Virus record (IMG/VR): IMGVR_UViG_3300025309_000278
Coordinates: 1-34,643 of that record
Reading direction: 5' to 3' (one strand)
Length of the DNA: 34,643 nucleotides
Source of the DNA: a virus
The notes under the pieces are model-generated. The model searched no databases. It was not told where the DNA came from and saw only the letters and a list, made by a program, of their open reading frames with translations. Shown piece after piece: positions 1 through 34,643 of this stretch (positions are counted from its first letter, which is position 1; the number at the start of each line of letters is the position of its first letter). A program made the position numbers and the translations under genes.

Positions 1-1187
1 CTTTTATCAGGAACACTCTGCCATAATTCGTAGTAGAGATCCTGGAATTCCTTTCTAAATGATTTGCCTGTGTATCCTGCCGGATTGCTTACTTTGGTTA
101 TAAACTCATAGGCGCGGTTTGCTGTATTCCAAGCCTGATTGAACTGCGCCATTTGCTGAGGTGTTTGCATTGCCTGAGCGGGGAATGCTTTTGTTATATC
201 TACCACCTTGCTTTTCCAAGCCTGTTTGATCTGTTCTGCAGTGGCTTTTTCTTCTACTCCCAGATATTTGAATGCTTTCTGTTTTGTTATGTTTAGTTGT
301 TCTCCAGCAGCTTTCTCCATTTGTTTCTGAAGGTTGCCGCCGTTTGGTAGGTATTTTGCCAGAGCAAAATTAAGGGAGTGGAGTCCCATCATGGCAGCGG
401 TACTTTTTAAAGCGTCTTCATTTGAATCTCCTTTGAGAAGTGAGGTGACGTAGGTTGCCGGTCCAATAATGGCAGAAGACTTGAAGAATGATGGTTTCAT
501 TCCTGCTATAGAGAATGCACCACCCAAGGCAAAATCGCTTACAAAATCCTTTGCTCTTTGTCCTGCATCCTTCTGTGCTTCATCTTTCTGGACTTGGGTG
601 AGACCTGCAAAGGTAAGACCGTTTGATAGTAAGCTGAATGTTCTCGGAGCTATTGTTGCTACTCTGGCAAGAAGAGGAATTCCTTTGAGCGCTCCTGCCA
701 CAATCCCACCCCCTACGAGAAATGTACCTACCGTCCCGATGACATTAAATTCAACCTCTGTCATTTTGCCAGCTTGCTCTTCAATGTCGTTGGCATATTT
801 AATTTCCGGATTCCACCAACCAAAAGTGAGAGACTGTGCCAATCCATCAGCTGCTCCTTTGAATGCTCCAATAGTGGCACTTGGAAGTCTTTCTAATACG
901 TCAGTATCTCTGCCCCCAAGGCCAAGCGCCTGTGCTGCTGTCTCAACATAAAGATTTTTAAATGCTTTAAATTTCTGCCCTGATGGACCTTCGATTTCTA
1001 TATCGTATTGTTCTGGCATGAGCTTTCCGATTGGCTCGAAGATATTCTTTTGGGTTCCTCTAATTAATGAGGAGATGCCTTGAGATATCCCACGTTGAGT
1101 ATTGGAGAAAAAATCTCCAACATTTTTACTTACCTGGCTAGCAGTTGAGTTTGCGTTTTGTCTTAGTTGTTTTAGAAAATCATCCAT
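1..1187 (-). CDS. Partial large virion protein with glycine-rich hydrophobic stretches and a degenerate J-like domain
   Basis: Open frame of 395 codons that runs off the left edge without a stop, so the C-terminus is missing. The ATG is preceded by AGGAG, which lies inside the end of the upstream gene. Residues about 145-175 are a glycine-rich hydrophobic segment (GTVGTFLVGGG), and residues 180-250 hold further hydrophobic, alanine/glycine-rich stretches. Residues about 302-366 resemble a J-domain: AFKYLGVEEKATAEQIKQAW, then a second helix, then NTANRAYEFI. The HPD tripeptide is absent (VDITKAFP lies where it would be), so classical Hsp70 stimulation is unlikely. It is the last visible gene of the tail/fibre operon. 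By position and membrane-like segments I infer an internal or ejected virion protein; the family is not recognised. Confidence 0.6.
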   Translation of the reverse strand, partial: MDDFLKQLRQNANSTASQVSKNVGDFFSNTQRGISQGISSLIRGTQKNIFEPIGKLMPEQYDIEIEGPSGQKFKAFKNLYVETAAQALGLGGRDTDVLERLPSATIGAFKGAADGLAQSLTFGWWNPEIKYANDIEEQAGKMTEVEFNVIGTVGTFLVGGGIVAGALKGIPLLARVATIAPRTFSLLSNGLTFAGLTQVQKDEAQKDAGQRAKDFVSDFALGGAFSIAGMKPSFFKSSAIIGPATYVTSLLKGDSNEDALKSTAAMMGLHSLNFALAKYLPNGGNLQKQMEKAAGEQLNITKQKAFKYLGVEEKATAEQIKQAWKSKVVDITKAFPAQAMQTPQQMAQFNQAWNTANRAYEFITKVSNPAGYTGKSFRKEFQDLYYELWQSVPDK

Positions 1188-1191
1188 ATCG

Positions 1192-2268
1192 TTATACTCC
1201 TGGTGTAAATAATCTCCTCAAAAAACCCATAACTCCTGTTTGGTTTTTTAGCTGCCATTCTTCATCAACTATTGATGCTGCGCTTTTTCCTTTATCTGTT
1301 GTGACATTCGCTAGATTTTTCTTGAGTTGGTCCGGTTGATAACCTTCCTTCCACGCAGATCTAATTTCATTTCTGAGGTCGCCGTCTTTGACTGTGGATG
1401 CTTGTGATTGCTGAGATTGCTGTGATTGGTAGTATTGAGTCTGTCCTGAGCTTGGATCGAAATATCCGACTACATTGCCGAATGCATCTTTGACCGCTTC
1501 TTTGCTGTAGGTTTTAGCTCCGCCACCTGAGGTGGTAGCGTTGATTCTGGATGTCTGTGCGTTGTAGAGTTGGAGTTCAAATTCTTTCTCCCAACGTTCT
1601 GATTGTTTCTGTGACTCTAGTTCTGATGCTCTTATTTTGTTATAGCTGTCTAGGAGTCCGCCTAAAAATTGCAGGTCGTATCTTAGATTATTAAGACCGA
1701 ATTCTTTGTCTTTTGTTTCCATTGCAACCTTCTGAGTAATTTCACCCAATGTAGCGTTGTAAGTTCCTGCTTTTGAATTTCTTTCTTCAATTAAATTATT
1801 AATCTTCGAGTTTGCCAGTCTTTGGATTTCACCGGTTTCACCTGTTATGGTTGATGCAGAGTATCCTGGATTTTTCCTTACCTTACTGACTGACTCATCT
1901 CGGACGTTTTTCTCACCTGAAATACTACTATCTAAGATTGCAATTTCATCTTTAATTTTTCCAAGTCCTGCTTTTCCATATTCCTCGTCATATCTTCTGG
2001 ACTGATATCCTTGGAGTTCACCTTCCAGAGAACCTACTTTGCTGTAGGTATCCTGGAAACGGGTATTTAATGTTCCCAGGTCAAAGCCGAAGATATTATT
2101 ACCACCCATACCAGAAAGACCACTTGATAAGTTTGAGACTGATTGCTGTTTACTTGGCTCATCGCCTTCGGAATAAATGTCTTTCCCCTGGGCATCTGTA
2201 CCCCACCATCTGAGTGCTTTATTTTGATTTGGTTGCCAGTACCATCCGCCGTATTGTTTGTCTGCCAT
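1192..2268 (-). CDS. Phage structural protein, coiled-coil rich, unknown family
   Basis: A 358-residue protein with a strong Shine-Dalgarno (GGAGGTGG) before the ATG. The start codon overlaps the upstream stop by one base (TAATG), so the two genes are coupled. The N-terminus is aromatic and glutamine-rich (GGWYWQPNQNKALRWWG). Residues about 60-230 are predominantly charged and helical with heptad-like leucines. A glutamine/serine-rich linker (QSQQSQQSQ) follows, and the C-terminus is short and basic. It lies between the small fibre-adjacent gene and the J-like protein. I do not recognise a family. Its position and composition suggest a tail or internal virion protein, which is inference only. 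Confidence 0.6.
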   Translation of the reverse strand: MADKQYGGWYWQPNQNKALRWWGTDAQGKDIYSEGDEPSKQQSVSNLSSGLSGMGGNNIFGFDLGTLNTRFQDTYSKVGSLEGELQGYQSRRYDEEYGKAGLGKIKDEIAILDSSISGEKNVRDESVSKVRKNPGYSASTITGETGEIQRLANSKINNLIEERNSKAGTYNATLGEITQKVAMETKDKEFGLNNLRYDLQFLGGLLDSYNKIRASELESQKQSERWEKEFELQLYNAQTSRINATTSGGGAKTYSKEAVKDAFGNVVGYFDPSSGQTQYYQSQQSQQSQASTVKDGDLRNEIRSAWKEGYQPDQLKKNLANVTTDKGKSAASIVDEEWQLKNQTGVMGFLRRLFTPGV

Positions 2269-2504
2269 TATTTGCCACCTCCTTTCTTACCTGGCTCTGC
2301 TACTTTTGTAATCAAGCCAGTTTTTAAATCGAAATTATATTCGAGATTTCCATCGAGACCGTATTTAGAAAACTTGGTAATAAGCCAGACATTTCGTTGT
2401 GCCAGAAGTGCAGTCACAATGGCATTTTGTTGTCTTATTAACTTTTCTTTTTCTCTCAGTTCTTCCAAATCTACACTGTCTAATTTTTTTATTCGTTTAA
2501 ACAT
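2268..2504 (-). CDS. Small basic protein of the tail operon
   Basis: A 78-residue protein with Shine-Dalgarno GGAAGGAG before the ATG. The first half is a charged amphipathic helix rich in Lys, Glu and Leu (about residues 1-35). The second half looks like short beta strands, and the tail is glycine/lysine-rich (KKGGGK). It starts two bases after the fibre gene stops and its stop overlaps the next start, so it belongs to the same translation unit. Function is unknown; an accessory or assembly factor for the fibre is possible but unproven. Confidence 0.6.
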   Translation of the reverse strand: MFKRIKKLDSVDLEELREKEKLIRQQNAIVTALLAQRNVWLITKFSKYGLDGNLEYNFDLKTGLITKVAEPGKKGGGK

Positions 2505-2506
2505 AT

Positions 2507-3826
2507 TTATTCTCCTTCCTCTCTGAATTTTCTTTGCATATTTTTCTGAAAATCTGCTATTTCTTTTCGTTTTTTGCCTAGTTTATTTTTGGCTTCTTGG
2601 ACATCAATACTTGGATAAAGAGCGGAGTTTTTAACTATTGCCTGAAGGTGTCCTAAATCATTGGCTTTTTCCCAATCTTCAATCAGTGGTTCTACTTCTT
2701 CATTTTCAAACCCTTTCCTACTGCTTCGTGCATACCAGTTCACCTTTACTCCATCCGGCGCTCCCTGCGTCACTATCACGAAGCCCGTTTCATCTGCTTT
2801 TTCTACATATAAATCTCCAAACCAGCCGACTTTAGTAAGCTGGATTATTGGAATACCTGAGGTAACTGCTGGGTGATAAGTAGGAAAGACTATCTTTGCC
2901 TTATTGTTTTTAATCTCTACATGACCATGAATATCTAGAAAGACACCATTGCTTTCAATGCTTGAGTATTTGAGCCATCGCTCTTTGTCTAATGGGTGAG
3001 GAATTTTAAAGTTTTTTGTGCCGGTGACATTTAATGCTCCGTCAACCCTCAAGCTGCAATCAAAGCAGTGAACTTCGTTGGTTGCTGATATAACAATTTG
3101 ATAATTTATCCCCGAGATAATGCCGATATTGTTGCTGTAAGTCTGGATATATCCTGCCAGGGTTGTAGTGTTATAGATCTCAAACCTATTATCAAGAGCG
3201 CTCATCTGCACCCTTGGAAGGCTGTCTGATGTTCTTACAGTTCTTCCTACTAGGATTCCTGCATTGATCTTTCCGGCATTGAGGTTTGCTACTTCGGCAT
3301 CGGTTACTGCCAAATCCTGAATTTTTGCAGTAGATATAGCTGCATTGGCGATTCTGGAGTTTCCTACTTCCAATGCTCCAATCTTTGCATTGGTAATAGC
3401 TGCGTCTGCTATTTCAGCGTTTGTTATTGCTGCATCCTGAATCTTGGCTGTACTAATGGCTGCGTTTGCGATCTTGCTGTTTCCTACCTGTAAAGCACCT
3501 ATATGAGCCGAGAGGATAGTTGCATCTGCAATTTGGGCAGAAAGAGTAATAACACTTCCACCTTTGAATACTTTGGCTGCAGTTACTGCATCTTCTTTTA
3601 TTTTGTCAGTTGCTACCGCAGCATCTGCGAGTTTTTGTTCTGTCACAGAGAAGTCTGCAAGATTAGAGTCTGCTATTGCTCCTGGCTTTATGTTCACCCC
3701 ATCTACACTGCTTGGAGCCAGTGGAGGAGAGTCCACAGAATTATGGCTGTGCGGTGACACCTCAGGAAACGGAACATCCGGCGTTTCCTTGTTTGTAAAT
3801 ATTTTTTTAAGTAAGTCGGTTATCAT
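2507..3826 (-). CDS. Phage tail fibre/spike with decapeptide repeats
   Basis: A 439-residue protein. Residues about 50-195 carry repeats of roughly ten residues of the type D-A-A-I-T-x-A-K-I-x (for example AAISTAKIQDAAITNAEI), typical of trimeric fibre shafts. The C-terminal part begins GTKNFKIPHPLDKERWLKYS. This resembles a beta-rich domain found at the ends of many phage fibres and surface proteins, where GTKNFxIxHPLD is followed by a short conserved beta fold. The C-terminal tail (residues 380-439) is charged and helical. The gene sits between the tail protein and small structural genes. The likely role is host recognition at the distal tail, which makes it the main candidate receptor-binding protein in the window. 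Confidence 0.8.
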   Translation of the reverse strand: MITDLLKKIFTNKETPDVPFPEVSPHSHNSVDSPPLAPSSVDGVNIKPGAIADSNLADFSVTEQKLADAAVATDKIKEDAVTAAKVFKGGSVITLSAQIADATILSAHIGALQVGNSKIANAAISTAKIQDAAITNAEIADAAITNAKIGALEVGNSRIANAAISTAKIQDLAVTDAEVANLNAGKINAGILVGRTVRTSDSLPRVQMSALDNRFEIYNTTTLAGYIQTYSNNIGIISGINYQIVISATNEVHCFDCSLRVDGALNVTGTKNFKIPHPLDKERWLKYSSIESNGVFLDIHGHVEIKNNKAKIVFPTYHPAVTSGIPIIQLTKVGWFGDLYVEKADETGFVIVTQGAPDGVKVNWYARSSRKGFENEEVEPLIEDWEKANDLGHLQAIVKNSALYPSIDVQEAKNKLGKKRKEIADFQKNMQRKFREEGE

Positions 3827-3828
3827 AT

Positions 3829-5289
3829 TTATAAAATTCCTACAGGTTCAAAATAACTAGTTACTGATTTAACTTCTGGTGTATCGTTGCCATTTGGATG
3901 GAGATTTAGTGCCAGCTCATATTCTTCTCCTTGTCCTGGCTCATCCTCATCTCCACCTGTTTCGATAGAAAAAATTGCTTTAGTTTTACCTTCTTTATCA
4001 AAGATTTCTGCGCCGTCCTGCATTGTGGCTGTTTGCCACTGATCGTCTTCATTCACTCTGTAAAACACCTCTACGCTGGTGTCTTTAGGAAGTTTTTTTG
4101 TGACGAGTTTTATTGTTCTGTAGGATTTTTGGGTGAATGGCTCACCGCCATCAAAAACCAACCCTTCATACCTTGCTTCTGCTTTATTCGCTTCATCAAC
4201 CATGTCGACTCCGAAGGTTGATCCGTCCTGCCAGGAAACGTGTACTTTGTCGCCGTACATTGTTAAAGCACCAATGCTTACGTTTACCATTTTGCCGTGT
4301 GAAGGGATGTACTCAAGATTTAAAGCGTAGGGGTCGTTTTTCGTTAATCTTCCATAGGAGTAGACTCCACATTTGTCCGAGCCATTTAAGCCAAAAAGAG
4401 GTAAACCACCCATGATTGTTACTCCGCCTGGGTTTACCCATCCGAATTCTCCAGGGAATTTTTTTATTCTTATAAGTGATGAGGTGTCCCAGAAGTAAAG
4501 CCCGCCTTTAACTCCTGCCTGTATTGCCATGAATTCGCTCTGCAAAATGGCATTGATGCCTCTTTCTGCAATCATTCTTCTTTGTATCCAGGAGGATTGG
4601 ATTTTGTCCCAGGTCCAGAGCCAGCCTTCTTCAACTTTGTCTCCTTTGGTTGATCCAAATACCACCAGTTGATCCAGGCCCAGAAGACACTTATTCCTAT
4701 GACCTTTGGGTAAATCTAAAGCTGGAGCTGCTCCGGCAGCGAATGCTCCTTCGTAATCAACCATTGCCAGATCTTTGGCATCACAAATAAGTAAGACTCC
4801 CAGGGCTTCTGCCATTGTGTGCCATGAAGGATCTCCGTTGAGAGATCCCCAATTTGCCTGAACATTTCCTGTCCAGACACCGGATGCAGCGCTCAATGGA
4901 ATTCTGTGGACTTTTGTTTCGGTTGCCCAGTAAAGATAGGGAAGATAAGCGCCTGAGCCATTATTGTTGGTATATTCTGCTGCTCCGGAGATCTTTCCGT
5001 TGGTATCAGTGAATACCAACTCCCAGGTTGCTGTTGGTCCTGCTTTTCTATAAATCTTTCCGGTGTCTCCAAACCCATAGAGATTGCCATCTGAGGCAGG
5101 AACAAAAAAGAGAATTAAATCAACAATAGCTGCGAAACCTAAATCCTGCTTAAGTTTCTGGTTACATCTGAGAACATTGCTTTCTCCTCTGATATTTAAG
5201 CCATAGCCGAATCTGAATGCTTCCCGCACTCCTGAGTAGGGATCGTCTGCTATGCCTCCTCTAAATCCTTGTATTTTGTATGCATTCAT
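3829..5289 (-). CDS. Phage tail structural protein, nozzle/beta-propeller-like
   Basis: A 486-residue protein. I chose the ATG at 5289 (MNAYKIQGFRGG) because GGTGG lies just before it and because the longer in-frame extension would run deep into the adaptor gene. The sequence is almost all beta, with recurring short blades such as GNLYGFGDTGKIYRK, YLYWATETKVHRIP and GGLYFWDTSSLIRI, reminiscent of a beta-propeller. It follows the adaptor gene and precedes the fibre, where short-tailed phages encode the tail hub or nozzle. That role is inferred from order and repeats; I did not identify a named family. Confidence 0.7.
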   Translation of the reverse strand: MNAYKIQGFRGGIADDPYSGVREAFRFGYGLNIRGESNVLRCNQKLKQDLGFAAIVDLILFFVPASDGNLYGFGDTGKIYRKAGPTATWELVFTDTNGKISGAAEYTNNNGSGAYLPYLYWATETKVHRIPLSAASGVWTGNVQANWGSLNGDPSWHTMAEALGVLLICDAKDLAMVDYEGAFAAGAAPALDLPKGHRNKCLLGLDQLVVFGSTKGDKVEEGWLWTWDKIQSSWIQRRMIAERGINAILQSEFMAIQAGVKGGLYFWDTSSLIRIKKFPGEFGWVNPGGVTIMGGLPLFGLNGSDKCGVYSYGRLTKNDPYALNLEYIPSHGKMVNVSIGALTMYGDKVHVSWQDGSTFGVDMVDEANKAEARYEGLVFDGGEPFTQKSYRTIKLVTKKLPKDTSVEVFYRVNEDDQWQTATMQDGAEIFDKEGKTKAIFSIETGGDEDEPGQGEEYELALNLHPNGNDTPEVKSVTSYFEPVGIL

Positions 5290-5293
5290 ATTT

Positions 5294-5929
5294 TTATTGC
5301 CACCTTGTACTTGCTGCCTGACCTTTGAAGACTGAGTTTGGTTCTTCGTCTTCCCGCTCTTTAATTTGCTGCAGCAGAGCATGAGCTTCGATAACTTCTT
5401 TTTCTGCATCACCTTTTTTGCCAGGTTCTTTGGCCAGACAAGTTGCCAGTGCTAATTTCAGAACTGGTTCATCCATCTCCTCTGGAGTTATTGGCTCATC
5501 TGTGTCTTCTACGAGCCTTACAGGTCGGCGTTTATAAAAGATGTCAATTACGAGGCCTGCTGTTACGGGTGCTGGGTCTATGAAATATTCATCTCCTATA
5601 ACGGCACATACTCTTTCCCAGGGGTAATCTCCGGACTGATAATCTTCCTCGCTGACTTTATTGTGTTTTTGCCCATCGACTTTAAGAAGAATCATTCCGC
5701 CTGGTTTGAAATCAAAAGGAAGGAAGTAAGATTCTCTGCCTTTGCCATCAGGGAGAAGTTCTGTGAGTTGAGTGGAGTGTTTACTGAGGAATTTGTAGCG
5801 TGCAAAATTGCACGCCCTGACTATCGCTTTATTAATCCAGCGGTCTTTGTCAGTATCTTTCCAGAAGCCTGATACTTTGGCAGCTGCTATTCTGGCATTT
5901 AAATCTTGCCTAAATTCTTGTAATTGCAT
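5294..5929 (-). CDS. Head-tail adaptor protein, SU10-like
   Basis: A 211-residue protein. The N-terminal helices (MQLQEFRQDLNARI, then KDRWINKAIVRACNFA) are followed by a beta segment (ESYFLPFDFKP). The stretch EYFIDPAPVTAGLVIDIFYK comes next, then a helical tail beginning PITPEEMDEPVLKLALA. This pattern and size match the adaptor (connector) proteins of SU10/P22-type short-tailed phages, which bind below the portal and attach the tail. The major capsid protein of this phage is also SU10-like, which supports the call. The gene is four bases from the next tail gene and in the same operon. Confidence 0.7.
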   Translation of the reverse strand: MQLQEFRQDLNARIAAAKVSGFWKDTDKDRWINKAIVRACNFARYKFLSKHSTQLTELLPDGKGRESYFLPFDFKPGGMILLKVDGQKHNKVSEEDYQSGDYPWERVCAVIGDEYFIDPAPVTAGLVIDIFYKRRPVRLVEDTDEPITPEEMDEPVLKLALATCLAKEPGKKGDAEKEVIEAHALLQQIKEREDEEPNSVFKGQAASTRWQ

Positions 5930-5932
5930 AGT

Positions 5933-7597
5933 TTACTGAAGCCTCCCTGTATTTCGATAATTTTGAACGTAAGGAAGTAAGGCGTTTCCTGGACAGTCAG
6001 TTGCAGATTCCGGTACTTCACCATGTCCAACAACTTTCTCTCTTGGTATCCCTCTTTCCATCCGTAGGTCATCTAATGCTGTTTGTAAGGTATCGAGTTG
6101 CAATTGGCTTGGGGTTTCTGAGTTATGGAAGCTTCCGCAGAGAACTACTCCAATGGATCTGTAGTTCATTTTGTTGGTGTTGGTATGAGCACCTATTTTG
6201 TTATCTGGTCTGCCAAGGATTAACACTCCTTCACCATCCAATGCTCCTGCAATCCATTTGTGGTATCCGATATCATCCCAGCCGAAGCCGATATGCGCTC
6301 TTTTAATAGTTGCGAACTTGGTTAAGTCTTTTGCTGTAGCGGAGTGGTGGACGATTATGTATTCCGGATAATTTGCTTTATCGAATGCCGGAGTATCTTT
6401 TACTCTGTTTGTAACCCTTCTTTCTCTGGTCCAGGCTATAAGTAATTTTGCTCCATGTGCTCCTGCGTCCTGGTTGTAATCCCAGTTGTATTTAACACTG
6501 CCATGTCCTGATTCATAATTTTCTACAACCAGTCCTATTTTGCTTTCTGCCCATCCTGGTCTGTCGATAATTTCCTGAACAATTTCTTTTAGTTCCGGTG
6601 TTTCGTAGTAGCTTTCTGCTCCCCAGTGGATTCCTACCAGAATTCCGGCTTCTGCTTCACCTAATGTCCATTGTATTTTGGCTGCAGTTTTAGTCCTTGT
6701 AGAGGGTCTGTCTGAACCGTTTGCTGCAAAGACTGCTGCATTGTCCTCTGCAAATCCTTTAATAAGGACATTGGTCATGCCGTTGTTTTGGATAGGGCTT
6801 GTGATAAGGATTTTTGCTGAGATTATTTCTGCACCCTGAGGAATGGGGATAGGGCTGAAGATAAAGCCAGCATCGTTGGCTGATTCCAGAGGGTCGAGAC
6901 TTCCATCATCTCCGAAGGTAATTATGTTGTTGGCAAAGCCTGAGGGATACCAGGTCGTTTTATAATCTTCCTCACCATCTCGGTCATTGCCCTGAAGAAG
7001 CCCGATGGTTATTTGCTCATGCAATCCTTCCTGAATGTAGTAGATTTCCAGTTCTGCCTGGTATTCTGCTCCGTGACTTGAGTCCCAGCAGGTTTTTGCA
7101 TTGTCTGCCGGACTACCATCATCTAAAATGACAAATGCCATAGCATTACCTGGTTTCCAGCTGGTTTGTGCTACCAGTTCTTCCACGATTAGATTCAGAT
7201 TTGGGGTTTGAACCCATTCGTGGACGTTCCACTTTCTGAGAATATCCCAGTCTACTGCGTTGGTAGTTTGGGTTCTGGTGGAAGGTCTGTTTGAGCCATC
7301 TGATTTGAAGGGTTGTGGATCTGCCTCTTTAATTCCTTTTATTTTTAGATTGACAATAAAATCTGTCGCATCGGTAAATGCCGGACGCAGTTTTAGTCTT
7401 GCCAGAAGAATTTTTGAGCCTTTGGGGACATCTATTCCTCTAAAACGAAAAGCTGCATTCTGTACACCAGTTGAGTTTCCAAAGGTGATTATTTGAGATG
7501 CATTGCCGTCTTTATTCCATGCTGAAGTACCGACTTCTCTGCCGTCATCATTGTTCTGCTGGACTAGTGCTTTGATCTTTAGTACTTGGTTTAACAT
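5933..7597 (-). CDS. Virion N-acetylmuramoyl-L-alanine amidase with two beta-sandwich modules
   Basis: About 554 residues. I chose the ATG at 7597 (MLNQVLKIKA), which has GAAGGAG upstream. Two related modules (about residues 25-190 and 205-395) each contain GSxRPSTRT followed by a W-containing strand and a 'TPxLxxIVxE...W' segment. They look like tandem carbohydrate-binding or DNRLRE-type beta sandwiches. Residues about 410-545 are an Amidase_2/PGRP-type domain: YIIVHHSAT supplies the first zinc histidine, GHGEVPESATDCPG the distal His and Cys, and SIGVVLCGSF the core strand. It would cleave peptidoglycan between MurNAc and L-Ala during entry. The gene overlaps the KH-domain gene by 50 bases. 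Confidence 0.85.
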   Translation of the reverse strand: MLNQVLKIKALVQQNNDDGREVGTSAWNKDGNASQIITFGNSTGVQNAAFRFRGIDVPKGSKILLARLKLRPAFTDATDFIVNLKIKGIKEADPQPFKSDGSNRPSTRTQTTNAVDWDILRKWNVHEWVQTPNLNLIVEELVAQTSWKPGNAMAFVILDDGSPADNAKTCWDSSHGAEYQAELEIYYIQEGLHEQITIGLLQGNDRDGEEDYKTTWYPSGFANNIITFGDDGSLDPLESANDAGFIFSPIPIPQGAEIISAKILITSPIQNNGMTNVLIKGFAEDNAAVFAANGSDRPSTRTKTAAKIQWTLGEAEAGILVGIHWGAESYYETPELKEIVQEIIDRPGWAESKIGLVVENYESGHGSVKYNWDYNQDAGAHGAKLLIAWTRERRVTNRVKDTPAFDKANYPEYIIVHHSATAKDLTKFATIKRAHIGFGWDDIGYHKWIAGALDGEGVLILGRPDNKIGAHTNTNKMNYRSIGVVLCGSFHNSETPSQLQLDTLQTALDDLRMERGIPREKVVGHGEVPESATDCPGNALLPYVQNYRNTGRLQ

Positions 7598-7862
7598 GGT
7601 ATTTTTTGCTCCTTCGCTCCGGAACATCTAACTTGATGTTTATTCTGGCGTTCTGTTTCATACCGACAATTTTCATAATTTTTCGGATTGACTGAATGGT
7701 TGAACCATCTTTGCCAATTACAGCTCCTGCGTCTTTCTCATCAAGCGTGACAGTGAGAAGGACTCCCATCTCATCGATGTTTCGCCCGATTTTTACTGCT
7801 TCCGGTTTGTCGACTATGGCTTTTAATATTGTTTCTAGTATTTCTGAGTCTCTGTTTTGCAT
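7548..7862 (-). CDS. KhpA-like KH-domain RNA-binding protein
   Basis: A 104-residue protein with a near-perfect Shine-Dalgarno (AGGAGGTGAT) five bases from the ATG. Residues about 8-80 form a KH domain: helix (ILKAIVDKPEAV), strand (MGVLLTVTL), the GxxG nucleic-acid loop at residues 50-53 (IGKDG), then helix and strand (IVGMKQNARINIKL). This closely resembles bacterial KhpA (YlqC), a small RNA chaperone or translation-associated protein. The C-terminal 24 residues are polar and probably flexible. It is embedded in the virion operon and overlaps the amidase start, which is an odd place for a housekeeping-type RNA-binding protein. Capture from a host khpA is the simplest inference. Confidence 0.85.
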   Translation of the reverse strand: MQNRDSEILETILKAIVDKPEAVKIGRNIDEMGVLLTVTLDEKDAGAVIGKDGSTIQSIRKIMKIVGMKQNARINIKLDVPERRSKKYHVKPSTKDQSTSPAEQ

Positions 7863-7896
7863 CTATAATCACCTCCTTTTCAGTGTCTTATCTTCA

Positions 7897-8475
7897 TTAC
7901 GCTTTTCTAAGCGCAATTAAAGGCACTCCCAAGGTCCATCCCACAGGCGAGCCTGTTGGATAGGTTGCTGGCAATACTCCATATGTTTGAGTCACTGCCC
8001 AACCGGATAATGGTGTACCTGATAGATCGGCTTCATATCCTAAGACAGGAATAACATCTCCTGCTACGGTAGCTGCTACAACTAATGCTGTTGTGTCTTG
8101 TCCTACCAGGCAGAGCCAATACAATTTGCCACCCTGTAAAGTAGTGTTTATGGTTAGTTCTTTTACTCCGGTAGTGCTAACATCAACTTCTCCGGCATCC
8201 AGAACGAGTTTCCCTGGATAGTTGTTTCCGTTATCTTCGTAAATACCAAGTCTCAACCTGGGTGTGGTTCCTGTTGCTAAGGTTGTTACTCTGACTGCAA
8301 TCCTGTCGAATGTGGTTGTTTTAGGAAGATAAAAGGGGAATGCACGCAGCGAGTTGGCTGAGGCAACTCCTTGTGTGCTTTGTGCTGCTCCAGTAATAAA
8401 CGAACCGTAATAGTTTCCGGTTCGCTTAAATCCTAGTAAATCCGCTAGTTTTATTACTGTTCTATATTTAGCCAT
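7897..8475 (-). CDS. Phage structural beta-rich protein
   Basis: A 192-residue protein. After a basic N-terminus (MAKYRTVIKLADLLGFKR) it is all predicted beta: RAFPFYLPKTTTFDRIAV, then TPRLRLGIYEDNGNNYPGKL, then KLYWLCLVGQ. The pattern 'LRLGIYxDxxxxYPGxLVxDAG' is common in jelly-roll modules of phage tail, fibre and decoration proteins. No enzymatic motif is seen. It lies seven bases after the 96-residue structural gene. The most likely role is a minor virion protein on the capsid or tail; family assignment is tentative. Confidence 0.65.
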   Translation of the reverse strand: MAKYRTVIKLADLLGFKRTGNYYGSFITGAAQSTQGVASANSLRAFPFYLPKTTTFDRIAVRVTTLATGTTPRLRLGIYEDNGNNYPGKLVLDAGEVDVSTTGVKELTINTTLQGGKLYWLCLVGQDTTALVVAATVAGDVIPVLGYEADLSGTPLSGWAVTQTYGVLPATYPTGSPVGWTLGVPLIALRKA

Positions 8476-8481
8476 AGGTTT

Positions 8482-8772
8482 TTAACCTTCTACAATAACC
8501 TCCACTGTCTGTGCTGCTATAGGTGAGGAGACAACAATTTGTTCTGTACCCCTTATCCTCAAAGAGAGGCTGTCTCCTGGGTTATCAAGTAAAAACGGAG
8601 CAGCTTTGCTGTCTGTATCATCATGGGCTACTTTAATAGCTCCGGTGTTTGTTCCTTTAGATTTAATTACTACCTCGCAATCTTCACCGACAGCCATAGA
8701 AGGCAGAGGATACCAGGTATCCGCATTGGTTATAGCAACGTTTGCAGTTGTAAATTTTGATCTGCTTGCCAT
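8482..8772 (-). CDS. Small beta-strand virion protein
   Basis: A 96-residue, all-beta protein (VEVIVEG end, GEDCEVVIKSKGTNTGAIKV core) without Cys pairs or catalytic signatures. Its size, its position two genes after the major capsid gene, and its strand pattern resemble small capsid-decoration or head-fibre proteins. This is inference from position. It follows the SAP-domain gene by 15 bases, with a GGAGGCAG Shine-Dalgarno just upstream. Confidence 0.6.
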   Translation of the reverse strand: MASRSKFTTANVAITNADTWYPLPSMAVGEDCEVVIKSKGTNTGAIKVAHDDTDSKAAPFLLDNPGDSLSLRIRGTEQIVVSSPIAAQTVEVIVEG

Positions 8773-8787
8773 AGTATTTCTGCCTCC

Positions 8788-9390
8788 TTAGAACTTCGGT
8801 TCGTCAGTTGTACTTCTAACGCCTGTCGTGACTGTTTGTTCTGCTCCTTCCTCCTGGCCTCTTGCTTCCATTTCTTTTCGGCGTAAAGCACCTTCTCGGA
8901 CTGCAATATCCCTTTCTCGTTCTTCAAGAGTTTTAAACTTGTCTTTATAGACTTGCTCAAGAGTTTTGCCTTTCATATCAACCGTTTGGATTCTTCTAAA
9001 CACATTGCCAAAGTTTGGATGGTTATCAAGAAATGCAATTTGCTCCGGATCACTTGTTCGGTAAACACCTTCGTGGAATTGAATGTATTTACCTCGGATG
9101 GTAAGAATTCTTATTCCTACTTCTTTAAGGTATGCAGGTTCTACAACTAATTTAAGTTCGTGATACCTTGAGATATACACAACTTCTTGATTAGCTTCAA
9201 CTTCTTTGGCTGTTTTCTCTTGTGATTGTCCGGATGTTTCAGATCCTTCACCTTCTTCCTCCTGGGTCTGCTTAATACGAGCAATAAGCTCTTCTTTTTT
9301 GCCCTCTTTTGAGATACCTAAGCGCTTTGCCTCGGTCCAGAGTTCTGGCATAGACATTTCTTCTAATGGTTTTACTGTTGTATCTGTCAT
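8788..9390 (-). CDS. SAP-domain head protein
   Basis: A 200-residue protein. Residues about 10-45 (SMPELWTEAKRLGISKEGKK...ELIARIKQ) match the SAP/HeH-type helix-extension-helix motif, a small DNA-binding fold often found in phage head-completion and structural proteins. A Glu/Gln-rich linker follows. A beta domain at about residues 70-145 includes ILTIRGKYIQFHEGVY, and a charged coiled coil (about residues 146-180, TLEERERDIAVREGALRRKE) comes after it. The gene is the next one downstream of the major capsid gene, after a 145-base gap with a hairpin. I infer a head component that contacts packaged DNA. Confidence 0.7.
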   Translation of the reverse strand: MTDTTVKPLEEMSMPELWTEAKRLGISKEGKKEELIARIKQTQEEEGEGSETSGQSQEKTAKEVEANQEVVYISRYHELKLVVEPAYLKEVGIRILTIRGKYIQFHEGVYRTSDPEQIAFLDNHPNFGNVFRRIQTVDMKGKTLEQVYKDKFKTLEERERDIAVREGALRRKEMEARGQEEGAEQTVTTGVRSTTDEPKF

Positions 9391-9423
9391 TTAATTCACC
9401 TCGCTTTCTTTTTTAATTTTTGC

Positions 9424-9445
9424 AAGGGTGATAACGCTCACCCTT
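9424..9445 (-). other. Perfect 8-bp hairpin between major capsid and downstream virion genes
   Basis: AAGGGTGA at 9424-9431 and TCACCCTT at 9438-9445 form a perfect inverted repeat with a 6-base loop. On the transcribed (minus) strand no U-tract follows, so it is not a classic intrinsic terminator. It lies in the 145-base gap after the capsid gene, where phages often place a processing or stability hairpin that leaves the capsid message more abundant. A second, weaker inverted repeat (ACTGCAT/ATGCAGT, about 9455-9481) lies beside it. Confidence 0.5.
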
Positions 9446-9535
9446 AGCTTAAGCGACTGCATTGAGTAAGAAAGTATGCAGTGACTTCCAATATTTTGCG
9501 TTTTCAATCATAGTCATCAATATCTGTAAAGCTGT

Positions 9536-10702
9536 TTATAAAGCGCCGATACTCATAATGGCATGGCGTTTTTCCTGCTCCATTTGTAAACCGCACTCTG
9601 TGAGATATTCATCGACTTGGCTATCTTCTCCAGGGTTCTGGCGATTGGTCAAAAGTTTTGTATCTCGGTTGCTTAGATTGCGGAGTGTTAAAGCCTCCAT
9701 ATCAAGTCCTACGGCATAATTTCCGTAGGTCACTCCTGCGAGTAATGGATGCTTAATGATGTGCAGTGTTCCGTGTGGAGAATCGTAAGTAACAATTCTC
9801 AGCCCGTACGTTTTTGTCGGATTGACAATCTGTACTTTACCTTTTGCCCAGCTGTTGATCATTGAGACCACTGCTGCTGATGCAAAAAGGTATTTTTCTG
9901 TGTTTCCGTAAGCAAAGAGACTTTCAAGCCAGCTTTCAAATTCTGACTCGGTATCTACGCTTGCTGTGGCATAGGTAAGAATTCTTGCCAGAAGTCCGCC
10001 GGTAAATCGTTTTGGATGTGTGCCTGCGGTAACAATTCCTTTCTTACCAAATAAGAAGGATCTTTCGATATCGACCATGTGCTCGATACCTTTTTTGCGT
10101 CTTTGATAATCAAAGTCGCTTTCTTTGGTCCATCCTTTAGTGTTTTTTGCCGATTCTGTGATTCCGACTGGAGTTCTGAAAATCTGACAGTAGTTGGAGA
10201 CTTCTGTAATAACAGTAGATTTAATCTCTCGAAGTCCTGCTCCTTCTTCATTTGCATTTCCGATAAGCCAGACATCTCCTGATGCATCTGCTGCTGCTCC
10301 GGTTGCACCTCCAAGTTCTGCACCAACTGTAACGGTGTTAGCGTCAACAATGGCTGTAACCTGGAATACCCATTTTTGCTTGGCAACTAAGATAATGTCG
10401 CCAATCTGCAGATAAGCTGCTTGTCCGGTAAGCGTTAAGTTTCCGCCGTCTGGATCGACAGTTCCTGAACCTGTGAGTTGTCTGCGGCCAAATTCATCCT
10501 CGAACCACTTAAATTCAGGGTCCATGGATTCCTGCTTTTTCATCGCCTTACCTTCTCCGGTTACTGGATCTTTTCCAGCGTTTGTCAATATAGCTAAGAG
10601 TGGATATCTATTTACATCCAACAGCGACACGACATCCGCCACATCATATTTGCGTGTTACTCCTAAATTTCCTGTTCCTTTAATTCCTGTTGCTGATGGC
10701 AT
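9536..10702 (-). CDS. Major capsid protein, SU10/DUF5309-like HK97 fold
   Basis: A 388-residue protein with a strong Shine-Dalgarno (AAGGGGGTGA). It has the features of the SU10-type major capsid family: N-terminal DVADVVSLLDVNRYPLLAIL, then a beta insertion with GTVDPDGGNLTLTG and IGDIILVAKQKWVFQV. The conserved central stretch FRTPVGITESAKNT and the helix RRKKGIEHMVDIERSFLFGK follow, then the P-domain-like TYGLRIVTYDSPHGTLHII, and a C-terminal YLTECGLQMEQEKRHAIM. Length suits a capsid subunit without a protease domain. It is preceded by the acidic scaffold gene, the usual order. I infer that it forms the procapsid shell with that scaffold. Confidence 0.88.
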   Translation of the reverse strand: MPSATGIKGTGNLGVTRKYDVADVVSLLDVNRYPLLAILTNAGKDPVTGEGKAMKKQESMDPEFKWFEDEFGRRQLTGSGTVDPDGGNLTLTGQAAYLQIGDIILVAKQKWVFQVTAIVDANTVTVGAELGGATGAAADASGDVWLIGNANEEGAGLREIKSTVITEVSNYCQIFRTPVGITESAKNTKGWTKESDFDYQRRKKGIEHMVDIERSFLFGKKGIVTAGTHPKRFTGGLLARILTYATASVDTESEFESWLESLFAYGNTEKYLFASAAVVSMINSWAKGKVQIVNPTKTYGLRIVTYDSPHGTLHIIKHPLLAGVTYGNYAVGLDMEALTLRNLSNRDTKLLTNRQNPGEDSQVDEYLTECGLQMEQEKRHAIMSIGAL

Positions 10703-10750
10703 AATTTGTGTTCACCCCCTTTCTTTTATTTTTGTAACTAGACAGGAAGG

Positions 10751-11608
10751 TCATAGTCCTAACCCTCCTAAGGAGCCTCTTGACCCACTGCGCCCAAGAG
10801 CTTTCTGGATGCGTTTTGTTTCGGCATCCGAGCCATCGGGTTGGGCCGGAGCGCCCGCTCCACTCTCAACCTGAGCTTTAGCCTTTTTGAGTCGGCTACG
10901 CTCGTCATCTGATATATCGGTTGCATCGTTGGACTCTCCTTTGTGTTTGCCAAGGAAAGCATCTACCTGCTTGCAGGCCTCTTTTAAGGAGATTACTGTT
11001 CCTTTTGCACTTGCTGCATCAATAATTGTTAAGACCATTTTTCTATAATCCGGATCATCGAGTGGATGTTCTTTCTTTGCTTCTGAAATCTCCCTTTTAA
11101 CAGAGTCTCTGATTTGGGTCTGGCTTTCGATAGTTTTCTTTACCCCGTCATCTATGCGCTGCATAACCCATTTTGCAAAGTCGGTGGGTGTCATTTTCTG
11201 CAGTTCTTCGGGTGAGGGGAGATCGGACGTGTTTTCTTCAGGCTTATCTTTGTCTTCTGTAGCATCTTCTTTTGGTTTGGCTTTTCCTTCAAGCGTTGCA
11301 ATCCTTCCTTCCAGGGTTTCGTAATCTTTTATAACTTCTTCTCTGCTTTTGCCATTCCAGCGGTTTTTTGCGTCCTGGTTGTCGTTATCTTCTTCTGAGT
11401 TGTCCTCATCATCATTATTTTCTTCAGAATCTTCGTCATTTTCATCTTCTGTTTCTGCTCCGGCTGGAGGAGTAGTGCCACCTTTATCCTCACCTTCGGG
11501 AGTTTCTGTTCCTTTGTTTTTATCTTCAGCAGAATCATCCTGATTTTCATCAGGCTCGCTTAAAAGTTTTTCTAATTCTTCCCGTTCTTTTAATTTGTTT
11601 TCGTCCAT
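10751..11608 (-). CDS. Acidic capsid scaffolding-type protein
   Basis: A 285-residue protein, very acidic over residues 1-95 (runs such as DENDEDSEENNDDEDNSEED). A predicted coiled coil or helical middle follows (REEVIKDYETLEGRIATLEG). The C-terminal half is helical and ends in a basic, Gly/Ser-rich tail (KRIQKALGRSGSRGSLGGLG). Acidic N-terminus, coiled coil, basic capsid-binding end and position directly before the major capsid gene are the hallmarks of phage scaffold proteins. No protease motif is seen. The role is inferred from composition and order. Confidence 0.72.
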   Translation of the reverse strand: MDENKLKEREELEKLLSEPDENQDDSAEDKNKGTETPEGEDKGGTTPPAGAETEDENDEDSEENNDDEDNSEEDNDNQDAKNRWNGKSREEVIKDYETLEGRIATLEGKAKPKEDATEDKDKPEENTSDLPSPEELQKMTPTDFAKWVMQRIDDGVKKTIESQTQIRDSVKREISEAKKEHPLDDPDYRKMVLTIIDAASAKGTVISLKEACKQVDAFLGKHKGESNDATDISDDERSRLKKAKAQVESGAGAPAQPDGSDAETKRIQKALGRSGSRGSLGGLGL

Positions 11609-11609
11609 A

Positions 11610-11810
11610 TTATTTCTCCAATTGTTTTGACATCTCGTCAGACCTGCCGACTGATGCCTTGCAAACTGCTATAGCTGATTGCTTTTTATCCATACCCTTC
11701 TTGGGTTTAAAGTTTGGGTCTGCCATGAGCTTTGCGACACATGATTCAATCTTTCGCCCCTTCTCGTTTGGCTTTCCATCTTTTGTATAAGTTCCTTTTC
11801 CGTATGGCAT
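11610..11810 (-). CDS. Small phage protein with cysteine pair
   Basis: A 66-residue basic protein. The ATG at 11810 (MPYGKGTYTKDGKPNEKG) is preferred because the upstream gene stops five bases before it and AGAGGAA lies in front; a longer in-frame start would overlap that gene. Two conserved-looking blocks each contain a cysteine: IESCVAKLMADPNFKPKKG and SAIAVCKASVG. Such short 'KxxSAIAxC' proteins recur in phage head operons, but their function is not known to me. Confidence 0.6.
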   Translation of the reverse strand: MPYGKGTYTKDGKPNEKGRKIESCVAKLMADPNFKPKKGMDKKQSAIAVCKASVGRSDEMSKQLEK

Positions 11811-11814
11811 AGTT

Positions 11815-12138
11815 TTAATATTCCTCTGATGCGAGCTCCATTTCTGGACCATCTTGCATCAAACCTCCTAATTTAATTTCTCCTTCCAATACTTTATCTA
11901 GAACTTCAATAAGGTCTTTTACTGCTGTATCAAAGCTGACAGTTTTCTCTTCTTTATGAGTATCCCAGCTGCCGATATAAGCACACCTGGCTGCAGAGAC
12001 TGCTTCCTCAACAACCCGCCATTTTTTATGCTTATCTTCTCTGGTCTGTGTCTTCTTAAATTTGGCGAGCACGACATTGTCAGAGCTTTCCTGTTCTTGT
12101 TCCTCGTTTTTATTTTGTTCTTCTTTTGCTTCTGCCAT
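11815..12138 (-). CDS. Small virion-operon protein, paralogous to the 12404-12715 product
   Basis: A 107-residue protein. An acidic, Gln-rich N-terminus (residues 1-22) is followed by a helical domain: WRVVEEAVSAARCAY, then DTAVKDLIEVLDKVL and KLGGL. The order W-x-x-V...AAR-x-A...L-I-x-x-L...LGGL is also present in the 103-residue product of 12404-12715, so the two are probably duplicated genes. It lies between small head-operon genes upstream of the scaffold. Function is unknown. Confidence 0.6.
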   Translation of the reverse strand: MAEAKEEQNKNEEQEQESSDNVVLAKFKKTQTREDKHKKWRVVEEAVSAARCAYIGSWDTHKEEKTVSFDTAVKDLIEVLDKVLEGEIKLGGLMQDGPEMELASEEY

Positions 12139-12142
12139 AGTT

Positions 12143-12397
12143 TTATTCTGCCTGCAGGGTTTGGGATGCTTCCTTTTTTTCGTTTTCTGCAGTCTCCACT
12201 ATGCTTAATACTTTTTTGTAGGCTTTGATTGCCATTTTGTGCTCCATGTCTTCCTCAATCGGGCAGTCTGTAAGGTCTTCAACTTCCAGTTCGATTTCTG
12301 CATCGATCTGACGTTTTAAGATCTGCCATCCCTCTGTTTGTGTCATCTCCCAGATGGCTCTGCCGGTTTCCAGTTTTTCTTCTGCTGTTTCTGCCAT
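12143..12397 (-). CDS. Small helical head-operon protein
   Basis: An 84-residue acidic, helical protein (GRAIWEMTQTEGWQILKRQI, then DMEHKMAIKAYKKVLSIVE). The 'GWxxLxxxI...' pattern near residue 23 is common in short phage proteins found around portal and capsid genes. It is flanked by two related small genes and is spaced 4-6 bases from each, so it is in one translation unit with them. Function is not known. Confidence 0.6.
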   Translation of the reverse strand: MAETAEEKLETGRAIWEMTQTEGWQILKRQIDAEIELEVEDLTDCPIEEDMEHKMAIKAYKKVLSIVETAENEKKEASQTLQAE

Positions 12398-12403
12398 ATT
12401 GTT

Positions 12404-12715
12404 TTAGAACGATGTTTCACCAGGCGTTTCTTCGTCCGGTGATTCATTAAGATTTATCTGGGTTTTATCTGCTCCCAATCCTCCTAAGTTTTGAGTTTCA
12501 GTATTTTTAATCTCCTGAAGGGTTGCTACTAAACTATCGATAACATCGGGGAAGAGTGACCCTTGGAGGAAAGCTTTGCGGGCTGCATTAAAAACAATAT
12601 CTACCTGCTGCCAGACTGCTTCATTGTTCTGTTCGGGAGTTATAGCCTGAGCATTTGCCTGAGTTGTATCTTCTGGGAGTGGCTGATTGTTTGGATTAGT
12701 ATTATCTTGTGCCAT
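12404..12715 (-). CDS. Small virion-operon protein, paralogous to the 11815-12138 product
   Basis: A 103-residue protein with a polar, Asn/Gln-rich N-terminus (residues 1-32). Its helical core reads VWQQVDIVFNAARKAFLQGS, then DVIDSLVATLQEI and QNLGGLGADK. It shares the W..V....AAR.A, L..L and LGGL landmarks with the product of 11815-12138. The C-terminus is acidic. A capsid-assembly accessory role is possible from location only. Confidence 0.6.
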   Translation of the reverse strand: MAQDNTNPNNQPLPEDTTQANAQAITPEQNNEAVWQQVDIVFNAARKAFLQGSLFPDVIDSLVATLQEIKNTETQNLGGLGADKTQINLNESPDEETPGETSF

Positions 12716-12721
12716 AAGTTT

Positions 12722-13120
12722 TTATACTAATGGGAATGGTTTTTCAGCATTCCATAAAATTGCTCCTATATATACTTCTAATGAAGGAGCTGCTCCTCCT
12801 GTTATTGTCACGACTGCACGCATGTATCTCTTTTTGCGCTCGGTTTGCATCTTATAAACCGTATCAGCTGTGACAGTAACTTCCTCTCCACCTTTGGTGA
12901 TAGTTGCTCCGGAGGAAAAATCAGAAACATCTGCTTCTTCAATCTTTACTTTTGTCGAAGTCTGATCTCCTAGGTTTCCAATGGCAACATCAACGAGCGC
13001 AGTATCAAATGCAGGTTTGTCGCTAACATAAGTATCAACACTAGCTCCATTAGTTGTTGCAGTAATCACCTGAATGGGGAGTATGGTTTTTGTTTGTATA
13101 TTTTGATTAAGTGTCCTCAT
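12722..13120 (-). CDS. Small beta-rich capsid-associated protein, first gene of the capsid operon
   Basis: A 132-residue protein. The ATG at 13120 (MRTLNQNIQTKTILPIQ) is preferred; a TTG further upstream would lie inside the leader hairpin. The fold looks like a beta sandwich. Its landmarks are ALVDVAIGNLGDQTSTKVKI, then ITKGGEEVTVTADTVYKM, KKRYMRAVVTITGG and a C-terminal VYIGAILWNAEKPFPLV. This pattern is typical of short phage decoration or head proteins that begin with a 'fields of beta strands plus YxRA' motif. No Shine-Dalgarno is visible: the start codon follows the leader hairpin directly, as for portal. Confidence 0.65.
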   Translation of the reverse strand: MRTLNQNIQTKTILPIQVITATTNGASVDTYVSDKPAFDTALVDVAIGNLGDQTSTKVKIEEADVSDFSSGATITKGGEEVTVTADTVYKMQTERKKRYMRAVVTITGGAAPSLEVYIGAILWNAEKPFPLV

Positions 13121-13140
13121 AGTAAAAAATCTAATAAATT

Positions 13141-13214
13141 GGGGTTGCAACTTCTAAATACACGTAGTGCGTATACTCAGAAGCCACAACCCCGATAGTT
13201 TCGTTAGGTGTTAC
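13141..13214 (-). promoter_or_regulatory. Leader hairpin and conserved box before the capsid operon (attenuator-like)
   Basis: On the minus strand, CCTAACGAAACTATCGGGG (13190-13208) leads into a long hairpin. The outer arms are GGGGTTG and CAACCCC (13187-13193 with 13141-13147) and the next arms CTTCT and AGAAG (13179-13183 with 13151-13155). The three bases between the arms pair as G-U only in the minus-strand RNA and mismatch on the plus strand. The inner arms (ATACGC with GTGTAT) also need one G-U pair, so the RNA is probably made leftward. AATTTATTAGATTTTTT follows before the ATG. The same box precedes a terminator upstream of the portal gene. Confidence 0.6.
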
Positions 13215-13228
13215 TTCCTAATGATTAC

Positions 13229-13258
13229 ATTCTATTTGGCAAGAACTGTACATCTCAA
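13229..13258 (-). promoter_or_regulatory. Leftward late promoter for the capsid operon
   Basis: On the minus strand, TTGAGA (13253-13258) and TAGAAT (13229-13234) are spaced 18 bases apart. The spacer contains ACAGTTC (13243-13249), eight bases before the -10. The portal promoter (20925-20954) has TTGAAA, the same ACAGTTC position and TAGCAT with the same spacing. The -35 lies inside the repeated AAAGTTTATTGAGAT element (13252-13266). The promoter is called from pattern only. Confidence 0.6.
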
Positions 13259-13282
13259 TAAACTTTCTGTCATTAATTGTCC

Positions 13283-13311
13283 TTGACATGTGATAATTAA
13301 TTATTTATATT
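13283..13311 (+). promoter_or_regulatory. Sigma70-type promoter for padR-ArsC-ATPase cassette
   Basis: TTGACA at 13283-13288, a 17-base spacer and TATATT at 13306-13311 give a near-consensus vegetative promoter on the plus strand. It is divergent from the late capsid promoter about 25 bases away. The predicted transcript start falls at the left edge of the 13320-13336 palindrome. Confidence 0.65.
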
Positions 13312-13319
13312 GATCCTAG

Positions 13320-13336
13320 ATATCGAAATTCGATAT
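13320..13336. promoter_or_regulatory. Palindromic operator, probably for the PadR regulator
   Basis: ATATCGAAATTCGATAT is a perfect 8-bp inverted repeat around one central base, lying just after the -10 box and 13 bases before the padR start. PadR regulators usually autorepress from palindromes in this position, so a repressor site that blocks the cassette is inferred. Confidence 0.6.
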
Positions 13337-13349
13337 TATACACTGAACA

Positions 13350-13649
13350 ATGCTCACAAAAAACTTTTTCCGTGGATTTATTAAGCTTCATATTCTTCAT
13401 CATGCGTCAAAGGAACCTGTGTATGGTGTTTGGATAATTGAGGAACTTAATAGGCATGGATATAAACTAAGTCCTGGAACTTTGTACCCTATCCTACACT
13501 CTCTTGAAGAAGAGAAATTACTTACATCTCGGAGTGAGACAGTAGAAGGCAAGATTCGTAAATATTACGAAATAACTGATGAAGGTAAAAAAAGACTAGA
13601 AGAATCAAAATTAAAAGTCAAAGAATTAGTAGATGAATTATATCAATGA
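13350..13649 (+). CDS. PadR-family transcriptional regulator
   Basis: A 99-residue winged-helix protein: GFIKLHILHHASKEPVYGVW, then the recognition region YKLSPGTLYPILHSLEEEKL, and the wing/strand GKIRKYYEITDEGKKRLEE. The 'LSPGTLYPILHxLE' and 'RKYYxITxxGKxxL' signatures are diagnostic of PadR. The family usually represses neighbouring efflux or stress genes and releases DNA on binding a small ligand. Its stop overlaps the reading region of the ArsC-like gene, so it heads a three-gene unit with the reductase and the P-type ATPase. Promoter and palindrome lie immediately upstream. Confidence 0.9.
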   Translation: MLTKNFFRGFIKLHILHHASKEPVYGVWIIEELNRHGYKLSPGTLYPILHSLEEEKLLTSRSETVEGKIRKYYEITDEGKKRLEESKLKVKELVDELYQ

Positions 13650-13650
13650 G

Positions 13651-14073
13651 ATGAAAAAAGTCCTGTTTCTTTGTTTCCATAACTCCGCAAGATCGCAAAT
13701 TGCTGAAGGGTTGCTGCGTTATCTCGGCGGAAATAAATATAAGGTTTATTCTGCCGGTATCGAAGCGACTTTTGTCAAACCTCAAGCAATTTTAGTTATG
13801 AAGGAGATTGGCATTGATATATCAAACCAAAGAAGTAAAAAACTTGACCAATTTCTGAATGAACAGCTTGACGAAGTTATAACAGTATGCGATGAGGCAA
13901 ACGAAGCCTGCCCAGTGTTTCCTGGCGCAAAGAATAGAAGGCATTGGAGCATGCCAGATCCTTCCCATGCAAAGGGAACGAAGGAAGAAGTTTTGACTTT
14001 TTATCGTCAAACGAGAGATTTGCTTCGAGAGAAAATAGAATCAGAATTATTAGTAGAAAATAGGGAACCATAA
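13651..14073 (+). CDS. arsC: Arsenate reductase (ArsC, low-molecular-weight phosphatase type)
   Basis: A 140-residue protein; MKKVLFLC is the preferred start (a start six codons earlier would overlap padR). The P-loop CFHNSARS (C-x5-R, residues 8-14) has the HNSARS form typical of thioredoxin-linked ArsC. The second and third redox cysteines are present (ITVCDEANEACPVFPG, residues 80 and 87). The acid loop DPSHAKGT is also there. These three cysteines favour arsenate reduction to arsenite over tyrosine phosphatase activity. It is coupled with padR and lies seven bases before the ATPase gene. No ArsR, ArsB or Acr3 gene is seen nearby, so the substrate in this cassette could differ. Confidence 0.82.
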   Translation: MKKVLFLCFHNSARSQIAEGLLRYLGGNKYKVYSAGIEATFVKPQAILVMKEIGIDISNQRSKKLDQFLNEQLDEVITVCDEANEACPVFPGAKNRRHWSMPDPSHAKGTKEEVLTFYRQTRDLLREKIESELLVENREP

Positions 14074-14080
14074 TAAAAAT

Positions 14081-16609
14081 ATGGAACATTTAGCAAACGA
14101 TCATCAATGGTGGAGTCAACCAGTAAATCAACTAATAAAAACATTCAATCTTGATGTTGCAAAAGGACTCTCTCAAAAACAGGAGAAAGAAAATAGGGTT
14201 TCCTATGGTACAAACACTCTCACTGAAATTAAACCCACCAGTGTAGGAGAGCTTATCCTTGAAGGCATAAAAGAACCAATGATGATAGTGCTTTTATCCA
14301 TTGGAGGCATTTCACTTCTTTTTGGCAAACCTGTTGAGGCAATAGTTATGGTCTTTGTAGTAGCAGCGTATATCGGCGTTGAATTTATCAATAAATTTAG
14401 AACCGATAGAACAATGGCTCGCTTGCGTGAACTTACAGAACCGACAACAAAGGTTTTACGGGACGGAAAACAGCAAGAGATACAAACAAGTGAGGTAGTA
14501 GTTGGAGATGTTATCATCCTCTCAGAAGGTGTGCGTGTTCCAGCTGATATGCGACTAGTTGAATCGTATGGAATGATTGTCAACGAAGCTTCTTTAACTG
14601 GTGAGTCTCTTCCTGTAAATAAAGATGCCAAGGCTGAAGTGGAAAAAGAGACACCGCTTGCAGAGAGGCGAAATTGTGTTTTTTCAGGGACAACAATTCT
14701 TTCAGGTGAAGGCAAGGGAATTGTCATGGCAGTTGGGGAAAAAAGTGAGTTAGGGACAATTGCAACTGAAGTTCAAGCAAAGCGGAAAGAAAAAACCTAC
14801 ATCCAAAATGCCATGACCAAATTAGCAAAAACGCTGGCAGTATTGGCAATTATTGTCAGTATTATCATCCCTACAGTTGGTTTATTGCAAGGACAGAGTT
14901 TTCAGGAGATGGTTTTAACCTGGCTTGCCTTAACGTTCCTGATGATACCAGGACAACCACCAGTCATTATTACCATGTCTCTTGCTCTTGCTTCATTTGC
15001 GTTAGCAAAGCAAAAATTGGTTGTAAAACGTCTACGGGGAGTTGAGGTTCTGGGTCAGGTAACTACAATAGTCACTGATAAAACAGGCACAATCACTGAG
15101 AATAAAATGGCGGTTAATTCCCTTATCCTAAGCGATGGAAAAGAACTAAAGCCAGATCAATTACCAGAGGACTTGTTGCAGAAAATTAGTCTGTGTTTGC
15201 CCCAGTATTCAACCGACCCAACGGATAAGGCAGTTAATGAAGTGTTAGTGGGATCAAAAAGAGACACTAACTATATTTCACAAAAAGGTTTCTCAGAAAA
15301 TAAGCCGTGGCGGACAATGGTTTATAAGGAAAAAAATACCCAACTGTTTGCCTTTGCAGGTGAACCGGAAAGAATTATCAACTCAACAGAGTTACCGACA
15401 AAGCAAAGAGAAAAGCTGCTAGATATTCTTAAAAAAGAAACAGAAAAAGGACACCGAGTGATTGGTTATGCGTTTAAGGATAGTGGTAATGACTTTTTAG
15501 AAAAAACACAGTTTTTAGCATTGGCCGTTCTTTCTGATCCGATTCGGCCAGGCGTGAAAGAAGCTGTAAATTCTTTGGGAAATGCTGGAATAAATACCTA
15601 CATAGTAACAGGTGACCATCCGACAACTGCCAAAACAATAGCTGAGTCAATAGGGATTAAAGGTGATGTGCTGCAAGGCTTAGATCTTGAAAAAATGAAT
15701 GATGCTCAATTGTCAGAAGAACTTTCAAGTATCAGGGTATTTGCCCGTATTTCACCGTCTCAAAAACAGCGCTTGGTTACACTTCTGAAAAAACAAGGTG
15801 AAACAGTGGCAGTAATTGGGGATGGGGTCAATGACGCACCAGCACTTAAAGCTGCTAGTGTAGGTATTGCTATGGGTGAGATAGGTACAGATTTAGCGAA
15901 AGAAACGGCGGATTTAGTTTTAACCGATGACAATTATGTTCATCTCCCAGAGGCAATTGCGTTGGGACGCAAAGCACTTGATAACTTCCGCAAAGGCTTA
16001 ACTTATTATCTTTCCGCCAAGGCAATACTCCTTGCAATATTCCTTGTCCCGCTTGCTTTGGGTATACCTTTCCCATTTGCGCCAATCATGATTATTCTTA
16101 CCGAACTCTTGATGGATTTAGCCTCCTCTACGATCTTTGTAACGGAAAGTGCAGAACCTAATGTACTAAACAGAAAACCGCAGACCATTACAAACTTTTT
16201 GAATAAAACAATTGCTCTAAAGATTTTGAAAAACGGAGCATTTTTAACAATAGGTATTCTTGCTGTTTATCTCTGGCTTTATTATCAGACGCACAATGTG
16301 GTACTCGCGCAGACCGCTGCATTTGTTACTTGGTTGTTGGGACATATTATGTTAGCTCTCAACTTGAAACAGGAGAAGCTCTCTTTACTCAAGCAGGGGC
16401 TTTTCTCTAACCATTTCGGCTTATTCTGGTTAGTAGGAATGATTCTTCTTTCTTTCATCATCACAAATGTTCCATTCGTCTATTCATACTTTCATACAAC
16501 CTTTATCCCTTTGAATGTATGGATAGGGATTTTAGTAATAGTTTTCATCTCAACATGGTGGATTGAGTTGCGTAAAATTGTAAGCCACGGTCATGAAAGT
16601 TTCTCATAA
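14081..16609 (+). CDS. P-type (P2-like) cation-transporting ATPase
   Basis: An 842-residue membrane pump with a complete catalytic set: TGES (173-176) in the actuator domain, DKTGT with phosphorylated D333, TGDHP (510-514) and GDGVNDAP (580-587). Two N-terminal and about six C-terminal membrane segments are visible. Membrane segment 4, which reads PEGLP in calcium pumps, reads IPGQPPV (289-295), so the usual acidic ligand is missing. Segment 6 keeps TELLMD with two acidic residues. The transported ion cannot be read from this. Position between arsC and an MFS remnant suggests a metal, metalloid-related or ion stress cassette. Confidence 0.88.
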   Translation: MEHLANDHQWWSQPVNQLIKTFNLDVAKGLSQKQEKENRVSYGTNTLTEIKPTSVGELILEGIKEPMMIVLLSIGGISLLFGKPVEAIVMVFVVAAYIGVEFINKFRTDRTMARLRELTEPTTKVLRDGKQQEIQTSEVVVGDVIILSEGVRVPADMRLVESYGMIVNEASLTGESLPVNKDAKAEVEKETPLAERRNCVFSGTTILSGEGKGIVMAVGEKSELGTIATEVQAKRKEKTYIQNAMTKLAKTLAVLAIIVSIIIPTVGLLQGQSFQEMVLTWLALTFLMIPGQPPVIITMSLALASFALAKQKLVVKRLRGVEVLGQVTTIVTDKTGTITENKMAVNSLILSDGKELKPDQLPEDLLQKISLCLPQYSTDPTDKAVNEVLVGSKRDTNYISQKGFSENKPWRTMVYKEKNTQLFAFAGEPERIINSTELPTKQREKLLDILKKETEKGHRVIGYAFKDSGNDFLEKTQFLALAVLSDPIRPGVKEAVNSLGNAGINTYIVTGDHPTTAKTIAESIGIKGDVLQGLDLEKMNDAQLSEELSSIRVFARISPSQKQRLVTLLKKQGETVAVIGDGVNDAPALKAASVGIAMGEIGTDLAKETADLVLTDDNYVHLPEAIALGRKALDNFRKGLTYYLSAKAILLAIFLVPLALGIPFPFAPIMIILTELLMDLASSTIFVTESAEPNVLNRKPQTITNFLNKTIALKILKNGAFLTIGILAVYLWLYYQTHNVVLAQTAAFVTWLLGHIMLALNLKQEKLSLLKQGLFSNHFGLFWLVGMILLSFIITNVPFVYSYFHTTFIPLNVWIGILVIVFISTWWIELRKIVSHGHESFS

Positions 16610-16660
16610 TAATCTTGTCTATTTTTAATATGAATTTTCCTTTCCAAAGGAGGTGTATCC

Positions 16661-16768
16661 ATGAAGAACCAGATCCGCAACCTCTCCAAGTCATCAGCAT
16701 TTCGATTCGTTCTAACGATGGGTATTGTCGACCTGTTTGGTGACATGGCCAATTCCGGTGGAGCGAGC
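16661..16768 (+). pseudogene. Truncated N-terminus of an MFS transporter, fused in frame to the lytic transglycosylase
   Basis: A strong Shine-Dalgarno (AAAGGAGGTG) and ATG start 36 codons: NLSKSSAFRFVLTMGIVDLF, then GDMANSGGAS. This matches the first membrane segment of MFS permeases often encoded next to PadR genes (FRFxLxxGIVxLFxDM-type). It runs in frame into MKKKKNN, the natural start of the next protein, so the rest of the transporter has been lost. It is evidence of a recombination junction near 16750-16770. Confidence 0.6.
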
Positions 16769-17707
16769 ATGAAAAAGAAGAAAAACAATAAAATAAGGAA
16801 AGCATTATTACTTATTTTCATTATTATTCTTCTCTCGTTTCTGGCTATTTATAGCATAAAATCTACTCCTCAGCCGCAAGAGACAACGCAACAGTCTACA
16901 CCTATACCTCTTCAAACATCAAAGCTCTCATCTTGTTCTTTCGTAAGAAGTGATCAGCAAGACCCGCAGTTTTGTAATCATAATTCCTGTACATCTGCTC
17001 TCCCATACAAAAGTACTAAACTCATATCTTACTTTGAAGAAGTTTCTCAGAAGACAAGTATTCCAGCGGAGTTATTAGCTGCAATTGCCCGAATTGAGTC
17101 AACCACAAAAGACTTTACAATCTCTGATTATACAGATGAGCAAATAACTGCTATGGAAGATGTAGAGAAAATTAAAGAGAATATTGACACAATGGTTGAT
17201 AGTGGTAAAAAAGCAGCTTGTCCACGAAGTATTACCGGAGCATTGGGACTCATGCAGATGCAACCGCCAGAGCATATTCATAATGCAATAAGAGAGGAGT
17301 TGCTTAATCGGTATAACAGAGAACAAATGCTTCCATTATTTGCGATAGAGAATGATGCATACAATAGAGAGGCTGCAATACGGTCTTACGAGCAAATAAA
17401 CGCCCATGATGAAGAAGCTATGCTGCATGGAGCAGCATTTGCAGGAATTGATAGACCATTAAAACGAGAAGATTTCTGTCACCCAAAGACAAATCTTTAC
17501 TTAGCTTCAGGACTTATCTTAAAAAAAATGCAAAGACTGGGATATGGGGATAGTACAAAATGGAATCCCACATGGTCAAATGATAAGCAAGCTATTGAAG
17601 CACTTATTACATCTTACTACGGCTGTTTACAATATCCGAATTGCAATACCGGACCATATAGTTATTCAGATGATGTCTACAAAGGTATACAGTCTTGCAA
17701 AGGGTAA
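16769..17707 (+). CDS. Membrane-anchored lytic transglycosylase (SLT-like)
   Basis: 312 residues from the ATG at 16769, which has GGTGGAG five bases upstream. The N-terminus is basic followed by one membrane segment (ALLLIFIIILLSFLAIY), then a Gln/Thr/Pro-rich linker. The catalytic region has the SLT-type IPAELLAAIARIESTT, whose Glu is the probable acid. GALGLMQMQP follows, and later NLYLASGLILKKM; the last helix of the fold ends the protein. Several cysteines (CSF, CNHNSC, CLQYPNC) suggest disulfides outside the cytoplasm. It would cut the glycan backbone of peptidoglycan. The upstream in-frame MFS remnant may add a leader. A role in cell-wall remodelling or secretion is inferred. Confidence 0.75.
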   Translation: MKKKKNNKIRKALLLIFIIILLSFLAIYSIKSTPQPQETTQQSTPIPLQTSKLSSCSFVRSDQQDPQFCNHNSCTSALPYKSTKLISYFEEVSQKTSIPAELLAAIARIESTTKDFTISDYTDEQITAMEDVEKIKENIDTMVDSGKKAACPRSITGALGLMQMQPPEHIHNAIREELLNRYNREQMLPLFAIENDAYNREAAIRSYEQINAHDEEAMLHGAAFAGIDRPLKREDFCHPKTNLYLASGLILKKMQRLGYGDSTKWNPTWSNDKQAIEALITSYYGCLQYPNCNTGPYSYSDDVYKGIQSCKG

Positions 17708-17824
17708 TCTAAATCCACAACTCAAGTTAGTATTTTAAACACACATTGTTCTTAGCATTACTATATCAAAGTTATCAGTTATACTTAAGATAGTACATAA
17801 TTTACATTATAGAAAATTCAGAGT

Positions 17825-17989
17825 TTAAATCTTCTTCCTTAGATATTCTGAATACTTCTCGCACTCTACTGCAAATAATGCACATATTGTCGATAAGCGC
17901 TTTAATGCTTTAAGAAGTTCTCTCCTTTGCTTGTTTATTACTGCAATCTCCTTTTTAGTTATAGCCTTCTCGTTCATCATCTTAAGCAT
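17825..17989 (-). CDS. Small charged helical protein
   Basis: A 54-residue minus-strand reading frame from the ATG at 17989 (MLKMMNEKAITKKEIAV), entirely helical and Lys/Glu-rich (RRELLKALKRL) with a Cys pair at its end. A longer frame upstream would cross the XRE gene in antisense and is unlikely. It is divergent from the XRE gene, a common arrangement for a small regulator or antitoxin, but no Shine-Dalgarno is obvious. Function unknown; may not be real. Confidence 0.35.
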   Translation of the reverse strand: MLKMMNEKAITKKEIAVINKQRRELLKALKRLSTICALFAVECEKYSEYLRKKI

Positions 17990-18058
17990 AAATACTAGCA
18001 CAAATGAATACAAGGAGTATGTCGAAAATGATACAAGCAGTCTATAGGATTGTAGGGT

Positions 18059-18286
18059 ATGGGAAAACCTATAACGCATCGAGACGTTCTCGAGAAATTT
18101 GGTGCAAGACTCCAGAAAGTAAGAAAGGAGAAGCGTGTTAGCCAAGAAGAGCTTGCTGCCCAGTTGTCGATGCATCGTACTTATGTTGGGATGATAGAGA
18201 GAGGAGAAAGAAATCCCACAATAAGAACGCTGTATAAGATTGCTAAAGCGTTAAAGGTGAGTGCTTCTGATTTACTTCCTTTTTAA
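18059..18286 (+). CDS. XRE-family helix-turn-helix regulator
   Basis: A 75-residue protein that is essentially a single Cro/CI-type helix-turn-helix: LQKVRKEKRVSQEELAAQLS, then MHRTYVGMIERGERNPTIRT, then LYKIAKALKVSASDLLPF. The 'SQEELAAxxxxHRTYVGxIERGERNPT' signature is typical of chromosomal or mobile-element XRE regulators. It lies in the accessory cassette, not with the lysogeny genes, so its targets may be the cassette or host genes. A 12-base repeat (ACAAGGAGTATG) lies upstream of this gene and of the response regulator. Confidence 0.85.
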   Translation: MGKPITHRDVLEKFGARLQKVRKEKRVSQEELAAQLSMHRTYVGMIERGERNPTIRTLYKIAKALKVSASDLLPF

Positions 18287-18439
18287 TCATCTTGCCATCA
18301 AAAAATAAATTCCGGAAATAATAAGAAGAACTAGGACTACGCCGACTATTACAGGTGTTCTGTCTGGGGACTTTCTTTGCTCAATAATAGCTCCGTAGGA
18401 AAAAGGCCGTTTATCTGGTCCTTTTTTAAAGAATTTCAT
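18287..18439 (-). CDS. Small single-pass membrane protein
   Basis: A 50-residue frame. A basic N-terminus (MKFFKKGPDKRPFSYGAIIE) is followed by one strong membrane segment (VIVGVVLVLLIISGIYFLM). GAAGGAAGG lies immediately before the ATG. Its stop abuts the XRE gene stop, convergent with it. The lone TM with a short cytoplasmic end could be a membrane anchor or a holin-like or toxic peptide; there is nothing to decide. It is short but well formed. Confidence 0.5.
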   Translation of the reverse strand: MKFFKKGPDKRPFSYGAIIEQRKSPDRTPVIVGVVLVLLIISGIYFLMAR

Positions 18440-18536
18440 CCTTCCTTCAGTATATCAAGAATTTTACTTATTTTTATACACAAGGAGTATGCACTTCTTA
18501 CACTTTTCACACAAAAAAAGGTTAAAATAAATTTTT

Positions 18537-18968
18537 GTGAAGCAAAAACCAAACCGCGAGCATAAAAAATTTCCCAAACTGCGATTTTTAGTCATTGATG
18601 ATGAGGTTGCTATTGGTGAGGCTATCTGTTTTGCGATTGATATGACTGGAAATGATACGGTTCGCTTTTCCAATCCTGCTGACGCAGTAAAAGATTTTAG
18701 AAAAAACCCCAGTAAATATGATGGTGTGTTTACTGATTTAAGTATGCCTCAGATGAGTGGAGAAATGGTCATAGAGAGAATAAGAAAAATTACCCAAGAG
18801 ATCCCTATTGTTATTTGCACTGCAACAGGAGGAATCTTTACTACTGAGGATCTGGTTAAAATGAACGTTTTATCTCTTATTGCAAAACCTTTTGAGTTGA
18901 GCGATATTGAATTAGCAGTCAAGCAAATACAAGAAAACTATATGATGCGAAATAGCCTACTAAAATAG
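18537..18968 (+). CDS. Stand-alone response-regulator receiver domain
   Basis: A 143-residue receiver with no output domain. The phosphorylation pocket is intact: acidic pair D21/D22 (FLVIDDE), acceptor D67 (GVFTDLSMPQMSG), T95 (IVICTAT) and K117 (LIAKPFE). A basic N-terminal extension of about 15 residues precedes the fold, and the start is GTG. Single-domain receivers usually act by protein contact in phosphorelays. No histidine kinase is in the window, so the partner would be in the host. It ends three bases before the convergent portal gene. Confidence 0.85.
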   Translation: MKQKPNREHKKFPKLRFLVIDDEVAIGEAICFAIDMTGNDTVRFSNPADAVKDFRKNPSKYDGVFTDLSMPQMSGEMVIERIRKITQEIPIVICTATGGIFTTEDLVKMNVLSLIAKPFELSDIELAVKQIQENYMMRNSLLK

Positions 18969-18971
18969 AGG

Positions 18972-20828
18972 TTAAGCGCCAAGCATTTGACCAATCAGCG
19001 GTATTTTGTTCATTAGCTCTCGAATTCCTCCGGCTACCCCTGGACCAGGTGGTTGAGTCCCCTCAACGGGCGACACAGGCCCATTCTGGGGGTTGTTCAT
19101 TGGTGTTTCTACTGTCGATGCTTCTGTTTGGTCTGGTCCTAGCAATAATTCGATATAACTGTCCAGGTCTAGTTCTTCGAGCATTAGCTTTTGTAGCTCT
19201 CTTTTTCGTTTCAACCATCGCTGAATGTCTGCTGGATCTTTAGGATCTGGTTTGTCCTGGGCAATCAGCTTATCGTAGAGAAGCAGTATTTGGTTGATTC
19301 TGGCTTGTTGGTCCGGTGGAATAACTGGTTCTACCTCTACAATTGCATCTACTTGTACTTTTTTGTCTGCCTCTTTGAATTCTTTAAAGTCCACTTTATC
19401 TCCTACAATTCTATAAAGTTTATCTTTATCTACAAATTCTTGGTTCATTTGAATGAGAATGTTTACTAGTTGGGTTAATGCTACGGCTACAGTCTGTGCA
19501 TTCATGCTTAGGCGGAGATTACTTTGTCCCAAGAGCATTGCCACTTTTCCTAGTGGCTCATTGGTTGATTGTGGCATTCCTTGCATATATTCTCCAAGTG
19601 CTAGGGTTCTGGAGATTTCATCACGCATTAATTTGTCCTCATTTACTCCCATCAGGCTTATTTCTGGTGGCCTTTCGATAACTGCATCGTCCATTTTGCG
19701 AAGTTCCCAGATTGCTCCAGGGGAGAAGATAATGTCGTTTTTGGTAATACCGGAGTCCTTCCGGATTTTGACTACTGGGTCTAGCATTAAAACCACATCA
19801 TCCATTCTTTGGTTTCTAAGGTCTGCAATCTCTGTAATCGTTGTTTCTACAGGTTCGATATGTCCGGTTGCCCAGAATTCCCAGAGGAGTGGCATATCCG
19901 GCAGGTCTATAAAAATCTTTCCAGTGTTTACACCAAGATAGGGGTTTTCGTCATCTCTTATAACAACTTCGCCATTTGATATAACAATGAGTTTATCTTC
20001 CTCAAAGTCCCAGCATTCCCACAGTTCCAGTTGCTTTTCGCCTTCTGCTTTGGCTGGGAGGATCTTTCCTTCTCCGCCTTGCTGGTCTTTTTGACTGCCT
20101 GCAATTTGCGACATTTTCTTTGTATTGACTTCATATCGCTCTTTTTTCCAATCCTCAACCACTTTTGACTCACAGAACTCAAGATTCTTATAAATCTTAT
20201 TTTCGCCTCTGTTTTTTTCTTCTTTCTCTATTTTCTCTTTCTTTTTGACAATCCGATGAATTAGCCACGGACATGCCTCCTGCAGGTCTTCTGTTTCCGG
20301 AGCGGGCAGGAAGTCCCAAAGGTCTACAAGACTGGCTGTGGGGTCATCGTAGGTTGTTATGGTCTTACCATCTTTGGTAACACTTGATACCTTCCATGCT
20401 AGTTTAAGGATTCCATTCCCATATATGACTGAGGACTCTATCCAGTGGGGCAGTTTCTTTGCCAGCTCTATAATGTCAAAGTCGTAATTTACCAAATCAT
20501 CCCATGACTGTAGAGACTCTGACTCAACATCTTGCTTCTCTCTGGGAAGAATGCGTGTTTTGCGCTTTGCTGTAGCAAGTCTAGATACCACTGTCTGGAC
20601 GATTTCAAAGGCAATAGGTGGCATGAGTCGGGTGTTATAAGCGTAGTTCTGCTTATTCTGGTAAGCTCTGTAGAGCATGTACATCCGTAGCCATTTTGCT
20701 TGGTAGGGATCTCTGAATTCTTTGGCACGCTTAAATCTTGCCTTCCATTTGGTCAAGAGTTTTTGCTCCTCATCGGTAGGTTCATACTTTCTAGTCTCGG
20801 TTATTTTTTCTTCTTTTACTTCTGGCAT
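18972..20828 (-). CDS. Phage portal protein
   Basis: A 618-residue protein matching the SU10/P22-type portal class by size, order and motifs: KWLRMYMLYRAYQNKQNYA, MPPIAFEIVQTVVSRLA, then SSVIYGNGILKLAW and the aspartate/proline-rich wing DPTASLVDLWDFLPAPETED. Later regions include ITEIADLRNQRMDDVVLML, TNEPLGKVAMLLGQSN and LRLSMNAQTVAVALTQLVN (stem and crown helices). A proline-rich C-terminal tail follows. It would form the dodecameric DNA gate of the capsid. No Shine-Dalgarno is seen; the ATG lies right after a terminator hairpin (20841-20889). It is separated from the rest of the virion genes by the accessory cassette. Confidence 0.85.
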   Translation of the reverse strand: MPEVKEEKITETRKYEPTDEEQKLLTKWKARFKRAKEFRDPYQAKWLRMYMLYRAYQNKQNYAYNTRLMPPIAFEIVQTVVSRLATAKRKTRILPREKQDVESESLQSWDDLVNYDFDIIELAKKLPHWIESSVIYGNGILKLAWKVSSVTKDGKTITTYDDPTASLVDLWDFLPAPETEDLQEACPWLIHRIVKKKEKIEKEEKNRGENKIYKNLEFCESKVVEDWKKERYEVNTKKMSQIAGSQKDQQGGEGKILPAKAEGEKQLELWECWDFEEDKLIVISNGEVVIRDDENPYLGVNTGKIFIDLPDMPLLWEFWATGHIEPVETTITEIADLRNQRMDDVVLMLDPVVKIRKDSGITKNDIIFSPGAIWELRKMDDAVIERPPEISLMGVNEDKLMRDEISRTLALGEYMQGMPQSTNEPLGKVAMLLGQSNLRLSMNAQTVAVALTQLVNILIQMNQEFVDKDKLYRIVGDKVDFKEFKEADKKVQVDAIVEVEPVIPPDQQARINQILLLYDKLIAQDKPDPKDPADIQRWLKRKRELQKLMLEELDLDSYIELLLGPDQTEASTVETPMNNPQNGPVSPVEGTQPPGPGVAGGIRELMNKIPLIGQMLGA

Positions 20829-20840
20829 ATTTTTTGCAAC

Positions 20841-20889
20841 AAAAAAGGGCTTAGATTCATCTACTCGTGTGAGTAAAAAATCTAAGCCC
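20841..20889 (-). terminator. Intrinsic terminator/attenuator hairpin upstream of portal
   Basis: On the minus strand GGGCTTAGATT (20879-20889) pairs with AATCTAAGCCC (20847-20857), an 11-bp stem. The inner arms TACTC/GAGTA form a second small stem. Six T (20841-20846) follow, which is a textbook terminator. It lies between the predicted portal promoter and the portal start only about 15 bases downstream, so portal expression requires read-through. Confidence 0.7.
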
Positions 20890-20918
20890 CGAAAGATTCG
20901 TTAGGCGAATTTCGTTAC
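20887..20918 (-). promoter_or_regulatory. Conserved leader box before the portal terminator
   Basis: On the minus strand CCTAACGAATCTTTCGGGG runs into the terminator and repeats the box before the capsid operon (13190-13208). In the RNA, CGAAAUUC and GAA-UC-UUUCG can fold around the CCUAAC loop. AATCT of the box can also pair with AGATT of the terminator arm, offering an antiterminator. The pairing is inference; the sequence repeat is seen directly. Confidence 0.5.
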
Positions 20919-20924
20919 AGCTTC

Positions 20925-20954
20925 ATGCTACAAAAGTGGAACTGTCTTTTTCAA
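20925..20954 (-). promoter_or_regulatory. Leftward late promoter for portal
   Basis: TTGAAA (20949-20954) and TAGCAT (20925-20930) with 18 bases between them, and ACAGTTC (20939-20945) inside the spacer at the same position as in the capsid-operon promoter. The predicted start is just before the leader box. The layout agrees with 13229-13258 over about 60 bases with gaps of at most one. Confidence 0.6.
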
Positions 20955-20966
20955 GTACGTTACTGG

Positions 20967-21548
20967 TTATTGAAAGCTAATAGTGGAGAGGATTTGATCT
21001 GTAATCTCTTTATTTTCTGCGGTTGGCGGATAAGTAGAGAAAGAGTGAAGTTTACCATCTTTGACTATAACCGTCATATATCTGCCTTTTTGTCCTAATA
21101 CTAACCCTTCAATTCCTTTATAACCGCCCATAGTGATATCTTCTACTGTAGCAGGGTCCATTTCTTTTTTAGATTTCTCTAAGCTATCGTTTGATGCACT
21201 GTTGCTTATATTGTATAAACCATAGAGTTGATATGTAATTTCATCATTATCAGTTTTTTCAATATAAAAACTTGCAGTTCTCGGTATACCTGGATCGTCT
21301 ACTGCTTTCTCTTCTCTAAAAGTCATGCCTTCTGGAGTCGTAATGTACAAACCTGCTGTTCCAATAAATCTTTCATTTGGCTTAAGTTCTCTATTTGGCG
21401 TTGCAGGTGGAGTAGTAGGAGAAGCTTTAACTGCCTGTGTGTCAGCAACAGTAGTTTGTTTGGATGTGCTCACCTTATCAGAATAAAAAGATACTCCAGC
21501 TATTATTAATCCAATCAAAGCAACAATAGTAATAGGTTTTATTCTCAT
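20967..21548 (-). CDS. Membrane-anchored exported protein, PsbP-like C-terminus
   Basis: A 193-residue protein with one N-terminal membrane segment (ITIVALIGLIIAGVSFY) and a Thr/Pro-rich linker. Its extracytoplasmic domain (about residues 65-193) has GTAGLYITTPEGMTFREE, then MGGYKGIEGLVLGQKGRYMT and ILSTISFQ. This arrangement (variable stress-like beta domain ending 'ILSTISF') resembles PsbP/MOG1-like lipoprotein domains. It starts two bases after the upstream stop, so it is co-transcribed with the 21551 gene. Function unknown. It sits in the accessory block and reads toward the portal terminator. Confidence 0.6.
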   Translation of the reverse strand: MRIKPITIVALIGLIIAGVSFYSDKVSTSKQTTVADTQAVKASPTTPPATPNRELKPNERFIGTAGLYITTPEGMTFREEKAVDDPGIPRTASFYIEKTDNDEITYQLYGLYNISNSASNDSLEKSKKEMDPATVEDITMGGYKGIEGLVLGQKGRYMTVIVKDGKLHSFSTYPPTAENKEITDQILSTISFQ

Positions 21549-21550
21549 AC

Positions 21551-22048
21551 TTATTGATCTCTGCCACCTGGCATAAAGGTGTAATTATAGAGGTTGAATT
21601 TGCTCGATTTCTTGCCTTCATTAAGGAGTATTTGTGCTATTTCCTCATCTGTCATTTGCTTTGTTAATTGGTAGGAAGATTCTGTTTCTATAGTGTTGCT
21701 TCCAGCTTTAATTGCTCCTTCACTGCCTGGGGTAATGTCTTTGCCTTCTCTAAGACGTTTGAGTAAATTTTCTTCGTTATCAACTAATCGATAGTAGTGG
21801 AGATTTCCTGTTATGGCCATTAATGTGGTATCCTTGCTTACTCTAAATTCTACGCCGTTTTCTGCTGCTGATTTGGCTTCTTCTCTGCTCATCCCCATCT
21901 TTTCTACAAAATAGTCTTCTACATCCTTGCGTTGTTCTTCTGCGATATCGCCTTGAAGAGAGGGGAAGTTTTGCCTGTTAAAGTAAAGATAGCTTCCGGC
22001 GAGTAATAAAATGATGCCTATGATAGCTGCTATCGTTAATTTACTCAT
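21551..22048 (-). CDS. Membrane-anchored exported protein, possible MltG-related
   Basis: 165 residues from MSKLTIAAIIGIILLLAGSY, a membrane anchor. The extracytoplasmic part carries EEQRKDVEDYFVEKMGMSRE and SYQLTKQMTDEEIAQILLNE. The last element, with 'G...Y.L...MT..EIA..LL', resembles the LysM-like substrate-binding part of endolytic transglycosylase MltG, but the catalytic portion is not recognisable, so activity is doubtful. A longer frame starting eight codons earlier is less likely. It is coupled with the gene at 20967. Confidence 0.5.
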   Translation of the reverse strand: MSKLTIAAIIGIILLLAGSYLYFNRQNFPSLQGDIAEEQRKDVEDYFVEKMGMSREEAKSAAENGVEFRVSKDTTLMAITGNLHYYRLVDNEENLLKRLREGKDITPGSEGAIKAGSNTIETESSYQLTKQMTDEEIAQILLNEGKKSSKFNLYNYTFMPGGRDQ

Positions 22049-22140
22049 ATCTGTGTAATCTGAATATATCAAAAGTGAGCCTATAAGTCCAGCGGATTTC
22101 TTAATTTTCTTATTTGTCTTACTACCTTCTCAAGAAGCAA

Positions 22141-22167
22141 CCTAGCCCCTTGATCAGGGGGGCTAGG
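22141..22167 (-). terminator. Putative terminator after the secreted aromatic-rich protein gene
   Basis: CCTAGCCCC (22141-22149) and GGGGCTAGG (22159-22167) make a 9-bp stem with a 9-base loop, about 27 bases past the stop of the minus-strand gene. The following tract on the minus strand is T-rich but not uniform (TTGCTTCTT), so it is a moderate terminator. Confidence 0.5.
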
Positions 22168-22193
22168 CAGGAACAAAACGATTAGAAGTCTGC

Positions 22194-22724
22194 CTAGTCG
22201 GCAATCTTCTGCTCATCAAAGCCAATCTTGGAAGTGCCGTTGCATGGATTATCATCCAGCCAGACATTTCCAATGTTATACCACCACGGATCGCTTGGGT
22301 CTGTTCTTACCCAGGCATCGTAGTACGAATTCTGGTTAATCGAAAAGTGGAATTGGCTTCCTGAGTTGTAACTCAGTAGGTATGGTGCTGCTGTGTTAGT
22401 AGCATTCGTACCTGGGATGTAGGCATCATGAGTTGCCCATCCGTTTGGTCCATTACCGTTGGTCCAAACAGCGTAGTTACTCAAGCTACATCCTGACCAG
22501 GTATACTTCATGGTAGTGGGACTGCAGGTTCCACTATCGTAACAGTATCCTTCGTTACTTACTGAATACCAATACTGGCCAGGCCCATATGCTGTGTAGT
22601 AACCGCCATCTTGTGCGTAAATAGATACTGCAGCATGGGCAGCTTGCGCTCCTGTCGTAAAGACGACGAGGGCCATGAGTAATCCAAAGAACATTTTTGA
22701 TAGATTTTTCATTTTGTTTTTCAT
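22194..22724 (-). CDS. Secreted aromatic-rich protein with four cysteines
   Basis: A 176-residue protein with a clear signal peptide (MKNLSKMFFGLLMALVVFTT, cleavage near AQAAHA). The mature part is unusually rich in Tyr, Trp, Asn and Gly (DGGYYTAYGPGQYWYSV; ATHDAYIPG; DPWWYNIGNVW) with Cys in CYDSGTC, CSL and CNG. Such composition suits a disulfide-bonded surface or adhesive protein. It follows the PepSY-like gene by 31 bases and lies in the same transcription unit. A likely lysogenic-conversion product; function not known. Confidence 0.6.
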   Translation of the reverse strand: MKNKMKNLSKMFFGLLMALVVFTTGAQAAHAAVSIYAQDGGYYTAYGPGQYWYSVSNEGYCYDSGTCSPTTMKYTWSGCSLSNYAVWTNGNGPNGWATHDAYIPGTNATNTAAPYLLSYNSGSQFHFSINQNSYYDAWVRTDPSDPWWYNIGNVWLDDNPCNGTSKIGFDEQKIAD

Positions 22725-22755
22725 TCACCCCCTTCCTTTTTTAATTTGCCCTCAC

Positions 22756-23499
22756 TTACAATCCCAGCGTATTTGTGTAGCTGAGAAGGTCGCCTCCGAC
22801 AGTAAATCCTACCTGTACAAAAGCCTTAACTCCCTCTACTTCTTTGGATTCATCTGTGAATCTGAAAAAGTAATTTGTTCCACCCTTTTCACCAGTGCTT
22901 GCAGTTAATTTGCTTAAATCAGCACCTGCATTTTTGGTGATGAACTCTCTGGCTTTTGCTTCTAATTGCTCAGGAGAGAACCTTGCTTCGGTGTTATATT
23001 CCTTAGCTGGTTGTCCTTTTGCAACTGGAGCTGGTCCGAATTGAACGATTTTATTCGTTTTAGTATCGACCTCAACGTAGTCTTGTCCCACTCTGTAGTA
23101 TTCAGCTATAACAGAATTGCTGTAGCTTGATTTAGCGGTAGAGACATACTCAGGATTTCCCTGATTGCCAGTTAAAGCTTGGATGTTTGCGACTGCTGCA
23201 CCTCTCTCTGTCGCAGGTCTTGCGAGACTTGCTTCTTTGGCGTTTGAGCCTTGTCTGCGTAATTCCTCTAATTGCTTAGCGGTATCACCAGTAAAGCGTA
23301 CTTCGCCTTCATGCGTGCCTTTTTCTGTTTGGCCAGCATTTACAGCTTGTTCAGCTTTGGTTCGCATTTGCTCTGTCAGGGCATCGAGAGTTTCTTGCGG
23401 ACTTAATGATTGTGCTGATACAGCAGTTACTAATCCGGTTAAAAGTGCTACTCCAACTATTGCTGGAAGTATTACTTTTCCTTTATTTTTGATTGTCAT
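22756..23499 (-). CDS. Secreted PepSY-like protein
   Basis: A 247-residue exported protein. The signal peptide (ILPAIVGVALLTGLVTAVSA) is followed by a helical region and then a PepSY/YcdB-like domain: VEVDTKTNKIVQFGP, then RFSPEQLEAKAREFITKNAG, NYFFRFTD and LLSYTNTLGL. The same block order occurs in the anti-sigma factor upstream (23721-24614). A strong Shine-Dalgarno (AAAGGAGGTG) precedes it. The promoter (23656-23684) is followed by an operator-like palindrome shared with the phage repressor gene. PepSY proteins often inhibit or sense envelope proteases; I infer an envelope-stress partner. Confidence 0.65.
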   Translation of the reverse strand: MTIKNKGKVILPAIVGVALLTGLVTAVSAQSLSPQETLDALTEQMRTKAEQAVNAGQTEKGTHEGEVRFTGDTAKQLEELRRQGSNAKEASLARPATERGAAVANIQALTGNQGNPEYVSTAKSSYSNSVIAEYYRVGQDYVEVDTKTNKIVQFGPAPVAKGQPAKEYNTEARFSPEQLEAKAREFITKNAGADLSKLTASTGEKGGTNYFFRFTDESKEVEGVKAFVQVGFTVGGDLLSYTNTLGL

Positions 23500-23617
23500 T
23501 TATTTTCACCTCCTTTCTTGTTAATAAACCCAAGATTTATAATTAATCAATTGGGTTTTCAAATAAAAAAGATATGAAGTAAATTTGGGATTTTTGAAGT
23601 GGGGTAGGTTATAAAAG

Positions 23618-23641
23618 GTAAGAATAATCTTACTTTTCTTA
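23618..23641. promoter_or_regulatory. Palindromic operator copy 2, shared with the repressor promoter
   Basis: GTAAGAATAATCTTAC (23618-23633) is a perfect 6-bp inverted repeat with a 4-base centre. An adjacent TTTTCTTA block (23634-23641) extends the match to 24 bases. An identical 16-mer lies at 31088-31103, preceded by the same extension on the opposite strand. It lies about 15 bases after the -10 box of the leftward promoter. Confidence 0.6.
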
Positions 23642-23655
23642 CTTCTCATACACCA

Positions 23656-23684
23656 AGTATCTAGTAATTGTTGAGAATTGTCAA
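23656..23684 (-). promoter_or_regulatory. Sigma70-type promoter for the secreted PepSY-like gene
   Basis: On the minus strand, TTGACA (23679-23684) is separated by 17 bases from GATACT (23656-23661). The gene starts at 23499 after a long leader that holds the operator and a hairpin (AACCCAA with TTGGGTT, about 23526-23556). The leader ends in a strong Shine-Dalgarno. Confidence 0.6.
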
Positions 23685-23720
23685 TAGCTATTTCTTAGTG
23701 GTGATTTTAGAGGATAGTTG

Positions 23721-24614
23721 TTATTCTGCAGGTACGTTGGAGAAGCTTACTAGCTGGCCACCCTGTGTATATGTGATGGTTAATTTTTGTTTATCGCTCT
23801 TCCAAATAAAGACGTAATTTATTTGTTCACCTTCGCCTTTAGTATCAGCTTCTAGATTAAAATTCTCTAAATTTATTTTGCCGATTGCCTTCTCGTGTTT
23901 TTTTATAAAATCATTGGCTAATTGTTCTGCCTCTGCTTGTGTGTACCGTGGGGTATAATCATATTCTTTTTCAGGGCTTGACCAGCGCGAACCATCCTTA
24001 TTTTCTCCCCATGTTCCTTGCTTTGGAGACATCTCTATCACTTTGTTGGTTTTGATGTCTATAACAAATAAATCAAAATCTACAGTATAGGTTTCTATTA
24101 CTGGTTTTTCATCAGGTTTATTAGGATTCTTAACTACACATTCATACTTCACGGGTGCGTCCGGTCTATCTAAGAAGTCTCTTATGGCTGCTACTGCTTT
24201 TTCCTGTTCCTCCGGAGCTCTTGCACTAACAGAACACCACTCCTGTTGTGTTTGCTTGTATTTCTGAGTTTCCTTATCTCTGTATGATGGGTCGTTAAAT
24301 AAAAGGTTTGACAGTTCCTGTTGAAGTTGGTTTCTGAGGTTCACAAGTGCCTCTAGAATTGATCCTTTTGCCATAACCTGGGAATTGGTCGTTACTCCGA
24401 AGAATAAGACCACCAAAACAATTGCTGCAAAAGCATAGGGTACACTAGTTGCCCAGAAGGATTTGCGTTGGGGAAAATATGTTTTCACTTCCTGCTCCAG
24501 GTCTTCTTCTTCATGTATTTTGGATAAGATTTGCTTCTCCAATGCTTTTATGTGCATTGTGTCTTTTTGTTCTTCCTGTTCAAATGCTGATTTGATTACA
24601 TTTTTGAATTTCAT
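23721..24614 (-). CDS. Membrane anti-sigma factor with extracytoplasmic PepSY-like domain
   Basis: A 297-residue protein. The cytoplasmic N-terminus (residues 1-55) is a short acidic helical domain (DTMHIKALEKQILSKIHEEE), the usual size of a sigma-binding region. One membrane segment follows (SVPYAFAAIVLVVLFFGVTT). The outside part carries a PepSY-like domain (VIDIKTNKVIEMSP; RYTQAEAEQLANDFIKKH; INYVFIWKS; LVSFSNVPAE) homologous in order to the secreted protein downstream. Its ATG overlaps the sigma factor's stop by four bases, which is the standard sigma/anti-sigma coupling. Ligand unknown. Confidence 0.7.
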   Translation of the reverse strand: MKFKNVIKSAFEQEEQKDTMHIKALEKQILSKIHEEEDLEQEVKTYFPQRKSFWATSVPYAFAAIVLVVLFFGVTTNSQVMAKGSILEALVNLRNQLQQELSNLLFNDPSYRDKETQKYKQTQQEWCSVSARAPEEQEKAVAAIRDFLDRPDAPVKYECVVKNPNKPDEKPVIETYTVDFDLFVIDIKTNKVIEMSPKQGTWGENKDGSRWSSPEKEYDYTPRYTQAEAEQLANDFIKKHEKAIGKINLENFNLEADTKGEGEQINYVFIWKSDKQKLTITYTQGGQLVSFSNVPAE

Positions 24615-25114
24615 ATTAGTGCTTCTTTGAGCTTGATAATCGCTCTATAAAAACGCATCTTGACTGCTGCCTCTTTAGTATCCAGGGCAACAGCTATTTC
24701 TTTGAATTCCATTTCCTCAACAATCCGGAGTCTTATAATTTCCTGTTCTTCTGGTTTCAGCTTCAGTAACTCTCTCTTTACCCTCTCTATATCCTTTTCG
24801 TGGGTAATCTCTGCATCCATCATGTCCTCTACATCACTATTGTCAAAGAGTTCTATGTTATTTTGCTCTATAGAAACTGTTTTCTTTTTGGACCTCATCT
24901 GGTCTGCAATCAAGTGCCTGCAGATAGTAAGCAGCCAGCTTTTTAGCTCGCCTTCGCTTTTGAAATTAAATTGTTTATAATTTTTCATTGCTTTCAGGAA
25001 AGTCTCCTGTACTATGTCGTCCACATCTTCCTGTTGATACAGGGATTTCCTGGCAAAAAAGTACACGAGCCTAATATAATTTTTGACTACTTCATCGAAC
25101 GGTGGCTTCTGCAT
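24611..25114 (-). CDS. ECF RNA polymerase sigma factor (RpoE-like)
   Basis: A 167-residue protein with both ECF domains. Sigma2: IRLVYFFARKSLYQQEDVDD, then IVQETFLKAMKNY and the -10 contact region LKSWLLTICRHLIADQMRSK. Sigma4: LKLKPEEQEIIRLRIVEEME, then FKEIAVALDTKEAAVKMRFY. The acidic linker (residues 85-110) is longer than usual. It directs RNA polymerase to its own regulon when released from the anti-sigma factor encoded next. A sigma70-type promoter (25139-25167) lies upstream. Its promoter targets could not be deduced from the window. Confidence 0.85.
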   Translation of the reverse strand: MQKPPFDEVVKNYIRLVYFFARKSLYQQEDVDDIVQETFLKAMKNYKQFNFKSEGELKSWLLTICRHLIADQMRSKKKTVSIEQNNIELFDNSDVEDMMDAEITHEKDIERVKRELLKLKPEEQEIIRLRIVEEMEFKEIAVALDTKEAAVKMRFYRAIIKLKEALI

Positions 25115-25138
25115 AATTAAATGGTCCGCTTCAACCGT

Positions 25139-25167
25139 TCTATATAAGTAAACGGAAGAGTTGGCAA
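25139..25167 (-). promoter_or_regulatory. Promoter of the ECF sigma/anti-sigma operon
   Basis: On the minus strand TTGCCA (25162-25167), a 17-base spacer and TATAGA (25139-25144) are near consensus. It lies in the gap between the DUF2292 gene and the sigma gene. Confidence 0.5.
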
Positions 25168-25210
25168 AAGTAACATTTTACAATTATATCGAAAATTGCT
25201 TGCTTAGGTA

Positions 25211-25435
25211 TTAGATCTCGATATTACTTTGCTTTTTGGGGAATGTTCCGGCGCTTCCGCCTTCCTCTGGAGTGATACGTTTTTGCTCTACAATCTCTTT
25301 CCGGTAGGGTTTACCGTTCTGAATATAAATATCAACTCGGCCATATTCCACCTTCCGGATGTCCTCCAGGATTTTAGCTTCTGCCTCTGTGACAATGACT
25401 GTTATTTTCTTTGGTTCTTTATTTGTTTGGCTCAT
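25211..25435 (-). CDS. DUF2292-like small protein
   Basis: A 74-residue protein with the typical DUF2292 (YezD-like) core: VTEAEAKILEDIRKVEYGRV, then DIYIQNGKPYRKEI. The tail is polar. The family is widespread in bacteria and phages, and its function is unknown to me. It overlaps the end of the terminase gene by 17 bases and so belongs to the leftward early/packaging transcript. Confidence 0.65.
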   Translation of the reverse strand: MSQTNKEPKKITVIVTEAEAKILEDIRKVEYGRVDIYIQNGKPYRKEIVEQKRITPEEGGSAGTFPKKQSNIEI

Positions 25436-26975
25436 ATTTTGAACGTTTTAATAGGGCAATATGCCAGTAGATTAAAGCCAGCCAGAAGTCGTTTGGTCCG
25501 GTGTTTGCCCATTCACGCTTCACCTGGCCCAGCTTATCAGTTACATTGCGTGCATACATCGTCTGAGCGTGTTCTATAAGCATTTTGAAGGTAGGACTGC
25601 TGTTGGACAGGGAAAACTTGATTTCTCCTTTGCGGAGCGCTGAGATGGTATCATCCATGATTCTGGTCCTGGAGGAGAAAACCTTTACTTCTTCTTCAAA
25701 CTCCGGCTCTTTTCCTTCCTTCTCATCAAAAAACCTTATTACCTCCAACATCTTTGGGTCATCTTTGAACCAGCTCAGGTAAACTCTGTAGGGGAATTGC
25801 TTGGCCAACTCGAATGCTTCTCTGGTATACGGTTGGCCATCGACTACTACCACTCTGATGTCAAAAAATGTTATAAGGTCTGCTGCCTGCTGCCATCGGT
25901 CTTTGCCCTCATGGTCGGTTAGTATGCCTATCCAGAAGATTCCCAGCTTATTGCCTATAATCAAATGATTTCCTTTGCCTGTGCCTGCTCCGGTGTCTAT
26001 GCCCATTACGTTGTATTCCTCTGTAGAATCGGCCTTCACGTCTGTCACGTTGCGTATAAAAAGGCTTGCTGGGATTCTTTGGTCAGCTGATAAATAAGGT
26101 AGTCCTAAAATCATGTTATAGAAGTAGGTGTCATCATCTGCATCCTTTTTTTCTTTTATTAAATCCTGGGCTGTTCTCCAGGGTGCATGCATTTGGCTTA
26201 TCCAGTATCCGGACATTGGTCTGCCTGGGTATTTTGCCTCCCAGCTTCCATTTTCATTGATGTCCTGGGGAGTTATAAGTTTTTTACACTCTTGGCAGAT
26301 ATAAATGCCACGCTCCTCATCTACGTTTTTGTCCCATTCCATATGCTGTCTGAATCTGCAGTGGGGGCAGTTAAAGCGCCAGTATTTCTGGTCTGATTGC
26401 TGGAAGATCTTGTCTACTCCAAACTCCGGTACTGTAGGAGTAGAGAAGTAGTGCTGGCTTCTGATTTTTGAGTAGCCCATACGGGAGGTGTAATCCCTGA
26501 TAACGTCTGTTTTTGACTTGTCCAGTTCGTCATGAATGTTTCTGTCGGAAGAAAGCATGATGGCCTCCCGCTCTGTGAATGTTCCTTTGAAGTAAATAAA
26601 GGATTTGCCTATTTGTTTCTGCTCTATTGAGTCTATGCTCTTAGGGGCAACGCCCTGCTTTACTACTGGGTTTACATCCATTATCCGGTTTACCTTTGAC
26701 TGGACGAACTTAAGGACATCATCTCCGGTGGGCAGGGTATAGATCTGGTTGATTCCCCAGAATCTTGCACCATGCAGAGTTCTTAGGATCTCCATTGTGC
26801 TTGCTCCAACCTGGGAGGCTTTTCTTATAACTTGGATGGGTGTGCGGTCAGCATAAATATCCAGCATGAAGCGGTGGTTCTCAAACTCGATAGGCTCACC
26901 ATTTTCGTTTTTAATCTTATTGTTTAGTATCCAGTGGAGAATACTGATTTTGTCTTTATTTATGTCGTTTGCCAT
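25419..26975 (-). CDS. Terminase large subunit (GpA-like, with zinc ribbon)
   Basis: A 518-residue packaging motor. The ATPase part has a deviant Walker A typical of the GpA class (VIRKASQVGAST, 49-60) and a Walker B-like acidic site (NIHDELDKS, 147-154). A zinc ribbon follows (CPHC at 203-206 and CQEC at 227-230). The nuclease part begins YNVMGIDTGAGTG (D327), with further acidic residues in VVVVDGQPY and NDFWLALIYW. It translocates DNA through the portal and cuts concatemers. Its start overlaps the small-subunit gene by 20 bases. Confidence 0.88.
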   Translation of the reverse strand: MANDINKDKISILHWILNNKIKNENGEPIEFENHRFMLDIYADRTPIQVIRKASQVGASTMEILRTLHGARFWGINQIYTLPTGDDVLKFVQSKVNRIMDVNPVVKQGVAPKSIDSIEQKQIGKSFIYFKGTFTEREAIMLSSDRNIHDELDKSKTDVIRDYTSRMGYSKIRSQHYFSTPTVPEFGVDKIFQQSDQKYWRFNCPHCRFRQHMEWDKNVDEERGIYICQECKKLITPQDINENGSWEAKYPGRPMSGYWISQMHAPWRTAQDLIKEKKDADDDTYFYNMILGLPYLSADQRIPASLFIRNVTDVKADSTEEYNVMGIDTGAGTGKGNHLIIGNKLGIFWIGILTDHEGKDRWQQAADLITFFDIRVVVVDGQPYTREAFELAKQFPYRVYLSWFKDDPKMLEVIRFFDEKEGKEPEFEEEVKVFSSRTRIMDDTISALRKGEIKFSLSNSSPTFKMLIEHAQTMYARNVTDKLGQVKREWANTGPNDFWLALIYWHIALLKRSKYEPNK

Positions 26976-27531
26976 AGTGTCTTTTAATAACTAGGTCTAT
27001 TTCTCCACCGATTTGGTCTTCCTCCGGATTGGGTGGTGCTTGCTCGCTCTCATCGATAGAGTGCCTTACTTCTGTTTTTGCTGATGACTCACCCCATTCA
27101 GTGCGGTGCATTTCCCATAGGTACTTAATCTCCAGCACTGATACGTCCTGTGTTTTGGCCTGCTTCTGCAGCTTTGCCATTTTCTGGATGAGAATATCTG
27201 TAATAAGGAATTTGCGTTTCTTTCTGAACCTGTCGGCTTTGTCCTTCAGTTCTGCCAGTTCTTCTTCCATCCTTAGATCTGTACGTGCCACCCATTGATA
27301 CTTCTTGGACCAGGTTTCTATGGTCGTATCGCTTGGTTTTTTGCCGAGCCGGTATGCAAAATCCGCCCCAGTTTCACCCAAGACTTGCCCAACCTTTTCC
27401 CACACGTCCAGAAGCTTCTTAATGCTGCCTGCTTCACAATAAAGTAGCCAGGCTGCGTACTGTTGTTCAGTTTCAGCTGGCATCTTGGAAGTGGTTATTT
27501 TTGCTTGTTTGTTTGGTTTCTTTGTTGCCAT
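26956..27531 (-). CDS. Terminase small subunit-like protein
   Basis: A 191-residue protein. A central helix-turn-helix-like region (GKKPSDTTIETWSKKYQWVA) is followed by a long charged coiled coil (MEEELAELKDKADRFRKKRK). The C-terminus is acidic. 'TxxxWxKKYxW' is a common signature of phage small terminases. It overlaps the large subunit start, the classic TerS-TerL order. It would bind the packaging site, and a pac/cos element should be near, but I cannot identify one. Confidence 0.72.
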   Translation of the reverse strand: MATKKPNKQAKITTSKMPAETEQQYAAWLLYCEAGSIKKLLDVWEKVGQVLGETGADFAYRLGKKPSDTTIETWSKKYQWVARTDLRMEEELAELKDKADRFRKKRKFLITDILIQKMAKLQKQAKTQDVSVLEIKYLWEMHRTEWGESSAKTEVRHSIDESEQAPPNPEEDQIGGEIDLVIKRHYGKRHK

Positions 27532-27596
27532 AGGCTTTTACAGGTGTAACTGGTCCATTCGATCTGAATGAAGCCCACAAATCGCCACACAGGGGC

Positions 27597-28853
27597 TTAT
27601 AATTTGAGCCTCTGGCATCTTTTCCTTATTAAATCGCAGAATAGTGGATCTCTCTCCATAAGATATGCAACCCTTCCTATTTTGTGAGCTGCCATCAGAG
27701 TACTTCCTGAACCGCCGAATAAATCAACTACAAGCTGGCCGATTCTGCTGCCACCTTTTAATGCTTTCATAATCAGCCACTCCGGTTTCTCTGTCGGGTG
27801 GACCATTTCTGTCACTGCTTTTCGTGGCATGTCCCAGACATCACTTTCATTCGCTTCACCGAAGAACTGATGACGCTCTCCCTGCCTCCAACCGTACATG
27901 AGTGCCTGAGCTTTTGATTTGCCTGTCGGCCTCTTACCTTTCATTATTTGTTCGTATTGCTTTTTGTAGTCACCCCAGCCGATTGCAAAGTTGGGTTTCA
28001 CCCAGACGATATTGCTGCTGAAGACAAACCCTGAATTTAAGAACTGGTAATAAAAAAGAGGGTAGGAGGAATATCCGGTGCAGACATAAATTGTCCCTCC
28101 TGCTTTTAAGACCATACTAAAGTTCTGGAAGAATGCTTCAGTGAATGCTCTGAACTCATCCTGGGTCTGGTCATCTCCCAGAATGATTCCTTGGTCTGTA
28201 TGGAACTTACCTTTTTTCTCCATGCTTTTGTGAGCTACGTTGTAGGGAGGGTCTGTAAATATAATGTCTGCTGTTTTACCGTCCATAAGTTTTTTAACGT
28301 CATTTGGATTGGTTGAGTCTCCGCACATAACTCGGTGCGGACCTATCTGATAAATTTCACCGAGTTTGGATATTGGTTCTTTTATTTGTTTTATTTCTTC
28401 CTCTGTATCCCAAGGTTTTTCTTCTTCCTCCTGATCCAGAAACATTGTGGTATCCAAGAGATTGCTGATTTCTACTTCATTGAATCCGGTAAGTGATAAG
28501 TCAAAGTCTGCTTTTGTCAGGTCGGTTATAATCTCTGCCAGTTTTGTTTCATCCCACTGGTCTTCGATTTTATTTAATGCAAGATTGAGTGCTTTTTCTT
28601 TTTCCAACGGAATAGAAACGGTGCTATAAGGAACTTCTGTCCAACCCAGTTCTGTTGCTGCTCTGACTCTTTTTTCACCACCGACAATCACATTTTCTCT
28701 ACCCTTGGAGGTGTTTATCACAATAGGCACAGGCATTCCGAATTCCTTGATGGAATTCTTCAACTGCTCTATAACGCTGCGAGTTACCTTTCTGGGGTTA
28801 TACTCTGCAAAGCGCAAAAGTGTTATTTTTATTGTTGGTATTTTTGTTTCCAT
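27597..28853 (-). CDS. ParB-like nuclease domain fused to beta-class DNA methyltransferase
   Basis: A 418-residue protein. Residues about 8-130 are a ParB/Spo0J-type domain (LRFAEYNPRKVTRSVIEQLK; GGEKRVRAATELGW). Residues about 160-418 are an adenine (N6)/cytosine (N4) methyltransferase with DPPY at 201-204 (motif IV). It has a C-terminal VVDLFGGSGSTLMAA (motif I) that follows it in sequence, the beta-class order. PTEKPEWLI is also characteristic. Such fusions are common in phages, where they modify phage DNA against host restriction. No restriction enzyme gene lies beside it. Confidence 0.88.
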   Translation of the reverse strand: METKIPTIKITLLRFAEYNPRKVTRSVIEQLKNSIKEFGMPVPIVINTSKGRENVIVGGEKRVRAATELGWTEVPYSTVSIPLEKEKALNLALNKIEDQWDETKLAEIITDLTKADFDLSLTGFNEVEISNLLDTTMFLDQEEEEKPWDTEEEIKQIKEPISKLGEIYQIGPHRVMCGDSTNPNDVKKLMDGKTADIIFTDPPYNVAHKSMEKKGKFHTDQGIILGDDQTQDEFRAFTEAFFQNFSMVLKAGGTIYVCTGYSSYPLFYYQFLNSGFVFSSNIVWVKPNFAIGWGDYKKQYEQIMKGKRPTGKSKAQALMYGWRQGERHQFFGEANESDVWDMPRKAVTEMVHPTEKPEWLIMKALKGGSRIGQLVVDLFGGSGSTLMAAHKIGRVAYLMERDPLFCDLIRKRCQRLKL

Positions 28854-29014
28854 AGTTTGTTTAATATTTTTTTAATCTTCAGCCAGATTCTTTTGTGTAA
28901 TGACATACCGTTTGTATCCACAGGGAGAATAGGTATCTCTCTTTTTTTCTCCTCCTCCTGCAAATGAGGTGATATATAGTCTTCTTTCAGTAATGGATAA
29001 ATAAGGTCTTTCAT
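28829..29014 (-). CDS. Small basic protein upstream of the methyltransferase
   Basis: A 61-residue protein: an N-terminal leucine/tyrosine stretch (MKDLIYPLLKEDYISPHLQE), then a Lys-rich helical tail (RIWLKIKKILNKLWKQ). It overlaps the gene before it by four bases (ATGA) and the methyltransferase start by 25 bases, which suggests a coupled chain of genes. No family recognised; the tail looks amphipathic and membrane-binding. Confidence 0.5.
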   Translation of the reverse strand: MKDLIYPLLKEDYISPHLQEEEKKREIPILPVDTNGMSLHKRIWLKIKKILNKLWKQKYQQ

Positions 29015-29265
29015 ACTTTTAACAATTGCTGAATTACTTTAAGGACTTTTTCCCTCTTACCGATATCTTCTGCGTAGCGTGCTATTACATCCTTTTTAGT
29101 CAGCTGCTCCTCTCTTGCTCCAAGAGGTGAGCGCCTGGTTACTGTTTCAATGACTTTATCGTCATCGACATCCGCCAGCGTTTCTATTGCAATCTCCATT
29201 CGCAACATTTCCTCCTGGACGCTGTTATGGATGTCTTCTAATAAATCTGTTCTGGTTTTTACCAT
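29011..29265 (-). CDS. Small helical protein of the early operon
   Basis: An 84-residue charged helical protein (LLEDIHNSVQEEMLRMEIAI; REKVLKVIQQLLKV). The composition is typical of phage early accessory proteins. It is followed by a four-base overlap with the 61-residue gene and lies four bases after the stop of the next small gene upstream. Function is unknown. Confidence 0.5.
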   Translation of the reverse strand: MVKTRTDLLEDIHNSVQEEMLRMEIAIETLADVDDDKVIETVTRRSPLGAREEQLTKKDVIARYAEDIGKREKVLKVIQQLLKV

Positions 29266-29269
29266 AAGT

Positions 29270-29443
29270 TTAGTATTCGATTAGTAACCGATTCTTTTTA
29301 AAGGTTGGTTCATCCCATTCCAGAAGCTCTCCGGTTTTAATAACGATAACCATATAAATTGTTTTTCCTGCTTCGTTGGTTTTTTGTCCCTCGAAGTGAT
29401 ACTTTGGATTTTTGGGTGCTGGTCCTTTTGGTCCTGGTTTCAT
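29270..29443 (-). CDS. Small protein with GGAGGTGG ribosome-binding site
   Basis: A 57-residue frame (MKPGPKGPAPKNPKYHFEGQ, then NEAGKTIYMVIVIKTGELLE) with an excellent Shine-Dalgarno (GGAGGTGG, seven bases from ATG). Its ATG overlaps the preceding gene's stop by four bases (ATGA). It has a Pro/Lys-rich start and two predicted beta strands. Function is unknown. The gene is short but its translation signals are convincing. Confidence 0.6.
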   Translation of the reverse strand: MKPGPKGPAPKNPKYHFEGQKTNEAGKTIYMVIVIKTGELLEWDEPTFKKNRLLIEY

Positions 29444-29748
29444 ACTGTCTCCACCTCCTTTCCGATTTTTTGGACGATAAATATTTCTTTCTTCTTATCC
29501 CAGCGCCAGTATTCTTTACTGGTAGATGCAGGACGAGGGAATCGAACCATTCTCTCCTGGTCATCTCTTGCTCTCTGGGAAAAGTATTTGCTGGACACCT
29601 GAATAAATCTGATTTCTGTTTTGTCAATTGCTATAAAATCCCAGCAATAAAAAAAGTCCTGTGGTTGCCACTTGGAGACTCGTGGTCTTTCAACCAGATA
29701 TCCTTCTTTTTTTAATTGTTCGTATGCTATTTTTTCTGTTTTGTTCAT
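29440..29748 (-). CDS. PD-(D/E)XK-like nuclease-fold protein, tentative
   Basis: 102 residues from the ATG at 29748, which overlaps the replication gene's stop (ATGA). DFIAIDKTEIRFIQVSSKYF has the spaced acidic residues and the final QxSxK that resemble the D...E/Q-x-K core of restriction-like and VRR-type nucleases. The remainder is aromatic and basic (RPRVSKWQPQDFFYCWDF). It is a common companion of phage replication genes, but the match is by motif only. It could be a Holliday-junction or repair nuclease. Confidence 0.5.
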   Translation of the reverse strand: MNKTEKIAYEQLKKEGYLVERPRVSKWQPQDFFYCWDFIAIDKTEIRFIQVSSKYFSQRARDDQERMVRFPRPASTSKEYWRWDKKKEIFIVQKIGKEVETV

Positions 29749-30482
29749 GCTGGTTCGTTGGCATAGCGCCAATAAAATAATTTTTCCATGTCTTCAACTC
29801 CGATAGCATCCTTGCAGTAAGAGAGAGCAATGCCAAGCCTTCCCTGTCTTTTTCTTTTAAATGCTAATTTAACGTGTTTGAAGAACCCGCGACTCGGTTC
29901 TCCAGATAGACCCAGCTCTACCCAGATTCGTTGTGCTTCTGCCTGCCATTCGTAAAAGATTTGACTGTCGTTTTCAGGAGCGATAGGGTGGTGGTTTAGT
30001 AGTTCTCCTACCGATTTGATTCCTTTTTTATTGACAGAGCCATTAGGCTCAACAGTAAAATTGTCATTGTCTTTGTTAGTATCTTTGTATGTTCTCATTT
30101 TGAGACGCTTGTCAGTATCATTTTGAGACGGCCCGTATCTCTTATTGATATAGGGAGTCTCACTTTGAGATTCGTTTTTAATCATTACCGATTCGTACCA
30201 TTTGCCAGTTCCTCTCAAGAAAGCAGGTTGCTCCGGATGCTTTTCCAAGAGGCCTATCTTGAGACCTTTATTAATTGCACGAAATACAGTTGCTCTGCCA
30301 ATATCCAGATAATCACCGAGGGTTTCTTTCTTGGCATAGCACCAACCCATCTGAGTGTTTTTAGGATTGTTGGAAAGGTTATAAATTAAATCGAAGACGC
30401 AGTATTCATTGATACTTAAACCCAGTCTAATTCTTGCATCGTGGTTTATAGTTGTGTAATTGAATCTGACCATTTTTAGCAT
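29745..30482 (-). CDS. Phage replication initiator with winged helix
   Basis: 245 residues from the ATG at 30482 (MLKMVRFNYT). Residues about 25-95 form a winged helix, with GWCYAKKETLGDYLDIGRAT then VFRAINKGLKIGLLEKHPEQ, as in HTH_36-type replication initiators. A polar linker and a helical C-terminal region (SRGFFKHVKLAFKRKRQGRL) follow, the latter resembling DnaD/helicase-loader parts. Position after the Cro-like gene and before recombination and packaging genes supports replication. The start is uncertain because no good Shine-Dalgarno is seen. Confidence 0.65.
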   Translation of the reverse strand: MLKMVRFNYTTINHDARIRLGLSINEYCVFDLIYNLSNNPKNTQMGWCYAKKETLGDYLDIGRATVFRAINKGLKIGLLEKHPEQPAFLRGTGKWYESVMIKNESQSETPYINKRYGPSQNDTDKRLKMRTYKDTNKDNDNFTVEPNGSVNKKGIKSVGELLNHHPIAPENDSQIFYEWQAEAQRIWVELGLSGEPSRGFFKHVKLAFKRKRQGRLGIALSYCKDAIGVEDMEKLFYWRYANEPA

Positions 30483-30560
30483 GTTGTTTTCCAATTTGAC
30501 TGTTGATATTCATTTTCATTTTTCACCCGTTTCTTTTCATTAGCTGGCATTGGGTACTTT

Positions 30561-30713
30561 TTATAAACACCTTGGAATCAGTAGAGCAAACAATTTGCTC
30601 AACAGCCAAACCAGTCCAATTATTGAAAGTAAGAGAAAAATCCAGGGTCGGAGTTTTCGGAACATCAATCTTCTTTTTCTGGCACTCAATCGGTACTTTA
30701 ATTCTTCATTCAT
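30561..30713 (-). CDS. Small membrane protein of the early operon
   Basis: A 50-residue frame: a strongly basic N-terminus (KYRLSARKRRLMFRKLRP) then one membrane helix (WIFLLLSIIGLVWLLSKLFA). AAGGAT lies five bases before the ATG, and the upstream regulator gene stops just before it. One membrane segment and a basic head are compatible with a holin-like, superinfection or anchor peptide; none is proven. The 66 bases between it and the replication gene hold only a doubtful 24-codon frame. Confidence 0.5.
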   Translation of the reverse strand: MNEELKYRLSARKRRLMFRKLRPWIFLLLSIIGLVWLLSKLFALLIPRCL

Positions 30714-30721
30714 AGCTATCC

Positions 30722-30979
30722 TTATATTGCAATAGTTCGTTTGGTGTACCAGTCTTTAGCTGGGATACCTAAAAACTCACCGACTTTTTTAACTGTGGAA
30801 GGGCGTGGGTCACCATCTAAAACTAGAACACGTCTGACCGTTTGGGGGGATAGTTCTACTTCTAAGGCAAGTTGAAAACGAGAGAGTCCTTTAGTAAGCC
30901 TTATTTCATCAAATAACTCACTGTTAACTCTCTTTTCTTTATTGATAAAGACTGTCTTTTTTGGTGTGCTTGCTGTCAT
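30722..30979 (-). CDS. Cro-like XRE helix-turn-helix regulator
   Basis: An 85-residue protein with a helix-turn-helix at residues about 25-65: LFDEIRLTKGLSRFQLALEV, then ELSPQTVRRVLVLDGDPRPS and VKKVGEFLGIPAKDWY. It is the first gene of the leftward early operon and is divergent from the repressor gene, the usual position of Cro or an early regulator. Its promoter overlaps the AAAGTTTATTGAGAT element. Predicted leader is nearly absent: the -10 box lies about 12 bases from the ATG. Confidence 0.75.
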   Translation of the reverse strand: MTASTPKKTVFINKEKRVNSELFDEIRLTKGLSRFQLALEVELSPQTVRRVLVLDGDPRPSTVKKVGEFLGIPAKDWYTKRTIAI

Positions 30980-30990
30980 TTATATTACCT

Positions 30991-31027
30991 AATGTACAAA
31001 CTCTTGTAATTTATCTCAATAAACTTT
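30991..31027 (-). promoter_or_regulatory. Leftward early promoter with AAAGTTTATTGAGAT element
   Basis: On the minus strand TTGAGA (31014-31019), 17 bases, TACATT (30991-30996). The -35 is part of AAAGTTTATTGAGAT (31013-31027), also found at 13252-13266 (minus) and 32801-32815 (plus). TGAACATA precedes it by nine bases, as in the 32801 copy. Confidence 0.55.
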
Positions 31028-31050
31028 ATGGTTGTTTATGTTCATTACTG

Positions 31051-31079
31051 TTGACAACTATCATTATACTGTGTATAAA
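31051..31079 (+). promoter_or_regulatory. Rightward repressor promoter
   Basis: TTGACA (31051-31056), 17 bases, TATAAA (31074-31079): a strong sigma70-type promoter. The operator palindrome begins eight bases after the -10 box, so the product could autorepress. Confidence 0.65.
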
Positions 31080-31103
31080 TAAGAAAAGTAAGAATAATCT
31101 TAC
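31080..31103. promoter_or_regulatory. Palindromic operator copy 1 at the repressor gene
   Basis: TAAGAAAA leads into GTAAGAATAATCTTAC (31088-31103), a perfect 6-bp inverted repeat. It ends 18 bases before the repressor ATG. The same 24-base arrangement occurs in inverse orientation at 23618-23641, with differences only at the two centre positions when aligned in that orientation. Confidence 0.6.
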
Positions 31104-31121
31104 ATAGTTATTACAAATAAT

Positions 31122-31574
31122 ATGCAGAAAAGAAAAAAACCTTTGCTCAAAAGTTCGGACGATTTTGCTTCTATTGGCGAGTACGTCAGCTATATCCGTG
31201 AGACCAGAGGATATACGCTGCAGGACGTTGTGGAACTGGTAAAAACTGCTATTAAAAATCAGGCACTTGATTCACAATGTTCCCTTTCGAGAGGATATCT
31301 TTCTAACCTCGAAACAGGAAAACATGCACACCCTTCACCTTTTAAATTAAAAGCCCTCGCTTTTATTTATAAAATTCCTTATGAGTCATTGCTGCAAAAA
31401 GCCGGATATTGGGAAAAAAGCATAGACAAATTAAAACAGGACACCGCTCTTACGCTGATGCTGAAGGAGGTCGATGATATGACTGACTCTGAGGTAACGT
31501 CGGTTATCGATTATATCGATTTTGTGAAGTCCAGACGGACATCAAATTATGAAAAACGCCCAAAAAAGGGCTAG
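31122..31574 (+). CDS. CI-like XRE repressor
   Basis: A 150-residue protein: helix-turn-helix (residues about 18-78, with YVSYIRETRGYTLQDVVELV and SLSRGYLSNLETGKHAHPSP), then LKALAFIYKIPYESLLQKAG and a helical C-terminus (LMLKEVDDMTDSEVTSVIDY). The combination of HTH, ImmA-type gene next in line and divergent Cro-like gene is the standard lysogeny control layout. It probably binds the operators at 31080-31103 and 23618-23641. The ImmA gene overlaps its end by 26 bases. Confidence 0.8.
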   Translation: MQKRKKPLLKSSDDFASIGEYVSYIRETRGYTLQDVVELVKTAIKNQALDSQCSLSRGYLSNLETGKHAHPSPFKLKALAFIYKIPYESLLQKAGYWEKSIDKLKQDTALTLMLKEVDDMTDSEVTSVIDYIDFVKSRRTSNYEKRPKKG

Positions 31575-32001
31575 GAAGATTGTACGAAAGTATAACCTGT
31601 CCACTGCCCCTATAGATTTAAATAAAATTATAGATAACGAGAATTTAGCCCTAGACGAATGGGATTTTAAAGGTCGGGTAAAGGAAGTATATGTAGGTGA
31701 CAGTATTGGTATTCTTCAAAGCGCAACTCCACGAAAAAAAAGAGAACTGATTGCCCATGCGTTGGGACATCATTTTATGCACGAAGGAAACCACATGTTT
31801 TTCGAGGAGAATGATCAGTTTGCAAAATTCAAACAAGAATATGAAGCGCAAAGCTTTGCTGCAGAATTACTTATGCCTCGCTCACTATTTAATAAGATGA
31901 AGCATTTATCGGTCAAAGAGATTGCTAACTATTTTTATGTAAATGAGGACCTCGTAAAATTTTATTTAAAGTTTTTTTTCAAAGGAGAAGTATGCCGATA
32001 G
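31549..32001 (+). CDS. ImmA/IrrE-family protein with altered catalytic motif
   Basis: A 150-residue protein. The family core reads RELIAHALGHHFMHEGNHM and EAQSFAAELLMPRSLF, with ID...NLALDEWDFKG at the start. In ImmA proteases the motif is HExGH. Here it is HALGH, so the catalytic Glu is replaced by Ala while both zinc-type histidines remain. Known ImmA proteins cleave the phage repressor after induction. This one may be inactive, or the Glu may be supplied elsewhere. It overlaps the repressor gene by 26 bases. Confidence 0.8.
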   Translation: MKNAQKRARKIVRKYNLSTAPIDLNKIIDNENLALDEWDFKGRVKEVYVGDSIGILQSATPRKKRELIAHALGHHFMHEGNHMFFEENDQFAKFKQEYEAQSFAAELLMPRSLFNKMKHLSVKEIANYFYVNEDLVKFYLKFFFKGEVCR

Positions 32002-32618
32002 CAATGCTTATTTTTATGGACGAGTCCGGAGATACCGGATTTAAATTCACTAAGGCATCAAGCCGTTTTTTTGTGCTGGCAATTGTTATTTTTGATAATC
32101 TTGAATCAGCAGAGAAAGCAAACGAGGCAATCAAGGATTTACGAAAAGAATTAAAGCTTTCAGACAAAACAGAGTTTAAATTCAGCACTGGCACAACGAG
32201 TAAAGTCAAAGCAAATTTTCTGCAGAAACTTTCAAAGCATGACTTCCGTTATAGAGCAATTGTTATAGATAAAGCTGCTCTCGCAAAGAGAGAGCCTAAT
32301 CCGGTTGATAGTTTATATATGCTGGTTGCCGACCAGTTATTTCTTCGAGCTGAAGACCGTATTACCAATGCTGCATTATTTGTAGACCGGACTACCTTTT
32401 CCTTTGTGCAGAAATTCAACACCTATTTAAGAAGGAGACTTAATACTGATATGCATAAATTACTTGGAGAGATAAAACACAAGGACTCAAGAGGTAATAA
32501 TCTTCTGCAGTTAGCTGACATGGTCTGTGGTGCGATTTACCGGAAGTATAATCGCGATGACGATACGTTTTATAAATTCATTAAAAAGAGAGAGGAAGAT
32601 CTTTGGAAGCCTTATTAA
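31992..32618 (+). CDS. DUF3800 protein (RNase H-like fold)
   Basis: A 208-residue protein with the family marks: MLIFMDESGDTGF at the start, DKTEFKF in the middle, NAALFVDRT and the C-terminal KHKDSRGNNLLQLADMVCGA. The acidic DES/DR/LQLAD residues suggest a nuclease-type active site. DUF3800 genes are often found in phages and near defence or exclusion genes; the biochemical role is not established. Its start overlaps the ImmA stop by ten bases, with AAAGGAGAAG in front. Confidence 0.82.
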   Translation: MPIAMLIFMDESGDTGFKFTKASSRFFVLAIVIFDNLESAEKANEAIKDLRKELKLSDKTEFKFSTGTTSKVKANFLQKLSKHDFRYRAIVIDKAALAKREPNPVDSLYMLVADQLFLRAEDRITNAALFVDRTTFSFVQKFNTYLRRRLNTDMHKLLGEIKHKDSRGNNLLQLADMVCGAIYRKYNRDDDTFYKFIKKREEDLWKPY

Positions 32619-32771
32619 ACAAATCGACCCCCGTAGCTGAGATGGATCGCTATTACTAGTGCCATCAGTTCCCTAAATAAGGTACTTTCACTACGAAGGT
32701 CATTCGGTATAAATACTTTATCAAATTTCCCTTATTTTGTCAAACGCTCCTGACTGCCTGTAAATTACATT
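32619..32771. other. Intergenic region before the integrase module
   Basis: No gene is seen. It holds inverted repeats (GATGG 32641-32645 with CCATC 32662-32666; AAATAAGG 32675-32682 with CCTTATTT 32730-32737) and a short stretch resembling the D-arm of a tRNA. Large serine integrases usually have attP close by, so it is one possible position, but no site was identified. Confidence 0.35.
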
Positions 32772-32846
32772 TGTTTACACAAGTGAACATAGGCGGACAG
32801 AAAGTTTATTGAGATAAATCACCATTCTCTGTAAGTTTATTTACAG
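32772..32846 (+). promoter_or_regulatory. Operator cluster and promoter before the 32849 gene and integrase
   Basis: TGTTTACACAAGTGAACA (32772-32789) is a near-palindrome with TGTTYAC half-sites. AAAGTTTATTGAGAT (32801-32815) has TTGAGA at 32809-32814, 17 bases before the weak -10 TAAGTT. CTGTAAGTTTATTTACAG (32829-32846) is a 6-bp inverted repeat abutting the start codon. Together they suggest tight control of the small gene and integrase. Confidence 0.5.
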
Positions 32847-32848
32847 AA

Positions 32849-33088
32849 ATGGAAAACAATAACTCAAAATCCCCAGAAAAAGAAATTAACGAACTACCGG
32901 CCAATTCTTTAGTTACTAGGGAAGAGTTGGACAAATTTAAAGAACTTGCACACAAAGAGTACGGAGTGGATCTAACTGATGCACAGGCATTTGAGCAAGC
33001 CACCGCTTTATTGCTTTTGTTCGATACTGTTATAGAAACGACTCTTGTTTCACGCAAAAAACGAGTTAACATCGACACAAGCTTTTAG
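32849..33088 (+). CDS. Small protein upstream of integrase
   Basis: A 79-residue acidic, helical protein (SLVTREELDKFKELAHKEYG, then EQATALLLLFDTVIETTLVS) with a short basic end. It sits immediately after an operator-rich region and 33 bases before the integrase start. Many phages encode a small recombination directionality or control protein there, but the sequence gives no proof. A similar 'KFKELxxKEYGVxLTDxxAxExA' pattern is typical of small phage or mobile-element proteins of unknown function. Confidence 0.55.
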   Translation: MENNNSKSPEKEINELPANSLVTREELDKFKELAHKEYGVDLTDAQAFEQATALLLLFDTVIETTLVSRKKRVNIDTSF

Positions 33089-33120
33089 CTGTTATTAGTT
33101 ATAGCCAGAATAAATCAAAC

Positions 33121-34643
33121 ATGAACACTTGTTTCATCTACTGTAGAAAATCATCGGAAGATAAAGACAGGCAGATTCTCTCACTGGACGACCAGGAGAG
33201 AACCTGTCGAGAGCTTGCAGCTGATAAAGGTCTTACTGTGCTTGGAATCTACAAAGAAAGTAAATCCGCCAAGCGTCCTGACAAAAGACCGGATTTTAAG
33301 GCAATGGTTGCTAGAGTGGCCAGTGGTGAAGCACACAATATCATCTGCTGGAAAGCTGACAGGCTCTGCCGAAACGCCAAGGAGGGAGGTACTCTCATCG
33401 ATCATGTCGACTATAATGGCATGCTTATTGTTACCCCCACAATGGACTATGACCGTAATAATTCCACCTTTCTTTTTATTGAGTTTGGCATGGCTACTAA
33501 ATTCAGTAAGGACTTATCCGATAATGTTAAGCGAGGAATGAATACAAAGGTTCAGAATGGCTGGAGACCTGGGTCTGCGCCACTCGGTTACATAAATGAT
33601 TTGTATAAGCCTAAAGGACAGAAGGAGGTCATGATAGATCCGGAACGGTTTGACCTTTGTCGTAAGTGGTGGGACATGATGCTTACTGGACAGGAGACAG
33701 TTGAAAGTTCACTTGAGAAAATCACCTCTTTGGGGCTTAAGAGTAAGAGAACAGGCAGGGCTGTGAGCAGAACAGAAGCATTTAGAATGTTTAGAAATAT
33801 CTTCTACGTTGGACTGTTCGACTATAACAAAGAGCGTTTTGACGGCAGACATAAACCTATGGTTACACTCAATGAGTATAATCGAGTGCAGGACATTATG
33901 GATGGCAGAACAAGGGTTCACAAACAAACTAATGACTTTTATTTCATGAAGCTTTTAAGGTGTGGTGAATGTGATTCGGGTATCACTGCAGACTATCATA
34001 CCAAAAAGTATAAAAATGGTAATTCCCAGATCTTTATTTATGCTAGGTGTGTTAAGAAAAAGGGTCCCTGTAAGCAAAAGTATCTCAATGCTGTTAGGTT
34101 GGAGGAACAGGTATTGGCATTCGTTAATAGTTTGGAGATAAAGCCTTCCTTCATAGATTGGGTAAGAACTAACCTCAAAAGAAGAAATGAGAAGGAATTC
34201 GATTTTGAAAGAATACAGAAGGGTAAATTTACTAAACGCCTTGATGCTATCCTAGCTGAAAAGAAAAATCTTTATGGAATGAAGATTGATGGGATGATAA
34301 ACGAAGAGGAATATCAAAAGGAAAAAACTAGGCTGTTGATGGAGGAAAAACAAACGAAAGGAAATATCTCGTCTGACGGTATTGAGTCTTGGACTAAGGT
34401 AATGGAAGAGGTGTTGGCTTTTGCATCAAATGTTACAAATATCTTCCATGAAGGTGACGTTGAGACGAAAAGAATGGTTTTGAGGATTCTTGGCTCGAAC
34501 CTGGTCTTATTTGATCAATTAGTGCGTATTGAAGCCAAAAATGCCTTTATTTATTTGAAAGACACCGAAAAAGTCATAACTGAGAAAAACGAGTGGCTCG
34601 AACCCAAAAACAGACCGACAAATCAAGCTAATCTAGCATTATT
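33121..34643 (+). CDS. Large serine recombinase (phage integrase), C-terminus cut by window
   Basis: 507 codons to the window edge with no stop. Residues 1-130 are the resolvase catalytic domain: FIYCRKSSEDKDRQILSLDD supplies the nucleophilic Ser (S11), followed by ERTCRELAADKG and NIICWKADRLCRNA (the Arg cluster). The recombinase domain contains GRHKPMVTLNEYNRVQDIMD. A zinc ribbon (CGECDSG, then CVKKKGPCKQK) and a long C-terminal coiled coil follow. It would join attP to the host attB by double-strand cleavage. Nearly full length for the family (usually about 500-550). No good Shine-Dalgarno. Confidence 0.88.
   Translation, partial: MNTCFIYCRKSSEDKDRQILSLDDQERTCRELAADKGLTVLGIYKESKSAKRPDKRPDFKAMVARVASGEAHNIICWKADRLCRNAKEGGTLIDHVDYNGMLIVTPTMDYDRNNSTFLFIEFGMATKFSKDLSDNVKRGMNTKVQNGWRPGSAPLGYINDLYKPKGQKEVMIDPERFDLCRKWWDMMLTGQETVESSLEKITSLGLKSKRTGRAVSRTEAFRMFRNIFYVGLFDYNKERFDGRHKPMVTLNEYNRVQDIMDGRTRVHKQTNDFYFMKLLRCGECDSGITADYHTKKYKNGNSQIFIYARCVKKKGPCKQKYLNAVRLEEQVLAFVNSLEIKPSFIDWVRTNLKRRNEKEFDFERIQKGKFTKRLDAILAEKKNLYGMKIDGMINEEEYQKEKTRLLMEEKQTKGNISSDGIESWTKVMEEVLAFASNVTNIFHEGDVETKRMVLRILGSNLVLFDQLVRIEAKNAFIYLKDTEKVITEKNEWLEPKNRPTNQANLAL

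Follow-up and report, generated by a model that had tools for sequence, protein, structure and literature searches.

The portal gene and the capsid operon of this phage, on a stretch of 34,643 nucleotides (the window), are each preceded on the minus strand by a leader of the same kind, in which a promoter is followed by the box CCTAACGAAnCTnTCGGGG and this by a strong hairpin. This leader is likely to be a transcription attenuator, in which a short hairpin (P1) competes with a terminator for one RNA strand and an effector that stabilises P1 would allow the polymerase to read into the late genes. Such a switch would probably decide when virus particles are made. The anatomy, conservation, covariation and distribution of the leader are all taken from sequence.

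Two leaders and their promoters

The two leaders lie where the original prediction had placed them and point in the same direction. The portal promoter (20925-20954) has a -35 element TTGAAA (20949-20954) and a -10 element TAGCAT (20925-20930) separated by an 18-bp spacer. It is followed by the box (20887-20905), located by a box search. Nascent-RNA folds and pair counts place the box in P1 (20886-20906), where GCCU-AA-CGA (20898-20906) pairs with UCGGGGC (20886-20892). The intrinsic terminator (20841-20890; fold and covariation) consists of a hairpin at 20847-20890 and six U at 20841-20846, and it shares its first 5 bases with P1, where they form the 3' strand. The ATG of the SU10-like portal gene (18972-20828; Pfam PF23899) lies about 12 nt 3' of the U-tract.

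The capsid-operon promoter (13229-13258) likewise has TTGAGA (13253-13258), an 18-bp spacer and TAGAAT (13229-13234). Its box (13190-13208) falls in P1 (13189-13209), where ACCU-AA-CGA (13201-13209) pairs with UCGGGGU (13189-13195), position -1 being A-U instead of the usual G-C. A 24-bp hairpin follows (13141-13193), identified by folding and by comparison with relatives. Both hairpins had been described as strong, and that of the portal leader is indeed a textbook terminator, but the capsid hairpin runs into CCCCAATTTATTAG with no adjoining U-tract, where in nearly all relatives the capsid leader has CCCTTTTT or similar; the window's capsid copy may therefore not terminate. The first gene of the operon (12722-13120, minus strand), called from the open reading frames and conserved in relatives, most likely starts at the ATG at 13118-13120, the TTG at 13150 being the longest-ORF call. 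The MCP gene (SU10_MCP Pfam match) is at 9536-10702. As had been noted, no Shine-Dalgarno sequence is visible before either the portal gene or the capsid operon; AGGAGG precedes the capsid operon in some relatives (L007, L112). The portal gene is separated from the capsid leader by an insert of oppositely oriented cargo (13350-18968, plus strand), which according to Pfam encodes a PadR regulator, a LMW phosphatase, a P-type cation ATPase and an SLT-domain protein.

Two box matches in the window are not a chance expectation: at no more than 3 mismatches 0.04 are expected in shuffles, and two were reached in 1/100 and 0/100 shuffles. Folding energies of the minus-strand leader RNAs are well below those of shuffled sequences (z -8.1 and -6.5) and also lower than on the plus strand (-42.0 against -31.3 and -36.5 against -32.0 kcal/mol), which supports the earlier argument from G-U pairs for a leftward structure.

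The shared motif proposed for the two leaders is real, but only in part conserved. It divides into a promoter part and a functional part, CCURACG..CGGGG, best read as half of the terminator-competing P1. On sequence grounds, TTGARA..ACAGTTC..TAGMAT is taken as an ordinary -35/-10 promoter with a non-conserved spacer word. ACAGTTC is common only to the window's two copies, has diverged in L009, L080 and L072, the closest portal leaders, and is missing from other relatives, so it was rejected as a Q-like binding element. The position and spacing of the promoter upstream of the box are conserved in relatives, with 18-25 nt from -10 to box in most leaders; in leaderless relatives the promoter lies directly at the portal start.

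An ECF-type sigma factor is encoded at 24611-25114 on the minus strand, assigned from PHROG, Pfam and PDB relatives; regions 2 and 4 are both present (PF04542, 1.4e-15; PF08281, 2.1e-10). Phages with degenerate late promoters encode such a sigma factor, and it is missing from phages whose -35/-10 promoters are canonical, as those of L075 and L112 are; both kinds have the attenuator. This makes the sigma factor a candidate for activating the degenerate promoters, and in the lineage of the window it would probably control initiation there as a second gate.

A leader family of phages and mobile elements

Homologous leaders in phages and prophages of Patescibacteria (CPR) were expected from the original prediction, and 45 were found, in Microgenomatia, Doudnabacteria and Paceibacteria. 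This count leaves out two matches with a hairpin but no box (L119, L120) and one that was not resolved (L106). Each of the two covariance models, R1 and R2, detects members of the other. Relatives conserve the leader both ahead of portal and ahead of the capsid operon, 2-42 kb apart, and the phages of the window's own group (group 1) have two copies each, one at each site. Wherever the downstream gene was examined, the leader stands before the first gene of an operon, above all that of portal or capsid. In other phages and elements it lies in front of an operon of replication/terminase type or of a DUF5659 gene, suggesting a portable switch that is not specific to the coupling of capsid and portal.

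No clear copy was found elsewhere in the ~1-Mb host assemblies searched, and the genomes searched gave no recognised copy ahead of a host gene, the leader being restricted there to phages and mobile elements. Leader DNA had no match in GenBank phages and plasmids. No Rfam 15 family reached the gathering threshold, consistent with the earlier remark that the motif was not recognised as a known riboswitch. A lax pattern, CTGACGGC..CTAA..ACGGG, had many matches in viral contigs; none of the 80 loci fetched fit R2, and the matches were taken as chance.

Proposed competition between P1 and the terminator

In nearly all leaders an intrinsic terminator, hairpin plus U-tract, stands between promoter and gene, the window's capsid copy having no U-tract. 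The alternative helix sharing a terminator strand that is expected of an attenuator is present as P1, a short hairpin formed by the box with the start of the terminator 5' arm (GCCU-RA-CG / CG-GGGC). P1 excludes the base of the terminator, and when it is formed the U-tract is detached from the hairpin base. The suggestion of an attenuation or antitermination leader fits both the sister leaders heading late modules and their anatomy, although the proposed competition had gone unnoticed.

The core pairs of P1 are maintained in essentially every leader: all seven are intact in 28/28 group-1 leaders and in 94.8% of cells in group 2, against 35-49% paired in slid controls. One pair is broken in L118, and L012 and L048 have U.U at -2. 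The P1 covariation score was reached in 8/500 shuffles. Several independent changes on the shared strand, few in all, show three-way compensation, in both the box and the terminator 3' arm: G-C to A-U at -1 in the window's capsid leader (A) and in L010/L011, and C-G to U-A in the L117 clade. Since P1 hardly varies in group 1, a single change provides its covariation there; the 5' GGGG never differs in this group, and its 3' partners vary between C and U. The covariation that the original prediction called for is found in the terminator and in P2, a helper hairpin added in distant leaders, where 5 pairs show double changes and covariation is strong. P2 has been lost from group 1, where a 7-bp P1 is all that remains. 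Group 2 conserves unpaired GA, GC and UAA in P1, the internal loop and P2. Nascent-RNA folds of most leaders give P1 as the minimum-energy structure or one of the major states, and in the window's two leaders it accounts for only 20-49%.

Other pairings were considered and set aside. A 5' CAGAAG against CTTCTG of the hairpin arm occurs in L010/L014 and is missing from L012, L078 and L079. Hairpins between the box and the flank upstream of it, UUAGG/CCUAA and UUCG/CGAA, occur in the window and some capsid leaders and are broken in L072c and others. An outer helix UAAC/GUUR around the terminator, noticed by eye in several leaders of group 1, was inconsistent and not counted.

From this anatomy we infer how termination and read-through would alternate, and with what polarity. 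Each late module would have a promoter and then an attenuator 12-20 nt 3' of the start site. The nascent RNA would fold P1 first, (N)CCU-RA-CG with CG-GGG(N), topped by P2 in distant relatives; after a further 35-70 nt of synthesis, the terminator 3' arm could take over this GGGG strand. Of the two structures the terminator is the more stable, by 5-19 kcal/mol, so by default a short RNA would be released. A putative effector stabilising P1 and its bulge or internal loop would block the terminator base and permit read-through into the portal and capsid genes.

The effector would most likely be an RNA-binding protein, phage- or host-encoded, or possibly a small molecule. Shared gene content revealed no antiterminator protein, the proteins common to all leader-bearing phages being structural and packaging ones; phages and group-2 elements share mainly generic small proteins, a small MGE protein and DUF5659. 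The CAT RNA-binding domain of BglG/LicT (PF03123) is absent from 19 carrier genomes and records, some of them fragments, with control genomes positive. No Pfam antiterminator domain was matched among the window proteins scanned, from a record that may be partial.

The lack of a phage protein common to all carriers would suit a riboswitch or host-protein attenuator, in which the bulge or the P1-P2 loop binds a host metabolite or RNA-binding protein, so that the state of the host triggers the phage modules. The aptamer-like P1, internal loop and P2 of group 2, with their conserved unpaired bases, and the leader's presence before replication-type and DUF5659 operons point the same way; the missing Rfam riboswitch or r-protein leader match, the absence of recognised copies before host genes in the genomes searched and the reduction of group 1 to a 7-bp P1 make this reading unlikely. 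Processive antitermination of the lambda Q or HK022 put type is improbable. It would have promoter DNA or the RNA box modify the polymerase so that it passes over the leader terminator and any that follow, P1 being a recognition hairpin and no competitor. The order of promoter, short leader, terminator and late genes is that of pR'-tR', the promoter-box distance is fixed, the leader is phage- or element-restricted, and an invariant box suits a recognition element; however, recognition alone does not predict a box that overlaps the terminator strand with changes compensated on both sides, the promoter spacer has no conserved element, and the Pfam scan of the window proteins gave no antiterminator domain. 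That there is no switch, the hairpin only ending a noncoding RNA (promoter plus hairpin would give one of ~80 nt) or insulating or stabilising the mRNA 5' end (several genes without Shine-Dalgarno begin just 3' of it), is very improbable, as it leaves P1 pairing, P2 covariation and the position at operon heads unexplained and would silence essential genes behind an unconditional terminator.

The competing P1 and terminator may, more tentatively, represent a portable phage-borne family of CPR attenuator RNAs, with P1 set by a novel antiterminator protein or small molecule and, in one lineage, an ECF sigma factor completing a two-gate late control. To our knowledge, very little is known about gene timing in phages of the uncultivated, ultra-small CPR bacteria. 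The covariation-supported element marks their late modules, and the two covariance models can be used to find more; it predicts a missing antitermination factor or ligand, pairs with an ECF sigma factor that tracks promoter type, and offers a switch hypothesis open to in vitro test without host culture.

Comparison with known regulatory leaders

Like riboswitch and r-protein-leader attenuators, the leader has an antiterminator/terminator pair and, in distant members, a conserved aptamer-like part; unlike them it has no Rfam match and, in the genomes searched, occurs only in phages and mobile elements. With lambda pR'-tR' and Q it shares an arrangement in which late genes follow a promoter and, close to it, a terminator that has to be read through. 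In contrast to that system, its RNA competes with the terminator, no conserved DNA element lies between -35 and -10, and no Q family protein is found among the window proteins scanned. In HK022 put, as is proposed here, read-through is governed by a phage RNA hairpin close to the 5' end, and the leader, too, might need no phage protein. However, put consists of two hairpins without an overlapping terminator, whereas the leader has one hairpin, or P1 plus P2, before a terminator with which it shares a strand, and no Rfam match. From the RAT of BglG, SacY and LicT the leader differs in sequence (the box seems unlike the RAT consensus), in its much smaller hairpin, in serving phage late modules and in the absence of a CAT domain from carriers and hosts. 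The two are alike in architecture: a short bulged hairpin, in RAT stabilised by protein, overlaps the 5' arm of a terminator, and the two structures are mutually exclusive.

Two leaders in the window and their relatives

The box CCTAACGAAWCTWTCGGGG occurs exactly twice in the window (13190-13208 and 20887-20905), as does a promoter-like pattern (13229-13258 and 20925-20954), all on the minus strand; shuffles predict 0.04 hits of this type. The two minus-strand leader RNAs fold with z-scores of -8.1 and -6.5. Leaders are present where the original prediction had placed them, before the capsid operon (13141-13258) and the portal gene (20841-20954). The window, an IMG/VR virus record, encodes SU10-type portal and capsid proteins, a GpA-type terminase, a ParB-methylase protein and a serine recombinase. 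Beside the recombinase lies a 79-aa protein (32849-33088, plus strand) related to a 57-66-aa protein near the group-2 leaders of genomes G533 and G666.

Portal relatives came from viral contigs as well as from genomes of Patescibacteria (Woesebacteria, Gottesmanbacteria, Roizmanbacteria, Daviesbacteria, Shapirobacteria, Doudnabacteria and Nomurabacteria). The homologous leaders that the prediction called for in related CPR phages and prophages exist in two groups. Close relatives (group 1) have one leader upstream of the portal gene and a second copy upstream of the capsid operon. In more distant relatives (group 2), the leader upstream of the portal gene contains CYTGACGGC, a segment with ACGGGG at its end and a terminator, and usually has an additional hairpin (P2) as well. 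Covariance models built from 23 group-1 leaders (R1) and 10 group-2 leaders (R2) each pick up members of the other group, which indicates that both belong to one family.

In whole-genome searches, R1 detected two phage copies per well-covered group-1 prophage and R2 one copy per group-2 phage. Most of the remaining significant matches echoed the same hairpins on the reverse strand; a few others consisted of the hairpin alone (L119, L120), and one R1 match, L106, was ambiguous. L119 (~1501-1607 of G501) is a near-perfect inverted repeat like the leader terminator, with neither promoter nor box. In genome surveys, R1 matched 9 of 374 Microgenomatia genomes, and R2 matched 8 of 380 Patescibacteria and 5 of 384 genomes from the class to which the Nomurabacteria genome G025 belongs, the box being present in 4 of these 5. 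No leader match was obtained by blastn against GenBank phages and plasmids or from Rfam; the original prediction, too, had recognised no known riboswitch or nut/put site in the motif. A PMC search of a partial library returned no description of such an element.

Leader anatomy and covariation

In most leaders the -10 lies 18-25 nt 5' of the box. The proposed antiterminator hairpin, P1, pairs the box, (N)CCU-RA-CG, with CG-GGG(N). When the RNA is cut 5' of the terminator 3' arm, most leaders are predicted to form P1, either as their minimum-energy fold or as a major alternative; its probability approaches 1 in many leaders and is 0.2-0.5 in the two from the window. Most group-2 leaders carry P2 on top of P1, and five of its pairs show double changes. 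The first strand of the terminator, GGGGC, doubles as the 3' strand of P1; imposing P1 carries a penalty of 5-19 kcal/mol, and the upper stem is then detached from the U-tract. At four other loci (L015, L017, L023 and L024) a terminator-like hairpin immediately upstream of the portal gene accompanies a different box (TTACGATCAAGAGCCC / ATACGTCCAAGAGCCC in L015 and L023), possibly a parallel attenuator type.

The covariation expected of the leader hairpins is seen. Terminator double changes affect 10 of 22 pairs in group 2 and 5 of 13 in group 1, with a covariation score reached by no shuffle; that of P2 and P1 jointly was reached by 0/500 shuffles. For P1 alone in group 2, 94.8% of cells are paired, versus 35-49% in slid controls, and the covariation score was reached by 8/500 shuffles. 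In group 1 the seven core pairs of P1 are intact in 28/28 leaders, and the only double change, A-U in place of G-C, is found in the capsid leader of the window; the two outer pairs that were tested lie outside P1 in this group. The group-1 whole-structure shuffle test was not passed, and is uninformative since the P1 core is invariant. Three changes in the shared strand are compensated in both partners: in the window's capsid leader and L010/L011, arm C to U is matched by G to A in both the box flank and the 3' arm, and in the L117 clade arm G to A is matched by C to U in both the box and the 3' arm. L118 is an exception, at position -1. Because compensated events are few, the P1 pairing is supported but not proven.

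Promoters, cargo and other operons

The window encodes an ECF-type sigma factor with sigma regions 2 and 4 (24611-25114, minus strand). Phage-located copies with 64-83% identity occur in G001, G002, G003, G005, G009, G015, G023 and G024. G004, G018, G066 and the examined group-2 phages lack the gene, and only distant copies occur in their hosts; the G014 contig probably does not reach the region where the gene would be expected. The phages that carry the gene are those whose late promoters are degenerate (CTWGnA..TAGnCT and similar), whereas in phages lacking it these promoters are mostly canonical: near-canonical -35/-10 elements (TTGACA-type with TAAAAT, TATAAT or TACAAT), and TTGCAT..TAGAAT at sigma-gene-free group-1 portals. 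Read most simply, this correlation would mean that the late promoters of the window's lineage came under the control of the phage sigma factor, with the attenuator retained. The gene at 23721-24614 overlaps the sigma gene by 4 nt and may encode an anti-sigma factor.

Relatives more distant still (L026, L027, L031 and L036; portal ~40% identical) have a promoter-like site immediately upstream of the portal start and lack both leader and terminator. Since these leaderless relatives have the site, the promoter position looks old, and the leader looks as if inserted between promoter and gene. Leader-to-leader distance in group 1 ranges from 2 kb (cargo-free) to 42 kb. The window's cargo cassette between the portal and capsid modules (13350-18968, plus strand), opposite in orientation to the late genes, encodes a PadR regulator, an LMW protein phosphatase, an 842-aa P-type cation ATPase and an SLT-domain protein. 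A promoter and leader of its own would make the capsid module tolerant of cargo beyond the portal gene.

The leader is a portable control element, because in other carriers it also heads a replication-type operon and a DUF5659 gene. L117 (G533) and L295-L298 (G025 class) precede genes for a 66-aa protein (called as 81 aa at L295), a SpoVG-like protein and a protein of replication-related look; judged by eye, the operon at L298 is followed by a protein similar to the TerS of the window. The DUF5659 gene lies downstream of the leader in G666 and G163. G666 also has a group I intron-like match (L118, 2486-2702, minus strand; 41.3 bits, gathering threshold 50) near a GIY-YIG-like ORF, ~0.9 kb beyond a leader.

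Proposed regulation by the leader

The original prediction proposed attenuation or antitermination. The strand shared by P1 and the terminator makes a transcription attenuator the best-supported reading, and no Q-like DNA element is conserved. By default, transcription would terminate at the leader, and stabilized P1 would allow read-through into the downstream genes. Termination at the window's capsid copy is doubtful, as it has no U-tract. Since we found no CAT-domain protein, no Q-like element and no non-structural protein common to all leader carriers, the candidates left to stabilize P1 are a diverged phage protein, a host factor or a small molecule.

Follow-up and report, generated by a model that had tools for sequence, protein, structure and literature searches.

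The window, as we call the whole stretch of 34,643 nucleotides analysed here, comprises positions 1-34,643 of the IMG/VR virus record IMGVR_UViG_3300025309_000278. It carries a putative rep gene (31122-31574, + strand) for an XRE-type HTH immunity repressor of 150 aa (Pfam HTH_19, 9.6e-08; PHROG transcriptional regulator, 8e-06) and a divergent gene for a Cro-like HTH protein of 85 aa (30722-30979, - strand; Pfam HTH_3, 1.6e-05). Since the structure model of the repressor is poor (pLDDT 49), its helix assignment rests on Pfam and the alignment. The repressor gene is directly followed by a gene for an M78/ImmA-like partner (31549-32001, + strand; Pfam Peptidase_M78, 2.2e-13), which is the gene order of ImmR/ImmA systems. 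However, the alignment shows HALGHH in place of the catalytic HEXXH of these systems in 8 of 8 sequences and in 6 of 6 further ones, with alanine at the position of the glutamate in each of the 14 rows. As in an immunity region, an operator-like site shared by two divergent HTH genes and lying between them was found in 9 of 9 regions of the window type. A serine integrase is encoded nearby, and integrated prophages occur among the relatives. The prophages L055 and L057 lie inside bacterial MAG contigs of 384,795 and 396,322 bases, and a tRNA-Gly adjoins the integrase end in L057. No repeat pair marking the integration boundaries was found in the Daviesbacteria flanks, and the Daviesbacteria stretches examined gave no match to the tail and head genes in the left part of the window.

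A cassette on the - strand is headed by an ECF sigma factor (24611-25114; Pfam Sigma70_r2, 1.4e-15; TIGR02937, 6.4e-27). The adjoining open reading frame (23721-24614) encodes a membrane protein and probable anti-sigma factor. The first cargo gene (22756-23499) encodes a secreted, putatively PepSY-fold protein of 247 aa (structure model pLDDT 79.7). Its top Foldseek match was the C-terminal domain of YpeB (E 3.3e-05, TM-score 0.40 by query), which we take to be of the PepSY kind, and Pfam DUF4901 was hit at 2.6e-04, below the cut-off. Used as a query, this protein also picked up anti-sigma genes in relatives (about 30% identity), indicating that the outer part of the anti-sigma factor resembles it. 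The second cargo gene, an open reading frame at 22194-22724, encodes a secreted aromatic-rich protein; profile searches gave no family for it, and its homologues come after the PepSY gene in relatives.

Both loci share a DNA site. As the original prediction had stated, the 16-mer GTAAGAATAATCTTAC has exact copies at 23618-23633 and 31088-31103. With as many as 3 mismatches allowed, it matched 3 places in the window against a chance mean of 0.5, the third being at 16086 with 3 mismatches. The match was also said to extend to 24 bases; it is indeed long but not exact, as 22 of 24 bases are identical when opposite strands are compared (31080-31103, +; 23641-23618, -). Each copy lies downstream of TTGACA, with the -35 element at 31051-31056 (+) and at 23684-23679 (-). 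The predicted rep promoter is TTGACA-17-TATAAA (31051-31079, +; -10 at 31074-31079) and the predicted cargo promoter TTGACA-17-GATACT (23656-23684, -; -10 at 23661-23656). A promoter scan of the cargo region included the latter among its 2 matches, which is no excess over the shuffle mean of 2.1; the promoter at 31051 was missed by a second scan because that scan requires T as the last -10 base. The TTGACA of the cargo promoter is invariant in 11 aligned rows, and that of the rep promoter is not retained in every relative.

The full element is larger than the 16-mer. At both loci we found a composite of 25 bp, RTAWGW-N3-RTAWGW-N4-WCWTAY, in which some half-sites are directly repeated at a 9-bp interval and others form an inverted pair. 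The predicted rep/cro operator reads ATAAGA-AAA-GTAAGA-ATAA-TCTTAC (31079-31103, +). The cargo promoter has an additional fourth half-site overlooked in the first reading, so that its predicted operator is GTATGA-GAA-GTAAGA-AAA-GTAAGA-TTAT-TCTTAC (23618-23651, -); judged from hexamer spacing, it would span roughly -2 to +32 of the predicted transcript. A weaker candidate, three direct half-sites GTAAGA-CAA-ATAAGA-AAA-TTAAGA, is located upstream of the g21551 promoter (22099-22122, -). Per window, 0.0 composites were expected from 60 Markov samples and 2 were seen, with a consensus drawn up after seeing the window sites. Mismatch counts, Markov samples and multi-record scans all reject chance, in line with the earlier argument that such a repeat is improbable. 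Judged from the DNA, a shared operator at the repressor/cro region and the cargo promoter thus appears to be real.

Across 30 records and loci with 713,756 bases in total (a small overcount, as pieces of some records overlap slightly), the composite occurred 20 times, or 17 times without the duplicates L056 and L059. For L008, L015, L016, L019 and L023 the scan covered the fetched locus only. All 20 composites sit at the repressor/cro control region or at the promoter of the secreted PepSY-fold gene. Each of the 10 distinct cassettes, that of the window among them, carries the composite, L010 with one departure; this is the opposite of a palindrome missing from the secreted-protein promoter of related phages, which had been named beforehand as evidence against the idea. 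Likewise, the composite is kept in all nine rep/cro regions whose recognition helix is of the window type, again counting the window, and is absent from five related elements with other recognition helices. Dropped before the counts were L003/L004 (contigs identical to L006/L005), L005 (99.99% the window), L056 (contains L007), L059 (cassette stretch in common with L017), L074-L083 (duplicate contigs) and L100 (rep cut by the contig end). Both sites are present in every close relative in which both loci were readable. Moreover, the held-out L057, with a repressor 79% identical, has both sites and the held-out L094 has the rep/cro site. The site is retained even where the PepSY proteins are 31% identical to that of the window, and a GTAAGT..ACTTAT variant is used at both loci in L007 and L055. 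On the other side, L011 and L017 have a cargo inner site, GTATGAATATACTTAC, that differs from their own rep site, and the similarity of own pairs exceeded that of permuted pairs at 0.0095 for eight phages but only at 0.083 for five representatives. L010 has the cargo site and no rep in its record, which is linear and may be a fragment. The inner palindrome at up to one mismatch gave 13 sites in 19 virus records, 12 of them at rep, cargo or integrase promoters, compared to 2 sites for the reversed control pattern; it also lies ahead of the integrase in four relatives. A repeat search in L058 and L014, which have another immunity region, revealed no interpretable alternative shared operator. When phage records were searched at the DNA and protein level, the cargo gene gave no match; the repressor gave one distant match (26%). 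As a single query the repressor found no viral relative; terminase and alignment queries did find relatives. A phylum-wide draw of 379 genomes contained no repressor relative beyond two already found, and in a class-wide draw of 373 genomes, 10 genomes contained one.

Taken together, we consider it likely from these patterns that both copies are operators of the phage's own immunity switch and that the cargo is released on induction. Two exact composites also occur in genomes without this repressor, at host promoters of AbrB-like genes followed by efflux genes; therefore, the motif is not exclusive to phage. These, together with PF04014 genes in the host genomes G020-G022, could suggest that a host AbrB-type regulator reads the sites at both phage loci. 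We regard this as very unlikely, as the inner pair at the host sites is GTATGA, not GTAAGA, and the sites follow the phage repressor and not the host: both L057 and L058 are Daviesbacteria prophages, yet L057 with rep has the sites and L058, in which no rep was found, lacks them. A phage-borne AbrB-type binder was also rejected, since 4 of 6 phage records searched, window included, contain no PF04014 gene. The XRE gene at 18059 was dismissed as a binder because the fully read G003, G005 and G007 have sites and no match to it; matches were found in G006, G008 and a Daviesbacteria contig.

Within the immunity switch, the operators may be bound by Rep, by the Cro-like protein or by the two of them. 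The repressor recognition-helix residues SRGYLSNLESGK show no or almost no variation in elements that have the site, and they are different in those with a site-less rep/cro region. The helix SPQTVRRVLV of the Cro-like protein behaves in the same way: it does not vary in elements that have the site, and it is altered in L095-L098. Both helices change together in L095-L098, and therefore the pattern does not separate the two proteins. In the same five relatives the Cro-like protein is 73-79% identical to that of the window, compared to 53-60% for Rep, which would fit a Cro-like main binder shutting off the cargo early in lytic growth instead. We consider this rather improbable, and the distinction is a matter of degree, since the repressor and Cro of known switches usually recognise a common set of operators.

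A candidate leader ORF of 42 aa (23521-23649, -), conserved with 39-46 codons among relatives, begins with codons that overlap the cargo operator. It stays open in each of 11 aligned rows, where indels come in threes, the chance of such openness over five clusters is 7e-4, and synonymous changes are in excess between the window and L057 (P 0.015). The block might therefore be conserved as the start of a leader peptide (MRSK..), its operator likeness being secondary. However, no synonymous change occurs in the first codons, where 15 bases are invariant, the half-sites that make up the block repeat the 9-bp spacing seen at rep, and 4 of 6 pairs show no sign of coding selection (P 0.305 to 1.0; 0.0755 for the window and L006), so that we give this explanation hardly any weight. 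A hairpin AACCC..GGGTT with a nearly invariant stem (23526-23559, -) is located where the leader ORF ends and before the PepSY ribosome-binding site. A reading as RNA structure was rejected, as six pairs showed 0 compensatory changes; no Rfam family was found in the window.

What we observed is an architecture shared by the two loci, its conservation, its confinement to these promoters in the phages and its absence from elements with different recognition helices; from there we infer binding, binder, sign and timing as follows. Rep, with or opposed by the Cro-like protein, would bind the GTAAGA half-sites. The operator at 31079-31103, over the rep promoter start and upstream of cro, would serve autoregulation and the lysis/lysogeny decision. 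The four-half-site operator at 23618-23651 would lie over the start of the transcript into the PepSY-fold and aromatic-rich secreted proteins. With plentiful repressor the cargo promoter would be off or throttled, and it would be released upon prophage induction or before repressor accumulates after infection. The original prediction instead saw lysogenic conversion, in which operator-bound repressor leaves the cargo on or activates it in the lysogen. Its idea of one operator shared by the control region of the repressor and the promoter of the secreted-protein gene is supported, and the conversion itself is weakened by the operator position: the cargo operator covers the predicted start and early transcribed region, and therefore repression is favoured, with positions inferred from hexamers. 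On the other hand, cargo operator and promoter are conserved together, and the array upstream of the g21551 promoter occupies an activator-type position. Moreover, the rep promoter of the window, with a similarly placed operator, must still fire in the lysogen, and negative autoregulation would therefore permit some cargo expression. We nevertheless hold conversion to be unlikely; the operator position suits a cargo that is repressed in the lysogen and released on induction better than one that is expressed there.

A wider joint reading would couple this switch to the ECF cassette, and we offer it tentatively, as an unlikely whole. The cassette would serve envelope signalling, with an ECF sigma factor, a membrane anti-sigma factor and a secreted look-alike of the anti-sigma outer domain. 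The four-half-site operator would coincide with the first codons of a leader ORF, which would be translated from a nearly leaderless transcript and followed by an attenuator-like hairpin, and the catalytically dead M78 partner would release the repressor as a binding antirepressor.

Similar arrangements are described in the literature. The immunity repressor C1 of P1 has 22 operators with a 17-bp asymmetric consensus, its own promoters included (PMC8546580). Here, too, immunity-repressor operators would lie at separate places including the own promoter; however, we found 2-3 operator loci with arrays of 6-bp half-sites, one of them at a secreted-protein cassette. Repressor sites also spread beyond the immunity region in mycobacteriophage L5 and cluster A, where more than 20 asymmetric 13-bp stoperators, many of them intergenic, halt elongation (PMC9283540). 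In contrast to these, every composite described here lies at a promoter. In Listeria, an XRE pair of CI/Cro type controls genes for a secreted metzincin and a TIMP-like protein (PMC8235301), similarly tying such a pair to two secreted proteins. There, genes and switch share one phage-remnant locus, whereas in the window about 7 kb separate the cargo from the switch, and each has its own copy of the operator. In ImmR/ImmA of ICEBs1 and relatives, likewise, the gene for an M78-type partner comes after that for an HTH repressor (PMC6540685, PMC10233336). Unlike in ImmA, alanine replaces the HEXXH glutamate here (14/14), and Rir of Streptococcus thermophilus, a non-cleaving partner, is the better analogy (PMC7907104). 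With the same operator at promoters beyond the immunity region, the system appears to be a real variant of the dispersed-operator phage regulon, the variant itself being new.

The phages were found in genomes of Daviesbacteria, Gottesmanbacteria, Shapirobacteria and Nomurabacteria. Their hosts are tiny, poorly known groundwater bacteria. A literature search of titles and abstracts found no paper describing an operator in Patescibacteria phages, in which the regulation of lysogeny seems little charted. The DNA of the dormancy switch seems also to govern a carried secreted-protein gene. If true, this would provide an operator with a concrete grammar, a candidate for the repressor and a cargo promoter that it controls, and would tie the cargo to the lysis/lysogeny decision across the phages of these four groups.

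The 34.6 kb IMG/VR virus record encodes a terminase, a portal, a major head protein, a methyltransferase and a serine integrase, together with an HTH repressor (Rep) and its M78-domain partner (31122-32001) and a divergent Cro-like HTH gene (30722-30979). A cassette located between terminase and portal comprises an ECF sigma factor, its probable anti-sigma (a membrane protein), a secreted protein of PepSY-like fold, an aromatic-rich secreted protein and two more genes. As originally predicted, exact copies of one 16-mer were found at 23618-23633 and 31088-31103, each preceded by a TTGACA promoter. The proposed extension to 24 bases held in that the two sites are alike, but only 22/24 positions match, on opposite strands. 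At full length, each site is an array of GTAAGA-like half-sites: ATAAGA-AAA-GTAAGA-ATAA-TCTTAC at the operator-like site of the control region (31079-31103, rep strand) and GTATGA-GAA-GTAAGA-AAA-GTAAGA-TTAT-TCTTAC at the cargo promoter (23651-23618, cargo strand). Besides, a cargo island at 13350-18968 lies inside the structural genes on the opposite strand and carries PadR, ArsC-like, P-type cation ATPase, transglycosylase, XRE and response regulator genes, of which PadR, ArsC and ATPase were found again in L044.

Relatives carry the same 25 bp composite (RTAWGW-N3-RTAWGW-N4-WCWTAY) at both loci. It was present at the cargo promoter of 10/10 distinct cassettes (window, L006, L007, L009, L010 with one departure, L011, L012, L017, L055 and L057) and in 9/9 repressor regions with the window-type recognition helix (window, L007, L009, L011, L012, L017, L055, L057 and L094). 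All 20 matches in 713,756 bases (30 records and loci) lay at a cargo or repressor promoter; the consensus was drawn from part of these sites, and the fair held-out cases are L055 (a close kin of L007), L057 and L094. In 11 whole host genomes (about 10.9 Mb) seven of nine exact matches were located at rep or cargo promoters. The other two lie at promoters of AbrB-like genes with efflux genes behind them, in genomes that both lack this repressor, and are the main result against the composite being exclusive to rep and cargo promoters. These two are GTATGA composites (L069:2038-2062 and L070:8724-8748) and are probably autoregulatory; the host AbrB-like genes there precede a membrane-fusion/ABC efflux operon. 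Moreover, the inner palindrome of the composite occurs, as a candidate third operator, upstream of the integrase start in 4/9 readable elements (18 nt in L009, L012 and L100, 36 nt in L011) and was not found there in the window, L007, L055, L057 or L094. A looser direct half-site array upstream of the g21551 promoter (22099-22122, minus strand), found in the window, L006, L009, L012 and L057 and in different form in L010 and L017, is a lead only as an operator.

Alignments showed invariant recognition-helix residues in the Rep of six phages and likewise in their Cro-like proteins. The Rep of the other elements L095-L099 is 42-54% identical to that of the window, and the composite was looked for in their rep/cro region and not found. 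Their Rep helix reads SHGYLRNLESGE or SYAYISNIESRR in L095-L098 vs SRGYLSNLESGK in the window type, and the Cro helix of L095-L098 differs as well; L099 stood outside this alignment, its match figures being those of L098. Because the helices are invariant or nearly so where the composite stands and different in L095-L098, where it is missing, the operator goes together with these Rep and Cro-like proteins, the two being inseparable as candidate binders. The best sign of operator co-change is the GTAAGT variant common to L007 and L055 at both loci, which is modest as a statistic (0.0095 for eight phages, 0.083 for five representatives); L011 and L017 run counter to co-change of the two loci. 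L095-L099 make up a second class of Patescibacteria elements that share the rep/M78 pair. Their serine recombinase is distant (about 25%), and a DUF3800 gene is also present in L096-L099.

The M78/ImmA-like partner (31549-32001) carries HALGHH in place of the HEXXH of ImmA and IrrE. HALGHH was found in 8/8 M78 partners and then in another 6/6 (14/14), distant elements included. Since HEXXH is required for IrrE protease activity (PMC7907104), the partner is predicted to be non-proteolytic and cleavage of Rep by it is unlikely. By analogy it might have a binding role similar to that of Rir, which according to the same paper acts on a prophage repressor without cleavage (PMC7907104).

Judged from hexamer spacing, the cargo operator reaches from about -2 to about +32 relative to the predicted transcription start. 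This position favours repression of the cargo, whichever protein is the binder, and its release upon induction. The lysogenic-conversion circuit proposed originally is possible, yet ranks second to repression. A candidate leader ORF (MRSK..WVY, 23521-23649) overlaps the operator and starts at the ATG of GTATGA within it, presumably near the first base of the cargo transcript. It is open in 11/11 rows with 39-46 codons (chance over five clusters, 7e-4), and selection tests were weak. The ORF ends in a conserved hairpin just upstream of the PepSY ribosome-binding site; covariation within the hairpin was looked for and none found. The sigma gene 5' leader (25115-25200, AAATGTTACTTTT..), conserved in eight sequences including the window, contains a CCGTT../..AACGG hairpin spotted by eye, and RNA control of the sigma gene is possible. 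In its outer part, the probable anti-sigma (23721-24614) resembles the secreted PepSY protein (22756-23499). The latter shows about 30% identity to the anti-sigma of relatives and could be a secreted protein resembling a sensor domain.

The relatives found by terminase sit in Patescibacteria (Daviesbacteria, Gottesmanbacteria, Shapirobacteria, Nomurabacteria and others). The closest prophage there is L057 of Daviesbacteria (rep 79%, terminase 84% identical), which suggests that the window may have a similar host. Directly past the integrase end of this prophage lies a tRNA-Gly (ccc; L057:1412-1486), a possible attachment site. The terminase large subunit of L017 (6865-8404) matches in two pieces that overlap (residues 1-299 and 300-518), owing either to a break in the reading frame or to misassembly.

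In the titles and abstracts covered, no account of such operators in Patescibacteria phages was found. Dispersed operators have been described for P1 C1 (PMC8546580) and cluster A mycobacteriophages (PMC9283540), and in Listeria secreted proteins are under the control of a CI/Cro pair of phage origin (PMC8235301). The system of the window would work like these three cases, and what is new compared with them is the host group, the half-site array and a cargo adjoining sigma/anti-sigma genes.
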